Part shown: positions 1-64,000 of the stretch, piece by piece
Layout of the letters: each line of letters begins with the position of its first letter
Numbering within the stretch: position 1 is the first letter of the stretch
Assembly: GCA_021018995.1 (NCBI GenBank)
Contig: CM037586.1
Span: forward strand, 148,966,060-149,030,059
DNA length: 64,000 nucleotides
Source: Chloranthus sessilifolius
Taxonomy: Eukaryota; Streptophyta; Magnoliopsida; Chloranthales; Chloranthaceae
Direction of reading: 5' to 3'
Notes under the pieces: generated by a model
The model's input: only the letters and a program-made list of their open reading frames with translations
Database searches by the model: none
What the model was told of the DNA's origin: nothing
Made by a program: the position numbers and the translations under genes

Positions 1-1
1 T

Positions 2-455
2 GTTCAAGTGTGGCTGGGTTGATGTGACAACATAGGGCAAATGAATTAAGATTGATGAGTTAGGATTCATGCTTGTGAATTTTATTCGATTGTTGTTCCC
101 CACTCAACAAGTGTCAGAAGAACCATATATTTTGGCATCTCAAGCTACTCACGTTTTCTATGTCCAAAATCTAGTTTATCCAAATTGGCATGTTATCATG
201 AAGACTAAGCCTAGGGACCTATTTGATATGAGATTGAATGATAATACTTTATTGGATAGTGATACTTATGCCATCCAAGAGCCAAATGACACTATCGAGG
301 ATGGTGATGATGACAATTGGGTAAGGGAAGATGTGGTTGGACCAATTGTAGATGCACCTCTCAAAATGTATGTTTCGCAACAAGCTCCTTCAACTAATTT
401 CATTGATGATGACCTTGGATTAGATTCTAATTCTCAAGTGGATGGAAGTGTTTAA
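2..455 (+). pseudogene. CACTA-transposon-associated DUF4216 fragment
   Basis: One frame from base 2 reads FKCGWVDVTT, then IKIDELGFMLVNF, then YILASQATHVFYVQNLVYP and WHVIMKTKPRDLFDM. This is the pattern of DUF4216, the domain C-terminal to many plant En/Spm (CACTA) transposase-type proteins (family knowledge). An acidic tail (DTIEDGDDDNWVREDVVG) follows and ends at 455. Two in-frame stops lie in the first 45 bases, and the N-terminal part is outside the window, so this is a dead 3' fragment. The tail is duplicated just downstream. No CACTA terminus is visible nearby. Confidence 0.72.
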
Positions 456-995
456 CCATTTCCCATCATGCACAATAAGCTCCGGTCCGCCAAGACAAGA
501 ACCATCATTTTTACTTCTCTCTTAGTGTCTCTTTGTTATTTGTTTTACACTAAAATATGACTTTTTGTTTGTTTTTTCCCCTTCTATACCTTTTTTTGAA
601 GTTTTCCTTTGTGTGGTGAAGAGTAATAATGTCATCGAAGAGCCAAATGACACTATCGAGGATGGTGATGATGACAATTGGGTAAGGGAAGATGTGGTTG
701 GACCAACTGTAGATGCACCTCCCCAAATGTGTGTTCCGCAACAAGCTCCTTCAACTGATTTCATTAACGATGGCCTTGGATCAGATTATGATTCTCAAGT
801 GGATGGACGTGTTTAACTATTTCCCATCATGCACAATTAGCTCTGGTCGACCGAGACAAGAACCATCGTTTTTACTTCTCTCCTAGTGTCTCTTTGTTAT
901 TTGTTTTACTCTAAACTATGATTTTTTGTTTGTTTTTTTCCCCCTTCTATACCCTTTTTTTGAAGTTCTCCTTTGTGTGGTGAAGAGTAATGCTA
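271..995 (+). repeat. Tandem duplication, period about 361-364 bp
   Basis: Unit 1 (about 271-630) and unit 2 (about 631-995) share the acidic DUF4216 tail, its stop and about 180 bp of following T-rich sequence. The anchor gccaaatgac falls at 281 and 642, and gagtaat at 621 and 985. Unit 2 keeps the acidic frame open to 816. The copies differ by scattered substitutions, so the duplication is not fresh. Confidence 0.85.
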
Positions 996-2798
996 TTAAA
1001 CTCATGCCTAGTTATTGTATACGTTCTTACTATTTCAGTGCACATATCTTGCATTTTGAGCTGTATTAAAGGGACAGACTCTCTTGACAGTCGTTTAAAT
1101 ACGAAATGGTACTTATGAAGCAACCAAATATGATGTTTTTTCATATATTTTTTCTATCTTTTGTATGACTGCCTACCTTTTTTCCCTTTTTTTAGGAATA
1201 TTTTCATTGTCTTGTTGCAGTTTTTGTTATTGATTATCTTTTTTGATATATCATTGTTTGATATATCTTGATTCCAAAATCCTTATAGCCATCGTTTGGC
1301 TCAAAAATTTACTGGTTGTCATGGGATATGGTGAAACTAATAATTTAGAGATGTACTAGAGAAGCTGGTGTGCAAAATATGGAAAGGTAATTGGCAGCGT
1401 TGGCTCGTGCAGCTGCTGTCAATTTTGGTTGTAGACGAGGCTATATGCTAGAAAAAGTACCAGGGGTAAACTCGTTTTTCCCTTATAGTGTGGAGGTCTC
1501 ATATTCGAAACTTTTTCTTCATAAATTATACTCATGTAGTTGAAATTGCTTGCCTTTTGCAATGCGAAACAAAACAGATGGTACATTTGCAGCCTCCTAG
1601 GTTTGATGACAGAGAAACTGCAGAACGAGTAGCAACTCCTGGAGTATCTATTGGGCTCGTGTGGATATAGAGAAGTTGGCCCTTCAATGGGTCATTTCCT
1701 TAAATAGATATAAAATAATCTTCAGTAATGGAATTTTTTTTAGTTTTGTTTGATCAAGTTCCAAAAGAGAAGTTAGATAGCATGTTCAAGCAACAAAGTA
1801 AGGGAGTCATTATCAGAGCATCTCCAGAGAAAATAAGACAACTGAGTGGACAAGGGTCACAGATGGAACTGGGCGCTACGAGCTGACATGTCCTCACATC
1901 TCTGTATGACAAGAAGAGAAGGGTGGTCAACAACGCCGGGGTGACCAATATTATTAGAGAGTCGCCGCACATCTATCTCAGTACCAATTGCCAATTTGAG
2001 TTGCGTTCAGTACTTAAGCATTGTTTATTGGTCATCAGAAGAATGTGAATGAGATTCACACTGATGAACTTTTACTGTTTCTCTTTGTTTGCAGCATACT
2101 TCAGTAAGTCCTGATGGAAACTTATTGTGATTGTTGGAAACAACCGTGACGGAATACTAGTAGAATCTCATAGTGGAAAGGCACTATTTGCTTTTACATT
2201 TTTTTTTTGTACAAAATAAAGAAAAAAAATTCTAGATCATTCTCTTTATGATTGTCAAAATTTTGTTAAAGAAATTAAAGAGCTATAATACAAATGGGGA
2301 AATGTTTGTTGATCATTGCTTGAAAATCTAGTTTGTCTGCTCATTGTGATTGGTTGTTGGTGCTAGGAGTCCCCTATCTATTTTGTAGTTAGAGATCTCT
2401 TTTTAGCATCTTGTCAACAGGTTTAGAATCTCTTTTTAGCATATTGTGGTTAGGGGATCCCAGTTGTTAATTATTGTATTAAATAAGTTATACTTGACAT
2501 TCTTGTGCCTTCTGTCAGTTTTCAATTAGCATTTCCAGCCTTTGGGTGATTGGACAGTGAATTTAGTCCTAGAATTAGTAGCAAGATCTAGCATGAAGCA
2601 CGTGATTTAGATAAACTTTTTAGAAGCTGTGGAGTGGAAGAGATTCCTTGTCTCTATTCAGAATTTATTTTTTTCTCTTGTATGAGGTATCATGCTTTAC
2701 ATTTTTCACCGAACTATTTAGAATCCCTTTGTTGGGTCTTCTAAATAAAATATGCAATCTTGTACAAATTACTCGAGATATCGAGAATCTGCGAAAGC
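996..2798. other. No recognisable gene
   Basis: AT-rich sequence with only short open frames. The stretches at 1488-1670 and 1750-1970 have coding-like texture but match no family I can name; they may be more of the decayed CACTA element. A short phrase, tctctttttagcat, occurs twice near 2400 and 2430. Confidence 0.4.
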
Positions 2799-3009
2799 TG
2801 TTATATATATTAGTGTAGTAATATATATTTTAGTGTTTTAAAAAAAAAATTCGATGGGTAATTGAGGTTAGAGGGTCCTCTCCCTTTCAATAAAAGAAAG
2901 AGAAGATTACAGACGATAGAAAATTTTAATTAGATATTCTCGTAAATGAGAGAATAATTGTAAATGAATCAAATCAGCATTGTTTTCATTCCATCAGAAG
3001 ATAAAAGCT

Positions 3010-3430
3010 TCATTTAATCCATGCTTGGCAAGATAATCAACATTTTGGTTGGTTTCCCTCCAAATATGAGAAAACTTGATGGCTTAAAACCTTCAACTTA
3101 TATCTCGGATCTTCTCAATAACTATGTGATGCTTTCATTGAATATGGGTGGATCCAGTGATACTAGAAATGGCACCAAGAGAATTCGATTCTATATGAAG
3201 CCTCGAGATGGCTGAATCATTGGCCACTTATAGCCCATGAAGAATAGCAATGAGTTCAACATGGGTTATATCATGGGCAATAATAGGACCATGGAACAAT
3301 GTGATAAATTAACCATTATGGTCTCTCAAAATTCCTCCAATAGCATAGTCATTGTTAAGGCAAGAAGCATCCGTATTCAGCTTGACTGTATTCGTATTCG
3401 ACGGCTTCCACTAGCAATTCTTAGGTTGAA
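3010..3430 (-). pseudogene. LINE RNase H domain, decayed
   Basis: On the minus strand the stretch reads VKLNTDASCLNNDYAIGGIL, then RDHNG, HVELIAILHGL, RLHIESNSLGAIS and, near the end, HIWRETNQNVDYLAKHG. This is the pattern of the plant LINE RNase H (RVT_3) with the first catalytic Asp in NTDAS. Several in-frame stops interrupt it. It is the 3' end of the LINE coding sequence and directly follows the zf-RVT part. Confidence 0.78.
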
Positions 3431-4160
3431 GGTTTTGAACCGGTTGGAGATTCCAACTCTTCTGAACAAGCTCATCAAAGCAATCAGGGTGAATACTAAA
3501 GGCAACATAATTGATTTTAATGGAGATATCTTCAACTATCTTTCTAAGGATCAACCTTTTGTGAGTAGTCTTGGCTTCAAAAATTATTTGATTACGTTCA
3601 TGCCATAGATGCCATATGATCGCAGAGAATGCTATGAGAAGCATAATTGATCTTCAAGATTTTCCTTTCGACTTTTCAATGACGAAGAGCATCTCATCCT
3701 CGAGGCGATTCTTACCACCGTAAGAAAAATAGAGTCGAGCAAGGATTGATCTCCACACCCATCTAGAAAATGGGCGACAGAAGAAAACATGATCATGGGT
3801 TTCCTAGGCCATCTAACAAAGAACACATCTTGATGGGATTTGAATACCTCTCTTCATAAGATTGTTAATGGTCGGCAATTTGTGGTTTATGGCCAGCCAA
3901 GCACAGAAGGCATGCTTAGTAATCCGGTTCGAATGCCATATCTGGTTCGCCCAAATGATAATTGGGCAATGAGGTCGCATGATATTCCACACAGAGGAAA
4001 TAGAGAATTTTCTATCAGGAGTCAAATCCCAAATTATTTCATCTTCAAAGAGATTTAAGGAGATCTCATGCGCTCTTAGCATTTCCCAAGCCTCATTCAT
4101 ACGAAGGGTACTCGCATCCGGAAGATTCCATTGATCATCTCGAATCATTTCAGCAACCGT
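3411..4160 (-). pseudogene. LINE zf-RVT region, decayed
   Basis: The minus strand from about 4160 reads VTVAEMIRDDQWNLPDAS, then IIWDLTPDRKFSISSVWNIM, then HAFCAWLAINHKLPTINNLM and RCVLC. This is the zinc-binding zf-RVT module that follows reverse transcriptase in plant L1 elements. At least one frameshift lies near 3820; the protein then continues through HVFF and LIAFSAIIWHLWHERNQIIF to the RNase H part. Its N-terminal neighbour, the end of the RT, is now at 15.3 kb on the far side of the inserted transposon. Confidence 0.8.
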
Positions 4161-4179
4161 AACTACGTCAAAATAGACG

Positions 4180-4230
4180 AAATAAGACTACCCAAAGCTG
4201 TCTTATTTTAAAAATAAGACGGCCTAAAAC
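4180..4230. repeat. Left subterminal repeat, outer part
   Basis: The sequence aataagactacccaaagctg and its complement-like tcttattttaaaaataagac form short inverted pairs of the TAAGAC motif. The array resumes at 6665 after the inserted solo LTR. Confidence 0.6.
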
Positions 4231-6664
4231 TGTAAAGACCCGTATTTTGAACCCGAGTTAGACTGACCCTGTGTGTATTCGGCTCGGCAACCGACGTCAC
4301 CATTTGTTTTGGATTTTTATCTAGATGTGATTGTGCGGACAGATTTTAATTTAGAGCCCATTTGGACCCTCGTGCGAAAGTTGTGCACCGACCTCGGTGT
4401 GGCCGCTCAACACCGGACTTGAGTTTTAAAATTAGAAGTGTATAATACATAAGATGTGTGTGTGTGTTTAACTTTGTGAGCAATCCTATTATAAGAAGGA
4501 ATTGCATTCCCGTATTATACTAGGTTTTGTTAAGAGAGGAAGAGACGTGAGTGCCGTGAAGAACCGTAGTCGTTTGATAGTTACCCAACCGTGTGAAACT
4601 CCGTCTTCTCTCTTCTTCAATCATCGTAGGAGATCGGTTTAGAAAATCTCATTCTCTAGAACCCTCTTTGTTGAAAACACTTAAACCTTAGAAAGAACTT
4701 GAATCAACCTTGGATTCGTAGTTGGCTATTGGGAGAGGTTGAGATCATTGGGGGCGTGTTGGAGTTGTCTCTGTGAACTCGTGGGATCGATCGCGGTGCG
4801 AATCGTTGAGGAAACCCGTCGGTTTCGTTCCGAAGCTCCATTCGCGTGACTCATTTCTAATCTAGGAATCCTTAGATTAAAGGTACGTTTTAATTAAACT
4901 TTTTGATTAAATCATTAGATTAGCCATGGGTTTTGCTTTGGAATGTATGGGTTTCGATTCGGGTGAAAACCAACGAAATCGTGTCGCTGTAGCTCGCTCA
5001 AGCGAGCTATTATCATCGCTCGAGCGAGGTATCACCGAACTCCGACATTTCCTTAGTATTTTAGTCATAACTTTTTATCCCGAACTCCAATTGAGACGAT
5101 TCTTTTTGGGTTGGAAAGCTAATAGAAAAATCTACAACTTTCATGTTTTGACCAACTCATAGATCAATCGTCTTGATGGTCAAAAATATATGAGAATGTT
5201 ACATCAAATCGCTCGAGCGAGCTATTATCATCGCTCGAGCGAGGTATCACCGAACTCCGACATTGCCTTAGTGTTTTAGTCATAACTTTTTATTTCGAAC
5301 TCTGATTGAGACGATTCTTTTTGCGTTGAAAAACTAATAGAAAAATCTACAACTTTCATGTTTTGACCAACTCATAGATCAATCATCTTGATAGTCAAAA
5401 ATATATGATAATGTTACATCAAATTTTAGGATTTGCGCAACTTGCCTGTTTTGACTTGTTTTTGAGGAAACACTTAAATAGGTCCATATTATTAGTAATT
5501 AGAGTTAATCTTAACGCATGAACGTATATTGTGATGTAGATTGAGGGCGAGAGGCCATCAATAGGACTTTGCTTGACTTCGCATAACTCGGAGAATCTCA
5601 TCTTTCTTTTATTTTAATTGCATGGATATTTTGAATTAAAATCTTTAAACTTGCATATGCCATTGAAATCACATCCGCAAACCTGAAATTGATATGAATG
5701 ACTAAAATCTAAATCTACGAATCCTCAAACCAATCGCTTAAGCTCAAAATCAAATCAAGAACGAACTATGTATAAGAGACTTTCATCTGATTTGTATTAG
5801 TATCTGCATTTATTTTATGATTGACCTGAACGACTCCTCAAAAATTCCTGAACAATTTCCTGGCACAAGTTTCCCTCATTACGTAGGGGCTTGTTGCATC
5901 CTGAAAAAGGGTTCATGAACGACGATGGTAGGTAGGGGTTCCCATCGGCTATATTCCTGCTCTCGAGATATAGTTTACTCGGGAGTTATTTTAAGTTGAG
6001 GATCAAGTCATGAATTACTGAACTTTGCATATAGAAGTTAGGGAAACTAAGACATCGAAACATTTGCATCTTCTTGAAATTTCACACATTTAGAAATAAA
6101 TCTTACATATGATTTCTGCACCTAAATTCAGTTTATTATCTGCTTATATGTTTGACAAGCTATATTCTGATATTTGTTTTGAAACCATATTAGTTAAAGT
6201 AAAATGCCGTAGATGTCTTTCTTCTACTGAGCTTTGTTGGTTAGCTCACTCCGACTATACGTCACAGGTTCAGGTACTGACGTGGCTATTCAGGGCTGTG
6301 AGACTGATCCTGACTACGTGCCTGAGGAAGAGCTTGAGGTTCCTCCTGAGGAGTTTTTCCCAGTATAGAACTTACTGATTTTCTTATTTGTAGTGAGAGT
6401 TAGACTTGAATTTGTGAGCCCATTTTAGTTGGATATCATAGTTTTATACTTGACGTTGATTTCTGTTATGAGCCATGTTTCGATGATGGTCGGCCATCAT
6501 CGGTGGTTATTTACTTTTAATTGCTTCCGCATTTATTTTAGCTATGAATTTTTATTACGCTTTACTCTGATATGTGCCCTGTTTGTCCGGCTTATCGTTT
6601 ATTCGATAGGTTGGCGAACCGGCCTTTCTTATACCTGAGAGATTGGAAAAGTCGGGTCGTCACA
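4231..6664 (+). mobile_element. Ty3/gypsy solo LTR (2434 bp)
   Basis: It begins TGTAAAGACCCG and ends CGGGTCGTCACA, near-inverse termini typical of large plant gypsy LTRs. AAAAC flanks it on both sides (4226-4230 and 6665-6669), a perfect 5-bp target duplication. No internal region is present, so it is a solo LTR left by LTR recombination. Plus strand is assigned from similarity of its 3' part to the LTR remnant at 25500-25858, which has its primer site on the right. A Tekay/Del-type chromovirus origin is possible but not shown. Confidence 0.88.
4994..5423. repeat. 215-bp tandem duplication inside the solo LTR
   Basis: Two units (4994-5208 and 5209-5423) each start with a TCGCTC(A/G)AGCGA palindrome, have a second one at +22, and continue into a block with catgaaagttgtaga and agctttccaac when read on the minus strand. 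The units differ at a handful of positions. Confidence 0.85.
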
Positions 6665-7000
6665 AAAACCGTCCTCACGCCCGTTCTTTTTTCGAACGTC
6701 TTAAATATATAAGACGGGCATAAACCGTCTTATATTCCATAAATAAGGCAGTAGGAAATGACTGTTTTTGGCAGTCCTAATATAAGACGGTTCGAAGCCG
6801 TCTCATATTAACCACAGAAGACGGTCACCGATCATTTAATAAGACAGCTCATGACCGTCTCTAATAAATCATCCTTTATTTAGAGACAGTCATAAGCTGT
6901 CTTATTTATTATATCGGACTGTCCTTAAGAATCGTCCTATTTTTAAAATTTTGAAAAAAAATAATAATAAATAAGACGGTCGTAAACAGTCATTTTTTAA
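6665..7000. repeat. Left subterminal repeats, inner part
   Basis: Many alternating direct and inverted copies of taagacggN(6-9)ccgtcttat occur, for example ataagacggttcgaagccgt and aagacgggcataaaccgtct. They would fold into short hairpins. This array belongs to the Pack-type transposon and is the resumption of the 4180-4230 array. Confidence 0.72.
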
Positions 7001-8484
7001 AAATCGTAATTAAAAAAAAAATAATAATTCTGGGAAGCACCTATACCCCAGAATACCCTGCTCATCCATCAAAAAATTATAAATGGACATAAAAAATATT
7101 TCATAGTAAAACCACAAACTTACCATGCTTATCCATGAAAATTTTACTATTACAAATTTACCACACACATCCACACACACATAATTCTGGCAAGGGCCTG
7201 TTGCACGATAACAAAGTAACAATAATGATCACATCCCAACAATTCATAAAAAAATCCACTTCAGCTCCTTTCAATCATTATGAACATCACTAAATTAAGC
7301 ATTGTAGCCATCAACCGGCATGAATAAAATAAAATTTGAGAATGCCATAAATTACAAATCGACATGTATTATATCTAAATGGAACACCAAGGCCCTCGAT
7401 TCATTCTCAGAACCAATGTTGTCAAAGCCTTTAGCTCTCTATCTAATTGAATCCCCAAATATAGTAATGAAAGAGAATTGATCACATCCCATCTGTTCTA
7501 AATCAGAAGCCTAGTGCTTAATTATCCCAGATATAAATACTTGAGTGTCCTTATCACACATATTGACTTGGAAATTTTAAAAAAATAATAATAAAACAGA
7601 GGACAAGAATTGAAAAATGACAACTTTTTCTCCTACAATAGCTCCTTTCTTAGTTGGATATATACAACATCAATTCAGATCTTTTGGTTTTCTTTGGAGC
7701 AGCATAGGAACAAAGAAAACCAAAAGATCCAAATAGGGACTAATCAATAGTGTAAGATATGGTCTTTACCTAAAACTAAAAGGACAAGATCGGAATTGTA
7801 GGTCCCTTTAACCAGGCTTGTAATTTGTTGGGAGTCGAAACAATCAACTAATCATCCTTATCGTCATTGTAATTAGTTGGGACCTGCAGCAATCAATCAT
7901 CATGATCATTACATGTTCAAATAAATATTGATTGCTGCTATTTTAATGCAAAAGAGTTTAATGTTTAATTGAATTTAGATATAAATAAGATTAGAGTATT
8001 AGACGTCCATTAAGAGTATTTTAATTATTTTAATTGTAGAATGTTATTTGAGAGGCGGGACATGTCCATTGGAGGTCAACAACTGACTCTTTATAAAAAA
8101 TTAAGGCCCTCATCTAAAAAATGTCCATTTGTCCCAATTAAGGCGATCAAATTTTGATTCCATGTGGCCCACATCTAAAAAATGAATATAATTATAGACA
8201 TACATCAAACATGATTCTCTGATTACTTTTCAAGATGTGTGACACGTGAAATCAAATATAATCGTTTGATGTCACGATACTTGAAAAACGATCTCAATTG
8301 TCTGATTCAAAACACTCAAAAGTTTAAACATGGGTATGACAGGGTACACCGTGGGTACGGTTAAAGTCTTAAGACATTGGTACTATGTCACCTATCTTCA
8401 CATGAATTTTATTTTATTTTTATTACAAAGAAGACCCTGAGGCAACGAGCAACTGCATCAGAACCCAAAGAATCTTGAAAAGCG
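7001..8484. other. Non-coding interior of the Pack-type transposon
   Basis: AT-rich sequence with no coding match. It holds one perfect hairpin (7678-7729), annotated separately. It may include captured intron or 3' flank of the BRF1-like gene, but nothing shows this. Confidence 0.4.
7678..7729. repeat. Perfect 19-bp hairpin
   Basis: GATCTTTTGGTTTTCTTTG at 7678-7696 is exactly complementary to 7711-7729, with a 14-base loop. It is too short for a usual plant miRNA precursor but could be a tiny foldback element. Confidence 0.8.
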
Positions 8485-8815
8485 CCCACGCCAAAAATCA
8501 TGATTACTTTAAATCAGACAATGGAGATCGTGTTTCGCTGCAATCTTCCACAAAAGGGATCTTGAGGCCATAAATGTACCATCAGACGATCAATTTTCGA
8601 TAACACGTGGCATATATCCCAAAAAAGTTGCCCTAAAGTCACATGGCACACATCACACTCAAACGTGAGTTTAGGGCCACTTATTTGGGATTTGTGCCAT
8701 GTGGCAATCAAAACTGGCCATCTGATGGTTCGTTCATGGCGTCAAGATTCCTTCTATGGAAGATTGGAGTGAAACACGATCTCCATCGTCTAATTTAAAG
8801 CAATCAATGATTTTT
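8485..8815. mobile_element. Foldback/MITE, about 310 bp
   Basis: Left arm (about 8490-8660) and right arm (about 8660-8812) are near-complements: tttaaatcagacaatggaga faces the complement of tctccatcgtctaatttaaa. The arms also share cgtgtttc(g/a)ct and tggcaca. A relative of the same family lies at 23903-24262. No target duplication could be fixed. Confidence 0.7.
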
Positions 8816-9071
8816 TTTGTGGGCAGTTTTAAAGGTACCCTTAAATTTATTGCACAAACTTCTTGGGGAGAATGTAGTAAAATATCCCCACTTGACATAT
8901 CTTCCATATTCAGTTTTGGGAAAGGAGTAAAAAATGATTTGAGTTCCATCTTTAGATAAAGCTTCCAATTACTGGATGTATATAAACTAGTCCAATAAAA
9001 TGTCCAAAATAAAAAAGAACGCAAAAGTTCTCTCATAAAAAATGGATAAGCTTTCAAGGGGAAGCCCTTAC

Positions 9072-9336
9072 CGACAAGCAATGTAGAGGCAAGCAGCAGC
9101 TACTTGTACCTGTTCTATGCCCCCTGGTGAAATTTCGCTCGACCGCTATCTTCAATAAATTAAAAACTGTCATATGCTCACTATACACAAACAGCTTGCA
9201 ACAACCAAATTAAAGCTAAACAATGTACAAAAAAAATACACTGTATAAAAGTAGAAGCCTTATTGATTATGGAATCTCCACTGCCGATGCATAAATTGAC
9301 AACCATCTTGCGGATTTCATCTCTCCCTGTGATACA
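9072..9336 (-). pseudogene. BRF1/TFIIB-like exons, captured fragment
   Basis: Two minus-strand exon pieces. The upstream one starts after a CACAG acceptor at 9336 and reads GRDEIRKMVVNLCIGSGDSI, then INKAST. The downstream one (9149-9072) starts after an AG and reads IAVERNFTRGH, then after a small frame loss EQVQVAAACLYIACR, and ends at a GTAAGG donor. This is the first cyclin fold of BRF1, the TFIIB-related subunit of TFIIIB that recruits RNA polymerase III (the family has FTRGRRTEQVQAACLYIACR). The zinc ribbon and second fold are absent. A small deletion between the Gly-His and Glu-Gln breaks the frame. It is a captured genomic piece, since intron boundaries are kept. Confidence 0.72.
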
Positions 9337-10449
9337 AGAAGGGAATGAAATTGGTAGATTGAAAACGTGGAAAGCTAAAATGCAAAACCCAATAATTTCC
9401 CGTAGACCGACATAATGAACTAGAAAATAGCAATGCTCACATCCAAAACAATAGAAGACCTAATATATATATATATATATCTTTCACCATATTTTATATC
9501 TTTTATATCTTTCACCATATTGGGCAAGATTCAGCTAAACCATTTGAACAACACCCTATTTCAGTTCATAAGAAAGGTAAAATGAAAATTTTGGGGTTCA
9601 TTGGCATTACCCGCCAATTCTAAAGAGAGTAAAACACTGAGGTGAATTCCTTTGGTCCTACGGTAAAAAATAGAGAGAACATTAGGGATCGATCATTAGA
9701 TATAAAAGTATAAAAAAAAACATTGAATCACAACCACTAGACATAATAAAATAATCCCACTTGCTTAAGAATAAGAGTTATCTGACACACCATTGGTCAA
9801 ATGGAAATAAAGTATGATTTCCCAGGGAGCTGTAGATGCCCAATATACATTTGACTTTCAAAGGAGGCAGAGCACCACACCACTAGTGGGAGGATTCATG
9901 CGAAGAAATATTCATCAAATGGTTTGACTTTGACCATTGAGAGGGGCAATTACGCCAATAAAAAAGTTTCAAAAATTTTTGGATCCTCGAACTGCAAAGG
10001 AATTGCTAATACATTTTCAAGTCACAACAGAATTAGCCATTCAGAATTCAATCAAAACATTCATGGTCATCAATCTGAAATGTCGAGAGGCAGGCCATTG
10101 TGTAAATGAGCCTCTCAACCCAAAAATCATGCTAATAAGATGATTCCAATCTTCTGATTGTAACGCTTCTCCTACATTAACTGTAGATCTTTGTTCATAC
10201 AAATTTTTTAACTGTCCAATTGCAGACCCTTGATTAGATTAAAATAATCTTCCAATCAATGTAATATCTCAGTTAAGTTCCACTCAGAGAAGGATCAGTC
10301 ACATCTGAACACTTCAGACATGTGGCAATGTATGATATAAGTGAATCGGCATCATGGCTCGGTCAATGACCACGCCAGAGAGAGAGGCGATGATCTGAGT
10401 TTAGTGGAGAACACTCTGAGATTCTGAGGACGTTAATGTGAAGGACTAT
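9337..10449. other. Non-coding interior of the Pack-type transposon
   Basis: No exon could be recognised. A short TA run is at about 9462-9480. Open frames at 9924-10143 on the plus strand match nothing I know. Confidence 0.4.
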
Positions 10450-10673
10450 GGGCATGTTTGAATGCCGGTAATGCAGCAACTCATTTTATCATTTTTTGTG
10501 TAATCGCCATTATGAGGGAGGAGTATGAGCCCATGGGCTGGCAATCATTTTAGCATAAGCGTAGTGCACAAATGGAGGAAACGTGTTATTGACAACGCTA
10601 TCAAACGACCAATCATGGTCAACGGAACTTGAGAAGGGTATAAATGCATCTTTGCCTGCAATCAAACGTGCCT
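10450..10673. mobile_element. Small inverted-repeat MITE, about 224 bp
   Basis: GGGCATGTTTGAATGCCGG at the left faces the complement of tttgcctgcaatcaaacgtg at the right, giving imperfect 20-bp inverted termini. The G(G/C)GCAYGTTTG style is common to Harbinger- and hAT-type plant MITEs. Target duplication is ambiguous (TAT or YTA). Confidence 0.6.
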
Positions 10674-11058
10674 TATATAAAATAATCTGCCCATCAACTT
10701 CCCATGCAAGTATCTCCTAGATCCAATGGCTCTCAAAGCGGGAGAACCGACATAGTGTTCTCTTGTTTCTTCTACCAAAGCATTAATCAAGAAGGAAAAT
10801 TTAATATCATAGTGCGCATTAGGCACAAAAGCTAATTATGCTAAGGTGCCCATTTTCCTTCTAAATTTACAGAGTTAACCAACCTTTGTCCACAGGCACC
10901 TAATCAGGAATAGAGAACTATTTCGGGTCACAGAGTAAGAATTTCAATGTGCTGGTTCTTACCCGAGCCGCCCAACCTGATTAAAAAAAATGGGTCCAGA
11001 AATAACACATACAATTAGAACATAAAAAAACTTTAAAGAATTAAACCAGTATACTGAC

Positions 11059-11166
11059 CTAATGCCATTGCAACAGAATAGGGATCTCTTGTAGCTAAAT
11101 CAGAAAGCTAAATTAGAAATAATTGTCAGAGCATGCCTCACAACAATAGGATCAGCAAATGAAGCC
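11059..11166 (-). pseudogene. TASH3-like exon, captured fragment
   Basis: After a CTGCAG acceptor the minus strand reads ASFADPIVVRHALTIISNLA and then ATRDPYSVAMALG, ending before a GTCAG donor. From memory this resembles a stretch of plant TASH3, the SH3-domain subunit of the TPLATE endocytic complex (FADPVAVRHALEIISELATKDPYSVAMALG). A short internal duplication of TTTAGC introduces a stop and shifts the frame between the two halves. Only this one exon is recognised. Another short spliced-looking piece (GTTGGGCGGCTCG with AG and GTAAGA at its edges, near 10970) may belong to a neighbouring captured exon. The TASH3 name depends on recall and needs a search. Confidence 0.6.
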
Positions 11167-12618
11167 CTGCAGTAATAAAGGAGCTCAACTGCAATCAACA
11201 AATTGAAAATCCAATAATTCAAAATCAATTTCTAATGATGTTACAATCTAAGAAAGGGAGCTAGATAAAAACATGACTGAAACTACATTTACAGCTAAAA
11301 TGTTCAACGACAAGCCAGAAAAGGTATCTGATACCTGTATCTTCAGCAAACGATAACAGGCCTAAAACCTCATAAATCTAAATGCATACACAAGCCAGGT
11401 TTTGCCAGACACCTGCTCAACCATGTACTTTTTTATTTTATTTTTATAGGTAACCATTGCTCGACCACGTAACTTAGACACTGACGCATCTGTCCGGCAA
11501 GGATAAGATGTGTCCAACACAGCAAATATAACTCAATCACAGGTATAGGGTGTCTGGTATGGAATTTTTTGGACACAAGGTGTTATTGTTAGATATACTC
11601 ATAGGTGGCAACATTGCTCAAGATCTTAAAATGTTAGATTCCTTCCATGATGGCTGGTTCAAACTTCCTAAATAATGAACACTTTGTTTCCAATATTAAA
11701 TATAGAGGGGAAATACGTTGGGACAGGACAAACACAAATCTATTGGTTTTAAATGTATTATTTCAGCTAAAATCGGACATATTAAAAGGCATGCACAAAA
11801 CATCAGTAAAGAAGGCCAATACTACAACAGTTAATTGAGACATGCAGAGCATGAAGCTATCAATTTCAAATATGATACTTCAGAATGAACACATGAAAAG
11901 GTACATTCATCATGGTGGTAGAAAGACAAAGTTAAGTAACTTGAGTTGACTAGAACATGACACAGAAATGACCCATATCAACAGATTATTAGATTATTTC
12001 AGTGAACTTTGAAACATATGTACCAAAATACTATATTATTAAAGAAATTAAAATATACCATTGAATGAGGTAAAATTGAGAGCTCCAATCAAAAATAACT
12101 TCTAATAAACATATACGTGTAGAATTACATTCATAGTTAGCAGCCACCCGTCTTTAGATATTAGTCATGAATTTCTTTATCATTTTTCATTTGACTCCCT
12201 CACACTGTCTCGCGACATCTCAATATGTTGGGAATTTTTTCTTACACAAGAAGAGGTTAAGAAATAACTTCCATGCTAGGCAAGACTAAACCTCCAGTAA
12301 TGAACTACCATTTTTTCCTAAACCCCTACTAAAACACTCAAACAAACATTTAAACAAAGACCTTTTGGGATGTAGTAATAACTGAAATCATACCAAACTG
12401 CTAGAATCATACCAATCTGCTAGAATCATATCAAACTGTTGAAAACTCATTCATTACTAAGAATAGATTTGGAGTCTAACAGTGCTCGAGCCGCTGTTTT
12501 TGTGTTACGGCACGGTGAGCAAAAAAATTGGAGAGATCAAAAGCTAACAGCTCGGAAGAGAATATAACAAGACCCGGTCAAATTCAGCAAAAAAAGGCAC
12601 GAGTTTCCTAGCAAAGGT
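11167..12618. other. Non-coding interior of the Pack-type transposon
   Basis: Intron-like AT-rich sequence; I see no exon. The frame at 11647-11838 has no recognisable homology. Confidence 0.4.
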
Positions 12619-12890
12619 GAGTAATTATAGAAGTAAAACACTACTTACATGCAAATTTTTCATCTTCAAACTTGGAACCATAGATACTCCTCCCTCCAGT
12701 TCCCTGTAGCCAGCCAAAAACAGAACATTTTAAAGAAAATTAACCCTCTATGCTGAGTAATTATAGAAGCAAAACACTACTTACATGCAAAATTTCATCT
12801 TCAAACTTGGAACCATAGATACTCCTCCCTCTAGTTCCCTGTAGCCAGCCAAAAACAGAACATTTTAAAGAAAATTAACCCTCTTGTTTG
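12619..12890 (-). pseudogene. Cyclophilin exon, tandemly duplicated, captured fragment
   Basis: Two copies of one exon with its splice edges lie 136 bp apart. The minus-strand reading of the lower copy (12703-12649) is GTGGRSIYGSKFEDEKFA, bounded by CTACAG and GTAAGT. The upper copy (12838-12785) reads GTRGRSIYGSKFEDE, then ILH. This is the GTGGxSIYGxKFxDExF segment of cyclophilin peptidyl-prolyl isomerases. The conserved arginine and hydrophobic-core exons on either side are not seen. The upper copy has lost one motif Gly and one A of the AAAAA run before the end. The duplication includes the neighbouring gagtaattatagaag and about 40 bp of flank. Confidence 0.78.
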
Positions 12891-14105
12891 AGTACAAGAG
12901 GGTTAATTTCAGATGTTTGACCAATATTTCCCAACTCAAAACATGGTGCTGAATATAGCAAATACCTCTAATACATGGGTGAAAAAAGTAGGTATTTGGT
13001 TGGTGTTCCCATGCACGACCTGTGGTGCATAGGTAATCAATTTTCAACATGTAAAACACCATATTCATCATTAAAGCACACATGGTACACTTGAGCATAG
13101 TTTACATGTAGTTGTGCCCAAAATTGCACCCTTGGACAATCTTTGATGATTAAAGCAGGGAGGGTAACAATTCGAACTAAATGAACAAAGTGATCTATTG
13201 AGTGGCTTGAATCTTCCAACAGGCATCATGCATCATGCCTGGGCTGAGTCCTCCCTAGGTAATGGCTTGCCGCTTGGCAACTTGTATTTGTTAAGATATG
13301 GTGCCACATGTACAATACTACTGATCCGTACACCCACAGATGGTGTAAGGGTCTGTCCACCTAATACCAGCTAAATATAAAATCCCAAATTGCAGCATTT
13401 ATGGACCATTGTCCAAATGTCCATTACGTGGCAAAGAACGAACATGGGTGCTAAAACATTTGGACAAGGATGGAAATAACAGTTACTAAAAAACCATAGA
13501 TTTGCATCTCATTTTTCAATAAATAAATTTATGCCATTTATTACTATTGACAAGCTAGGTATTCTTTGAAATTTCGCATATATTATGTAGAAACTCCTTT
13601 AGCTAGTACGCTGCCACACCCACCCAACTTGTTTTCTTTAAAAAGGGGATGGGCCTGCACCTCTTCGTAAATGCCAAGTATTATCTAGTTATAAGGTTGA
13701 CGTAAACACAATCTCATACACTTACTACTCACTTTAGCATTGACAACACTATAAAACATATGACCTACCCAGCAACCATCATAGTAACCAAAAATGCATT
13801 TTTACCAATAACGAAAAAAGACCAAAAGCACATTTTCACAAAGTTAATAGCATAGAAGTAGATTTCATTATTTGCATAGAAAAAACAGGGAGCCTAGTCA
13901 TCAAAATGTCTTACTAGAGACTCAATAATAGTAAATTTTGTATTATATGATTGATGAAATAATCCTAAAATTTAAAACCTCTTATGAATACAGAATTTTG
14001 ACACTCTTTTTCATCTTAATCAGGCAACTCAACTTTCCAATCAGATTCAAGTTACCAATATAATCCAGCTTGTATGTTGAACCAAGTATAACCATTAGTA
14101 TATTG
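12891..14105. other. Non-coding interior of the Pack-type transposon
   Basis: No exon recognised. It contains short frames without homology. Confidence 0.4.
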
Positions 14106-14184
14106 CAAGGATCAAAATTTTGGCCAAAATTATTGGTTTCGGTCCCCACCAAAACGATAATTTGGACCGAAATTTTGATCCTTG
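14106..14184. mobile_element. hAT-like MITE, 79 bp
   Basis: CAAGGATCAAAATTT at the left end is perfectly inverted at the right end (AAATTTTGATCCTTG), and the inverted match continues imperfectly almost to the centre. Flanks are GTATATTG (14098-14105) and GTATGTTG (14185-14192), an 8-bp duplication with one mismatch, as expected for hAT. Its terminus resembles that of the MITE at 24356-24668. Confidence 0.75.
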
Positions 14185-14400
14185 GTATGTTGATAATAAT
14201 AAAACAGCCGGCATGTGATGTAGCAATGGAAGTTAAACTTTCTATTGCAAAAAATCCCCCATCCGGTCCAACTAAAAAAGCCCTAATTCACACTCTTCGA
14301 AAATCAACAAAATCCATTAATTCCTTTAATACATAAATCAGATCAAACAAAAAAAAACAAGTAAAATTGAGAAACCACAGATCCTAACAGTACAAAGCAA

Positions 14401-14448
14401 CCTAACCTTGGTGAAAATTATAAAAACCCTAACCTTGGTGAAAATTAC
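14401..14448 (-). repeat. 28-bp tandem duplication of an exon-intron junction
   Basis: The phrase cctaaccttggtgaaaatta occurs at 14401 and 14429. On the minus strand this repeats the exon end TTTTCACCAAG with its GTTAGG donor, so two identical donor sites lie in series. Confidence 0.85.
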
Positions 14449-14628
14449 GGTTGAGGATTCGTTCTTGCAGATACAACAATGGTGGTTGTTGAGGATAAAT
14501 TGGAGGCGAGAGGCGCAGGTCGAGCACATCTCTCGATGACCACAAGATCCGTATGCCACACACCTTTTTAATATGTGATTTGACTCCGAAAATGCCCAAA
14601 TCACCTTCATTTCACTCGATTCCGCCAT
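14434..14628 (-). pseudogene. ZNF598/HEL2-like RING first exon, captured fragment
   Basis: From ATG at 14628 the minus strand encodes 65 residues and ends in phase at a TTTTCACCAAG/GTTAGG donor. VAYGSCGHREMCSTCASRL (residues 25-43) and HCCICKNESSTVIFTK (50-65) match the RING finger at the start of plant ZNF598/HEL2-type ubiquitin ligases, which mark collided ribosomes (family: VAYGSCGHREVCSTC and CCICKTE). The first Cys pair (normally SCAVCA) is replaced by unrelated residues, so the RING should not fold. The first-exon length and intron phase look like those of the family. No later exon of this gene is recognised downstream; the next pieces come from other genes. It is probably a captured and decayed fragment. 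Confidence 0.75.
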
Positions 14629-14870
14629 TAACGAACTGATCGAGGTCAAAATTGGGTGAAAATTTGGGAAAGAATTTCAAAATTAAGTCTTTGGATTGCA
14701 GAGAAGTGGAGATTTCGAGTAATTTTTTGAGAGATTAGAGAGAGCGAGAGATTTGAACGATTAAAGAGAAAAATAACAATTAGGGTTTGATTTGGGTTTC
14801 GCCCTTCGGGAGTTTAGATAGAACAAGAGAGAGTTGTGCTGGATTGAAGAGGTTGGCTATATATAGGGCA
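14629..14870 (-). promoter_or_regulatory. Captured promoter and 5' UTR of the ZNF598-like exon
   Basis: On the minus strand CTATATATAG (14866-14857) lies 229 bases before the ATG. A CT-rich leader follows with AAACCCTAATTG, a telo-box-like element common near the 5' ends of plant translation-related genes. Directly next to a true first exon, this is a plausible basal promoter. Whether it is active is unknown. Confidence 0.5.
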
Positions 14871-15129
14871 GGTTTAGAGTTGTGGCAGCGATTGAAGAAA
14901 AACTTCCCAGCAGTTCGGTTTTTTTTACACCATCACTGATATACCTGCTCTGTATTGGAGTTCGCTTGCTCCGATTCCACCGATTTGGGACGATATATAT
15001 AGAGAGAGGGGAGGGAGGGAGGGAGATGGTGCTAGGTTATTTTTTGTTGTTGGTAGAGACAAGATGAGAGAGAAGGAGCGCAAGAGAAGAGAGACAGAGG
15101 GCCTCTTGCTTAGAGTGGGTATATCATCG

Positions 15130-15279
15130 AGAAAATAAGACGGCTAATTCAGTCTTACTAACCGTGCTTATTTGTGCCTAACCTATTATTAATTTTAAGA
15201 TGCTTAAAGGCCGCCTCATTAAAAGACTAAAAAATTCAGTCTTATTTTCCATCTTTTATAAACATTTTTTTACCTAGAA
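15130..15279. repeat. Right subterminal repeats of the Pack-type transposon
   Basis: Copies of aataagacggctaattcagt and ttcagtcttattttcc repeat in both directions, matching the left-end motif family. The array ends near tacctagaa, after which LINE sequence resumes. Confidence 0.65.
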
Positions 15280-17038
15280 TTTCATTGATGCCCGATTGCA
15301 ACATTAATCTACTCCCATAAATATGGATAAGAGAGCCTTCCTCTAGCCATGGGTCTTTCCAGAAACTAGTATTCGATCCGATGCCACCAATGATGCAGAT
15401 ATGAGATCTGATCGTATCCCTGACTCGCATGGTTCCTCTTCAAGCCCAAGATGAGCTATTCGGCAAATTGCATGTCCATATGTAAATCAGAATAACATAT
15501 CTATGGGTGCACCACTTCTTCCATAAAGAATTCGACGAAACAAGATTCTAAAAGAGTTTTGAGAGGTCAGCATCATTCCAATCAAGGAGATGTTGAAGCC
15601 CCAATCCCCCTTCTTTAACTGGTTTACATAGCCGTTTCCAACTAATATGATGAGCCGATTGAGCAAGAGTTGGGCCTCTCCAAAGGAATCTAGCAAAGAG
15701 ACCTTCGATCTCCTTTATGACTCTTCGAGGAAGAAAGGAGACCCCAGACCAATAAATCTGGTAGCTGTTGAGGACCGTTTTGATAAGTTCAAGGCGGCCG
15801 GCATAAGACAATAAGCTACTTTTCCATCCTTTCAGGCGATTTCGGATTGTATCGATGAGAGGGGTGCAAAGGCTATACGACATCCGCGTAGAGAAAAGGG
15901 GAACTCCGAGATACTGCAAGGGGAGCGATCCCTCTTTAAACTTCAGATTTGAAAGAACCCTAGCTTTGTCATTACAACTTGAGCTGAATATTAAAGTACT
16001 TTTTGCTTCATTGACTTTGAGACCCGAGAACAAATAAACCTTGTCCAAAATATCCCTTAATCCGGCAGCAGAAGAAGGCTTATCTTGGGAAAAGATAAGA
16101 AGGTCATCGGTAAAGATCAAGTGAGAAACTTTTGGGGCATCTTTGATTTTATGAGGCTTGAACTTTCCGGCAGCGATACTTTCATCAATGGTATAGATGA
16201 TTGCCTCCATAACAATGGTGAATAATAATGGCGAAAGAGGATCCCCATGTCTAAGACCACAATGACTAGGAAAAAACCCATGAGGCGAGCCATTAATCAA
16301 TACAGAAAACTTTGGTGAAGTAATGCACAACTTGATCCAGTTAACCCACATAGGATCAACGCCAAGTTGATGGAGGATGTTAAGAACAAAATCCCATATA
16401 ACTTTGTCATAAGCCTTTTGAAGATCAATCTTCGCATAGAAGGCTTTCGGTCCAGATAGAAGGTGAAAATTTCTGACAAGTTCATGCACCAATAGTATGT
16501 TTTCTATGATTTTTCTGCCTTTAATGAAAGCAAACTAATTCTGACTGATAATGGAAGGCAATACCAAAGCAAGTCTTTTAGACAAAATTTTTGTGATAAC
16601 TTTATATAAAAATTTGCACAAAGAAATCGTCCGAAATTTATTGAGAGTAATAGCTCCATTCTGCTTGGGAATCAATTTTATGAAAGTAGCATTAACTGAA
16701 TCAGGAAGCTTATTCTTGCTGAAAAAAGTACTTATGGTCTTGATGAGGTTGCAGCCAATGATGTCCCAACGGTCTTGAAAGAACTCTGCCGAGAAGCCAT
16801 CAGGTCCAGGAGCCTTATTTCGAGGAGAATTATAAACGATACGCTTAATTTCCTCTGCTGAGACTGCCGCATAGAGAGTCATAGCCTGATAGGGACTAAG
16901 CTTCCTCTTAAAGGGGAGTTGAGGGATGCCTTGACTCCCCGAGGAAAAAAAGATTTGTTTGAAGTATTGGATTGCCTGAATCCCAATCTCTTTCTCATCT
17001 GTAATGCTTACGCCAGAAGGAACCTGCAACTCGAACAT
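15242..17038 (-). pseudogene. LINE reverse transcriptase domain
   Basis: Minus strand. RT begins with NSPRNKAPGPDGFSAEFFQ and IKLIPKQNG, continues with AFYAKIDLQKAYDKVIWDF, GLRHGDPLSPLLFTIVMEA, the catalytic FTDDLLIFSQD (usually FADD) and YLGVPLF, and then the thumb/linker region to GPTLAQSAHHISWKRLC. One TAG replaces Gln in ISQNQFAFIKGRK between the two long frames, and at least one frameshift follows near 15550. The domain is otherwise well kept. It is interrupted after GSRLMLQSGINE by the Pack-type transposon. Confidence 0.9.
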
Positions 17039-17039
17039 A

Positions 17040-18180
17040 CTATATTTTGCAATACAAGAGGCAATAGAGCATAGAAAAATTTGAAGTTTTTATCATCGCT
17101 ATTAAGCCATTGAACACGAGCTTTTTGACGCATAAACTTTTCTTCAATTTGCAGTTCCTTACGCAGCTCAAGAGAGGCTTCCTTCTCATGTGTGGCCAAC
17201 CCCTAGTTCAATTGATCGTTATCAATATCTACCTAAATTTGCTGAAGATTCCTTCTCGCTGCATCAGTAAGGGCATGAACAAAACCAAATGAAGAAGAAT
17301 TCCAGGCTTTAATCCTTACTTTAAGGCTTCGAAGCTTTTGTTGGAGACAAAAAAATGGCTTTTCCTTGATCTGAACATTCCAAACTTCTTGGACAAGCTC
17401 TCTGAATCCACCTTGATTGCTCCAAATACTGAAGTATTTGAAAGGTTTGGGCCCTACGTTCGCTCTATTCTTAATCATGATTAGAAGAGGGGTATGGTCG
17501 GAGATCAACGAAGAGCAATACTCTACATTGATATTCGGGTATAAATTTTGCCAAAGGGAGTTAGTTAGAACTCGATCAATTTTGGAAGATATGCGTCTCG
17601 GGCCGCACAATTTATTGCTCCAGGACTAGCAGAGGCCAGTTTGTCTCATATCTAAAAGCCCACATGAATCAATACAAGAATTGAATTCTTGAAGCGTCGG
17701 ATCATAAGTGGGCAGCCCACCTAATTTTTCAATAGGAAATCGTACAGTGTTGAAATCACCCCCAACAATCCAAGGATTGGAAATAGTAGGTGCAATTTTC
17801 ACTAAAGAGCTCCATAAAGATCTATGGTCGCCCTGAAGATTCGCTCCATATATAGCGGTGAGATTGAATTTGAAATTGTCCTGAATTCTAGTGACTTCGC
17901 AGTGAATGATTTGATTTGATTCCAGTAGCTTGGTGATAGAGAAAGTGCTCGGATCCCACATTATCCAAATGTGACCTAGATGATGGGACTCATAATTATC
18001 TAAGGTGTTCCATTCTCGACAGATGCGTCTCTGAGCTCGGCAAGCTTTTTTCGATCTTAATCTCATTTCACATATACAAAGTATTCCAATGCTATTCTTA
18101 CGGACGAAATTAGCAACCTCTTTTTGTTTATCGGAATGGCCAAGACCTCTGATGCTCCAAAAACAACATTCATTGGGAAA
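17040..18180 (-). pseudogene. LINE APE-type endonuclease domain
   Basis: Minus strand reads FWSIRGLGHSDKQKEVANFV (family NxRGL), LCICEMRLRSKK (family ExKL), then WIVGGDFNTVRF with the metal-binding Asp, then SKIDRVLTN and SSLISDHTPLLI with the conserved SDH. This is the target-nicking endonuclease of L1 elements. Decay is moderate: stops or frame changes occur near 17620 and between 17010 and 17240. The usual NxRG Asn-rich start and the E of ExK are altered. Confidence 0.85.
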
Positions 18181-19790
18181 CTGCAGGGGATGGGATGGGT
18201 TTGCTAGACCTGGGTCTAGTAACTGACGTGTCTGATGGCTGTTTGTGATTATTTTTTGCCACCTTCGGATTATGTTTCTTGTGAAACTTATCATTCTTGA
18301 TAAGTTCACCCAGTAATACCTCCTTCCTCGGAAAAGAAGGGTCAGCAAGTTTAGAGATATTGAAACCTGCCACAACTTGAGTAGATGAGGTTACATCGGT
18401 AATATCCTGTAGCAGTTCAAACGGATTCGAACTTGTGATCGGAGGCGGCAGAATTGGCTATTGAAAGGATGGAGTTTGCTCGGTTGAATGTTGCCTTTTC
18501 GATACTTGCCTCTCAAGAGTCCTATGGCTAATCTTGTTGGCACAATCTGTCGGATTTGTAGAATTAGTTTCCAGATTTGTTAGGATATTCGGCAAGAAAA
18601 AAGAATGGGAGTTATTGCCCGGTTTGGTAGATTCCTTAATAGTAGCTCCATTCTTTCTAATGTTTCCTGATTCTTTGCTAATCTCATTAGCACATTCAAT
18701 GCGAATGGCACTCTCATATGCTAGTTTTGAACTTTCCAGATTGGTAGTTGCACAATCAATGGGAATGGGTAGCCCGATTTCCAAACTTGGAGAGAGGATC
18801 TCCGTTGAATTAGCATGGGATTGACCATGCTTAATTGACTCTCCAGTGGCCTTGGGATTCGTGTCAGCACCAGGAATGGCCAAGGATTCATCTCCTTCAA
18901 TTAGACTGGTGTCCTTCTTTGAGCCTGAAGTCTTTGCAATGGCCAATTCTTTCACACCTTTCTTCTCTATCCAGATATGTCTTTGTTGGGGAATCTTTTT
19001 CTAATTTTTGGAGCATTTCTCTGAGGAATGTTCAAACGAGTGGCATGATTTGAAGAGCACTGGTTTCCATTCATACTCCACCCATTGATAGAAACAGTCG
19101 CCATTTTTCCTACTAAGCGTGATACCGCTCGGGAATTCGAAAGTCGCATCGATTTCAATGCATATCCTTGCGTAGGATAATCGAGACCGGGTGGAGGTCG
19201 GCCCATCGGCGTGGATAGGAATGTTGAGACTACTAGCAATTCTACCCAAAATATTTGGAGACCAAAACTGGATGGGCACCTTTGGAAGCCGAATCCAAAT
19301 AGGAACCGTTTTGATCATCTCACGCTCTGGTTTCAGGTCTGGAGTCCATCGGCGAAGAATGAGGGGTCATCCCACAATGGTCCATACGTCAGCATCAAGG
19401 ATTCTTTCCAAATCCTCTTCGTTTGTGAACTTGAAAAGAAAAAATCCATCATCGAACGAAATCAGACCGACGTTACCTTTGATTTTCCATAATCGAGAAA
19501 TAGCAGCCTTAAGTCCTAGGTAGTACGGTTTCAATCCGAGTACATATCCCAATAATGTATTGTTCCACCGTCATGACTCCGATTGGATGTCTTCCTCGGG
19601 GCATAGAACCATCCAATCTTTAGAACTAGGAAAAAACTCAAGCTTAGAGTAATTGTTGGTAATTTTGCTATTACTAAACAAATCCGCCCACTTTCCTTTG
19701 GCATCGGGAGGATTCTCCGTGGAGGAACAAACCTCCGAAAGCCAGGGGAGAAGAAGAAGCACACAGAAAAAGACCTCACACAAAAATCGA
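18181..19790 (-). pseudogene. LINE ORF1 (DUF4283, degraded zinc knuckle, linker)
   Basis: Minus strand. GYVLGLKPYYLGLKAAISRL and DGFFLFKFTNEEDLERILDA form DUF4283, the RNA-binding N-terminal domain of plant LINE ORF1. VPIWIRLPKVPIQFWS follows. VEYEWKPVLFKSCHSFEHSS then EKC is a zinc knuckle that has lost its first Cys. A Ser/Thr-rich linker runs to the endonuclease. The upstream CT-rich and GA-rich stretch to 19852 is probably the 5' UTR. Frameshifts separate the start, DUF4283 and knuckle parts. Confidence 0.82.
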
Positions 19791-19852
19791 TGGTCTAGAG
19801 CTCAAACGCTCTCTCACCCTCTCTCGTTCCCTTTCCAGTTGCAGGACTTTTC

Positions 19853-20520
19853 TTAGTGTTTCAAAATTAAGTTTATATTATCATTAATAATTCAATGGCA
19901 AACTTGTAAAATAATTCAATGGCAAACTTGTAAATATTTTCTCTCTAAAGTGTCTTTTCAAATTTTGATTTATCTGTTTACCGTTAATTGAAAAGACACA
20001 AGTCTGGCATCTCTTCACTGTAAATCTGAAAAGACACAAGTGAACCGATTTTATCTCTTTACCATTGTCTTTTTCACAAGTCTTGCATCTCTTCATTATA
20101 AATATGAAAAGACACAAGTGAATCGATTTTATCCCTTTATAGTTATTTGAAAAGACACAAAACTCTTCACACTTATCTGAAAGGACACAATCTTTCAAGA
20201 TTTTCTCTATAAATAAAAATCAGATTTGGGTTAAAAAGACACAACATAAATAATAATAACATCTATTGCTCCTCTTTTCTTATGTTCTTATTTTTTTTAA
20301 TACCTTTTTTTGTATCAGAAAATCTGTGTGGCAGGTTCTTTCTCAAGCAAGTGCAATCTAGAAAATAACATATTGTTATTGACAAGACCGGGCTCTGTTG
20401 TATCTTGAAGGCAGATTCGCTTAGAACTCTATTGCATCTTCGTTTATTCGACGGAGTGGGGGCGTCTATTGTCTTTAAGACAGCATAGTGAACTACGTGC
20501 CCCGGAGCCATTATCAATAA
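19853..20520 (+). repeat. Copia 5' LTR, main part
   Basis: Direct repeat of 21970-22627, beginning at the LINE target duplication. Its first 40 bp are at 2799-2838. Internal copies of aaaagacacaagt and catctcttcac recur about every 65-70 bp. Confidence 0.85.
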
Positions 20521-21936
20521 TTTAAAGACAATAGATTGTTCTAATGACTTAGAGCATAAAGTTCATGAATCAAAATCTCATCAAATTTGACCGATTTGAT
20601 GGATCAAATTTCAAAAGATGGCAGTAAAAGGTATAATTTATCTTGCGATAATTTAAGATTGCTTACGTCCTCATCACACTATGTCTACCAATTTTTATAG
20701 CAAAACAGTGGAAAGTACGATTAGTGGAGGATCAGATGTTCAACTCAAATGACTAAAAGATGACTAAGATTGTCGGGACCACATTCTCAATGTATTGAAT
20801 GATAGGTTATTCAACACATTCTGTAAGTGCACTATTACTAAATATTTTGATATTCATTAGTGAAAAAGTACCTAATTGTGAATACAGGTACAAAAACTTT
20901 TCTAGTCTCTAATATTTTAATTTTAAAATGATTGGAGATAAATTGATTCTTGAACAAATTTAAGAATTACAGTTTGGCGTCACTGAGATAGAAGTCTTAT
21001 GCATTTAATAAAGTGTATTAGACCCAATATAATATTTATAGTGGGAGTATTGAGTAGATTTACTTGCAACTTAGGGTCAGAACATTGGGAAGCTATTCAT
21101 AGAGCATTAAGATACTTGAAAGGAACTATGCATTATAGTTTTACTATATAGTGGCAAACATGAGCTCTTAGCATGATTTACTGATGCTACTTGGATTTTT
21201 TACTCCTTTGATTCGAAATTCACAAGCAGATTGATTTTTACTTTGGTAGGAGGAGTAGTATCGTCGAGATCTAGAAACAAACATGTCTTTCGAATTCAAG
21301 TATGAAATCGGAGTATATAGCATTATTTACGGGAGCAAAAGAGACAGAGTGGTTTCGAAGCTTACAAAAATACTACCCAGAGATATAGTATTGAAAACAT
21401 CGAGGGGGATGAGCTTAAGACTGATATCTTTAAAGGCATAGTAGTTGAACCTCAACTTAGTAGAGTTGGAGATTCTAAATTCTAAGGTATGTTACCTATT
21501 AGTCATCCCTATGGTGTTAAATTTCGTACACATCTCTTGTAATGTGAGAGGGTGAGTTTAACTCCTAATGATTCTGTAGGCATTTATTTGGTAGGGTGAT
21601 AAAGTGGTTACAAGAGCACCTGTGACATATTCACTTATATGAGTATGAAAGTGAAGTCGCTTTAACAGAGATTCGGTCCTCTCTTTGAGATACTCATGAA
21701 ATCAGGATTTTAGCACATGACTGTAAAACGCGGGCCTTATGCTACTAATGATTTAGGTCATAGTAAGTATATATATAATTTCGATTTATTAGATAGGTTT
21801 TAAATTTAAAGTCCTTACAAACTTTGAGTTGTATGTAATAGTCAAAGGTTCAAACCGTTCGGTACCTCTAATGATGCTTAGTATGATCGCTTTGATACAT
21901 ATATTTTTTTATTTTATTTTGAAACAAGTGGAGGAA
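20521..21936 (+). mobile_element. Copia internal region, remnant
   Basis: Near the left LTR a gag-like start (FDGSNFKRWQ) is recognisable. From about 21060 the copia RNase H end is recognisable by EHWEAIHRALRYLKGT-like and SMKSEYIALFTGAKETEWF wording. Most of gag, integrase and RT is not present. The coding region is heavily broken. GTGGAGGAA just before the 3' LTR is the purine tract. Confidence 0.7.
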
Positions 21937-22643
21937 TGTTATATATATATTAGTGTAGTAATATATATTTTAGTATTTCAAAATTAAGTTTATATTATCA
22001 TTAATAATTCAATGGCAAACTTGTAAAATAATTTAATGACAAACTTGTAAATATTTTCTCTCCAAAGTGTCTTTTCAAATTTTGATTTATCTTTTTAAGA
22101 TTAGTTCAAAGGACACAAGTCTAGCATCTCTTCACCGTAAATCTGAAAAGACACAAGTGAATCGATTTTATCTCTTTACAGGTATCTTTTTCATAAGTCT
22201 TGCATCTCTTCAACGTAAATATGTAAAGACAAAGTGAATCTATTTTATCTCTTTACAGTTATCTGAAAAGGTAAAAATCTCTTCACAATTATCTGAAACA
22301 ACACAATCTTTTCAAAAAAATATCTATAAATAGAGATCAAATTAAAAAGATACAACATAAACAATAATAATATCTATTTCTCCTCTTCTCTTATGTTCTT
22401 ATTTTTTTTAAGAATCTTTTTGTGTATCAAAAAATCTCAGTGGTAAGTTCTTTCTCTAACAAGTGCAATCTAGAAAAGAACATACAGTTCTTAATAAGAC
22501 CAGACTCTTTTATATCTTGAAGGCAGATTTGTTGGAAACTTTATTGCATTTTCATTTATCCGACGGAGTGGGGACACTATTGTCTTTAAGACAGCGTAAT
22601 GAACGTGTCTCGGAGCCATTATCAATACCATTTTTTATCAACA
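21937..22643 (+). repeat. Copia 3' LTR (707 bp)
   Basis: Starts TGTTATATATATATTAGTGT after a purine tract and ends ...TTTTTTATCAACA directly before AAAGC, the target duplication. The last 16 bp are not matched at the end of the 5' LTR, so the exact right edge is less sure. Confidence 0.78.
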
Positions 22644-22883
22644 AAAGCTCTAATGAATGAACTAAAGATGTCAAAAGAGGTAAGAATCTAAGTACACCCA
22701 AGTATGAGTTTTTAAAATGTGGATTTTAATTAGCTTTGAATATCAGTTACTTATATTCTACAAGATCAATTTATAAGTTGAAGGTGTTGCAATATATACG
22801 TAGTGTTGATCAACGAGTTGTTGGGCATATCTTTTTCCTTGAAATTTGTATTTGTCTTTTAGTTTTTTCCTTGTTTTTGTTTG

Positions 22884-23445
22884 ACATGTCTGAGCATATA
22901 GCCGATGTAGATGTAGCTGCAGTTAGTGCTGGAAATAACTATGAAATAGGAAATATGATAGCTGAGGCCAGTAAAGTAGGGAGGAAAGATGTAGTGACGC
23001 TAAGAAGGAAAAAGTGTTCAGAATAGCCTAGTGGAAGGGATGCAATTTTATCGAGGTTACATCTCTCCCTACTTTGTAACAGCCATGGAAAAAATGTCAG
23101 TTGAATATGAGATCTGCAAGGTTTATGTTGTTGCTGCTCTCCCCATTTACTTGTTTTTTTGAGAGACAACTTTGACTTTGACATTTCAAAATTTTGAAGG
23201 TTTCTGCCTCTCCGTGTGTCACTCTTTTTTATCCATGCAGTTCTTGTTGACAAAAAGATCACAAATGCAAGAGACTTATCAACGTTTTGGAAGATGCGAG
23301 GAGGGGGGGTGGGGCATTGAAACGGGAAGCTCTTGCAACCCGTGTCGTCGATAAGATGACAGGGGCATTGAAGATTGTTGCTCTTAAAGCTCCCGAATTT
23401 GCGTAAAAGTCAATTTCTTGATGATATTGGTATTTTGACAGGAGG
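22884..23445 (+). pseudogene. Chloroplast chaperonin-60 beta pseudogene with one intron kept
   Basis: Exon A (22884-23120) reads [20 protein letters not shown], then [15 protein letters not shown], and in another frame [20 protein letters not shown] and [13 protein letters not shown]...AG intron of 120 bp follows (23121-23240). Exon B reads [15 protein letters not shown], then in other frames [26 protein letters not shown] and QFLDDIGILTGG. These are consecutive parts of the apical and intermediate domains of plastid Cpn60-beta, the Rubisco-folding chaperonin. Several frameshifts, a stop after KCSE and the missing termini make it a pseudogene. The kept intron means it came from DNA, not from a retrotransposed mRNA. 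Confidence 0.88.
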
Positions 23446-23902
23446 TTAGGCTTCAATAGAAAATATCTATACAGGACTATGGACCAGTGGCCATGATATT
23501 TATCTAGTGGGTTGCCTGCCACTTGTAATAACTATATTTATGATTTGGTCACTATGGTATTATCGAATTCTAACATCCATACAAATGAGATTGCAAGGGG
23601 TGAAAACACTAACTTAATGTCCACATCACCTTTTTATCCCTTAAAAATCTTAAACAACGCTAGTGCAGTCATTACAGTTCATATTCCCAAAATGGACGGT
23701 TAGAATTAAGCTTCGTCTCACATGGAAGTTCGTGCCTAGTGGAGGGGCTCCTCGAATAGAAATGAAGGAATAAATAGAAAGGTAAAAGTTATGAAATATT
23801 CCATGGATCATGGATGAACCTATCCTCGGATAGTGCAAGATTCAATGTTGTCAAGTTCTTCTTTCTAATTAATCACCCATAGATTCGGTCTCTGTTACTA
23901 TT
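23446..23902. other. No recognisable gene
   Basis: Non-coding sequence between the cpn60 pseudogene and a foldback element. Short frames only. Confidence 0.4.
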
Positions 23903-24262
23903 AAAATCATTAACTGCCTTGAAATAGACGATGAAAATCGTTTTTTCATCCCAATCATTCACAAAATGCATCTTGAGTTCATGTTTAAACTATTAGATGG
24001 TCAAATATTTATTCTATATGGCATACATCCTCAAAAGTGATTGTGATCATTGGCATGCTATGAAAAGTGTTCTAGGTCAGTTTTTGGGATGTGTGTCGCT
24101 TCAAATCAATATTTGACCGTCTAATAGGTTTTGGGGATGTGTGTCACTTTGAATCAACATTTAACCGTCCGATAGGTGAGCCATAATCTCAAGATTGATT
24201 GTATTGAAGATTGAGATGAAAAATAATTTTCATTCGATTCAAGGCAGTCAACAATTTTAATG
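23903..24262. mobile_element. Foldback/MITE, about 360 bp
   Basis: The left arm starts attaaaatcattaactgcct and the right arm is its near-complement, ending aggcagtcaacaattttaat. The arms stay complementary for about 170 bp, with ggatgtgtgtc(g/a)ctt repeated twice in the right half. The arm sequence is related to the element at 8485-8815 (both share tagacgatgRaRatcg), so they form one family. Confidence 0.72.
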
Positions 24263-24355
24263 ATGAAAATCTTGAATTGTAAAGACAAAATATTTGGCTG
24301 CAAATACCGGTGCTTATGACTAATTCATCTCTTACGGGTTACTCGACCAAATAAG

Positions 24356-24668
24356 CAAGGTATCAAAAATCGGCCGATACTGATACTAATACATATCAGT
24401 ATCATGTATCAGTATCGCTGATACGTATCGGCCGATACGAAGCCGTATCGACCGATCACTACAAAAAATATGACTTAACAAAAATGCTATTAAAACTATT
24501 AGCGATAATAATATTAGCGGCAATTTTTTTATTAATAGCGGCAGTTTTTGGCTGCCGCTAATAGTCTAATTTTTTGTAGTGGATATGTCTCTTTTTTTTT
24601 TCAACAAAATCGATCAATACGTATTGGGCAAATCAATTCGTGAGATTAATACCGATTTTAATACCTTG
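24356..24668. mobile_element. hAT-like MITE with 8-bp duplication
   Basis: CAAGGTATCAAAAATCGG at the left faces CCGATTTTAATACCTTG at the right. CAAATAAG is repeated exactly at 24348-24355 and 24669-24676, the 8-bp duplication of hAT elements. The interior is built of gatac/gtatc and cggccgatac motifs. A CACTA MITE is inserted within it; without that the element is about 185 bp. Confidence 0.88.
24457..24581. mobile_element. CACTA MITE (125 bp) inside the hAT MITE
   Basis: CACTACAAAAAAT is perfectly inverted at the right end (ATTTTTTGTAGTG), and GAT flanks both sides (24454-24456 and 24582-24584), the 3-bp duplication of CACTA elements. The interior holds inverted copies of attagcggcag/ctgccgctaat. 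It has no coding capacity. Confidence 0.93.
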
Positions 24669-24881
24669 CAAATAAGACCCACCATCCTTATCCTCAAAAT
24701 GCACTTCCTGCCAAATCAACTATGCATCTATTAAAAATCCTCGAAAAAAAAAAAGTACATCTATTAACTAAAAAAACTATTTATAAATTTAGCCAATAAT
24801 GACCATCATTTATTCAAAGTATACCCACAATGCCCCGACAACCCTCTCTAGCGCCACCCAACCTCCATTTCACTACTTTAT

Positions 24882-25290
24882 AAGCTTGTGTTTGGCATAG
24901 CTCACTGTTAGCTCCATTTCACTACTTTCTAAGCTTGTGTTTGACATAGCTCTCAGTTAGCTCCCTATCAGAGAAGGGTTTACCTACTTTAGTAGGTTTC
25001 CTTTCTCTTTGTTAAGTTCATGCTACCCACTTTAGTAGGTCCCCATTCTACTTGCTAACTCCCTGCGGAGCAGGATTTACCTGCTCTAACAGGTCGCCCT
25101 TGCTCTCTACTCACACCATGTTAGAGCATATTTTATTTGCTCTAGTAGGGAGTTAGCCTAGAGCAAGGAGGTAGTTGTTAGAGCAGGTAAATTCTACTTT
25201 GCAGGAGTTAGCAAGGAGAAGGGAGTCTGCTAAAGCAAGTATATCCGGCTTCGGGATGGAGCTAACAAAGACCTATGCCAAATAGCCTTA
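24882..25290. mobile_element. Inverted-repeat MITE, about 410 bp
   Basis: aagcttgtgtttggcatagc at the left faces the complement of ctatgccaaatagcctta at the right, followed on both sides by gttagctcc. Inner stretches such as gagcaggtaaat and atttacctgctc are also inverted, so most of it folds on itself. The left terminus is tandemly repeated (period about 58 bp). No target duplication was fixed. Confidence 0.72.
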
Positions 25291-25499
25291 GTTGACCCCC
25301 ACCAATATCCGACTAATTCGATGCTACTCTATTGTTCTCATTCGGTTTTTGTCAAGTCCAACCGGTTGAAATTTAAATGGGTTCAATTGAATTTAAATCC
25401 ATTCGATGTAAAAAAAAAATATTGACTTTTTACTTTCATAAGTTGCCATCGACCTTTTGAACTTCTGTGTCCATTCATTTTAAAATAAGTTGATCCTCA

Positions 25500-25872
25500 T
25501 TTAGGATCCTAGGCTAGAAGAGGACCTTGATTATGTTTCAAAGGCAGAAGAAGATCTGCCGCCTGAGGATTTTTATCTTTAGACGTTATTACTTGGACTA
25601 GGTATATGGGGATTGTTGACGCATTTAAACTTACTTTTTGGACAAAGTGTACTGTGAACCACTGTTTAGGTGACGGTCGGCCTTCACCGATAGTCATGTT
25701 ATTTATATTCTGTATATGTATTGAAATCTCAGTTACTACCTTTGATATCCATTCCGATTTTCGCATATTGTATATGTGATATCTGCTTTGGATATTGAAT
25801 TCTGAATTCGACAGTCCGATTTTCCCTGAAATCTACGTGGGAAAAATCAGGCTGTCACATGAGGTATCAAAG
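25500..25872 (+). mobile_element. Gypsy LTR remnant (3' end) with primer site
   Basis: The stretch ends ...aaaatcaggctgtcaca and is followed by tgaggtatcaaagc, close to the initiator tRNA-Met primer site TGGTATCAGAGC. Its body is related to the 3' part of the solo LTR at 4231-6664, including a gacggtcggcc/gatggtcggcc phrase. A second, more decayed copy of the LTR edge lies at about 25905-25960. The element is broken; no coding part remains. Confidence 0.68.
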
Positions 25873-25959
25873 CTTCAATGTGAGCATTGAGTATTGGATT
25901 CAATGACGATCCAGGTTTTCCTAGATTTTCGTGTAGGGAATATCGGGCTATCACAACAG

Positions 25960-26414
25960 GTAAAGTTGCATCCATGGGATCGTCGCAAAAGCTCAGTTTA
26001 TCCTCTCATAAACACGTCCATCATCTTGTCTATCATTGCACCAAGGGAACTTAGAACTTTCATACCCAAATCTTTAAAATCACAATAATTAATAACATCG
26101 AGGAAGCTATTAATTTTATTATAATGTCGACGAAGCAAACCCATTTTCTCCGTACCAAATGTAATTTCGTTGAAATCACCAAAACATAGCCACGACAATG
26201 ATGATTGTTGACTCAATCTTTTAAGCAAGTCTCATGATAGATCCCTTATTTGAGTAACCACGTTTCCATAAATGCCTATGATTCTCCATGTATCAGAATT
26301 TCCAACAATTTCGACATAAATATGAGAAGAGGACTTGGAAATGAGGTTTGGCTGGTTGTCATTGTTACATAGTAGGCCCAGACCACCAGCACGCCCCCTA
26401 CTATCTACTAATTA
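25960..26414 (-). pseudogene. LINE endonuclease fragment, downstream half
   Basis: Minus strand reads VDSRGRAGGLGLLCNNDNQ, then IYVEIVGNSDTWRIIGIYG, then SSLSWLCFGDFNEITFGTEK and YCDFKDLGMK, and after a frameshift WCNDRQDDGRVYERI. This is the APE endonuclease of an L1-type LINE, with the catalytic GDFNE. Its upstream half is at 53381-53660, beyond the Athila element that splits it. One stop and one frameshift are visible. The rest of the LINE (RT onward) is missing. Confidence 0.85.
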
Positions 26415-27837
26415 TGTTATTTATGTTATTCTAATTAAGTCTTAACATTTTATAAGTGCACAATAGAAATTTTAATGCTAGTATAGGATTGTTCCTACGA
26501 GGAAGGGATTTATCTTTGTATTTTACTTTTCTAAAAACTTATATTTATCTTTAAGGTCCTAAACTACTTGAGAAATATGAATGAAAGAATGGTTTCTTAA
26601 ACTAATTACAGAAAATAAATCTTAATCTTCAAACTTCTGGATTCTGATTGCCAATTAGTTTCCTTCTATTCTAAGATATTTATGAAATTAAAATACCGTT
26701 ACACTATATAAGAAGTCTCTTAGTGTTGGTCGTCAATCAAAACTAGAATCCTATCAATACAGATTTAATCTAATCAACAATTTCCTAAAACTTGGGCGTC
26801 AATCAAATTCTAGAAAACTAAAGATGAAAAAGTAAAACTGTTACACTAATCTGTAAATCTCAACTTGAGTCGTCAATTCAAATTAAAACTTGGAGATGTT
26901 TACAAAGCAGTAAATATGTAATAAAATAAATCTAAACTAGAAAGCAGAGTAAAAATATATCTTTCACCCCTCAGCCGCAGGCATCAATTGCTTCTGAGAA
27001 ACTACGGATATATACACCAATCTTCCAGCTCTCAATCCCTGTCATCAGTTGTGATCGAGGACCTTGGATATCTAAATTACTCTAAACTAAATTTTTGTTC
27101 GAAAGAAAATCCAACCTCAGTCGTCAATTGATGTTGAGAATTCATTCGATGAAATTATTCCTATGCCGAACTCTCTTATTTATAAATCATAAAGAATCGA
27201 TTTACAATGTTCTAATCCTAATTAAAAAAATTCTAAAAACAAAAATTTCCTAATATAACTCTAAGTCCTAATTTTATCTTCCTTGCTTTCACTGGTTGAT
27301 GCGCTTCTGGACTTTATCCTTAATTTCAGCAACCGAGTCTTTCTTCATCAATCTTCTTAAATCCATGATTTATCAAACTTTTAATTCAAGAATTCTTCTA
27401 TTTTGGTGCATGGAGGTGTAAATCTTCACGTGATCAGCAATGTAAAAGCTTCAATCTATACAATCATAAATTAGGATTGTTCTCTTTTTCAGCTTATAAA
27501 TTTTCAAAACGATTCTTTATTTCGAACGATCATTTTCTCTTTGTATCGCCTTCCGCTGGAACGTCTTTTCTGAAGAGTTGTAAATTACAATTTTATATTT
27601 TCTTTATAGCACTCCATCGTAAAGTACGATTTCCTAGCTTTCATCAGCGTCGAATCGTCTTTTATGTTGAATCGTCTTTCGTACTATTTTTTAAATTCAT
27701 TTTGATAAAGATTAATACTTTGGTTCTCTTTTACTGCTTTTCTTTAATATCTGCACAACATTAACTTATTAGTAGCAAATTAGGGTTAAGCATCACTAAG
27801 TTAAGGGTGATAAAATGATATATTCTATGACTGATCA
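26415..27837 (-). repeat. Old Athila-type element, 3' LTR
   Basis: Runs from TGTTATTTATG to ACTGATCA on the plus strand. The polypurine tract AAGTTTGGGGGTG (minus strand) adjoins it at 27838-27852. Ct-rich repeats of cgtcaattgatgctgagaa type occur within. Confidence 0.82.
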
Positions 27838-30803
27838 CACCCCCAAACTTTTATTTTGCTAGTCCCTAACAAATAAGGAAAGAAATATTAATCTAAAATT
27901 TAAATACCACTTTCGTAGGGAGCACGATTATATTTAGCAGAGGCAACAAGCCTTTAAACCCTTAGGTGATCCCTAGTAGAGAAGTTGTAGTCTCCTGAAG
28001 GTTTTCAGTGAAGTTACCTATAAACTTTAAAATATTTTTTAGGATTTTTCAATTTTTTAAAGCAAAACAAAAATTATAAATCTACACTAATTTTATACAC
28101 TAGTTAAGTTCGTCATCATATGGTTATTATCATTTTCAAAAATTACAAATTTTTTATATCCCTACTTTCAATCATAACAGTTATCCTCAATCAGAACTCA
28201 GCAATTTCAATCCAGTATAGCATGGAGTGTGTGTGTACCAGTGAAAAGTTTATTCTTTATAAATTTTTCTAAACTACAGTTTTAGAAAATATTTTCATCC
28301 AAACCCTCACTATTGACATACTCTCAAAAAAATATCAAAATTTTTTATTCTTTCAATATGATATATATGATAAATTCAAAGGACAATCGACAAAAAAAAT
28401 AAATCTCATAGAATGGATAATCAATTATGCTCATATGATTTTTCGTTCCTTCATAGTATCTATAACATATATCTCTACTAGATCATACTTTTACAAATCG
28501 TAAATCAAAAAGGTCTTTCCTTCAGCTTGTACTGGGGCTTTGGGTTTAAAAGGTTTCAAAGAAAGATAGATAGAATTCAAAGGTTTTTAAGAATTTAATT
28601 CTTCCTTCTCTATCTTCTTCTCTTCTTTTCTTTTCTACTTCAGTAAGTATCCAAAAAGTTGGATAACTTCTTCCCATTTTCTTTTTCTGTAAATTCTATT
28701 TCTTCTTTTGATTATCTTCTTTAGATATCCTTTTGATTTTTCAGCTTTGAAAGATTTTTGTTTCTCTTTTTTTTTCTTTCAGAATCGCAAGTACGATTTT
28801 TGACTTCTTTTTCATATTTTATTCTTTTTATTTCTTTTCAGCTGTACCCTTTTGTTGCATATCTCTTATTTGTTTTCTTTTACTACTTTCACTCCCTCCT
28901 CTTCTTCTTTTATATTTTAAACTCTCCGAAAATGTAAGGGTTAAAGGTTGAAAGTTTTGGGTAGTACATATGATTAAGGGTTTATAAAATCTTTATACAA
29001 AGAAATTCAGTTTAGGCTTCTAATATGGGTTCAATGGATAAATTCTTTCTGAAATTTTGGCTTTTTGACTTTGACTAAACAAAAGATGGTTTTTAATCAT
29101 TTTTACAATTTACAAGCATAAATGTCATATTATTTTGATACATTTAATAGATAGATCTAAAAGAAACAAGTCATCATTTTTCAACAATATGAGATTTTTC
29201 ATAAAAACAGCAGAGAAGTTCAAAGGGATTGAATTGAATAGATAGCAATCTCTCCCTCCAGAAGAAAGGAAAAATTAGTCTCTAAAGCTCACTGGTTATA
29301 TAATTTTGAAACTATAGTCTAAATATTACAGTTTAAATCAACCTATTGTTTCAAACATTCAATCTGATACAGTGTTCTTAAAGAGCTAATCATAGATTGT
29401 AACTGTTTTATTTCTGATTGTTAAACTTCCACTACGATGGATCGTAAGTTTTCAGGATTCATAATTCACATATGATGATTAACTGATCCTTATATTTACA
29501 AAACTACAAAACTATTCTAAAATAGAAAGCAAAATAAAATAAACTATTATACACAGAAGTTGTGTACCCTCCCCCCCCCCCCCCCCCAAAACTTAAATAG
29601 GACAATGTCCGCATTGTGCAAAGACGGGATACTGTCAAAATTTTTATTTACCTTGACGATGCTGATGCAGTACTGACGTCTAGAAATATTCAAAAAATCT
29701 CCCCCAAACTTGGGAGAAATTACTTCCGGCATGTACAAACCGAAAGTGCACCATAAAGCAAATGAATAATAAAAAAAATAAAACTGTTAAACGAAAGAAA
29801 TTTTCATATATGAAAGAAATATTTACAGAAACATGAAAGTGAAAATATATACATAAAAGTTTGAAACTTAGGAAAAATCTAGACATACCTAACTACGACA
29901 CTAACAGCAATGTCTGAGGCAAAAGGTTCTTCGATATAGATCGATCCTCGGCTTTTAACCAAAATTTTCCACCGCAAAAAGAATATTTCCCCTATGGATG
30001 GATGCATCCAATAGAAGAGGAAAAAGAAAAGGCTTAAGAAGACGGAGGGGGTGAAGATGGAAAAGATTTCTGACGTTTGGGAGAAGGAAGTGGCGTTTCG
30101 TCAGCGGGTTCTGGTTTGGGGGGGAAGGATATAAATTCATCAATCAACCGTCTCCTCTCCTCCAAAACTGCAGAGATTGCTTCGGCCTCTTGTTGAAGGA
30201 GTCTCTCAAATGCATCAACAATCTCAGACCAACTCGATGGTTTAGCCATGGCAAGAGTGTTGGTGATAGCAAAGAGGAATGGGATGGTACGACTAGGGAT
30301 TTGGATACATTTTTATAAATAATCAGGAGAGAAATTCGCAGAGTCACCATAAATGTTTATTATGAGTAGGCATTGAAGAGTGTGAACCGTTTGGTGATGG
30401 TATTAAATTTTGGTAAGACGTGGCCGTGAAGTGATGCGCGAAACGGCTTGGGTAGCACATTCTCCCAAAAATCGTAGTTACTACGATAGTTTGTGGGTGA
30501 CTACACATGTACTAAAGAATCGTAATCGCTACGATTGATTTGGTGTTGTCTGGACAACTACTAAGACACACCTATGATTGTACTAGTAAGAAAGAAAAAA
30601 TAATTTACACAAAATTGCTACGGATGAGTCGGTAGCTTGACAATGCCCGTGAGTATATTAGTCATACTCTGGATCTCTTAGTGACATCATGGTTGTTGTC
30701 CCTTTGACTTTTAGTGATACCATCTGTTTGAGTCTCTGCCCATTAATCTTGAATGTACGATTGTCTTTAGGATCCTGAATAGTGACAGGCCCGTGAGAGA
30801 ATA
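27838..30803 (-). other. Old Athila-type element, long 3' region
   Basis: Between pol and the 3' LTR. It holds a conserved non-coding block (27910-28030), a tract that is purine-rich on the minus strand (28590-28930), a run of 17 G on the minus strand (29571-29587), and a short frame at 30034-30249 (minus), starting MAKPSSWSEIVDAFERLL and ending Pro/Ser-rich, in the position where Athila elements keep an extra ORF. No known domain is recognised. Pol's last residues lie at about 30650-30798. Confidence 0.6.
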
Positions 30804-32466
30804 TGTTGTGAAAATTAAGTTGTACTCGCAAGTGCACGAATCGTGATGTAGTCAGTGGGTGCAGAGTACGAGATCGTTCCCACGATGATTGATTAGAAAA
30901 TTTAAAAGAGAAGATAGCAATTAACCAAAAGAATTACCATAGATCTAGCACTGTATTTAAACTAATTTTATTATTAGTTTGGCATATGAGATAAAGACTG
31001 GGCAGTAAAATAAAATCTAAACAATTAATAAAAGATAAGGATTGGGATACCAAATCCCCTCATCGTAGGTTTATCATTCATATAATACAAATATGTGGAT
31101 TAAGATATGAGATTATCAAAAGATGTCTATGTGCAAGCACTGGACCCAAACACACATGAGTTCTAAAGTGCAGATCTGAGATCAAGGAGATGTATGATTA
31201 GCATCTCATGAGTGTATGATCAACACTCATACCTAAGATAGTATTCAGAACCCAATCTCTAGGTAAATTCTATACTACCGATCTAAGATCAAGGAGATGT
31301 ATGATTAACATCCCATGAGTGTATGATTAGCACTCACACCTCAGATGATAATTGGAACTTACTCCTGGGGAAAGTCTACACTACCGATCTAAGATCACGG
31401 AGATGTATGATTAACATCTCATGAGTGTATGATTAACACTCACACCTCAGATAGTGGTAGAACTTAACTCAGAGAAGGAAGTAATTAGATTATAATTACC
31501 ATTAGAGATCTGAAATCATAGGGCATGATTAGCTCCTAGATCTCAAATTGCAATTGGATTATATCTATATCGATAATAACATCAGGGCTATTAAAATAAT
31601 CTCACATCTCAACCTGTAGATTTATATTATTATGAATGAATACCTCTGATGGGGTTCATTAGATCACCATCCTCAATGAAACTAGCCACACATGATTAAA
31701 ATAAATAACAAAATAAAGACAGAAATTAAAAATAATATTAAAATATCGTAAAAAATGATCCACAAAGATTCACGAAAGCTTTAATCCAACACGTACAATC
31801 CTTTCTTGAATGTAGAAATTAAACTAATCTAAGATCTAAAATTAGGAAATGGAAAGAACAATGCGTGAAAATAAAAAGGAAAAACTTAAAGAAACTAAAA
31901 ATGTCAAGGAAAATAAAAGGCTCCCCAAAGGGAGAGACTCCTAATCCTAATTCTAATTTTTCCTTAAATAGGGTCTAATTTCAAAACCCTAACTTTTTCC
32001 CCTAATTTTAAGCTTTAAAAATATAAAGATTCGGTGTGAGTGTCGATTGATTAAGTCTGTTGCTCGATGCATCGACCTTCCCAGATTTTCATGAAACTTG
32101 GCCCAAATTCTTCAACAGATATAGCCTCAGTATTTTGGTCATAACTTTTTATCCCGAAGTTGGATTGAGGCAATTCTTATGACGTTTGAAAAAAGACAAC
32201 GAGCTCTACAACTTTAGTGTTTTAGAAATTTTATGAATCCAATGTCTTAAAGGTTAAAATTGAGCTACAAGTCGGGATAAGATCTAGATAATCCAAGGTT
32301 ACACGAATTTGACGTTATTTTATAAACTCTTGGGCTATTTAATGCTCAACTTATCTCCAAACTTGTAAATCACTAAAACTATATAAAACATATTAAATAG
32401 CTTTCATCGGGTAGCTAAATGTAGGTCCTTAGGGGTGAAATATCATCAATACTTCACTACTCATCA
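30804..32466 (-). mobile_element. Athila-related solo LTR (1663 bp)
   Basis: On the minus strand it begins TGATGAGTAGTGAAG, contains ATATTTCACCCCTAAG and ends GCACTTGCGAGTACAAC...ACAACA, matching the layout of the LTR at 34863-36678. Flanks GAATA and GAATT are a near-perfect 5-bp duplication. It sits in the end of pol of the older element. It holds three tandem units of about 107 bp at 31170-31480 and a TCGATGCATCGA palindrome near 32068. Confidence 0.82.
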
Positions 32467-33540
32467 GAATTCTTCCACAACATTATAAGGTCCGTCCCAT
32501 CGACTTCTCAATTTTCCTAAGAATAGTTTTAACCTCGAATTATATAACCAAATTTGTTGGCCCCGCTCAAAACTTTTTCTTAGAATGTGTTTATCATGGA
32601 ATGTCTTGATTTTCGCCTTATAAATTCGAACGTTTTCATGGGCATCATTTCGAATTTCCTCAAGTTCATTGAGTTCGAGTTTTCGTTGCTCTCCAGATGC
32701 AGTCAACTCGAAGTTGAAAACTTTGATAGCCCATAACACTCTATGCTCTAATTTCACAGGTAAATGACAAGCCTTACAGTACACTAGTCAGAAAGGAGAC
32801 ATACCAATAGGTATCTTATAAGCCGTTTTGTATGCCCACAGGGCATCATGTAATCTCAAGGACTAGTCTTTTCTATCTGGGCGAACAATTCTTTCTAGCA
32901 TTTTCTTTATTTTCCTGTTAGAGACCTCCACTTGCCCACTTGTTTACGGGTGATAGGGGGTTGCAATTTTATGAGTAACAATATTTCTTGAGCAAGTTCT
33001 CAAAATATCTATTACAAAAGTGGCTACCCCCATCACTTGTAATGGCTTGCAGTGTTTCGAATCGTGAAAATATATTTTCCTTGATAAAAGAGACTACCAC
33101 CTTATGATCATTTGTCCTTGTAGCTGCTGCTTCGACCCATTTTACAGCTACATGTATATAAATATATCCAAAGGATGGTGGGAAGGGACCCATGAAATTT
33201 ATGCCATATACATCAAAAGGCTCTATGACCAAGATTGGTTGGAGGGGCATCATGTTCCTTCGGGACATGGCTCATGCTTGTTGACAGCAGTCACAGGCCA
33301 GACAAAAGTTATGGGCGTATTTAAATAATGATGACCAATAAAATCCTGATTGCAGTACTTTAGCAACAATTTTCTTTCCGCCGAAATGGCCCCACAAGCA
33401 TAAGTATGATAAAATTCTAGAATATTGTAAGTGTCACTATCAGGAACACATTTCCTAATTATTTGGTCATAGCATATCTTAAATAAGTCAGGGTCCTCCC
33501 AAATATAATGTTTGACATTAGAAAAGAAAATATACCTATC
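32467..33540 (-). other. Old Athila-type element, integrase region
   Basis: Minus strand shows GINFMGPFPPSFG, VAVKWVEAAATRTNDHKVV, ITSDGGSHFCNRYFENLL and, toward the end, KSFERGQQIWLYNSRLKLFL and KLRSRWDGPYNVVEEF. This is gypsy integrase core and C-terminal part. Broken. Confidence 0.82.
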
Positions 33541-34862
33541 CTATTTGGACCATGTTGGAGGAATCTTACTTGTAGCCAAATAATTCATTATATTTGCATA
33601 CAATGGTACTGTACCTTGGATGGCAAAAAGTTGTTTATCTAGAAAGGTATCATGCAGGGATTCTCTATTGATGGATTCTGACAATTTTATTCTAGACAGA
33701 TAATTAGCCACCACGTTTTTAACACCCTTCTTATCCTTGATTTCAAAGTTAAATTTCTGCAAAAGAAGGATCAACCTTATTAGTCTCGGCTTGACATCCT
33801 TTTTAGATAGTAGGTATTTTAGTGAAAAGTGATTAGAGAAGATGACGATCTTTGATCCCAATAGGTATGGTCAGAATTTATCTAAAGCAAAGACAGCAGC
33901 AAGAAGCTCCTTCTCAATAGTGGTGTAATTAACTTGAGCTTCAATCAAGGTACGACTCGCATAATAAATTATGTGAGGGATCTTATCTTTCCGCTGTCCT
34001 AAGACGACACCTATTGCGTAATCAGAAGCATCGCACATTACTTCAAAAGGTAAGGAGTAGTCAGGTGGTCAAATAATTGGTACAGATGAAAGAAGCGCTT
34101 TAAGCTTGTTAAATGCGTCAAGATAGACATCGTCAAAGTTAAAGGATACATCATTTGCTAACAAATGGCATAAAGGTCTTGAGATTTTAGATAAATCTTT
34201 AATAAAGCGTCAACAGAAGCCAACATGGCCCAGAAAAGATCGAATCTACCATACCGAAGTTGGTTGCGGCAAGTTTGCTATTATATTAATTTTAGCCTTG
34301 TCAACCTCTATTCCTCTTTTGAAGATAATAAGCCCTAAGACTATGCCTTCCTGAACCATAAAATGGCTCTTTTCCCAACTTAGTACCAAATTAGTCTCTT
34401 CACATCTTTCTAGAACGAGGGCGAGAAGATCAAGACAAGAGTCAAAGGTTCGGCCAAATATCGAAAAATCATCCATGAATACTTTCAGAAACTTATCTAT
34501 CATATTAGAAAAGATAGCCATTATGTATCTTTCGAACGTTGCAGGTGCATTGCATAAGCCAAAGGGCATACGGCAATATGCAAATGTTCCAAAGGGACAA
34601 GTAAAGGTAGTATTTTCCTGATCTTTCAGGTATACTAGAACTTGATTATACCTGAATATCCGTCTAGAAAGCAAAAATACTCATGACCGGCAAATTTCTC
34701 TAAAATTTGGTCAATAAATGACAGTGGCAAGTGATCATTGCGAGCCATTAAGTTGAGTTTCCGGTAATCAATGCATACGCGCCACCCTGTGGTTTCACTT
34801 AATGGCACCAACTCACCGGTTGAATTTTCTTTGACTGTAATCCCATATTTTTTTGGGACTAC
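33541..34862 (-). other. Old Athila-type element, RT (C-terminal part) and RNase H
   Basis: Minus strand shows [30 protein letters not shown] (catalytic DD), then the RNase H region with MGSKIVIFSNHFSLKYLLSK and KGVKNVVANYLSRI. The N-terminal RT part is at about 49590-49740, separated by the inserted younger element. Broken. Confidence 0.83.
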
Positions 34863-36678
34863 TGATGAGTACTGAAAAATGAGGATATTTCACCCCTAAA
34901 TACCTATATTTAGCTATCCGATGAAGGCTATCTGATAAGATTGATTAGATTTGAAGTGTTTCAGGTAAATACAAGCCAAGTATAGAAAACAGTACAAGAA
35001 TTCTGAATATAATGCCAAAACACTGCAACTTCGGGTAATCAAGAACTTGGTGCGACTTGCAGCTAAATTTGGACCTTCAAGACGGCCGAATTACAAAATT
35101 GTCAAAACATGAAAGTTGTAGATCTTTTCGTCAGCTTTCCAACGGCGTAAGAATCGTCTCAATCCGAGTTCGGGACAGAAAGTTATGGCCGACATACTGA
35201 AGCAGTGTCTGAACCACAAGAAGTGCTGAATTTCACAGATTTCTGGGGTCGATGCATCGACCCTACAGATCGATTAATCGAGCCAGAGTTTCAGTCTGAC
35301 ACGAATCTGACACTGGAAACATGATTTTTTGGATTTCTTGTCGGCTCGATGCATCGACAGCCCTGGGTCGATTAATCGACCCTAAAAAGTCGAATTGGGA
35401 GACCTTTGCGCGACGGATTCTATTTAAAGACTCAAACACTTCGGAAAGAAGGGGGAGATCTTTTTCAGCATTAGAATTACGTAGGAATTAAATTTAGGAG
35501 AGAGTTTTAGTTTTTAGTGTTCTTAGTTTTTAGCCATTATTTTTCATAGTTAGACATAGAAAATAGGAAGTTTTATTATTTCTTTTTGAGAGCTTTGTTC
35601 TTTAATTTTTCAGTATTCAGTTCATAAATTTTGTTGAAAGTTTATTTCTGCATTTATTTCGTTTCTGAAGACTATCATCCGTGTGGATCAACGTAATTTA
35701 TTTTGAAGTTTGAGGTAATTTTAATTAATGTTATTTTCCCGTTTTTATTTATTTATGTCAATTCCTTACAATATGTGTGGCTAAATTTATAGAGATGGGG
35801 ATCTAATGATTCCCATCCGAGGGATGTACTTTTAATAATATAAATTTAGGATTAAAATATGAGATTTTATTTTTATGGTTGTTGTGCTATCATGAATGGA
35901 AGAAATCCCCGCCACTAACCGGGATCGCGTGTGCCGAGTCATGCCCGGGATCTCAGATCTGTGACGGTAATTTTATCCAATCATTGTTATGGTCTTTTTG
36001 CTTTCATCGTGTGGATCTAATTACGATTATATTCTGCGATCGAGTGTGCCGAGCCATGCCCTGGATCTTGGTTCTGTAATGGTAATTTTATCTTAAATAA
36101 TCCCTAATCTGAATAAAGTGTGCCGAGCCATGCCCTTGATTTCAGATTTGTAAGTGGTATTCTTGTTGGAATTTTCACCCACCTTGGGGATGATTTTTAT
36201 TTGAACCTGAGATCATGTGTGTCTAGCCGTACCCTTGATCCCAGATCTAGATATATGAAAATCATCTAAGTCCTGATTGCAGGGATGCAACGTGGAACCT
36301 ATTAGGGTGTTGACCATTGATCTTCCATAAAAGATGTTTGTTACCAATGAAATATCTCATAATTTAATCCTTAGATTTATATTATAGGAAGAAAGGACCA
36401 AAGATGGGAGGATTTAGTATCTTCATCTTTATCATCATCTTCACTTTTATTTTTGAATTATCAATTGAATTTTAGTTTGTAGTCATTAATCACCATCAAC
36501 CACTTAAATCATAAAACTGGTAGAATACTGTTAGATCTTAATAGATTTCTAGAATTGCTTGTCTCTTTTAGATGTTTCAACATTAATCCTCGTGGGAACG
36601 ATCTCGTACTCCGCACCCACTATATACAAACCGATTCGTGCACTTGCGAGTAAAACATTACATTAAAATATCACACCA
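34863..36678 (+). repeat. Young Athila-type element, 5' LTR (1816 bp)
   Basis: Starts TGATGAGTACTGAAAAATG and ends TATCACACCA. It contains four exact TCGA palindromes (35249, 35270, 35346, 35368) just after the AGCTTTCCAACGGCG / AAGTTATGG block, and four degenerate units of gtgtgccgagccatgccc at 35921-36260. Confidence 0.93.
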
Positions 36679-36684
36679 AATTTT

Positions 36685-36702
36685 TGGCGCCGCTGTCGGG
36701 GA
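36685..36702 (+). other. Primer-binding site (tRNA-Asp type)
   Basis: TGGCGCCGCTGTCGGGGA begins a few bases after the 5' LTR and is complementary in the Athila manner to the 3' end of tRNA-Asp. Confidence 0.85.
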
Positions 36703-36831
36703 TTAAATTTAGAAAATCTGAATTTTTGGTAGACAGTAAATTTTAGGAATTTTCGAGGATTAAAATAGTATTTCTGCTTAATTAAAAAAAATAAATAAAT
36801 AAAATAAAATAAAATAAAAAATTTTTTGAGG

Positions 36832-36905
36832 TCGATGCATCGACCCACACTGTCGATGCATCGAGGTTGCCTCGATTGATCGAGTGTTACTCGATTAATC
36901 GATTT
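36832..36905. repeat. Leader cluster of TCGA palindromes
   Basis: Two TCGATGCATCGA copies, one TCGATTGATCGA variant and one TCGATTAATCGA follow an A/T-rich run in the leader. Confidence 0.85.
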
Positions 36906-36969
36906 TTATAAATTTTATTTTTGTTTTGAGGTTTTTCTGCCGGAAACCTCCCCTCTGTGCATCCTTTGT

Positions 36970-38650
36970 ATGCACACTAGGTCTTCTAAAGAGAGAAATT
37001 TAGAACCTTTAAATTCTGAGATCGAACGTGCCTGCCGATCAAACCGTAAGGACGCTAGATCAAGGCAGAAATTTTTAAGTGAATCATCCACTGAAGTCAA
37101 TATGACTGACAACATGAATGGGCAACTCGAACAAGAGGAAGAACCAACATTGAGAGAACTGTTTTCTCCGATAACTACAAATACCCCATCATGCATTGTA
37201 TACCCCGCCACACCTGGTGGCCGGTTTGAAATTCGGACAAATGTCATCCAAATCCTTCCAATCTTTCATGGCATGGAGCGAGAAGATCCATACCAGCATG
37301 TTAAAGACTTCGTTGAAGTCTGCTCATCTGTTTACCAAAATTTCAAATAAGAATCATTAGACTGCGTTTATTTCCTTTCTCTATAAAGGATAAAGCTAAA
37401 GCATGGTTAAATTCTCTACCATCGGGATCCATAACCACCTGGGATCAGATGGTCAAAAAGTTTCTATCAAAGTTCTTCCCTATGGCGAAGACGAATGCCC
37501 TTAGACGTGAAATCACGGATTTCACGCAAGAGGAAGATGAGAGATTATATGAAGCTTGGGATAGATTCATGGATCTCTTACTCAAATGTCCGCACCATGG
37601 ATACTCAAAGTGGAGACTAGTCCAGTGTTTCTACAATGGATTAAATCAACCGAATAGACATCTGGTGGAGTCAATGAATGGCGGAGGATTCCTGAGCCTT
37701 AAAGAAACCGAATCTTATGCTTCCTTAGAAAAGTTAGCTGAGGATTCTCGACTGGATTTCACAAAGACTCGAACAATCACCAAAGCCCGGATCAAGCCGG
37801 AGTTCAACCAAGAAAGGAGGATGCGTAGTAAAGGATTCCCCAGATCTGATTGCTAAAATTGATTTCCTCACTCAACAAGTGGAGGAATTGAAAGTAAAGA
37901 AGAATGTGCATATGGTCAATACACAACCTGAGCCATGTTCAATTTGTGCAAGTCCAATGCATATGGCAGATGATTGTCCTTCAATGCAGAACTATCATGA
38001 AGACACATCCAAATGCTAAATGTCAGAATAATTATGGGGAATCAAGGAAACGCTTTCAATGAGAATAACCCAAATAGTGGAGATACCACCCTAATTTCTC
38101 ATGGAAACAAGATAATCAAAGAATGCAGCCCAGAAATGTGGGATGAACTTTATCCCCAACAAAATTTCAATCAAGGACGCAGCAGAACTACGGTCAAGGG
38201 CAATTTCAGCGGCAAGGGTTCAATAACCGAATCAATTTCCATACAATCAAAATCAAAGTTAATGACCACGGCAAATGAACCCAGAATTTTCGGTTTACCA
38301 CGACCAATGGGAGGTTATCAAAACCAACCACAACAAAATTTTGTCACATTTCCACCACCTGGATTTAACAACCCACAGGGAAATCCTGCCCAACGTCCTC
38401 ATACACAAACTCCTTCTACTGAGGACCTGATGAAACTCATTCATTCTCACACGTCCTCAATTTCTAAAATAGAGACCCAAATTGGGCAATTGGCATCCTT
38501 TCTCTGTGAAAGAGAAAAAGGTTCGTTTCCAAGCCAACCTGTTCCTAACCCAAGGGGCCAAATGGTTGTTGAACAAACATCAACTTCAACACAAGAGGAG
38601 AATCAACAACAAATTCGGGCGATCACAACGTTGAGATCTGGAAAGCAGGT
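36970..38650 (+). other. Young Athila-type element, gag region
   Basis: Shows PIFHGMEREDPYQHVKDFVE, the retrotransposon gag motif region with ITDFTQEEDERLYEAWDRFM and CPHHGYSKWRLVQCFYNGL, then a Gln/Asn/Pro-rich tail and IETQIGQLASFLCEREKGSF. Typical of Athila/Tat gag. Broken. Confidence 0.87.
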
Positions 38651-39990
38651 CGATAACAAAGTAGTGTTGCCAGAGGAGGAGGAAGAGTCTGATGGAGAGA
38701 AGAAATCTGAAGAGAGAGAAGAAATTGATGACAAAGTACAAGCAAAAGAAATATCAGATGACAAGAGTGAACAGAAGAAAAGTCTTGTTCCGAAAGCACC
38801 GTACCCGCAAAGATTGATGGCACCACTAAGAAATCGCGATGTGGAAGGAATAACTGAAATTTTCAAGCAGTTAAAAATTAATATTCCTTTCCTGGATGTC
38901 ATCCGTCAAGTACCTGCTTATGCTAAATTTTTGAAGGAATTGGTCACAATCAAAAGAAAGACCAATATTCCGAAAAAGGCTTTCTTAGCCGAGCTGGTTA
39001 GTTCAGTGTTGCAAGCAAAGCTCCCAATCAAATACAATGACCCAGGTTTTCCTACAATCTCGATCATCATCGGCGATAACCGTATTGATCAAGCCCTTTT
39101 GGATTTAGGAGCAAGTGTCAACTTGTTGCCTTATTCTGTGTATAAGGAGCTCGAATTGGGAGAACTTAAGACCACTGCAATGACCCTTCAGTTAGCTGAT
39201 CGGTCCGTAAAGATCCCTCGAGGAATTGTAGAAGATGTCCTCATCAAGGTGGATTCTTTCTACTTTCCTGTAGATTTTGTTGTTCTAGACACTGAACCGA
39301 CATCAAACTTGAAGAATAATATTCCAGTGATTCTAGGAAGACCATTCCTAGCAACCTCCAATGCGTTGATCAATTGTCGAAATGGGATCATGAATCTGTC
39401 ATTCGGAAATATGACAGTAGAACTCAACATTTTTAATATTGCCAAGCAGCCCATGGAGGATGATGAACATGCACAAGCTTGCATACTCGATGAAATTGTA
39501 GAGGAGATATTTAATGCATCTGAATCTGAAGATCCTCTAGCAGCTTGTCTTGCGCATTTTGGAGAAAATTTCGATGTGGATCAACTAATCCAAGAAGTAA
39601 ATCACATGTTGGATTCCACACCACGTCTGGGTGAAGAACAGGAAATAGGGTGTGGAACTCAAATTGAATTAATCGAGGAAAAGCCGAAAGAGGAGGAGAA
39701 AGTGTCCTTAGAACTTAAACCTCTTCCGGAAAATCTCAAGTATGCCTACCTGGGGGAGAATGACACTCAACCCGTTATAATATCATCAACACTGGATGCG
39801 AATCAGCAGGGCCAACTCATGAATGTACTCAAAGAGCACAAAAGTGCCCTCGGTTGGTCGATAAAAGATATCAAAGGCATTAGTCCAACGGTGTGTATGC
39901 ACCGAATCCATTTGGAAGACAATGCTAAGCCTTCTAGGGAACCACAGAGGAGATCAACCCTATCATGCAAGATGTGGGCCGAAATGAGGT
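38651..39990 (+). other. Young Athila-type element, protease and start of pol
   Basis: A highly acidic stretch (EEEEESDGEKKSEEREEID) precedes the aspartic protease DQALLDLGASVNLLPYSVYK at about 39090-39145 and VILGRPFLAT near 39330. The active-site triplet reads DLG rather than DTG or DSG, as is usual in this lineage. After this comes LEDNAKPSREPQRR at the RT edge. Confidence 0.87.
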
Positions 39991-41250
39991 AATCAAACTT
40001 TTAGATGCTAGAATCATATACCACATCACGGACAGTAAATGGGTCAGTTCCACACTAGTGGTACCTAAGAAATCGGGAATCACTGGTAAAGAATGAAGAA
40101 AACATATCGTCCCTACAAAAATTCAAACAGGTGGAGAGTGTGCATTGATTATCGGAAGTTAAATTTGATGAGGAAAGATCACTTTCCACTTCCGCTTATC
40201 GATCGATGTTAGAAAGATTGGCCGGGCATGAGTACTATTGTTTTCTCGATGGCTATTCCGGGTATAACCAAATAGTCATTGCACCGGAGGATCAGGAGAA
40301 GACCACTTTCACATGTCCTTTTGGTACTTTCTCCTACCGACGAATGCCGTTTGGACTTTGTAATGCACCAGCTACATTCCAAAGATGTATGCTAAGTATT
40401 TTTTCGGATATGGTCGAGCGATTCTTGGAAGTCTTCATGGACGACTTCTCGATACATGGAAACAGTTTTGCTGACTGTTTGAATCATTTGTCGCTAGTGC
40501 TTGCACGATGCCAGGAGAAGAACCTTGTTCTTAACTGGGAAAAATGTCACTTCATGGTTAAAGATGGCATTGTTTTGGGACACATCATATCGTCCCAGGG
40601 TATCAAGGTCGATAAGGCTAAAGTTGATTTAATTGCCGACCTACCACCACCGAGGACAGTGAAGGAAATCAGATCTTTTCTGGGCCACGCCGGTTTTTAC
40701 AGGCGTTTTATTAAAGATTTCAGTAAGATAGCACGGCCGCTCTGCAGCTTACTTTCCAAAGATGTCCCATTCATCTTTGATGATAAATGTTTGCGGGCCT
40801 TTGAAGCTATTAAGGCCGAATTGATAAAGGCTCCGATAATTCAATCTCCGAACTGGGAATTCCCGTTCGAAATTATGTGCGACGCCTCCGATTATGCAAT
40901 TGGAGCTGTTTTGGGGCAACGAATAGAAAAATTACCGCATGTGATCTACTATGCGAGTCGCACTCTCAACGATGCCCAGTTGAACTACTCGACCACTGAA
41001 AAGGAATTGTTGGCGGTAGTTTTCGCGTTGGATAAATTTCGATCCTATTTATTAGGATCTAAAGTTGTGGTATTCACAGATCACGCTGCTCTGCGTTATC
41101 TGTTCGCTAAGAAAGAGGCTAAGGCACGTTTAATTAGGTGGATCTTGTTGTTGCAAGAGTTCGATTTGGAGATCAAGGACAAGAAAGGTTCAGAAAATGT
41201 GGTGGCCGATCACTTGTCCCGAATAATTATTGAGAAACCTGACGAGCCTG
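39991..41250 (+). other. Young Athila-type element, RT and RNase H
   Basis: [50 protein letters not shown] (catalytic Asp pair) and [20 protein letters not shown] identify [42 protein letters not shown] and VVADHLSRI identify RNase H. Confidence 0.93.
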
Positions 41251-42623
41251 TTCCGATCTTGGAACACTTCCCGGATGAACAGTTGTTCAGGATTGATTGC
41301 CCACCTTGGTATGCGGATCTTGTCAATTTCCTAGTCACCGAGAAATTACCTCACCATTGGTCGAGGAATGAGAAATCTATTTTCTTAGCTCGGGTGAAAC
41401 ACTATTTTTTCGACGATCCGTACTTATTCAAATACTGTCCTGATCAAATCATACGAAGATGTATTCCTGAATCTGAGCAACCACGAATCATCTCGTTCTG
41501 TCATGAGTTAGCCTGTGGAGGTCATTTTAGTTCCAAAAAGACTGCAGCTAAGATCTTTCAAAGTGGTTTTTACTGGCCGACGATATTTAAGGATTGCCAT
41601 CAACATTGCAAATCCTGTCAAAACTGTCAAATGCTAGGCCGAATCTCAAAGCGCAACATGATGCCGCTCAATCCAATTTTAGAAGTTGAGTTATTTGATG
41701 TTTGGGGGATCGATTTTATGGGCCCTTTCCCGAATTCATTTGGTAACACGTTTATTCTTGTCGGTGTTGACTACGTTTCGAAATGGGTCGAGGCCGTGGC
41801 TTGTAAATCTAATGATCACAGAGTAGTGATCAAATTTCTCAGGGATCAAGTGTTTTCACGTTTTGGCATTCCAAAGGCGATAATCAGTGATGGTGGAAAG
41901 CACTTTTGCAATAAAGTGTTCACCCAATTAATGAAGAAATATGGGGTCACACACAAAGTTGCTACACCTTACCATCCTCAGACAAGTGGCCAAGTTGAAG
42001 TCTCTAATCGGGAACTTAAGCGAATTTTAGAAAAGACAATCAATCCGAACCGTAAAGACTGGTCGTTAAAGTTGAATGACGCTCTATGGGCGTATAGAAC
42101 TGCATTTAAAACTCCGATTGGCATGTCGCCATATCGGTTGGTTTTTGGTAAAGGATGTCACCTCCCGGTTGAATTGGAACATCGAGCATTTTGGGCCGTT
42201 AAGTCATTGAATTTCGATTTCAAACTGCACCCAAAGGGTCTCCAAATAAATGAATTAGAGGAACTCCATGTCGATGCATAAATGATCGTATAAAATCGTA
42301 TGAAACGGGTTCATGATCAATCTATTCTGCGAAAATCGTTCGTTGTTGGTCAACAAGTTCTACTCTACAATTCCCGACTTCATCTATTTCCGGGGAAACT
42401 AAAAACTCGTTGGAGTGGTCCTTTCAAAATCTCTCAAATACTCCCCAATGGGGCAGTAGCTATTATCAACCCGAAACACGGAAATGTTTTTCGAGTTAAC
42501 GGTCAGCGATTGAAACCGTTCCTTGAGAATGCGATTGCATTCTCTGACACTATTTCTTTGAGTGAGCTTGGCTCATCTGGACCGAAAGCAATTCCCAAGG
42601 TCGAGCTATCGACTTTAAACTAG
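41251..42623 (+). other. Young Athila-type element, integrase
   Basis: A zinc-binding HHCC-like start ([34 protein letters not shown]), the DDE core ([48 protein letters not shown]), and the C-terminal KLKTRWSGPFKISQILPNGA domain. No chromodomain is seen, as expected for Athila/Tat. Confidence 0.93.
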
Positions 42624-42710
42624 CGCTCATTGGGAGGCAACCCAATTGTGTATTTTCCGTTTGGTTGTGTTTTGTTTTGTTTAAAAAAAAAAAAAAAAAA
42701 ATTTGTTTTG

Positions 42711-43330
42711 AGGTCGATGAATCGACCACTCTGTCGATTAATCGACCCCCAAAGGGTCGATGCATCGACCTTTTAGGGTTCGATTAATCGACCCTCTGTT
42801 TAAAAAAAAAAAAAAAATTTTTGAGAATCGATGCATCGACCCCTTATGGTCGATGCATCGACCCCTTATGGTCGATGCATCGACCATTTGTGCTCGATTA
42901 ATCGACCACTTTTTGGTCGATTAATCGGGAGTATTTAATGCAGTGTCCTTTTTCAAGGCGACTGCATTTATGTGGATTTTGACTTTTTCTTTACTCGATT
43001 AATCGACTACTTGAGTCGATGCATCGACTGTTCATTTTGAAACTTGTGCCGTATTAAAAATCTGTCAGTTTTGTTTTTATTTGGTGTCGATTAATCGACT
43101 CTTTATGGATCGATTAATCGACTTTTATTTTGGGACGTGCGTTTTTGGTTTTTCTTTGCCTCGTTTTCTGTCGATTAATCGATGAAGTGCGTCGATTAAT
43201 CGACTTTTCCACTTCTGTACGTTGCGTCTTTTCACTTAAAGACGTTGCGTGTTTCCATGCATCGGGACTTCTGACGCGCCTCTTTTCATTAGAGTCGATT
43301 AATCGACACTTTTGGTCGATTAATCGATTA
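42711..43330. repeat. Palindrome cluster 1 (TCGATGCATCGA / TCGATTAATCGA)
   Basis: By eye there are 5 exact TCGATGCATCGA, 10 exact TCGATTAATCGA and two one-base variants in about 620 bp, after an A-run. Many are extended to 16-bp palindromes GGTCGATGCATCGACC or GGTCGATTAATCGACC. It sits directly 3' of pol. Confidence 0.93.
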
Positions 43331-43449
43331 TTTCGATTGTGTCCGTCCCGAGAGGAGCCATTGCGCCTATTTAAATGGAGCAGTCTCACTACGTTTTTCA
43401 TTGAGTTTGTATCCTGTTTTTTCTGACTGCCTCTGACATTCCGACAGTG

Positions 43450-44540
43450 CAATCATGACTCCGACCTCTGCCGCGCCGCAAAGACTTATACAACGCCCTG
43501 CTGGTCATCCACGTGATCAGCCAAGTGGTCGCTTCGCGACCCGCGACCTGTGTTCCGAATATGTTTTTGATCTCGCGGCTTTTCAAGCACTGCCTATCTG
43601 CGCCGTTTCCCTGCGCTCAATGCCCATTTTCTCCTCACTCCACCCGTGATCAAAGTGTCCAAACGCGTTGTTCGGTTATTCTATCAGAATATGGCATGGG
43701 TGCCCGCCTCCATCGAGAATCAAGTCGCCGCCCACTTCACTGTTACAATTGATGGGTGGTCGCGCCCGATTTTTCCACATACCATTGCGGAGGTCTTTAA
43801 TGTTTCATGCGAGCGCCCTCACAATCACATTTTGGGTGAGGAACTCGACGAGTCTCAGGAGGATATTATCAACGAGATGTGCCGCGACATATTTTCTTCT
43901 GGGATCGCCACTAGGCGATCGGCGTTGCCGCGCCAGCTTTTGTTTTGGGATAGTGTGGTCAGTAGCAATCTTTGTCCCCGTGGTACGTTTACGGCGCACC
44001 GGTGATCGGGTTCAAGCACTTTATGGGGCCCACCGCAATTCATGGATCAACGTGCCTAAGATCATTCATGATGGCATGTGGCGATGCCATGACGAACTCG
44101 CTAAACCTACCACTGGTGAAGCCCCGTTGGTCTACATCCCCCATTATGTTATGAAGTTGCTTAATTTTCTTCGTTTCCCGTTCTACCGGGATGATGATAT
44201 CGGGGACCTTGCTTTCTATCGATATGGTGCAACCCAGTGGAACCGCAGTATGCGTCTCTTGGGAAATGTCCCTGATGCCCATGCTGATGCACCGGCTCCC
44301 CCACGCCAGCGTCGTCGCGTCCGTCAAGATGATCAACATGCACCTGATCAAGGAACCGAGGAGGGTGTGTCGCTTGGTTCGCTCCAAACCCAAATTACCT
44401 CTTTACAAGAGGAGCAGCAGCGACATCATGGTGCACTCCTGCGTCGTAGTCGCTATGATCGTTCCTTCCTCCATCAGATTGGGCAGCGCATGTGGCCTGA
44501 TAGTTATGATGAGATGCGCGCCAGGGCCCGCTAGGCCGAG
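43450..44540 (+). other. Young Athila-type element, extra ORF in env position
   Basis: Open frames with PQRLIQRPAGHPRDQP, then FYQNMAWVPASIENQVAAHF, ISQ-less middle part, HDGMWRCHDELAKPTTGEAP, YVMKLLNFLRFPFYRDDDIG and a Gln-rich, coiled-coil-like end (LQTQITSLQEEQQRHHGALL). This resembles the third ORF of Athila elements, whose function is unsettled; no signal peptide or membrane segment is seen. G+C is visibly higher than around it. Broken. Confidence 0.6.
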
Positions 44541-44799
44541 GAGGATGGAGATGATTAGTTTGATTCGTGTAGGATTAGGATTTTCTTTTCGTTTTGTGTT
44601 TTTTTTCTTTCTTTTGTTTAGGCTGTTTATTTTAGGAGTCAACTCAGAAGTGTCCATGTAATCTTCGTCTTTATCAATGAAAAAGTGTGTTTTCTAATCT
44701 GTGTGGGATTGTCAAAATTTTGCAAATTACCGGTTGCCTGTAGAGTAGTTGGAACGCACTTTTCAAAAGCCCATTTTCACGATTTTCCAACTCTCTGCC

Positions 44800-45100
44800 A
44801 AGATGGTGTCGCTTAATCGAGGGTTATACTCGATTAATCGACCCACTTTTTGAAAAAAAAAAGAAAATAAATAAATAAAATTTTGGGAGGTCGATGAATC
44901 GACCCCTTTGTCGATTAATCGACCCCCAAAGGGTCGATGCATCGACCTTTGGGATCGATTAATCGACCCCCTGTTGCTAAAAATTAAAAAAAAAAAAAAA
45001 AAAAAAAAAATTGGGTGTCGATGCATCGACCCCATTGTCGATTAATCGACCCCCAGGGGGTCGATGCATCGACCTTCAAGGGTCGATTAATCGACCCCAC
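44800..45100. repeat. Palindrome cluster 2
   Basis: Two cassettes, each after an A-run. They carry by eye 5 exact TCGATTAATCGA, 3 exact TCGATGCATCGA and two variants, in the same order as the first cassette of cluster 1. Confidence 0.92.
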
Positions 45101-45324
45101 CGCTTTTGGTTTTTGTTTTTTGTTTTTTTTTTCCGACGGCACTCCTAGTGGAACTCTAATTTGCCACTTTTCCCACGTCCGTGGACTCCCTTGGACGTAC
45201 TGCCACACTTTTCATTGTTTCTTTTCTGCAGGACACCTCTTTCCACCCCTACTCCAACTCTATTTTTTTTCCCTTTATATTCACCTTTAGGCTCACTTTT
45301 CATTAACTCTGCACAATCTTTCTT

Positions 45325-45729
45325 ATGGCCCGACGATTATATATCACCAGAGCCCGATTATCAAAGATGGAGGAGACTGCTAAAAAGCGGGTGCGCCGCT
45401 CTCATCGGACGGTCCCTTTTGTGCCAAATAATGTTGAGATCATCGACCTTGATCCGATGATCATTCCTTCTTGGGGAGAACCATCTCGTAAAAAGGTAAA
45501 TCGCTCCAAATCTCCTACACCGTGCGTCAATACTGATATCGAGATAATTGATGTGATGCCGTCACCGTCTCCCCCATCTTCATCTCCTACTTTCGCCTCT
45601 CCACCTCCATCCATACATTCGACGGTGTCTCATCAATTTCCCCTTGATCTGTGGGAGAAATTGTTCCCTGTGCCTAAGAATATCAATTTAAGTGATCCGA
45701 GGTGGATGGGTCCACCTGCCAATGATTAA
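45325..45729 (+). other. Young Athila-type element, 134-residue ORF
   Basis: MARRLYITRARLSKMEETAK starts an open frame with a basic N-terminus, two copies of a short acidic motif (VEIIDLDP at residues 38-45, IEIIDVMP at 73-80), a Pro/Ser-rich middle and PLDLWEKLFPVP near the end. No family is recognised. The EIID motif resembles SUMO-interacting motifs, which is only a resemblance. It has its own upstream region with palindrome cluster 2. Confidence 0.5.
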
Positions 45730-47784
45730 CAAAGTTGGATTCCTGTTTAGTTTAGGATTTAGGTTTTAGGATTTATTAGTTTTTTTTCGTTTCTTTTTGT
45801 TTTGTTTTGTTTTGTTTAGGTTTTTTTTTTTTTTTATTCCCTCAATAGTGTAACCATATCCCCTTCAATATATTTTTTGTAATGTTCCAATTTGATACAT
45901 TTATTCTCTGCACCTGATCTTTGTGTTGAGGTATTTTTTTCAAACAGGTTTGGGGGTGCGCTACTTCTTTCAGTCAATGAGGACATTGTCATCTTTAGGT
46001 TTGGGGGTATGGTTAATTATTTTATGTCATTTATTTGTTTTATTTGAAAAAAAAAAAAAAAAAAAATTTATTTTTGAAGTCATCATGCACATTATTTTAC
46101 GATTGTTTTCAAACTTTAGTTGATGATGCATGTGAATTTAATTTTGAGAATAATAGTGTCATATTTTGATTACTTGTATCTAAGATGATGAAGCTTAATG
46201 TGATATGTGTGGATAATTTTGATATTCATGCTTAGAATTTTTACACTGATACCAAGCTAAGACTTAGAAATCGATGAACTGTTTTGAATGTTGAATCTTA
46301 GGATCTCAGTGGAGACTAAACCCAGTGAGCTTTAGAGCTAATTTCCCGTCATTGATGAGTGAATATATAAACTCGGAGTTTTCTTTGAATACGACTTATT
46401 TTGCATAATCTCATACACTTCATTTTGACTTGTGACTTTGCATGAAATCATTTCATATCATTATGTTAGAATGTACTGTATATCTACTCAAGACAAATAG
46501 GCAAAGTTACTATCTTTTAAGGACATGATTGAAGGCCATCTTTGGCTCGTTTGTGCTTAAAATGCCCCACCTCAAATAAATTTATCTTTCTAGTACCCCT
46601 TTGAGCCTATTGAAAATTTACCTTTATACATTCTTTGATAAGCCACGTTAACCTTTAACCCTTCACCATTTCTGAAAATTCAGCTTTACCCTTCTTATTT
46701 CTGAGAAATTAGGAACGAGGGATGAGAGTGAACGAAAAGAGAGTAAGTGGAGAGATACTGAGTTGTGGTGTTTACTGAGAGTGTATGGCAAAAATAAAAA
46801 TAAAAAAGGGGAGAGAAAAAAGAAAAAGAAAATTGTGAAAAAGAATGAAAAATCTGAGGTGCTTCAAGAAAAGGAAATTCAAGAGAAAAAGTGAGTTGAG
46901 AAAAATAGAAAAAATTGAGAAAAATAGTGAGAGATTAGAAAAGAAAAAGAAGAGAAATAAAATAAAAAAAAAAGTTGTTTCTTTTCTAATTTCTCAGAAA
47001 CTTTGAATCCCAACTTCCAATTCTTTCTTACCCTTTCCTAAGCCCCATTACAACCCTAAAAAAACCTTCATGATCTGATCTTGCATTAGTAACTGTCTTG
47101 TGGAGAGTAAATATGTGATACTTATGACACTTGATATGACATGCTTAGGATATACAAGTATCTTCTTATGAGATTTATTTTTGTTCATTGATTACATCGT
47201 CTTTCATTTATCATGTGAGACCTTTTTATTTGCTTTGTATTGACCTCTCACATATGTGCGAAAACTATCCATCATCGGTGTCTTTATATTTTGAGAGTAT
47301 ACCTAAAGTGAGGATTGAGTCAAAACAACAGATCCATCGGTTTTTCGTTTGAATTAGTTCTGAGATGAATGAATTTTGGTTTGGTTATGCACACACTTCA
47401 CGTTTAGGCATGAATGGATGAGCTATCTAACGAGTTGAGCATTAGACTAATTTGAATGGATATTAGTATGATTAGTATAACATTGTTATTTAAAATTGAG
47501 GATTCGCATGTTGAATTGATTAATGATTTTTGTTTTTCAATGGTATATATGTTATCAAAATCATGTTTTGAAAACTCAATTTTATCGATGATTTCAAAAG
47601 TATATTGAAGTTTGTGGGTAACTTCACTGTAAACCCTCAGGAGACACAACTCCTCCACTAGGATCACCTAGGGGTTTAAAGGCTTGTTGCACATGCTAAG
47701 TGCAATCGTGTTCCCTACGAAAGTGGCATTTATTTTCTTTAGTTTGCTTTGCTCGAGGACTAGCAAAGTGTAGGTTTGGGGGTA
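45730..47784 (+). other. Young Athila-type element, non-coding 3' region
   Basis: Contains two internal TTTGGGGGT copies (near 45949 and 46000) like the real purine tract, a purine-rich tract at 46733-46980, and a block at 47615-47745 conserved with the older element. The true tract GGTTTGGGGGTA ends at 47784. Confidence 0.75.
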
Positions 47785-49586
47785 TGATGAGTACTGAAAA
47801 ATGAGGATATTTCACCCCTAAATACCTATATTTAGCTATCCGATGAAGGCTATCTGATAAGATTGATTAGATTTGAAGTGTTTCAGGTAAATACAAGCCA
47901 AGTATAGAAAACAGTACAAGAATTCTGAATATAATGCCAAAACACTGCAACTTCGGGTAATCAAGAACTTGGTGCGACTTACGGCTAAATTTGGACCTTC
48001 AAGACGGCCGAATTACAAAATTGTCAAAACATGAAAGTTGTAGATCTTTTCGTCAGCTTTCCAACGGCGTAGGAATCGTCTCAATCCGAGTTTGGGACAG
48101 AAAGTTATGGCTGACATACTGAAGCAGTGTTTGAACCACAAGAAGTGCTGAATTTCACGGATTTCTGGGGTCGATGCATCGACCCTACAGATCGATTAAT
48201 CGAGCCAGAGTTTCAGTCTGACACGAATCTGACACTGGAAACGTGATTTTTTGGATTTCTTGTCGGCTCGATGCATCGACAGCCCTGGGTCGATTAATCG
48301 ACCCTAAAAAGTCGAATTGGGAGACCTTTGCGCGACGGATTCTATTTAAAGACTCAAACACTTCGGAAAGAAGGGGGAGATCTTTTTCAGCATTAGAATT
48401 ACGTAGGAATTAAATTTAGGAGAGAGTTTTAGTTTTTAGTGTTCTTAGTTTTTAGCCATTATTTTTCATAGTTAGACATAGAAAATAGGAAGTTTTATTA
48501 TTTCTTTTGAGAGCTTTGTTCTTTAATTTTTCAGTATTCAGTTCATAAATTTTGTTGAAAGTTTATTTCTGCATTTATTTCGTTTCTGAAGACTATCATC
48601 CGTGTGGATCAACGTAATTTATTTTGAAGTTTGAGGTAATTTTAATTAATGTTATTTTCCCGTCTTTATTTATTTATGTTAATTCCTTACAATATGTGTG
48701 GCTAAATTTATAGAGATGGGGATCTAATGATTCCCATCCGAGGGATGTACTTTTAATAATATAAATTTAGGATTAAAATATGAGATTTTATTTTTATGGT
48801 TGTTGTGCTATCATGAATGGATGAAATCCACTTCCTAACCGGATCGCGTGAGTCATGCCCGGATCTCGGATCTGTGTGATAATTTTACCCAATCATTGTT
48901 ATGGTCTTTTGCTTTCATCGTGTGGATCTAATTACGATTATGTTCTCGGGATCGAGTGTAGCCATGCCCTGGATCTTGGTTCTGTAATGGTAATTTTATC
49001 TTAAATAATCCCTAATCTGAATAAAGTGTGCCGAGCCATGCCCTTGATTTCAGATTTGTAAGTGGTATTCTTGTTGGAATTTTTACCCACCTTGGGGATG
49101 ATTTTTATTTGAACCTGAGATCATGTGTGTCTAGCCGTACCCTTGATCCCAGATCTAGATATATGAAAATCATCTAAGTCCTGATTGCAGGGATGCAACG
49201 TGGAACCTCTTAGGGTGTTGACCATTGATCTTCCATAAAAGATGTTTGTTACCAATGAAATATCTCATAATTTAATCCTTAGATTTATATTATAGGAAGA
49301 ACGGACCAAAGATGGGAGGATTTAGTATCTTCATCTTTATCATCATCTTCACTTTTATTTTTGAATTATCAATTGAATTTTAGTTTGTAGTCATTAATCA
49401 CTATCAACCACTTAAATCATAAAACTGGTAGAATACTGTTAGATCTTAATAGATTTCTAGAATTGCTTGTCTCTTTTAGATGTTTCAACATTAATCCTCG
49501 TGGGAACGATCTCGTACTCCGCACCCACTATATACAAACCGATTTGTGCACTTGCGAGTAAAACATTACATTAAAATATCACACCA
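47785..49586 (+). repeat. Young Athila-type element, 3' LTR (1802 bp)
   Basis: Near-identical to 34863-36678, with four TCGA palindromes in the same places (from about 48171) and a slightly shortened gtgtgccgagc repeat patch. It is followed by ACTAC and then by pol of the older element. Confidence 0.93.
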
Positions 49587-51880
49587 ACTACCTCAATGGG
49601 GCTTACCCATTCACTATCAGAAATCTGATAAATAATATCAGCATCCAATAATTTCACGACTTCTCTCCGTACAACTTCCCTCATATGTGGATTCAATCAT
49701 CATTGGCTTTCGCATGAAGTCTTGGCATTGTCTTCTAAATGAATTCAATGCATACATATTGACGGATCAAGTAGTTTAATATCAGCGACGGTCCACCCTA
49801 AAGCACGCTTGTATCTTGTAAATATCGTCAACAACTTACTCTCTTGGTCTGTATTAAGGGCAGAAGAAATAATCACTGGGAGAGTTTCATTGGGTCCTAA
49901 AAATGCATACTTGAGGGTGTCAGGAAGTGGTTTTAACTCCATGGATGGTGATTTTTCAATAGATGGTAATAACAATTCGTTGGAATTGATGGGTAGAGGC
50001 TCCACCCTAGGCCTCCAAGTTCCTAATTGGGCATCATTGGAGGAAACATTTAGTAAATAAGTCATCTCCTCGAATTGTTGTTCAGGTTCCCTCAAATCCG
50101 TATACCATAACATGGTTGCCAACTCATCCTTGGATTGAATTTTAGGTAATGCTTCTCCTATTATTTCATCAATTTCATCCACACAAAAGCACTCCTCATC
50201 GTCAATTGAAGCCATTTGATTGGCTGCTGAAAAGACATTTAACTGAATTTGCATATCTCCAAAAGAAACTTTCATCACTCCGATTTTACAGTTAATACAA
50301 GCATTAGCTATGGCTAAGAAGGGCCTTCCCAGAATGACTGAAATTTGTGTTAAAAATTTCGAACTCTATTCCATATCTAATTCTAAGAAATCAACGAGAA
50401 ATATAAATTTGTCGACTCCAACCATAAAGTCCTCAATGATTCCTACTGGCCTTCGTTTTGATCTATCGACTAACTGAAGAGTTACCGATGTAGGCCTCAT
50501 ATTTCCAAGTCTCAGTTTCTCATATACTGAATACAGCAGTAGGTTTACACTAGCTCCCAAATCCATAAGTGTTTTGTTGATAGCATGATCTCCTATGATA
50601 CATGAAATTTTAGGCACCCCAAGATCCTTAAGCTTGGTCGGGGTTCTAGGCTGTAAGACTGAGCTTACTTGCTCTGTCAGGAAGACCTTCTGTAATAAAT
50701 TATCCCGCTGCTTCCGCTTCTGCGTGCACATTTTTTTTAAGAATCATGCATATGCTAGAACTTGTTTGATTGCCTCTAAGAGGGGCAAATTGATCCTCAC
50801 TTCTTTGAAGATTTTAGTAATTTTTTTGGATTTTTATCAAAAGGAGATGGTGCACCAAAAGCGAGATGGTGCACCAAAAGCGTTTGGAAATGGTAACTTT
50901 GGTATATATGGTACTTCGGTCACAGATGTGAGTGCACTATCAATATTTTCTATTTTTTTTATTTTTCATTTTCTAATTTTTGTGATTTTTCTTATAGGAG
51001 AGTCTCTTCTTTGGCTTCATTCTCTTTGTCTCTGGTCGTAGAGACAATTACTGGTGTAGGCATCTCTACTCTATTGTCAACAGTCCGACCACTCCTTAAG
51101 GTCTGGACAGCTTAAACTATGAGAATTAGTGTCTATGAGCTCGCTTAGTTACTCTCTTTTTCCTCCCACAATCAGGCTAATTGTCCGATTTTGGTTTGTA
51201 GATTTGTAATGGACTGAGTACAAGAGTGTAAGTTTTGAAAAATCTGAGACAATTGAGCTAATTCCCTAAAGCAATGGTGCGCATATTGTTGCAAGTTCTG
51301 AAGGATTTGAATTATAGTAGCACCATCGTTTCTTTTTCGAGGACATAGCTGTTGCACAAAAGATTAGTATGGGATATTTGACTGTTGAAAATTCAGAGAA
51401 TATTATGGGTATATGTAAGATAATTCTTGTTGAGTTATCCTTGGGAAGCCATAAGGGTTGTCCCACTGAGAATTGTAAAAATTCTCATTACTATCCCACT
51501 GAGAGGCAGAGGTATGCTCTGTCTCTAACGTGGTTGGATACAAAGGTGTAGTTGGGAATTTCATTAGGGAGTAAGTCATATTAAGATTCGGCCAAAATAT
51601 TTCATTACGGTCTTGCATCCTAGATATTTTATTACTAAAACTATTTATTATTTTTTTTTTGTTTTTAGCTTTATTTGATTTTGATTTTAGAAAGCAGGGA
51701 GAAACAAATCTGAGCCTCTAGCTTCAATTGTCAGCAAAAGTGATGAAACATTTGATTCGCTGCTCCGAATAAACCTGTAAAAGCTTAAGAAGCGATAAAA
51801 AAAATAAAAAGATAAAGATAAATAAAAAGAGAAAGATAAATATTTATTTTCTAAAACTAATATAAAGTAAAATCTGCTTC
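49587..51880 (-). other. Old Athila-type element, start of RT, protease and gag
   Basis: Minus strand shows a gag tail (FQNLHSCTQSITNLQTKIGQ), protease (INKTLMDLGASVNLLLYSVY, with DLG as in the younger element), MELKPLPDTLKYAFLGPNET and the edge of RT. The order runs from right to left. Broken. Confidence 0.82.
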
Positions 51881-51895
51881 CCCGGCAACGGCGCT
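51879..51895 (-). other. Primer-binding site of the old Athila-type element
   Basis: Minus strand reads TAGCGCCGTTGCCGGGGA, one base from the usual Athila tRNA-Asp site, about 12 bp inside the 5' LTR. Confidence 0.85.
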
Positions 51896-51906
51896 AAAAA
51901 CTTGAT

Positions 51907-53380
51907 TGTGCTATTTATGCTGTTCTAATTAAGTCTTAACCTATTACAAGCGTACAATGAAAATTGTAATGCTAGTATAAGATTGTTCTCACGAGAAAGT
52001 GATTTATCTTTGTATTTTGCTTTTATGAAAACTTATATTTATCTTCAAGATCCTAAACTACTTGAGAAATATGAATAAAATAATAATTTCTTAAACTAAT
52101 TGTATAAAATAAATCCTAATCTTCAAACTTCTGGATTCTGATCGTCAATCAGTTTCTTTCTGTTCTCAGATATTTATGAAATTAAAATACCGTTACACTA
52201 TATATCAAGTCTCCTAGCATTGATCGTCGATCAAAACTAGAATCCTATCAATAAAGATTTAATCTAATTAGCAATCTCCTAAAATTTGGGCGTCAATCAA
52301 ATTCTAGAAAACTAAATATGGAAAAGTAAAACTGTTACACTAATCTGTAAATCGCAACTTGAGTCGTCAATTCAAATCAGAACTTGAAGATGTTTACAAA
52401 GCAGTAAATATGCAATAAAATAAATCTAAACTAGAAAGCAAAGTAAAAATATATCTTTCATCCCTCAGTCGCAAGCGTCAATTGTTTCTGAGAAACTACA
52501 GATATCTACACTAATCTTCCAGCTCTCAATCCCAGTCCTCAATTTTGATCGAGGAACCTTGGATATCTAAACTACTCTAAACTAAATTTTTCATCAGAAG
52601 AAGACTCAACCTCAGTCGTCAATTGATGCTGAGAATTCCTTTGATGAAATTATTCATATGTCGAGCTCTCTTATTTATAAATCATGAGGAGTCGATTTAC
52701 AATGCTCTAATCCTAATGAAAGAAATTTCTAAAAATAAAAGTTTCCTAATATAACTCTAATTCCTAATTTTATCTTCCTTACTTTCACTGGTTGATACAC
52801 TTCTAGGATTTCTTATTTATAGATCACTAGTTGATACTCTTATGAACTTTCTTCTTAATTTTAGCAATCGATATCGTTAGGAGTCTTTCTTCATCAATCT
52901 TCTCAGATCCGTGATTTACCAAACTTCTAATTCAAAAGTTCTATTTTGGTGCATGACGGTGTAAATCTTCATGTGATCAACAGTATAAAAGTTTCAATCT
53001 ATACAATCGTAAATTACGATTATTCTCTTTTTCAGTTTATAACTTTTCAGAACGATTCTTTATTACGAACGATCGTTTTCTCTTTGTATCGCCTTTTGCT
53101 AGAACGTCTTTTCTGAATAATCGTAAATTACGATTTTATATTTTCTTTGTAGCTTTCCATCGTAAAGTACGATTTATTAGTTTTCATTAGCGTCGAATCG
53201 TCTTTTACGTTCAATCGTCTTTTTTATTGCTTTTTGAGTTCATTTTGATAAAGATTAACACTTTGGTTCTCTTTTACTGATTTTCCTTAATATTTGCACA
53301 TCATTAACTTGTTAGTAGCAAACTGGGGTCAAGCATCACTAAGTTAAGGGTGATAAAATGTTATATTCTGTGACTGATCA
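51907..53380 (-). repeat. Old Athila-type element, 5' LTR (1474 bp)
   Basis: Direct repeat of 26415-27837, ending ACTGATCA on the plus strand. LINE sequence begins right after it. Confidence 0.85.
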
Positions 53381-54060
53381 TTCACATACATACCATGATT
53401 AAAATCTAAAATTCTTCACACCTTTGACATCTCCTCGCTGTGAAGTTTGGTTTCAATGAGAAAAATAATGTTGGGGTTATACTTCTGCACAAGATGTTGA
53501 AGTGCACAAACTGTCCAGGGATTCCCCAATCCCCGACAATTCCAACTTAGGATAATCAATGTTCCTGGTGGGGTTGCAAGGCAACCTTCACCAATATGAC
53601 ATTTGTAGTACCTAAAAGCGTCTTTGCTTGTTTGAATACATCTCAGCATCATCGTCAAAATTTAGTGGCAAGAGCAACGCCCTTTTTCGTTTCTTTTCAC
53701 CTCGGATATCAGGGTTGGCTAGATCCTCTGTGAGTTGGGTTGGGAGTTGGTGTTTAGGAGCAGAATGGTTAAATTGGGGTGTATTCACAATTAAGGTAGT
53801 GGGAGGTGGGTTAGCTAGATTGGTGGTTTTAGCAGTTTTTAGAGGTTTTGGGTTAAGGTTGCCAATGGGTTCTAAGGTACTAAATGGTAGAGGGGCCTTG
53901 GGTTAGGCTGCAAAAGTTTTTAGATTTTTAGGTTTTGGTTTGCAACTGGATTATGTGGTAGTGGTGGTTACAAAACTTGGGTTGTAAGTAGAAGTTTTGA
54001 GTGCGTCAAAATTAATTTATGATTTTGATGGTTGGGGGTGGAGGGAGCATTTATTCTTGA
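53381..54060 (-). pseudogene. LINE ORF1 end and endonuclease start
   Basis: Minus strand reads TLIILSWNCRGLGNPWTVCA, then LQHLVQKYNPNIIFLIETKL and HSEEMSKV, the opening of an APE endonuclease with WNCRGL and ETKL intact. Upstream (to about 54060) is a Pro/Asn-rich linker with a basic KKRKRALLLPLNF patch, the usual end of plant LINE ORF1. Its continuation is at 25960-26414, beyond the old Athila-type element. A stop follows SKV. Confidence 0.82.
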
Positions 54061-54894
54061 GACTGCAATAAAACCTCAACTAAATATTAAATCTCAGTTT
54101 TAGGGTATACAGAGTAAATAACAATTCTCACTACGTCACTGGTGTTAAAATCAACTTAGTTAAGCGTATCCTCCAACTTAGTTTGAAATAATGGATGAAA
54201 GAGGCATTATAGTTCATGGGTCGGGTATTCAAAATTAATACATATTAGATAATATATATCAAAATAATAAAATATTAGTCAATACATTAAATATATCGTC
54301 TAAGTCTAATGCCGATACGTATCATCTAATAAATATCGATATCGAATGATATTTTGATCTGTCAAGCGACGTTGGTAAGCTCCCTCCTTCCAAATGAAGC
54401 ACATATATGATGAAATCATCACGTATTTTGATATGTCTAATTTAAATATAATGAATTAAAATCCATATCTATCGAGAACCTCCCGGTCTCCCAACCAACC
54501 ACGCGTCAGCGTTGGCGACGCCTATGAGAAAGAGATCGCTCGGTTTTCCTGCTGACAAGAAACTACTGGACGCTGACGTGGGTGAACGGCTCGGAGAACA
54601 CCATTGTCTTCGGCCAGAGTAGATAACGACGATGCCAAATCATTATCCCTCGTTTAGGCAAGTCACTCATTTATTGACAAATGATTAAGAGATACCTTAT
54701 TAAACGCATACATCTTTCATTCTATAATAGCCCAAATATCGTCGCAGAAAATAGAAACCTTAGCCAGAGAAAAATAAACCAACGTCACCTTCTTCTATCT
54801 AATTCTCTGCAAACAATATAACAGCAAACAAACCATTCATCAAAAAAAAAATACAACAACAAACCAGAGAAACGAAACCCTGATCCTTCCAGCC
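54061..54894. other. Upstream region of the S40-type gene
   Basis: No gene. A decayed gatac/cgatacgtatc-rich stretch at 54230-54360 resembles the interior of the hAT MITE at 24356. Near the gene, tctataatagccc at 54720 is a possible TATA element, and a CA-rich leader with an A-run leads to the start. Confidence 0.45.
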
Positions 54895-55602
54895 ATGGAA
54901 GAAGAGATTCCTATGCCTATCTCCTCTCTTCACAAGCACGTTTCTTCATCTTCAACCATCCGATTCCTTGGCCTTCTTAAGCAACCCGATTCCGATACGA
55001 ATCCCTTCGAATTAGACGAGAGCGAAGTCGTTTGGAGTTCCTCCGATTCCACCAATTGTGATTCCCCCATTTCCGATTCCCTCAACTCCGATTCAATCGT
55101 TTGGAACTCATCCGCCTTCTCGACGCTCTCAAATTCCCCACCTTCGAATCGCTGGAACTCGTTTCGAGACGGGAACTTCGGACTCTCCGCTGCATTATCG
55201 GACGATCGGAGCCCGCTTGTGCGACGTAAGCCCGCTCTAGATCCGTCAGTATCGGCTGCTAGTGCCGCCCGCACGATTCCGCCCGTGCCCGGTCCACGGT
55301 CGGGGTCTATATCGGAGGATTTCCCTGGTTCCTTGGCTCCCCGAAAATTGCACCAGTCTGCGCCGGTCAACGTGCCGCTTTGGCATGCTAAGGAGAGTGT
55401 GGGCCATGGATCCTCGAAATTTGGAGTTTTTGACGAGGACGGCGATGAAACAGAGGACGAGATGCTACCGCCTCACGAGATAGTGGCGAGGTCGCACATG
55501 ACGACGTTCTCGGTTTTCGAGGGCGTGGGGAGGACACTCAAGGGGAGGGATCTGCGCCGTGTTCGGAATGCCGTTTGGCAGAAGACAGGTTTTATCGATT
55601 AA
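54895..55602 (+). CDS. S40-type senescence regulator (DUF584)
   Basis: A 235-residue intronless protein. The start ATG lies in a good plant context (agccATGGaa) after an A-rich leader. DESEVVWSS (residues 41-49) is the S40 N-terminal box. RKLHQSAPVNVPLWHAK (150-166) and MLPPHEIVARSH, then GVGRTLKGRDLRRVRNAVWQ and KTGFID at the C-terminus are the hallmarks of the Senescence_reg family. Members are small plant nuclear-targeted proteins linked to leaf senescence and stress responses; no biochemical activity is established. It is complete and unbroken, and is the only gene in the window that looks functional. Length and single-exon structure fit the family. A TA microsatellite follows within 100 bp. 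Confidence 0.92.
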   Translation: MEEEIPMPISSLHKHVSSSSTIRFLGLLKQPDSDTNPFELDESEVVWSSSDSTNCDSPISDSLNSDSIVWNSSAFSTLSNSPPSNRWNSFRDGNFGLSAALSDDRSPLVRRKPALDPSVSAASAARTIPPVPGPRSGSISEDFPGSLAPRKLHQSAPVNVPLWHAKESVGHGSSKFGVFDEDGDETEDEMLPPHEIVARSHMTTFSVFEGVGRTLKGRDLRRVRNAVWQKTGFID

Positions 55603-55682
55603 CACCCTCGTTTTGTCCTCATCATGAAGTTGTAGATTCTTCAGGGTTTTGGAGATCGGGCGAACGTTGCTCTGTGCTGGAA

Positions 55683-55683
<1 letters not shown>

Positions 55684-55744
<61 letters not shown>
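55684..55744. repeat. TA microsatellite in the probable S40 3' UTR
   Basis: About 30 uninterrupted TA repeats start 80 bp after the stop codon, so they are probably transcribed. Confidence 0.95.
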
Positions 55745-55751
<7 letters not shown>

Positions 55752-57940
55752 AGATGTTATTGGAAACTAGTATTTATTCTGATGAAGATGAAGTGGAAGG
55801 GGGGAATGGGCTTTTTCCGATTTTTGAATAGAAGGTTGAGATCATTCTTCCTCTTTTATTTTAATGGAAGGAGGTTACTATAAAATAACCTTTATTTATT
55901 TATTTATTTTTTTTGCATTTTCTTTTACTCTATAGGTTTAAAGAACTTACCATGGAGATTCAAGGATTACCAAAAATTGCAGTGCCCTTTTTCTGTATTG
56001 TGTTTTTCTTTATTTGGAAGGCATTGAACCCAAATTGAAGGCTTTTGCCTCCGTAAAAAATAGTCAATGGTTACCGACAAATCTGCATTTATTTTTCCTT
56101 GTTTTCAAGTAATCTTGGTTTGATGCAAGATTGGTGGGGTCGACCAGACTAGATGGCTAAGACAGGAATACATGAAACTCTGTTCTGTTGAGGAGTATCA
56201 TTTTCAAAGATTAAGAATTGGATGGAGAAGTTTGTTTACTCTGAACTTTGCATTAGCCTCCATATGCACCTTGGTACCAGATAGATAGATAGAAAATGAG
56301 ATCCGATAAGTATAAATAATTTTCTCAAATCTAATCAGTTCAACTATCATGTGCATAAGGCATCTCGATCCCTTACTCAAGTTTGTGATGGATAGAGACA
56401 AGCTTTTTACTTATGTAACTTTGGAGGTGGATGTTTTGTCACTGTTGGGCATGTTTCATGAGGTAAACAGTTACTACTGCCCTGAAAGCCGGTATACTGA
56501 CCTACTTGCATTGATTATAGGGATCCGAATCATGTTCATAGCCTTTACTTCATCAATAAGTTGTGCATAATAAAGGACAGAATTAGAAAATTTTGCCTGA
56601 ATTTAGTATGATCTTTACAGTGATTTCAAAACAACGATATTTAGGTTAAATTCATAGAATAATTTCTGGTTCCTTTGGCTTGTGCGCTCTGTTTTCTCTC
56701 CCAACCAAGTGCCAGAGCTATTCGTAGATATGTTAAAAGCATGGAAATCATTTTCCTTGTTGAAACTTACAGAAACTTAAAAAAAAAATTGGGCATCGGA
56801 CTGTGCTTCTGTAGAATAGTTTATAATTTGAATAGGTTTCTACAAAGAGTATTTAAGAATCAGGCGATTTAGAAATTTGTGAAGTTAACCAGAAATTTGA
56901 GTTATTACACTTGTTCAGCTGTGAATTATTTTACTTTTTTCTTTTAAGATCAATGTTCTTTAGTTTCGGGTTTTGTTGAGCTGTGCAAGTGTTTCCATCA
57001 GTTTCTTTTCTGTTTAATATGTCAACCTTTTCTAAAACAGTGTAACACTTAGCCAAAATTGCTGCATATAACTGCACGTACAGTTTACATCACCAGCATG
57101 TGGTTTACCTCCAATGACAACTGTCAGTTTTATTAAAGCCTGTATCCTTTGAAGTTCAAGAACATGCAACTTTAAGGTCTCCACTTCTGTGCATAACTGA
57201 TGCTTTTATTTGAATTGTTATATTCATGGTTGCTAATAACTGGGTATTATTCTTTTAGATCTTAAATTTATTTAATATCAATTACTCTCCGATATAAAGG
57301 ACTTTAGGCTCAAGGTTTAGGCAAAGAGGCAAAACTTAGTCCGCCTTCAACCCCAAAAATTCTCGACAATGGAGTGCCTGATATCTGTAAGTATATCTTG
57401 CTCGTATGTTAATTTATTTGTTTCTGTTATGGAGATTATAGTGGTATTAAATAGAAGGAAGAGTTCAAAATGAGATAAAATAAACAGTATTAGCTTGGAA
57501 GGGATATGCATATCGACTATAAACCTTTAATATTAGATACCTTAATATTAGATGCATCGATGTGGATCCATACATTTCTTTTATAAAATATGAAGATGTG
57601 TGCTAAAATTGTGAAGGGGAAAAGGTATTTATATACTTTAAATTGTCAAGGAAAAAAACCCTCCCAACTTTGGTGATTTTCAACCACTAAAAACAAAAAA
57701 GGAAAATTCAAAAATATCATGCCTTATCAAAAGCCATTAGATAATTCTGCATAAGCTCACAAAAAGTGCAAAATATAAATTAATAATTTGTTTTAAAAAA
57801 AGGACTAAAACTATAAACTAAAACTAAAATTGAGAAACTAAAAAAAAATTCTTTCAAGAGAACGAAGGCAGTTTTGAAGTACATGAAAATACAAAAACTA
57901 GAATAGATGAAAATGGCCTAAACAAAAATCCCTCAACTCC

Positions 57941-57993
<53 letters not shown>

Positions 57994-59052
57994 CTGATGA
58001 ACTATCGCAATTCATTAAAACAATTCGATTATGTTCTTGTATGGAGAAGCACAAATGGTCATTTGGAATCGATGAGAATGCTGAAAACCTTCCCACCCAT
58101 TAGAAATCACAAAATTATCCTTAAACTGTCATGGGGAAAAAACAACAGAATAGACAATGAGTAAAAAAAAAAAATTTAAACAAAACATCTTGAAAATTCC
58201 CCAAAGGTAGGAGTATGGGAGTCAATTTTTGACAGGTGACTTGAAACTCGCGAAGAGGAATGCCGCCTGGCCACACACCCACAACTATATAAGCCTAATA
58301 AAGTTGTTCATGACTTCAGCAAGAGGGAAATATTTTCATAAAATGATAAATAGGACACGTGTCCTAATCAGCTCTACAAAAGAGTCAGCTTCAAAGCTAA
58401 CCAGCCTACATAAAGGGATGCACAATTAGATTTTACCATCAAAGGTTGCAGTGATCTTACAAACACATTTTTGCCTGCCCAAGACTTATGCTGGGGCAAT
58501 AAATTCTGAAGCAGCTCATGCCCCTGTAGTATTTGAAAAGTTTATTGAATAGATAAGACAACAATGTAGTTCTTTCCCAGTGACTACCTGCAATAGTAGA
58601 GTGACAGGGCATAAGCCACGACAGGCTGAAAGCCCCTCAGCTTAATCCAAGGCTGTAAATTGCCTTCACAGTAAGGTTCTTTATGTAAAAGAAGGTGGAT
58701 GATGCCATTTGTATTGATTGTACTCCAACCCGGCTGTCTAGCTTCCTAGAAAAGGGAAGGTAATCGTACCTTCTAAAGCCACAGAAAGGCTCTTTCGAAG
58801 CGAAAAGTGGCAGCACCATATTTAGGGCTTATACTGCCTAAGCAAACAACTACACAGACCTGTTTGAGACTAGGACATACTGTCTTTGCCATGTCCCACT
58901 ACAGCAAAAGTCTCACTAGGCTATAGAGATGAAGAGGCTTGTTATTATTATCATGTGCCCTCCACCTCCAAGAGCCTTAAAGGGACTGAAGGTTGCACTC
59001 CTGGCCCTGCCAAATGTTTTACCTATAGCGGATGCTTGCTCTCCTAACTAAA
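55745..59052. other. Intergenic, no recognisable gene
   Basis: AT-rich. It contains a second TA repeat (57944-57991). The moderately G+C-rich part at 58440-59040 (with tgcctgcccaagacttatgc and agccccTCAGCTTAATCC) looks less random but matches no RNA or protein I know. Frames at 56349-56570 and 56675-56872 are unassigned. Confidence 0.45.
57944..57991. repeat. TA microsatellite
   Basis: About 24 TA repeats. Confidence 0.95.
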
Positions 59053-60149
59053 TGATGCGTATTTTAGATCCGCCTGTTTGAATCGTGATCGGATAAAGAA
59101 GAGACGTCAAAAGAGAAAGTGGACCCACGAATGGGTTTTTAAAAAAAACAGGCCCACTAAAGACCCGTTTGATCAGAAAGAAGAAAATCTAAAATTTATT
59201 AGGGTCTTTAACTTTCAATCCCGTCACTTTTATGTTTAGCCTATTTTGAAGTGTCAAACGAAGTCGGATTGATGCGAAATTTGTCATATTTGAAGGCTTA
59301 TCGAAGTAGCTTTCCAACGAGTTAAAAATGTGTAATTTCGACAAGTATTGAAGAAGTTATAGTCAGCTTTCGGAGGCTGCACATAAAGTGACGAATTTCA
59401 AGAATCCTAATTGAATTAGGATTAGTATCTTTTATTATTTTATTTTAAAAAGTAAGAGTTGTTTCTTTTATTAGAAATATGATTAGTTTCGTTATTATTT
59501 AGGACTTTATTGTTTTAGAAGAATTAGGATATTTCTTTTATTTGAATTAGGAATTAGAGTTATACTAGGATTTCTAATTTTATGCATTGGTTAGCCTATT
59601 TAAAGGCTTGTAAACACTTTTATTATTACTTTTTAGTTAATAAAAATTGTTTATGCAAAATTGAGAGTTTTTAACTTTCGTGAGGGTCTAATTCTCTCAA
59701 AACAAAGAGCGATTCTTCGATTTCCGCTTGCGGTTTGGTGCGAGGCCAACTCTTCTTCCATCTCTATCTTCTTTAGATCTACGATTTGCGTAAGTAGTAT
59801 AATCCTAATTATTTTATTGATCTCATAAAAGCCCTAAATCAATATTTTGTTCATCATTAATTTTATTAACCTTTTATTTTCGTTTGGTATCGAGAACACC
59901 CGCTTGCGAGTTCGTTCGACGCCCTAAAACTATCGGAGATCTAGCCGTTCATAAGAACTCTAGTCTTCTAGATCCGCGATAGGGAACGTACACGAAAGTA
60001 ACACTATTTTGGGCCGAAATTAAATCACCTAATTGAATTTCTAAAATTTTCGTGATAATTTGTTATGAGAAATTGTTATTTTAATTGATTAAATTAATTT
60101 CAATCCTAATCTCAGCCCTTAACATTGCATTTAGTAAGTTTCCGCATCA
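59053..60149 (+). repeat. Chromodomain element 5' LTR (1097 bp)
   Basis: Starts TGATGCGTATTTTAGATCCG and ends TTTCCGCATCA. AGCTTTCCAACGAG followed by GAAGTTATAG near 59310-59360 recalls the block shared by other LTRs here. Confidence 0.92.
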
Positions 60150-60229
60150 AATTGGTATCAGAGAATCAGTTTAGTTTTAGGGTTTTAGTGCTCATATACG
60201 TTTTAGGTTTTTATTTTATTTTTTTAATT

Positions 60230-60560
60230 TTTTGGTAAAAAAAAAAAAAAACCCATCCGTCTGTCTTTTTGTCTAAAATTTTCGTCTGGCTTTTGTCTAG
60301 AAAAAAATTGTCTGATTTTTGTCTAGCTTTTGTCTGAAATTTTTTTATCTAGTTTTTGTCTAAAAATTTCTGTCGCAATTTTCATCTGGATTTTGTCTGA
60401 AAATTTTCATCTAGCTTTTGTCTGAAAATTTTCGTCTAGCTTTTGTCTGGAAATTTTCGTCTAACTTTAGTCTGAAATATTTTTTTGCTAGAATTTTTGT
60501 CTAGCTTTTGTTTACGGTTTTTTTTTTTTTTTTAGTTTTCATCTAGTTTTTGTCTAATTT
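60230..60560. repeat. Degenerate tandem repeats in the leader
   Basis: About ten copies of a 25-30 bp unit around ttttcgtctagcttttgtct, with T-runs, lie between the primer site and gag. Confidence 0.85.
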
Positions 60561-60706
60561 TATCTTGTATCATTTAGTTTCATAATTGCATGTCATTTCA
60601 ATCTTATTGCATTTTATTTTATTAGTGTGCACGTCTAGTGTTTGACAAAAGTCCTTATCCATTGTTAATTCATAGTGTTTGTCTTTTCTAGTATTGTGTC
60701 TGAGTT

Positions 60707-61445
60707 GTGTTTGTGTCACGCATCATGTATGAGTTACTTACATGTCACCGCGAATTCCTTACTCGTCATGAAAGGGTACTAGCCAAAGGAGGAAACCGCT
60801 ACACTCCAAATTCTTGGCAAAGTTTCGAAAGTCGCGATGAGATTAGAGTTAAGGGATACTCCCATCATTGTGAGCTCAAATATGATCTTGATAGTGAATC
60901 CCTAAGGTCTATTCAAATTGAAGTCCCAGCTTTTGAGGATATGGCGAACTCTAAGACCTTCGTGGGATGGTTGTCTAGTATAGAGGAATATTTTGACTCA
61001 TATGACATGTCGGAAGAGTATAAGGTTAGGCTCGCAAAAACGAGGTTGATGCACCATGCAAAAAAATATTGGGATAGTGTGGAGTTTCGACGCAAGTTAA
61101 CTCGAACTAAGCTCATCACACGATGGGCAGACATGAAGGAACGACTCATCAACCAATATGTTCCTTTCACGCACCTCCACCTTCTACGATGTTTGGAAGC
61201 TAAGGTGGATAAGTGTTATAAACACACCCAACTGGGGTCAATGAGCAACTACACTAAAGAGAGCTCTAATTTTGAGGTTCCACCATTGAAACCCACGAGC
61301 ACTCTTACGAGGCTCCAAATTGATAACGGGAAAAGAGCGATTATTTAGTGCCTAAAAACTAGTTGTCGCAACAAATGTTACAAGTGTCATGAATTTGGAC
61401 ACTTTGCTTATCAATGCCCCACAAAATTTTCTGCTCAAAATTTAT
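60707..61445 (+). other. Chromodomain element, gag and zinc knuckle
   Basis: IEVPAFEDMANSKTFVGWLS, SSIEEYFDSYDMSEEYKVRL, LMHHAKKYWDSVEFRRKL and RWADMKERLINQYVPF are the chromovirus gag core. CYKCHEFGHFAYQCP at about 61378-61422 is a CCHC zinc knuckle. Confidence 0.85.
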
Positions 61446-61849
61446 TGATTAAAAGAGAGAATCCTAAGGAGTCGGGAAATGTGAACGTGGAAGAAACCGT
61501 GATGAGTGAAGAGGAGATAGAAGAAGCTGATGAAAGTCTAGTTTGTGTTAAAGAGACGTCTATTTCCCTTGTGAGTAGTGATGTTGAGTCGCTCACACTT
61601 GAACCAATCGAGCCACTTGCCTATGAGTCATTGGTACCCGTAGAGTTGGGCGCACACAACTTGTTAGTGCCTATTAGTCGAATACATGTAAGTCCATCGA
61701 ATTGGGTACTCAAGAACCATTAGAGTCAATTGAATCGAGTACCCTAGAGTCTTTGATTTTGGTTGAAGCGAGTACACATGAGTTAATCAAGTCGAGTGTA
61801 CATGAGCCATTAGTGCCCTTTGCATTATTCACACAAGAGTCATCAGAGT

Positions 61850-62430
61850 CTGCATCCACTTCTGCATATTGCATTCATGAGTTGCATGCTGAGATTAAGA
61901 AAAGAATTAATTTAAAGAATGAAAAATACAAGTTCTCTGCAGATTCTCATAGACGGTTCAAAGAATTTCAAAAGGGTGATTTTGTGATGGTTCGAAATAG
62001 ACTCGAGCGATTCCCACAAGGAGTTGCAAAGAAGTTACAAGCTCGCGGTGCTGGACCCTATCAGATCTTGAAGCGTGCCGGTTCTAATGTTTATATTTTA
62101 GATCTTCCGTCGGATTTGGGGATTAGCACGACTTTCAATGTGGAGGACCTTGTTCCATTCATGACCCTTCAACCATCCCTGCCAACCCCTTTGAGCCTTC
62201 TACATCTGATGAACCAATAATTCCCCTACCCACACCACTACCCCCACCTACTTGGCAAATTCGTGAGATCATTGAAGATGTACTGGAAGATCAGATTGTG
62301 CCCACCAACTAAGGAGGACTTCAGAAGTATTTGATCAAGTGGAAGAACAAGAGTGATTCAGAGAGCACGTGGATTACACAAGAGTTTCAGCAGATTTCAG
62401 CAGAGCTCTATCACAACCATGGGAATGTCC
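61850..62430 (+). other. Chromodomain element, integrase C-terminus and chromodomain
   Basis: FKEFQKGDFVMVRNRLERFP, KLQARGAGPYQILKRAGSNV and FNVEDLVPF form the integrase C-terminal domain. IREIIEDVLEDQIV, then KYLIKWKNKSDSESTWI form a chromodomain. The stretch before it (61450-61850) is rich in ESL and EPL repeats. Confidence 0.82.
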
Positions 62431-62539
62431 GATTCCAGCCGCTTCCGATCAAAGTTCCATATATATTGTCTGTGATCGCGACCATGAAATCTCATGCCAA
62501 CCAAAGTTCGAGGTCGAACTTTTTCAAAGTAGAGGGGAT

Positions 62540-63616
62540 TGATGCGTATTTTAGATCCGCCTGTTTGAATCGTGATCGGATAAAGAAGAGATCAAAAGAG
62601 AAAGTGGAGCCACGAATGAGTTTTTTTTTTAAAAAGGCCCGCTAAAGACCCGTTTGATCAGAAAGAAGAAAATCTAAAATTTATTAGGGTCTTTAACTTT
62701 TAATCCCGTCACTTTTATGTTTAGCTTATTTTGAAGTGTCAAACGAAGTCGGATTGATGCGAAATTGGTCATATTTGAATCGAAGTGGCTTTCCAACGAG
62801 CTAAAAAATGTGTAATTTCGACAAGTATTGAAGAAGTTATGGTAAGTTTTCGGAGGCTGCACATAAAGTGACGAATTTCAAGATAGGATTAGTATCTTTT
62901 ATTATTTTATTTTAGAAAGTAAGAGTTGTTTCTTTTATTAGAAATAGGATTAGTTTCATTATTATTTAGGACTTTATTGTTTTAAAAGAATTAAGATATT
63001 TCTTTTATTTGAATTAGGAATTAGAGTTATTCTAGGATTTCTAATTTTATGCATTGGTTAGCCTATTTAAAAGCTTGTAAACACTTTTATTATTACTTTT
63101 TGGTTAATGAAAATTGCTTATGCAAAATTGAAAGTTTTTAACTTTCGTGAGGGTGTGATTCTCTCAAAACGGAGAGCGATTTTTCGATTCCCGCTTGCGG
63201 TTTTGTGTGAGGCCAACTCTTCTTCCATCTCTATCTTCTTTAGATCTACGGTCTGCGTAAGTAGCATAATCCTAATTATTTTATTGATCTCATAAAAGCC
63301 CTAAATCAATATTTTGTTTATCATTAATTTTATTAGCCTTTTATTTTCGTTTGGTATCGAGGGTACCCGCTTGCGAGTTCGTTCGACGCCCTAAAACTAT
63401 CGGAGATCTAGCCGTTCATAAGAACTCTAGTCTTCTAGATCCGCGATAGGGAACGTATACGAAAGTAACACTATTTTGGGCCGAAATTAAATCACCTAAT
63501 TGAATTTCTAGAATTTTCGTGATAATTTGTTATGAGAAATTGCTATTTTAATTGATTAAATTAATTTCAATCCTAATCTCAGCCCTTAACATTGCATTTA
63601 CTAAGTTCCCGTATCA
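62540..63616 (+). repeat. Chromodomain element 3' LTR (1077 bp)
   Basis: Direct repeat of 59053-60149, ending CCCGTATCA before CTAAA. Confidence 0.92.
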
Positions 63617-64000
63617 CTAAAATGTTGAAGCATAGAGATCTTGCCACCTTATGCATTACTGGGATTTCTCACACAAGGATAAAGAAATTAATCTCCTCTC
63701 TAGTATATCAAACCATACGATCTGTGGTTACCAGAACTATGCTCCGATGATATTCGGCGTCAAGTGCCTATAATTCCTTGTCTTCAACGAAGAGGTTATA
63801 TGTCTACACACAAAAAATAGTAGTATTTCAGCCCTTATCATAGAACTCTTAAAGTCTGTGTTATGTTGTTCAGACCATTGGTAAGAACAAAGCGACAATA
63901 GACTTTGTAGGCTCTTAGAATTATGGTTTTCTCTCATTTTTTTATTTATTTCCTTTTTACAGGTGTAAGAATTAATTGGAAATCCTCTACCGATTGTAGT
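63617..64000. other. No recognisable gene
   Basis: Flank of the chromodomain element, continuing the sequence seen before 59053. Short frames only. Confidence 0.4.

Follow-up and report, generated by a model that had tools for sequence, protein, structure and literature searches.

A non-autonomous CACTA element with pieces of four host genes in Chloranthus sessilifolius, probably derived from the merging of two loaded carriers

The window, the whole stretch of 64,000 nucleotides of Chloranthus sessilifolius DNA analysed here, contains at 4161-15279 a single old non-autonomous CACTA (En/Spm) element inside a LINE. The element carries pieces of four unrelated genes: a BRF/TFIIB-type gene, a gene with a putative TASH3 exon (11059-11166), so named in the original prediction, a cyclophilin gene, and a ZNF598/HEL2-type RING gene (Table 1). 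All four predicted exon pieces were found in their places, and 4/4 lie on one strand; the shared orientation remarked on in the original prediction is real, and by itself not beyond chance (p = 0.125).

Table 1. Features of the element and its flanks, in window positions
Feature	Positions	Strand	Remarks
Whole non-autonomous CACTA element	4161..15279		Ends set by copies C12, C9, C3b, C1a, C1b
LINE 3' part, one flank of insertion	3600..4160	-	zf-RVT match; 3600 a provisional limit
Left terminal inverted repeat (TIR) and first part of left subterminal repeats	4161..4230	+	Window reads AACTACGTC; copies CACTACGTC and close variants
Nested solo LTR (TG...CA)	4231..6664		Target-site duplication (TSD) AAAAC at 4226-4230 and 6665-6669
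Remainder of left subterminal repeat region	6670..7010	+	TAAGACGG in both orientations
BRF/TFIIB-type gene segment	8326..9477	-	Source C1:196.34 Mb, about 93%
BRF exon b	9072..9149	-	Frameshifted in window, open at C1:196.34 Mb; AG/GT edges, by eye
BRF exon a	9242..9326	-	3' edge uncertain; edges placed by eye
Stretch common to C1:56.30 Mb	9480..10440		91% identity
Segment of gene with TASH3-like exon	10999..12322	-	C2:149.37 Mb, 91% to window; paralogue C11
TASH3-like exon	11059..11166	-	AG/GT edges, placed by eye
Fusion junction (probable)	12522..12541		C-type left, B-type right; GATCAA common to both
Cyclophilin-gene-matching segment	12536..13176	-	C15:16.879 Mb; positions bound the stretch fetched rather than the homology
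Cyclophilin exon copy 1	12649..12703	-	AG/GT edges, by eye
Cyclophilin exon copy 2	12785..12838	-	AG/GT edges, by eye
ZNF598/HEL2-type RING gene segment	14301..14562	-	C7:3.009 Mb; 14562 a sharp border, 14301 an alignment limit only
Dispersed repeat	14563..14718		Joins RING piece at 14562 and contributes the ATG in the predicted exon
Right subterminal repeats and right TIR	15134..15279	+	Window reads ACCTAGAA; copies GACGTAGTG
LINE, second flank, with endonuclease and RT	15280..18390	-	RT match

The LINE flanks bear out the predicted insertion in a LINE reading frame, with zf-RVT in the left flank, RT in the right, and a frame that is restored on removal of either 4161-15277 or 4161-15280; canonical ends with a 3-bp TSD would shift the LINE frame by one base. 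Both CACTA ends of the window copy are mutated, no TSD is recoverable (CGT versus TTT), and the copy looks dead. No transposase family appeared among Pfam matches at E up to 1 in 139 ORFs of at least 32 aa (6660-15140); that scan returned 21 families, two RING families being the only ones below 0.005. An Rfam search of 3600-19500 gave no match.

Short direct and inverted subterminal repeats, as required of the CACTA superfamily, are present at both element ends. Exact TAAGACGG, counted on either strand of the 64 kb, occurs six times, against an expected mean of 1.07 and a maximum of 4 in 60 first-order Markov sequences of window length; all six occurrences fall within three end stretches of 571 bp in total (positional test, p 5e-13), confirming the predicted end repeats, and none lies in 7011-15124. 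With one mismatch allowed there was no clear window-wide enrichment (40 observed, 31.7 expected; 10 of 100 shuffles reached 40). The left subterminal repeat region occurs at no fewer than 40 places in the genome, the window's own counted (40 of 523 candidates scored).

We sought copies in the window's own genome (2.17 Gb). All five copies with both ends (C12, C9, C3b, C1a and C1b) run CACTA...TAGTG with inverted termini, and the 3-bp TSD is identical in four, C1a agreeing in two of three bases; copy C8 has TACTA at its left end. The copies thus share the ends predicted for a single gene-capturing TIR element, and these ends do not lie between gene pieces. With the nested LTR and one of its two TSD copies subtracted, the window element measures 8,680 bp, and C1a 8,681 bp; the LTR is missing at the same site in C12, C9, C3b, C1a, C8, C1b and eC6.

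Helitrons have no TSD and no TIR, run 5'-TC...CTRR-3' and form a hairpin near the 3' end, unlike the copies with their TIRs and TSDs. The placement of all pieces on one strand would suit capture by a Helitron, and the right end of the window element happens to read CTAG; the inverted CACTA termini and 3-bp TSDs of the copies, together with subterminal repeats at both ends, nevertheless leave this option with almost no probability. The original prediction had leaned towards a TIR element, which the copies make precise as CACTA, and had kept the Helitron option in view, which their TIRs and TSDs refute.

Elements of the family differ in cargo: A-type, the type of the window, holds all four pieces, C-type holds BRF and TASH3-like, and B-type holds cyclophilin and RING. 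The short and degenerate state of every piece would suit what is left of intact local genes, or a set of unrelated insertions that happen to adjoin, but the order of all four segments is repeated on other contigs, in C1a with both ends and in C8 with the left end. The copies refute this reading, whose chance is vanishingly small: the segments do not come from intact local genes, and the cargo has moved to several places (six A-type copies including the window, with TSDs at C12, C9 and C3b).

Source loci were located on different contigs (BRF on C1, TASH3-like on C2, cyclophilin on C15, RING on C7), in keeping with the predicted host origin of the pieces. At the C1 source the BRF exons are open, that strand has a further TFIIB match 19.5 kb downstream (24.9 bits against a cut-off of 23.6; E 0.03), and the fold-back repeat at 8474-8834 of the captured segment is also present. 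The two window BRF exons joined by X match the Pfam TFIIB repeat at 1.3e-6, and the best match of exon b is yeast Brf1 (8e-4). The C2 source is a multi-exon gene whose TASH3-like exon is open with AG/GT edges; the C11 paralogue has an open exon and an altered acceptor, and the window exon is 13 bases longer than both versions, which breaks its frame. The TASH3-like piece had no match in PDB, Pfam or a large protein set (two candidates in the last, none scored). The TASH3-like stretch occurs at a third place, C4:106.89 Mb, which starts at the captured segment's own left border and which we left out of the source genes. No exon is recognisable in 9480-10440, for which the identity to C1:56.30 Mb suggests that this locus may be a fifth donor, or else one more carrier.

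The cyclophilin exon of the window is doubled by a 135-bp tandem duplication that other A copies do not have, and the piece matches PDB at 1.7e-5. Its C15 counterpart sits between Pro_isomerase exons in collinear order and is open with AG/GT edges. It is similar to the elements along all 551 fetched bases, short of any border of homology, and strictly speaking could itself be an element inserted in that cyclophilin gene. The RING piece scores 3.8e-6 with the generic Pfam zf-C3HC4_3, at cut-off, and 2e-4 with RING_ZNF598 (22 bits, under the cut-off of 27); the C7 locus matches above the Pfam cut-off, has no stop and reads MDDSCAVCAEPLEWVAYGSCGHREVCSTC. The exon assigned to ZNF598/HEL2 at 14434-14628 is HEL2-derived from 14434 to 14562, and the part with the ATG is dispersed repeat; a "HEL2 exon" that is half HEL2 and half repeat calls for care in annotation. 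Possibly the RING half was acquired second-hand, when it was already joined to the repeat. We dropped the idea of a captured HEL2 promoter because HEL2 homology stops at 14562.

BRF and TASH3-like segment borders are identical in the A- and C-type carriers that still retain them. On sequence grounds, shared source borders show the BRF and TASH3-like cargo to be host gene segments copied at the DNA level, introns included, and similarity shows the cyclophilin and RING cargo to be DNA-level host gene segments. AG and GT edges had been predicted for most pieces; placed by eye, both are present in the two cyclophilin copies, the TASH3-like exon and BRF exon b, the RING piece has GT alone, and BRF exon a has a doubtful 3' edge. 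TATA-like stretches, also picked by eye, lie at 14855-14868 and 14991-15004.

All six A copies examined switch from C-type to B-type sequence at the identical point. The comparison took in two C-type and three B-type sequences: the C-type continuation past the junction is common to eC6 and eC1c (90% over 924 bp), the B-type flank is common to C1b and C4, and the microhomology reads GACCAA in eC1c. Because all the A copies examined change type at one GATCAA point, the most likely origin of the four-gene element is the fusion of two carriers, and we assign a probability of about 0.8 to a Pack-CACTA whose four-gene cargo came from merging C-type and B-type elements and which then multiplied. The junction is common to the A copies; the direction of the event we infer by parsimony, as an ancestral A-type would need separate B and C replacements converging on one point, which is unlikely.

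The original prediction, that one element collected four genes, holds for the four-gene carrier and probably fails for one-after-another capture, to judge from the B- and C-type copies. Were the pieces taken one by one, B and C would have been derived afterwards, by loss or exchange of some of the cargo. Such loss does occur: C12 is without 7869-10502, all of BRF; C3b is without 9123-11598, and so has neither BRF exon a nor the TASH3-like exon; and the C-type eC1c is without 10648-11221, the TASH3-like exon included. In B and C, however, different sequence replaces the missing half, with the changeover at the same point in both, and the right end of A is closer to B (79-85%) than to C (71-77%; five A, three B and two C sequences), which makes stepwise gathering improbable. 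By identity, the left end does not tell parentage: at 6665-7188 A-B is 86.7-88.5% versus 85.2-87.4% for A-C, and at 7210-7677 the tendency is opposite (88.6-90.4% versus 89.7-91.6%).

If a fusion took place, we give even odds to a route in which two copies were joined by template switching or end joining, as opposed to re-mobilised neighbouring insertions. No inner end remnant is seen, exact TAAGACGG being missing from the interior, and the join has 6 bp of microhomology; microhomology-guided switching is described for animal Pack-TIRs (PMC8277862). A deletion within a tandem pair could also remove inner ends, however, and our data fit either route.

For the preferred fusion of two carriers, the transposase of a related autonomous element would act in trans on the TIRs and TAAGACGG repeats, as superfamily knowledge suggests, and cut-and-paste by that enzyme would yield the 3-bp TSDs seen in the copies. 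A C-type element would have joined a B-type element at the microhomology, giving an A-type that retained the cargo of the former and the right part of the latter and then multiplied. The window copy would have entered the LINE, received the LTR insertion and decayed, as its mutated ends and frames suggest. We think it likely, if less so than the merger itself, that the family is a record of cargo merging, in which two loaded CACTA lineages joined and were amplified, and gene assortment proceeded by joining loaded carriers besides fresh capture.

That CACTA elements capture genes is well established; the route by which many unrelated genes come together in one element is less clear. Here one genome holds half-loaded relatives, open-exon source loci and the join point, which allows the order and dates of the steps to be worked out. 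The kind of element is already known (Tgm-Express1, Tpn1, Pack-CACTA, the last with Catoni et al. 2019 reportedly as founding paper), and the point of interest is the traceable merger. A literature search by terminus and motif sequences showed no publication on this family among the matches listed.

Tgm-Express1, the CACTA at the soybean wp allele, holds pieces of five host genes in 5.7 kb, and like the window element contains intron-exon pieces of several unrelated host genes, with splice sites that still work in its captured exons (PMC1947982). The genes differ; Tgm-Express1 lies in an intron and its exons enter transcripts, whereas the window copy is inserted in a LINE, and the passages of that report used here describe no two-carrier merger (PMC1947982). 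The Tpn1 family of Ipomoea nil is likewise a multi-copy CACTA family in which captured host regions replace the interior while TIRs and subterminal repeats are kept, and its TSDs are of 3 bp; it differs in its cargo and in having identified autonomous members (PMC5105172). As in Pack-TYPE elements, ours has no transposase gene, holds host gene pieces with four source loci, and moved its cargo with it. Fusing of neighbouring insertions is the capture route proposed for Pack-TYPE elements, with fused AB elements shown in a rice Pack-Mariner cluster (PMC8903248); in our family two carriers, each with its own gene pieces, are joined at a microhomology with no inner end motif left. B-type elements may carry one more gene piece, to judge from a stretch of 38 aa that resembles an exon.

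A minus-strand LINE in this window of plant nuclear DNA, where retrotransposons are abundant, is split in two by the insert, and its halves share one reading frame once 4161-15277 or 4161-15280 is taken out (GSRLMLQSGINE-(I)-TVAEMIRDDQWNLP). The left part of the insert itself contains a solo LTR. The same site is LTR-free in six of the eight copies first fetched from elsewhere in the genome (C12, C9, C3b, C1a, C8 and C1b) and in a further copy, eC6; in C4 an LTR of the same family occupies the expected left-end position, and C2 is uninformative here, its fetched stretch stopping short of the left end. The LTR reading is supported by C2 (C2:134.92 Mb), a copy of the B type described below, in which two LTRs of this family in one orientation bracket 4.9 kb in the RING region, near window position 14454-14462.

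Features of the window, with the matches on which they rest
Feature	Coordinates	Strand	Evidence
Two tandem units of ~360 bp	268-991		92% alike
LINE zf-RVT	3816-4160	-	Pfam 1.4e-17
Solo LTR	4231-6664		TG...CA, 5-bp duplication AAAAC
BRF segment	8326-8471		93% to C1:196.34 Mb
BRF segment	8464-9477		93.5% over 1,021 bp to C1:196.34 Mb
TASH3-like segment	10999-12322		91.4% to C2:149.37 Mb
LINE RT	15551-16534	-	Pfam 8.5e-26
LINE endonuclease	17629-18390	-	Pfam 2.6e-6
LTR retrotransposon	34852-49587		LTR pair 97.6% alike; gag, protease, RT/RNase H, integrase
Apparently intact host gene	54778-55599	+	ORF with Senescence_reg domain, Pfam 1.1e-43
Probable non-autonomous LTR element	59053-63616		direct repeats 93% alike enclosing ORF with CCHC zinc knuckle

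Neither TIR nor TSD is demonstrable in the window copy by itself (ends AACTACGTC and ACCTAGAA, flanks CGT versus TTT). All six exact occurrences of TAAGACGG in the 64-kb window fall within the end stretches of the element, and no clear enrichment is seen across the whole window when one mismatch is allowed. Other copies in the same genome settle both points and identify the superfamily as CACTA: a genome search with window 14400-15280 gave 55 matches. The five copies retaining both ends have CACTA... and ...TAGTG termini; four have perfect TSDs (TCT in C12, TTT in C9, ATG in C3b, CTT in C1b) and C1a an imperfect one (TTC/GTC). In C8 the left end reads TACTA and the right end is missing. These copies measure 6,213 bp (C12), 7,612 bp (C9), 5,756 bp (C3b), 8,681 bp (C1a) and 6,305 bp (C1b); the window element minus the LTR and one TSD copy measures 8,680 bp. 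The ends, TSDs and lengths therefore bear out the outer coordinates of the original prediction. For the left subterminal stretch, 40 of 523 first-look candidates were scored, the window's own included; the element belongs to a large family, of which 40 is a lower bound.

Copies with these same ends are of three kinds. A-type copies, six with the window, carry the window's segments: all four are present in C1a and C8, and C9 lacks 7614-8692, C12 7869-10502 and C3b 9123-11598. C-type copies eC6 (C6:19.95 Mb) and eC1c (C1:62.73 Mb) match the window as far as 12540, BRF and TASH3-like segments included, and then share a continuation of their own (90% over 924 bp); eC1c lacks 10648-11221, and thus the TASH3-like exon itself. 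B-type copies (C1b, C4 and, in part, C2) have other DNA until 12522-12535; from there to the right end, cyclophilin and RING included, they match the window. The change-over sequence is TTGGAGAGATCAATGC in eC6 (GACCAA in eC1c), TTGGAGGTCTCGATCAAAAGC in C1b and TTGGAGAGATCAAAAGC in each of the six A copies: the A copies have the C sequence as far as GATCAA and the B sequence from GATCAA on. Right ends are 79-85% identical between A and B, 71-77% between A and C and 91-98% among A copies; for the cargo, A-B identity is 91-93% in the cyclophilin part, and A-C identity 94-95% in the TASH3-like and 93-94% in the BRF part. The left end gives no parentage, A being slightly closer to B in 6665-7188 and to C in 7210-7677. 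The most parsimonious history is a single fusion of C with B, followed by amplification of A.

Such a fusion could have arisen by re-mobilisation of neighbouring insertions, the route favoured for Pack-TYPE elements (PMC8903248), or by template switching; the element interior contains no exact end motifs. A dispersed repeat, window 12400-12540, stops where the fusion lies; of 38 search rows, 19 match solely within query 1-141. C1b (C1:45.53 Mb) has an exon-like open stretch, KVAIFYEGLMQSFGDDFTGEDLRKALMCLAKALTKEQL, on the minus strand of 5401-8100 of its joined fetched sequence; it has no Pfam match and is possibly another captured gene.

We located source loci for the segments. At C1:196.34 Mb both BRF exons are open. 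Exon b alone matches the TFIIB repeat (7.5e-9), exon a alone matches no family, and the two joined match yeast Brf1 best (1.4e-6; TFIIB 1.7e-5). A genome-wide TFIIB search recovers this locus at 33.8 bits, the single TAA counted being the match's last codon, at the splice donor; a further same-strand match, 19.5 kb downstream, only just passes the cut-off (24.9 against 23.6 bits, E 0.03). The TASH3-like exon is open at C2:149.37 Mb and at C11 (VSFADPVAVRHALAIISDLATRDPYSVAMAL), where the acceptor is altered, and conserved-looking exons, judged by eye, lie beyond the captured stretch. The BRF and TASH3-like borders are identical among the A- and C-type carriers still having them, which argues that each segment was probably captured a single time. 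A search with 9480-10440 returned ten rows: the window, C9, C8, C1a, eC6, eC1c (as two), two short weak matches and C1:56.30 Mb (91%), possibly a fifth source or one more carrier.

The cyclophilin match at C15:16.879 Mb sits collinearly between Pro_isomerase exons, with model 27-61 ahead of it and 83-117 and 108-158 behind, and its exon is open with AG/GT edges. Seven copies are 91.7-92.9% identical to the 551 bp fetched at this locus, the homology border lying beyond the fetched stretch; the window copy aligns to it as two pieces (90% and 83%). For RING, C7:3.009 Mb (MDDSCAVCAEPLEWVAYGSCGHREVCSTC) is the only one of seven RING_ZNF598 matches over the Pfam cut-off. Its likeness to the window ends at 14562, past which the element is a dispersed repeat; of the 40 matches sorted out of 55, 20 cross this join, 19 have their start there or close by, and a single one, that of the C7 gene, stops there. 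C9:102.36 Mb has the join, with no TIR and no exact TAAGACGG within 4.5 kb; either the element took up a RING half already attached to the repeat, or this locus is a remnant. The chimeric repeat-RING frame at 14434-14628 spans 65 codons on the minus strand and is open in all six A copies, the window's among them, but frameshifted in B-type C1b and C4, a contrast that may be chance at such divergence.

No transposase family was found within the element, which by its build would thus be a passenger needing transposase in trans. In the window copy both ends are mutated, an LTR lies in the subterminal region, the BRF and TASH3-like frames are broken, and a 135-bp cyclophilin-exon duplication is present that other A copies lack; we infer that this copy is dead. 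The captured pieces mostly retain their exon edges. Tgm-Express1 shares this feature, and its exons enter host transcripts by splicing (PMC1947982). Fused elements are already described, such as rice Pack-Mariner AB (PMC8903248). A literature search, mostly outside subscription papers and in partial text, yielded neither a case with these same genes nor a mapped merger between two CACTA lineages that each carry gene pieces.

Elsewhere in the window, the LTR retrotransposon has ORFs of 294, 168 and 140 aa downstream of pol, none of them matching Pfam; its tandem repeats of the TCGATGCATCGACC type lie at 42.7-45.1 kb.
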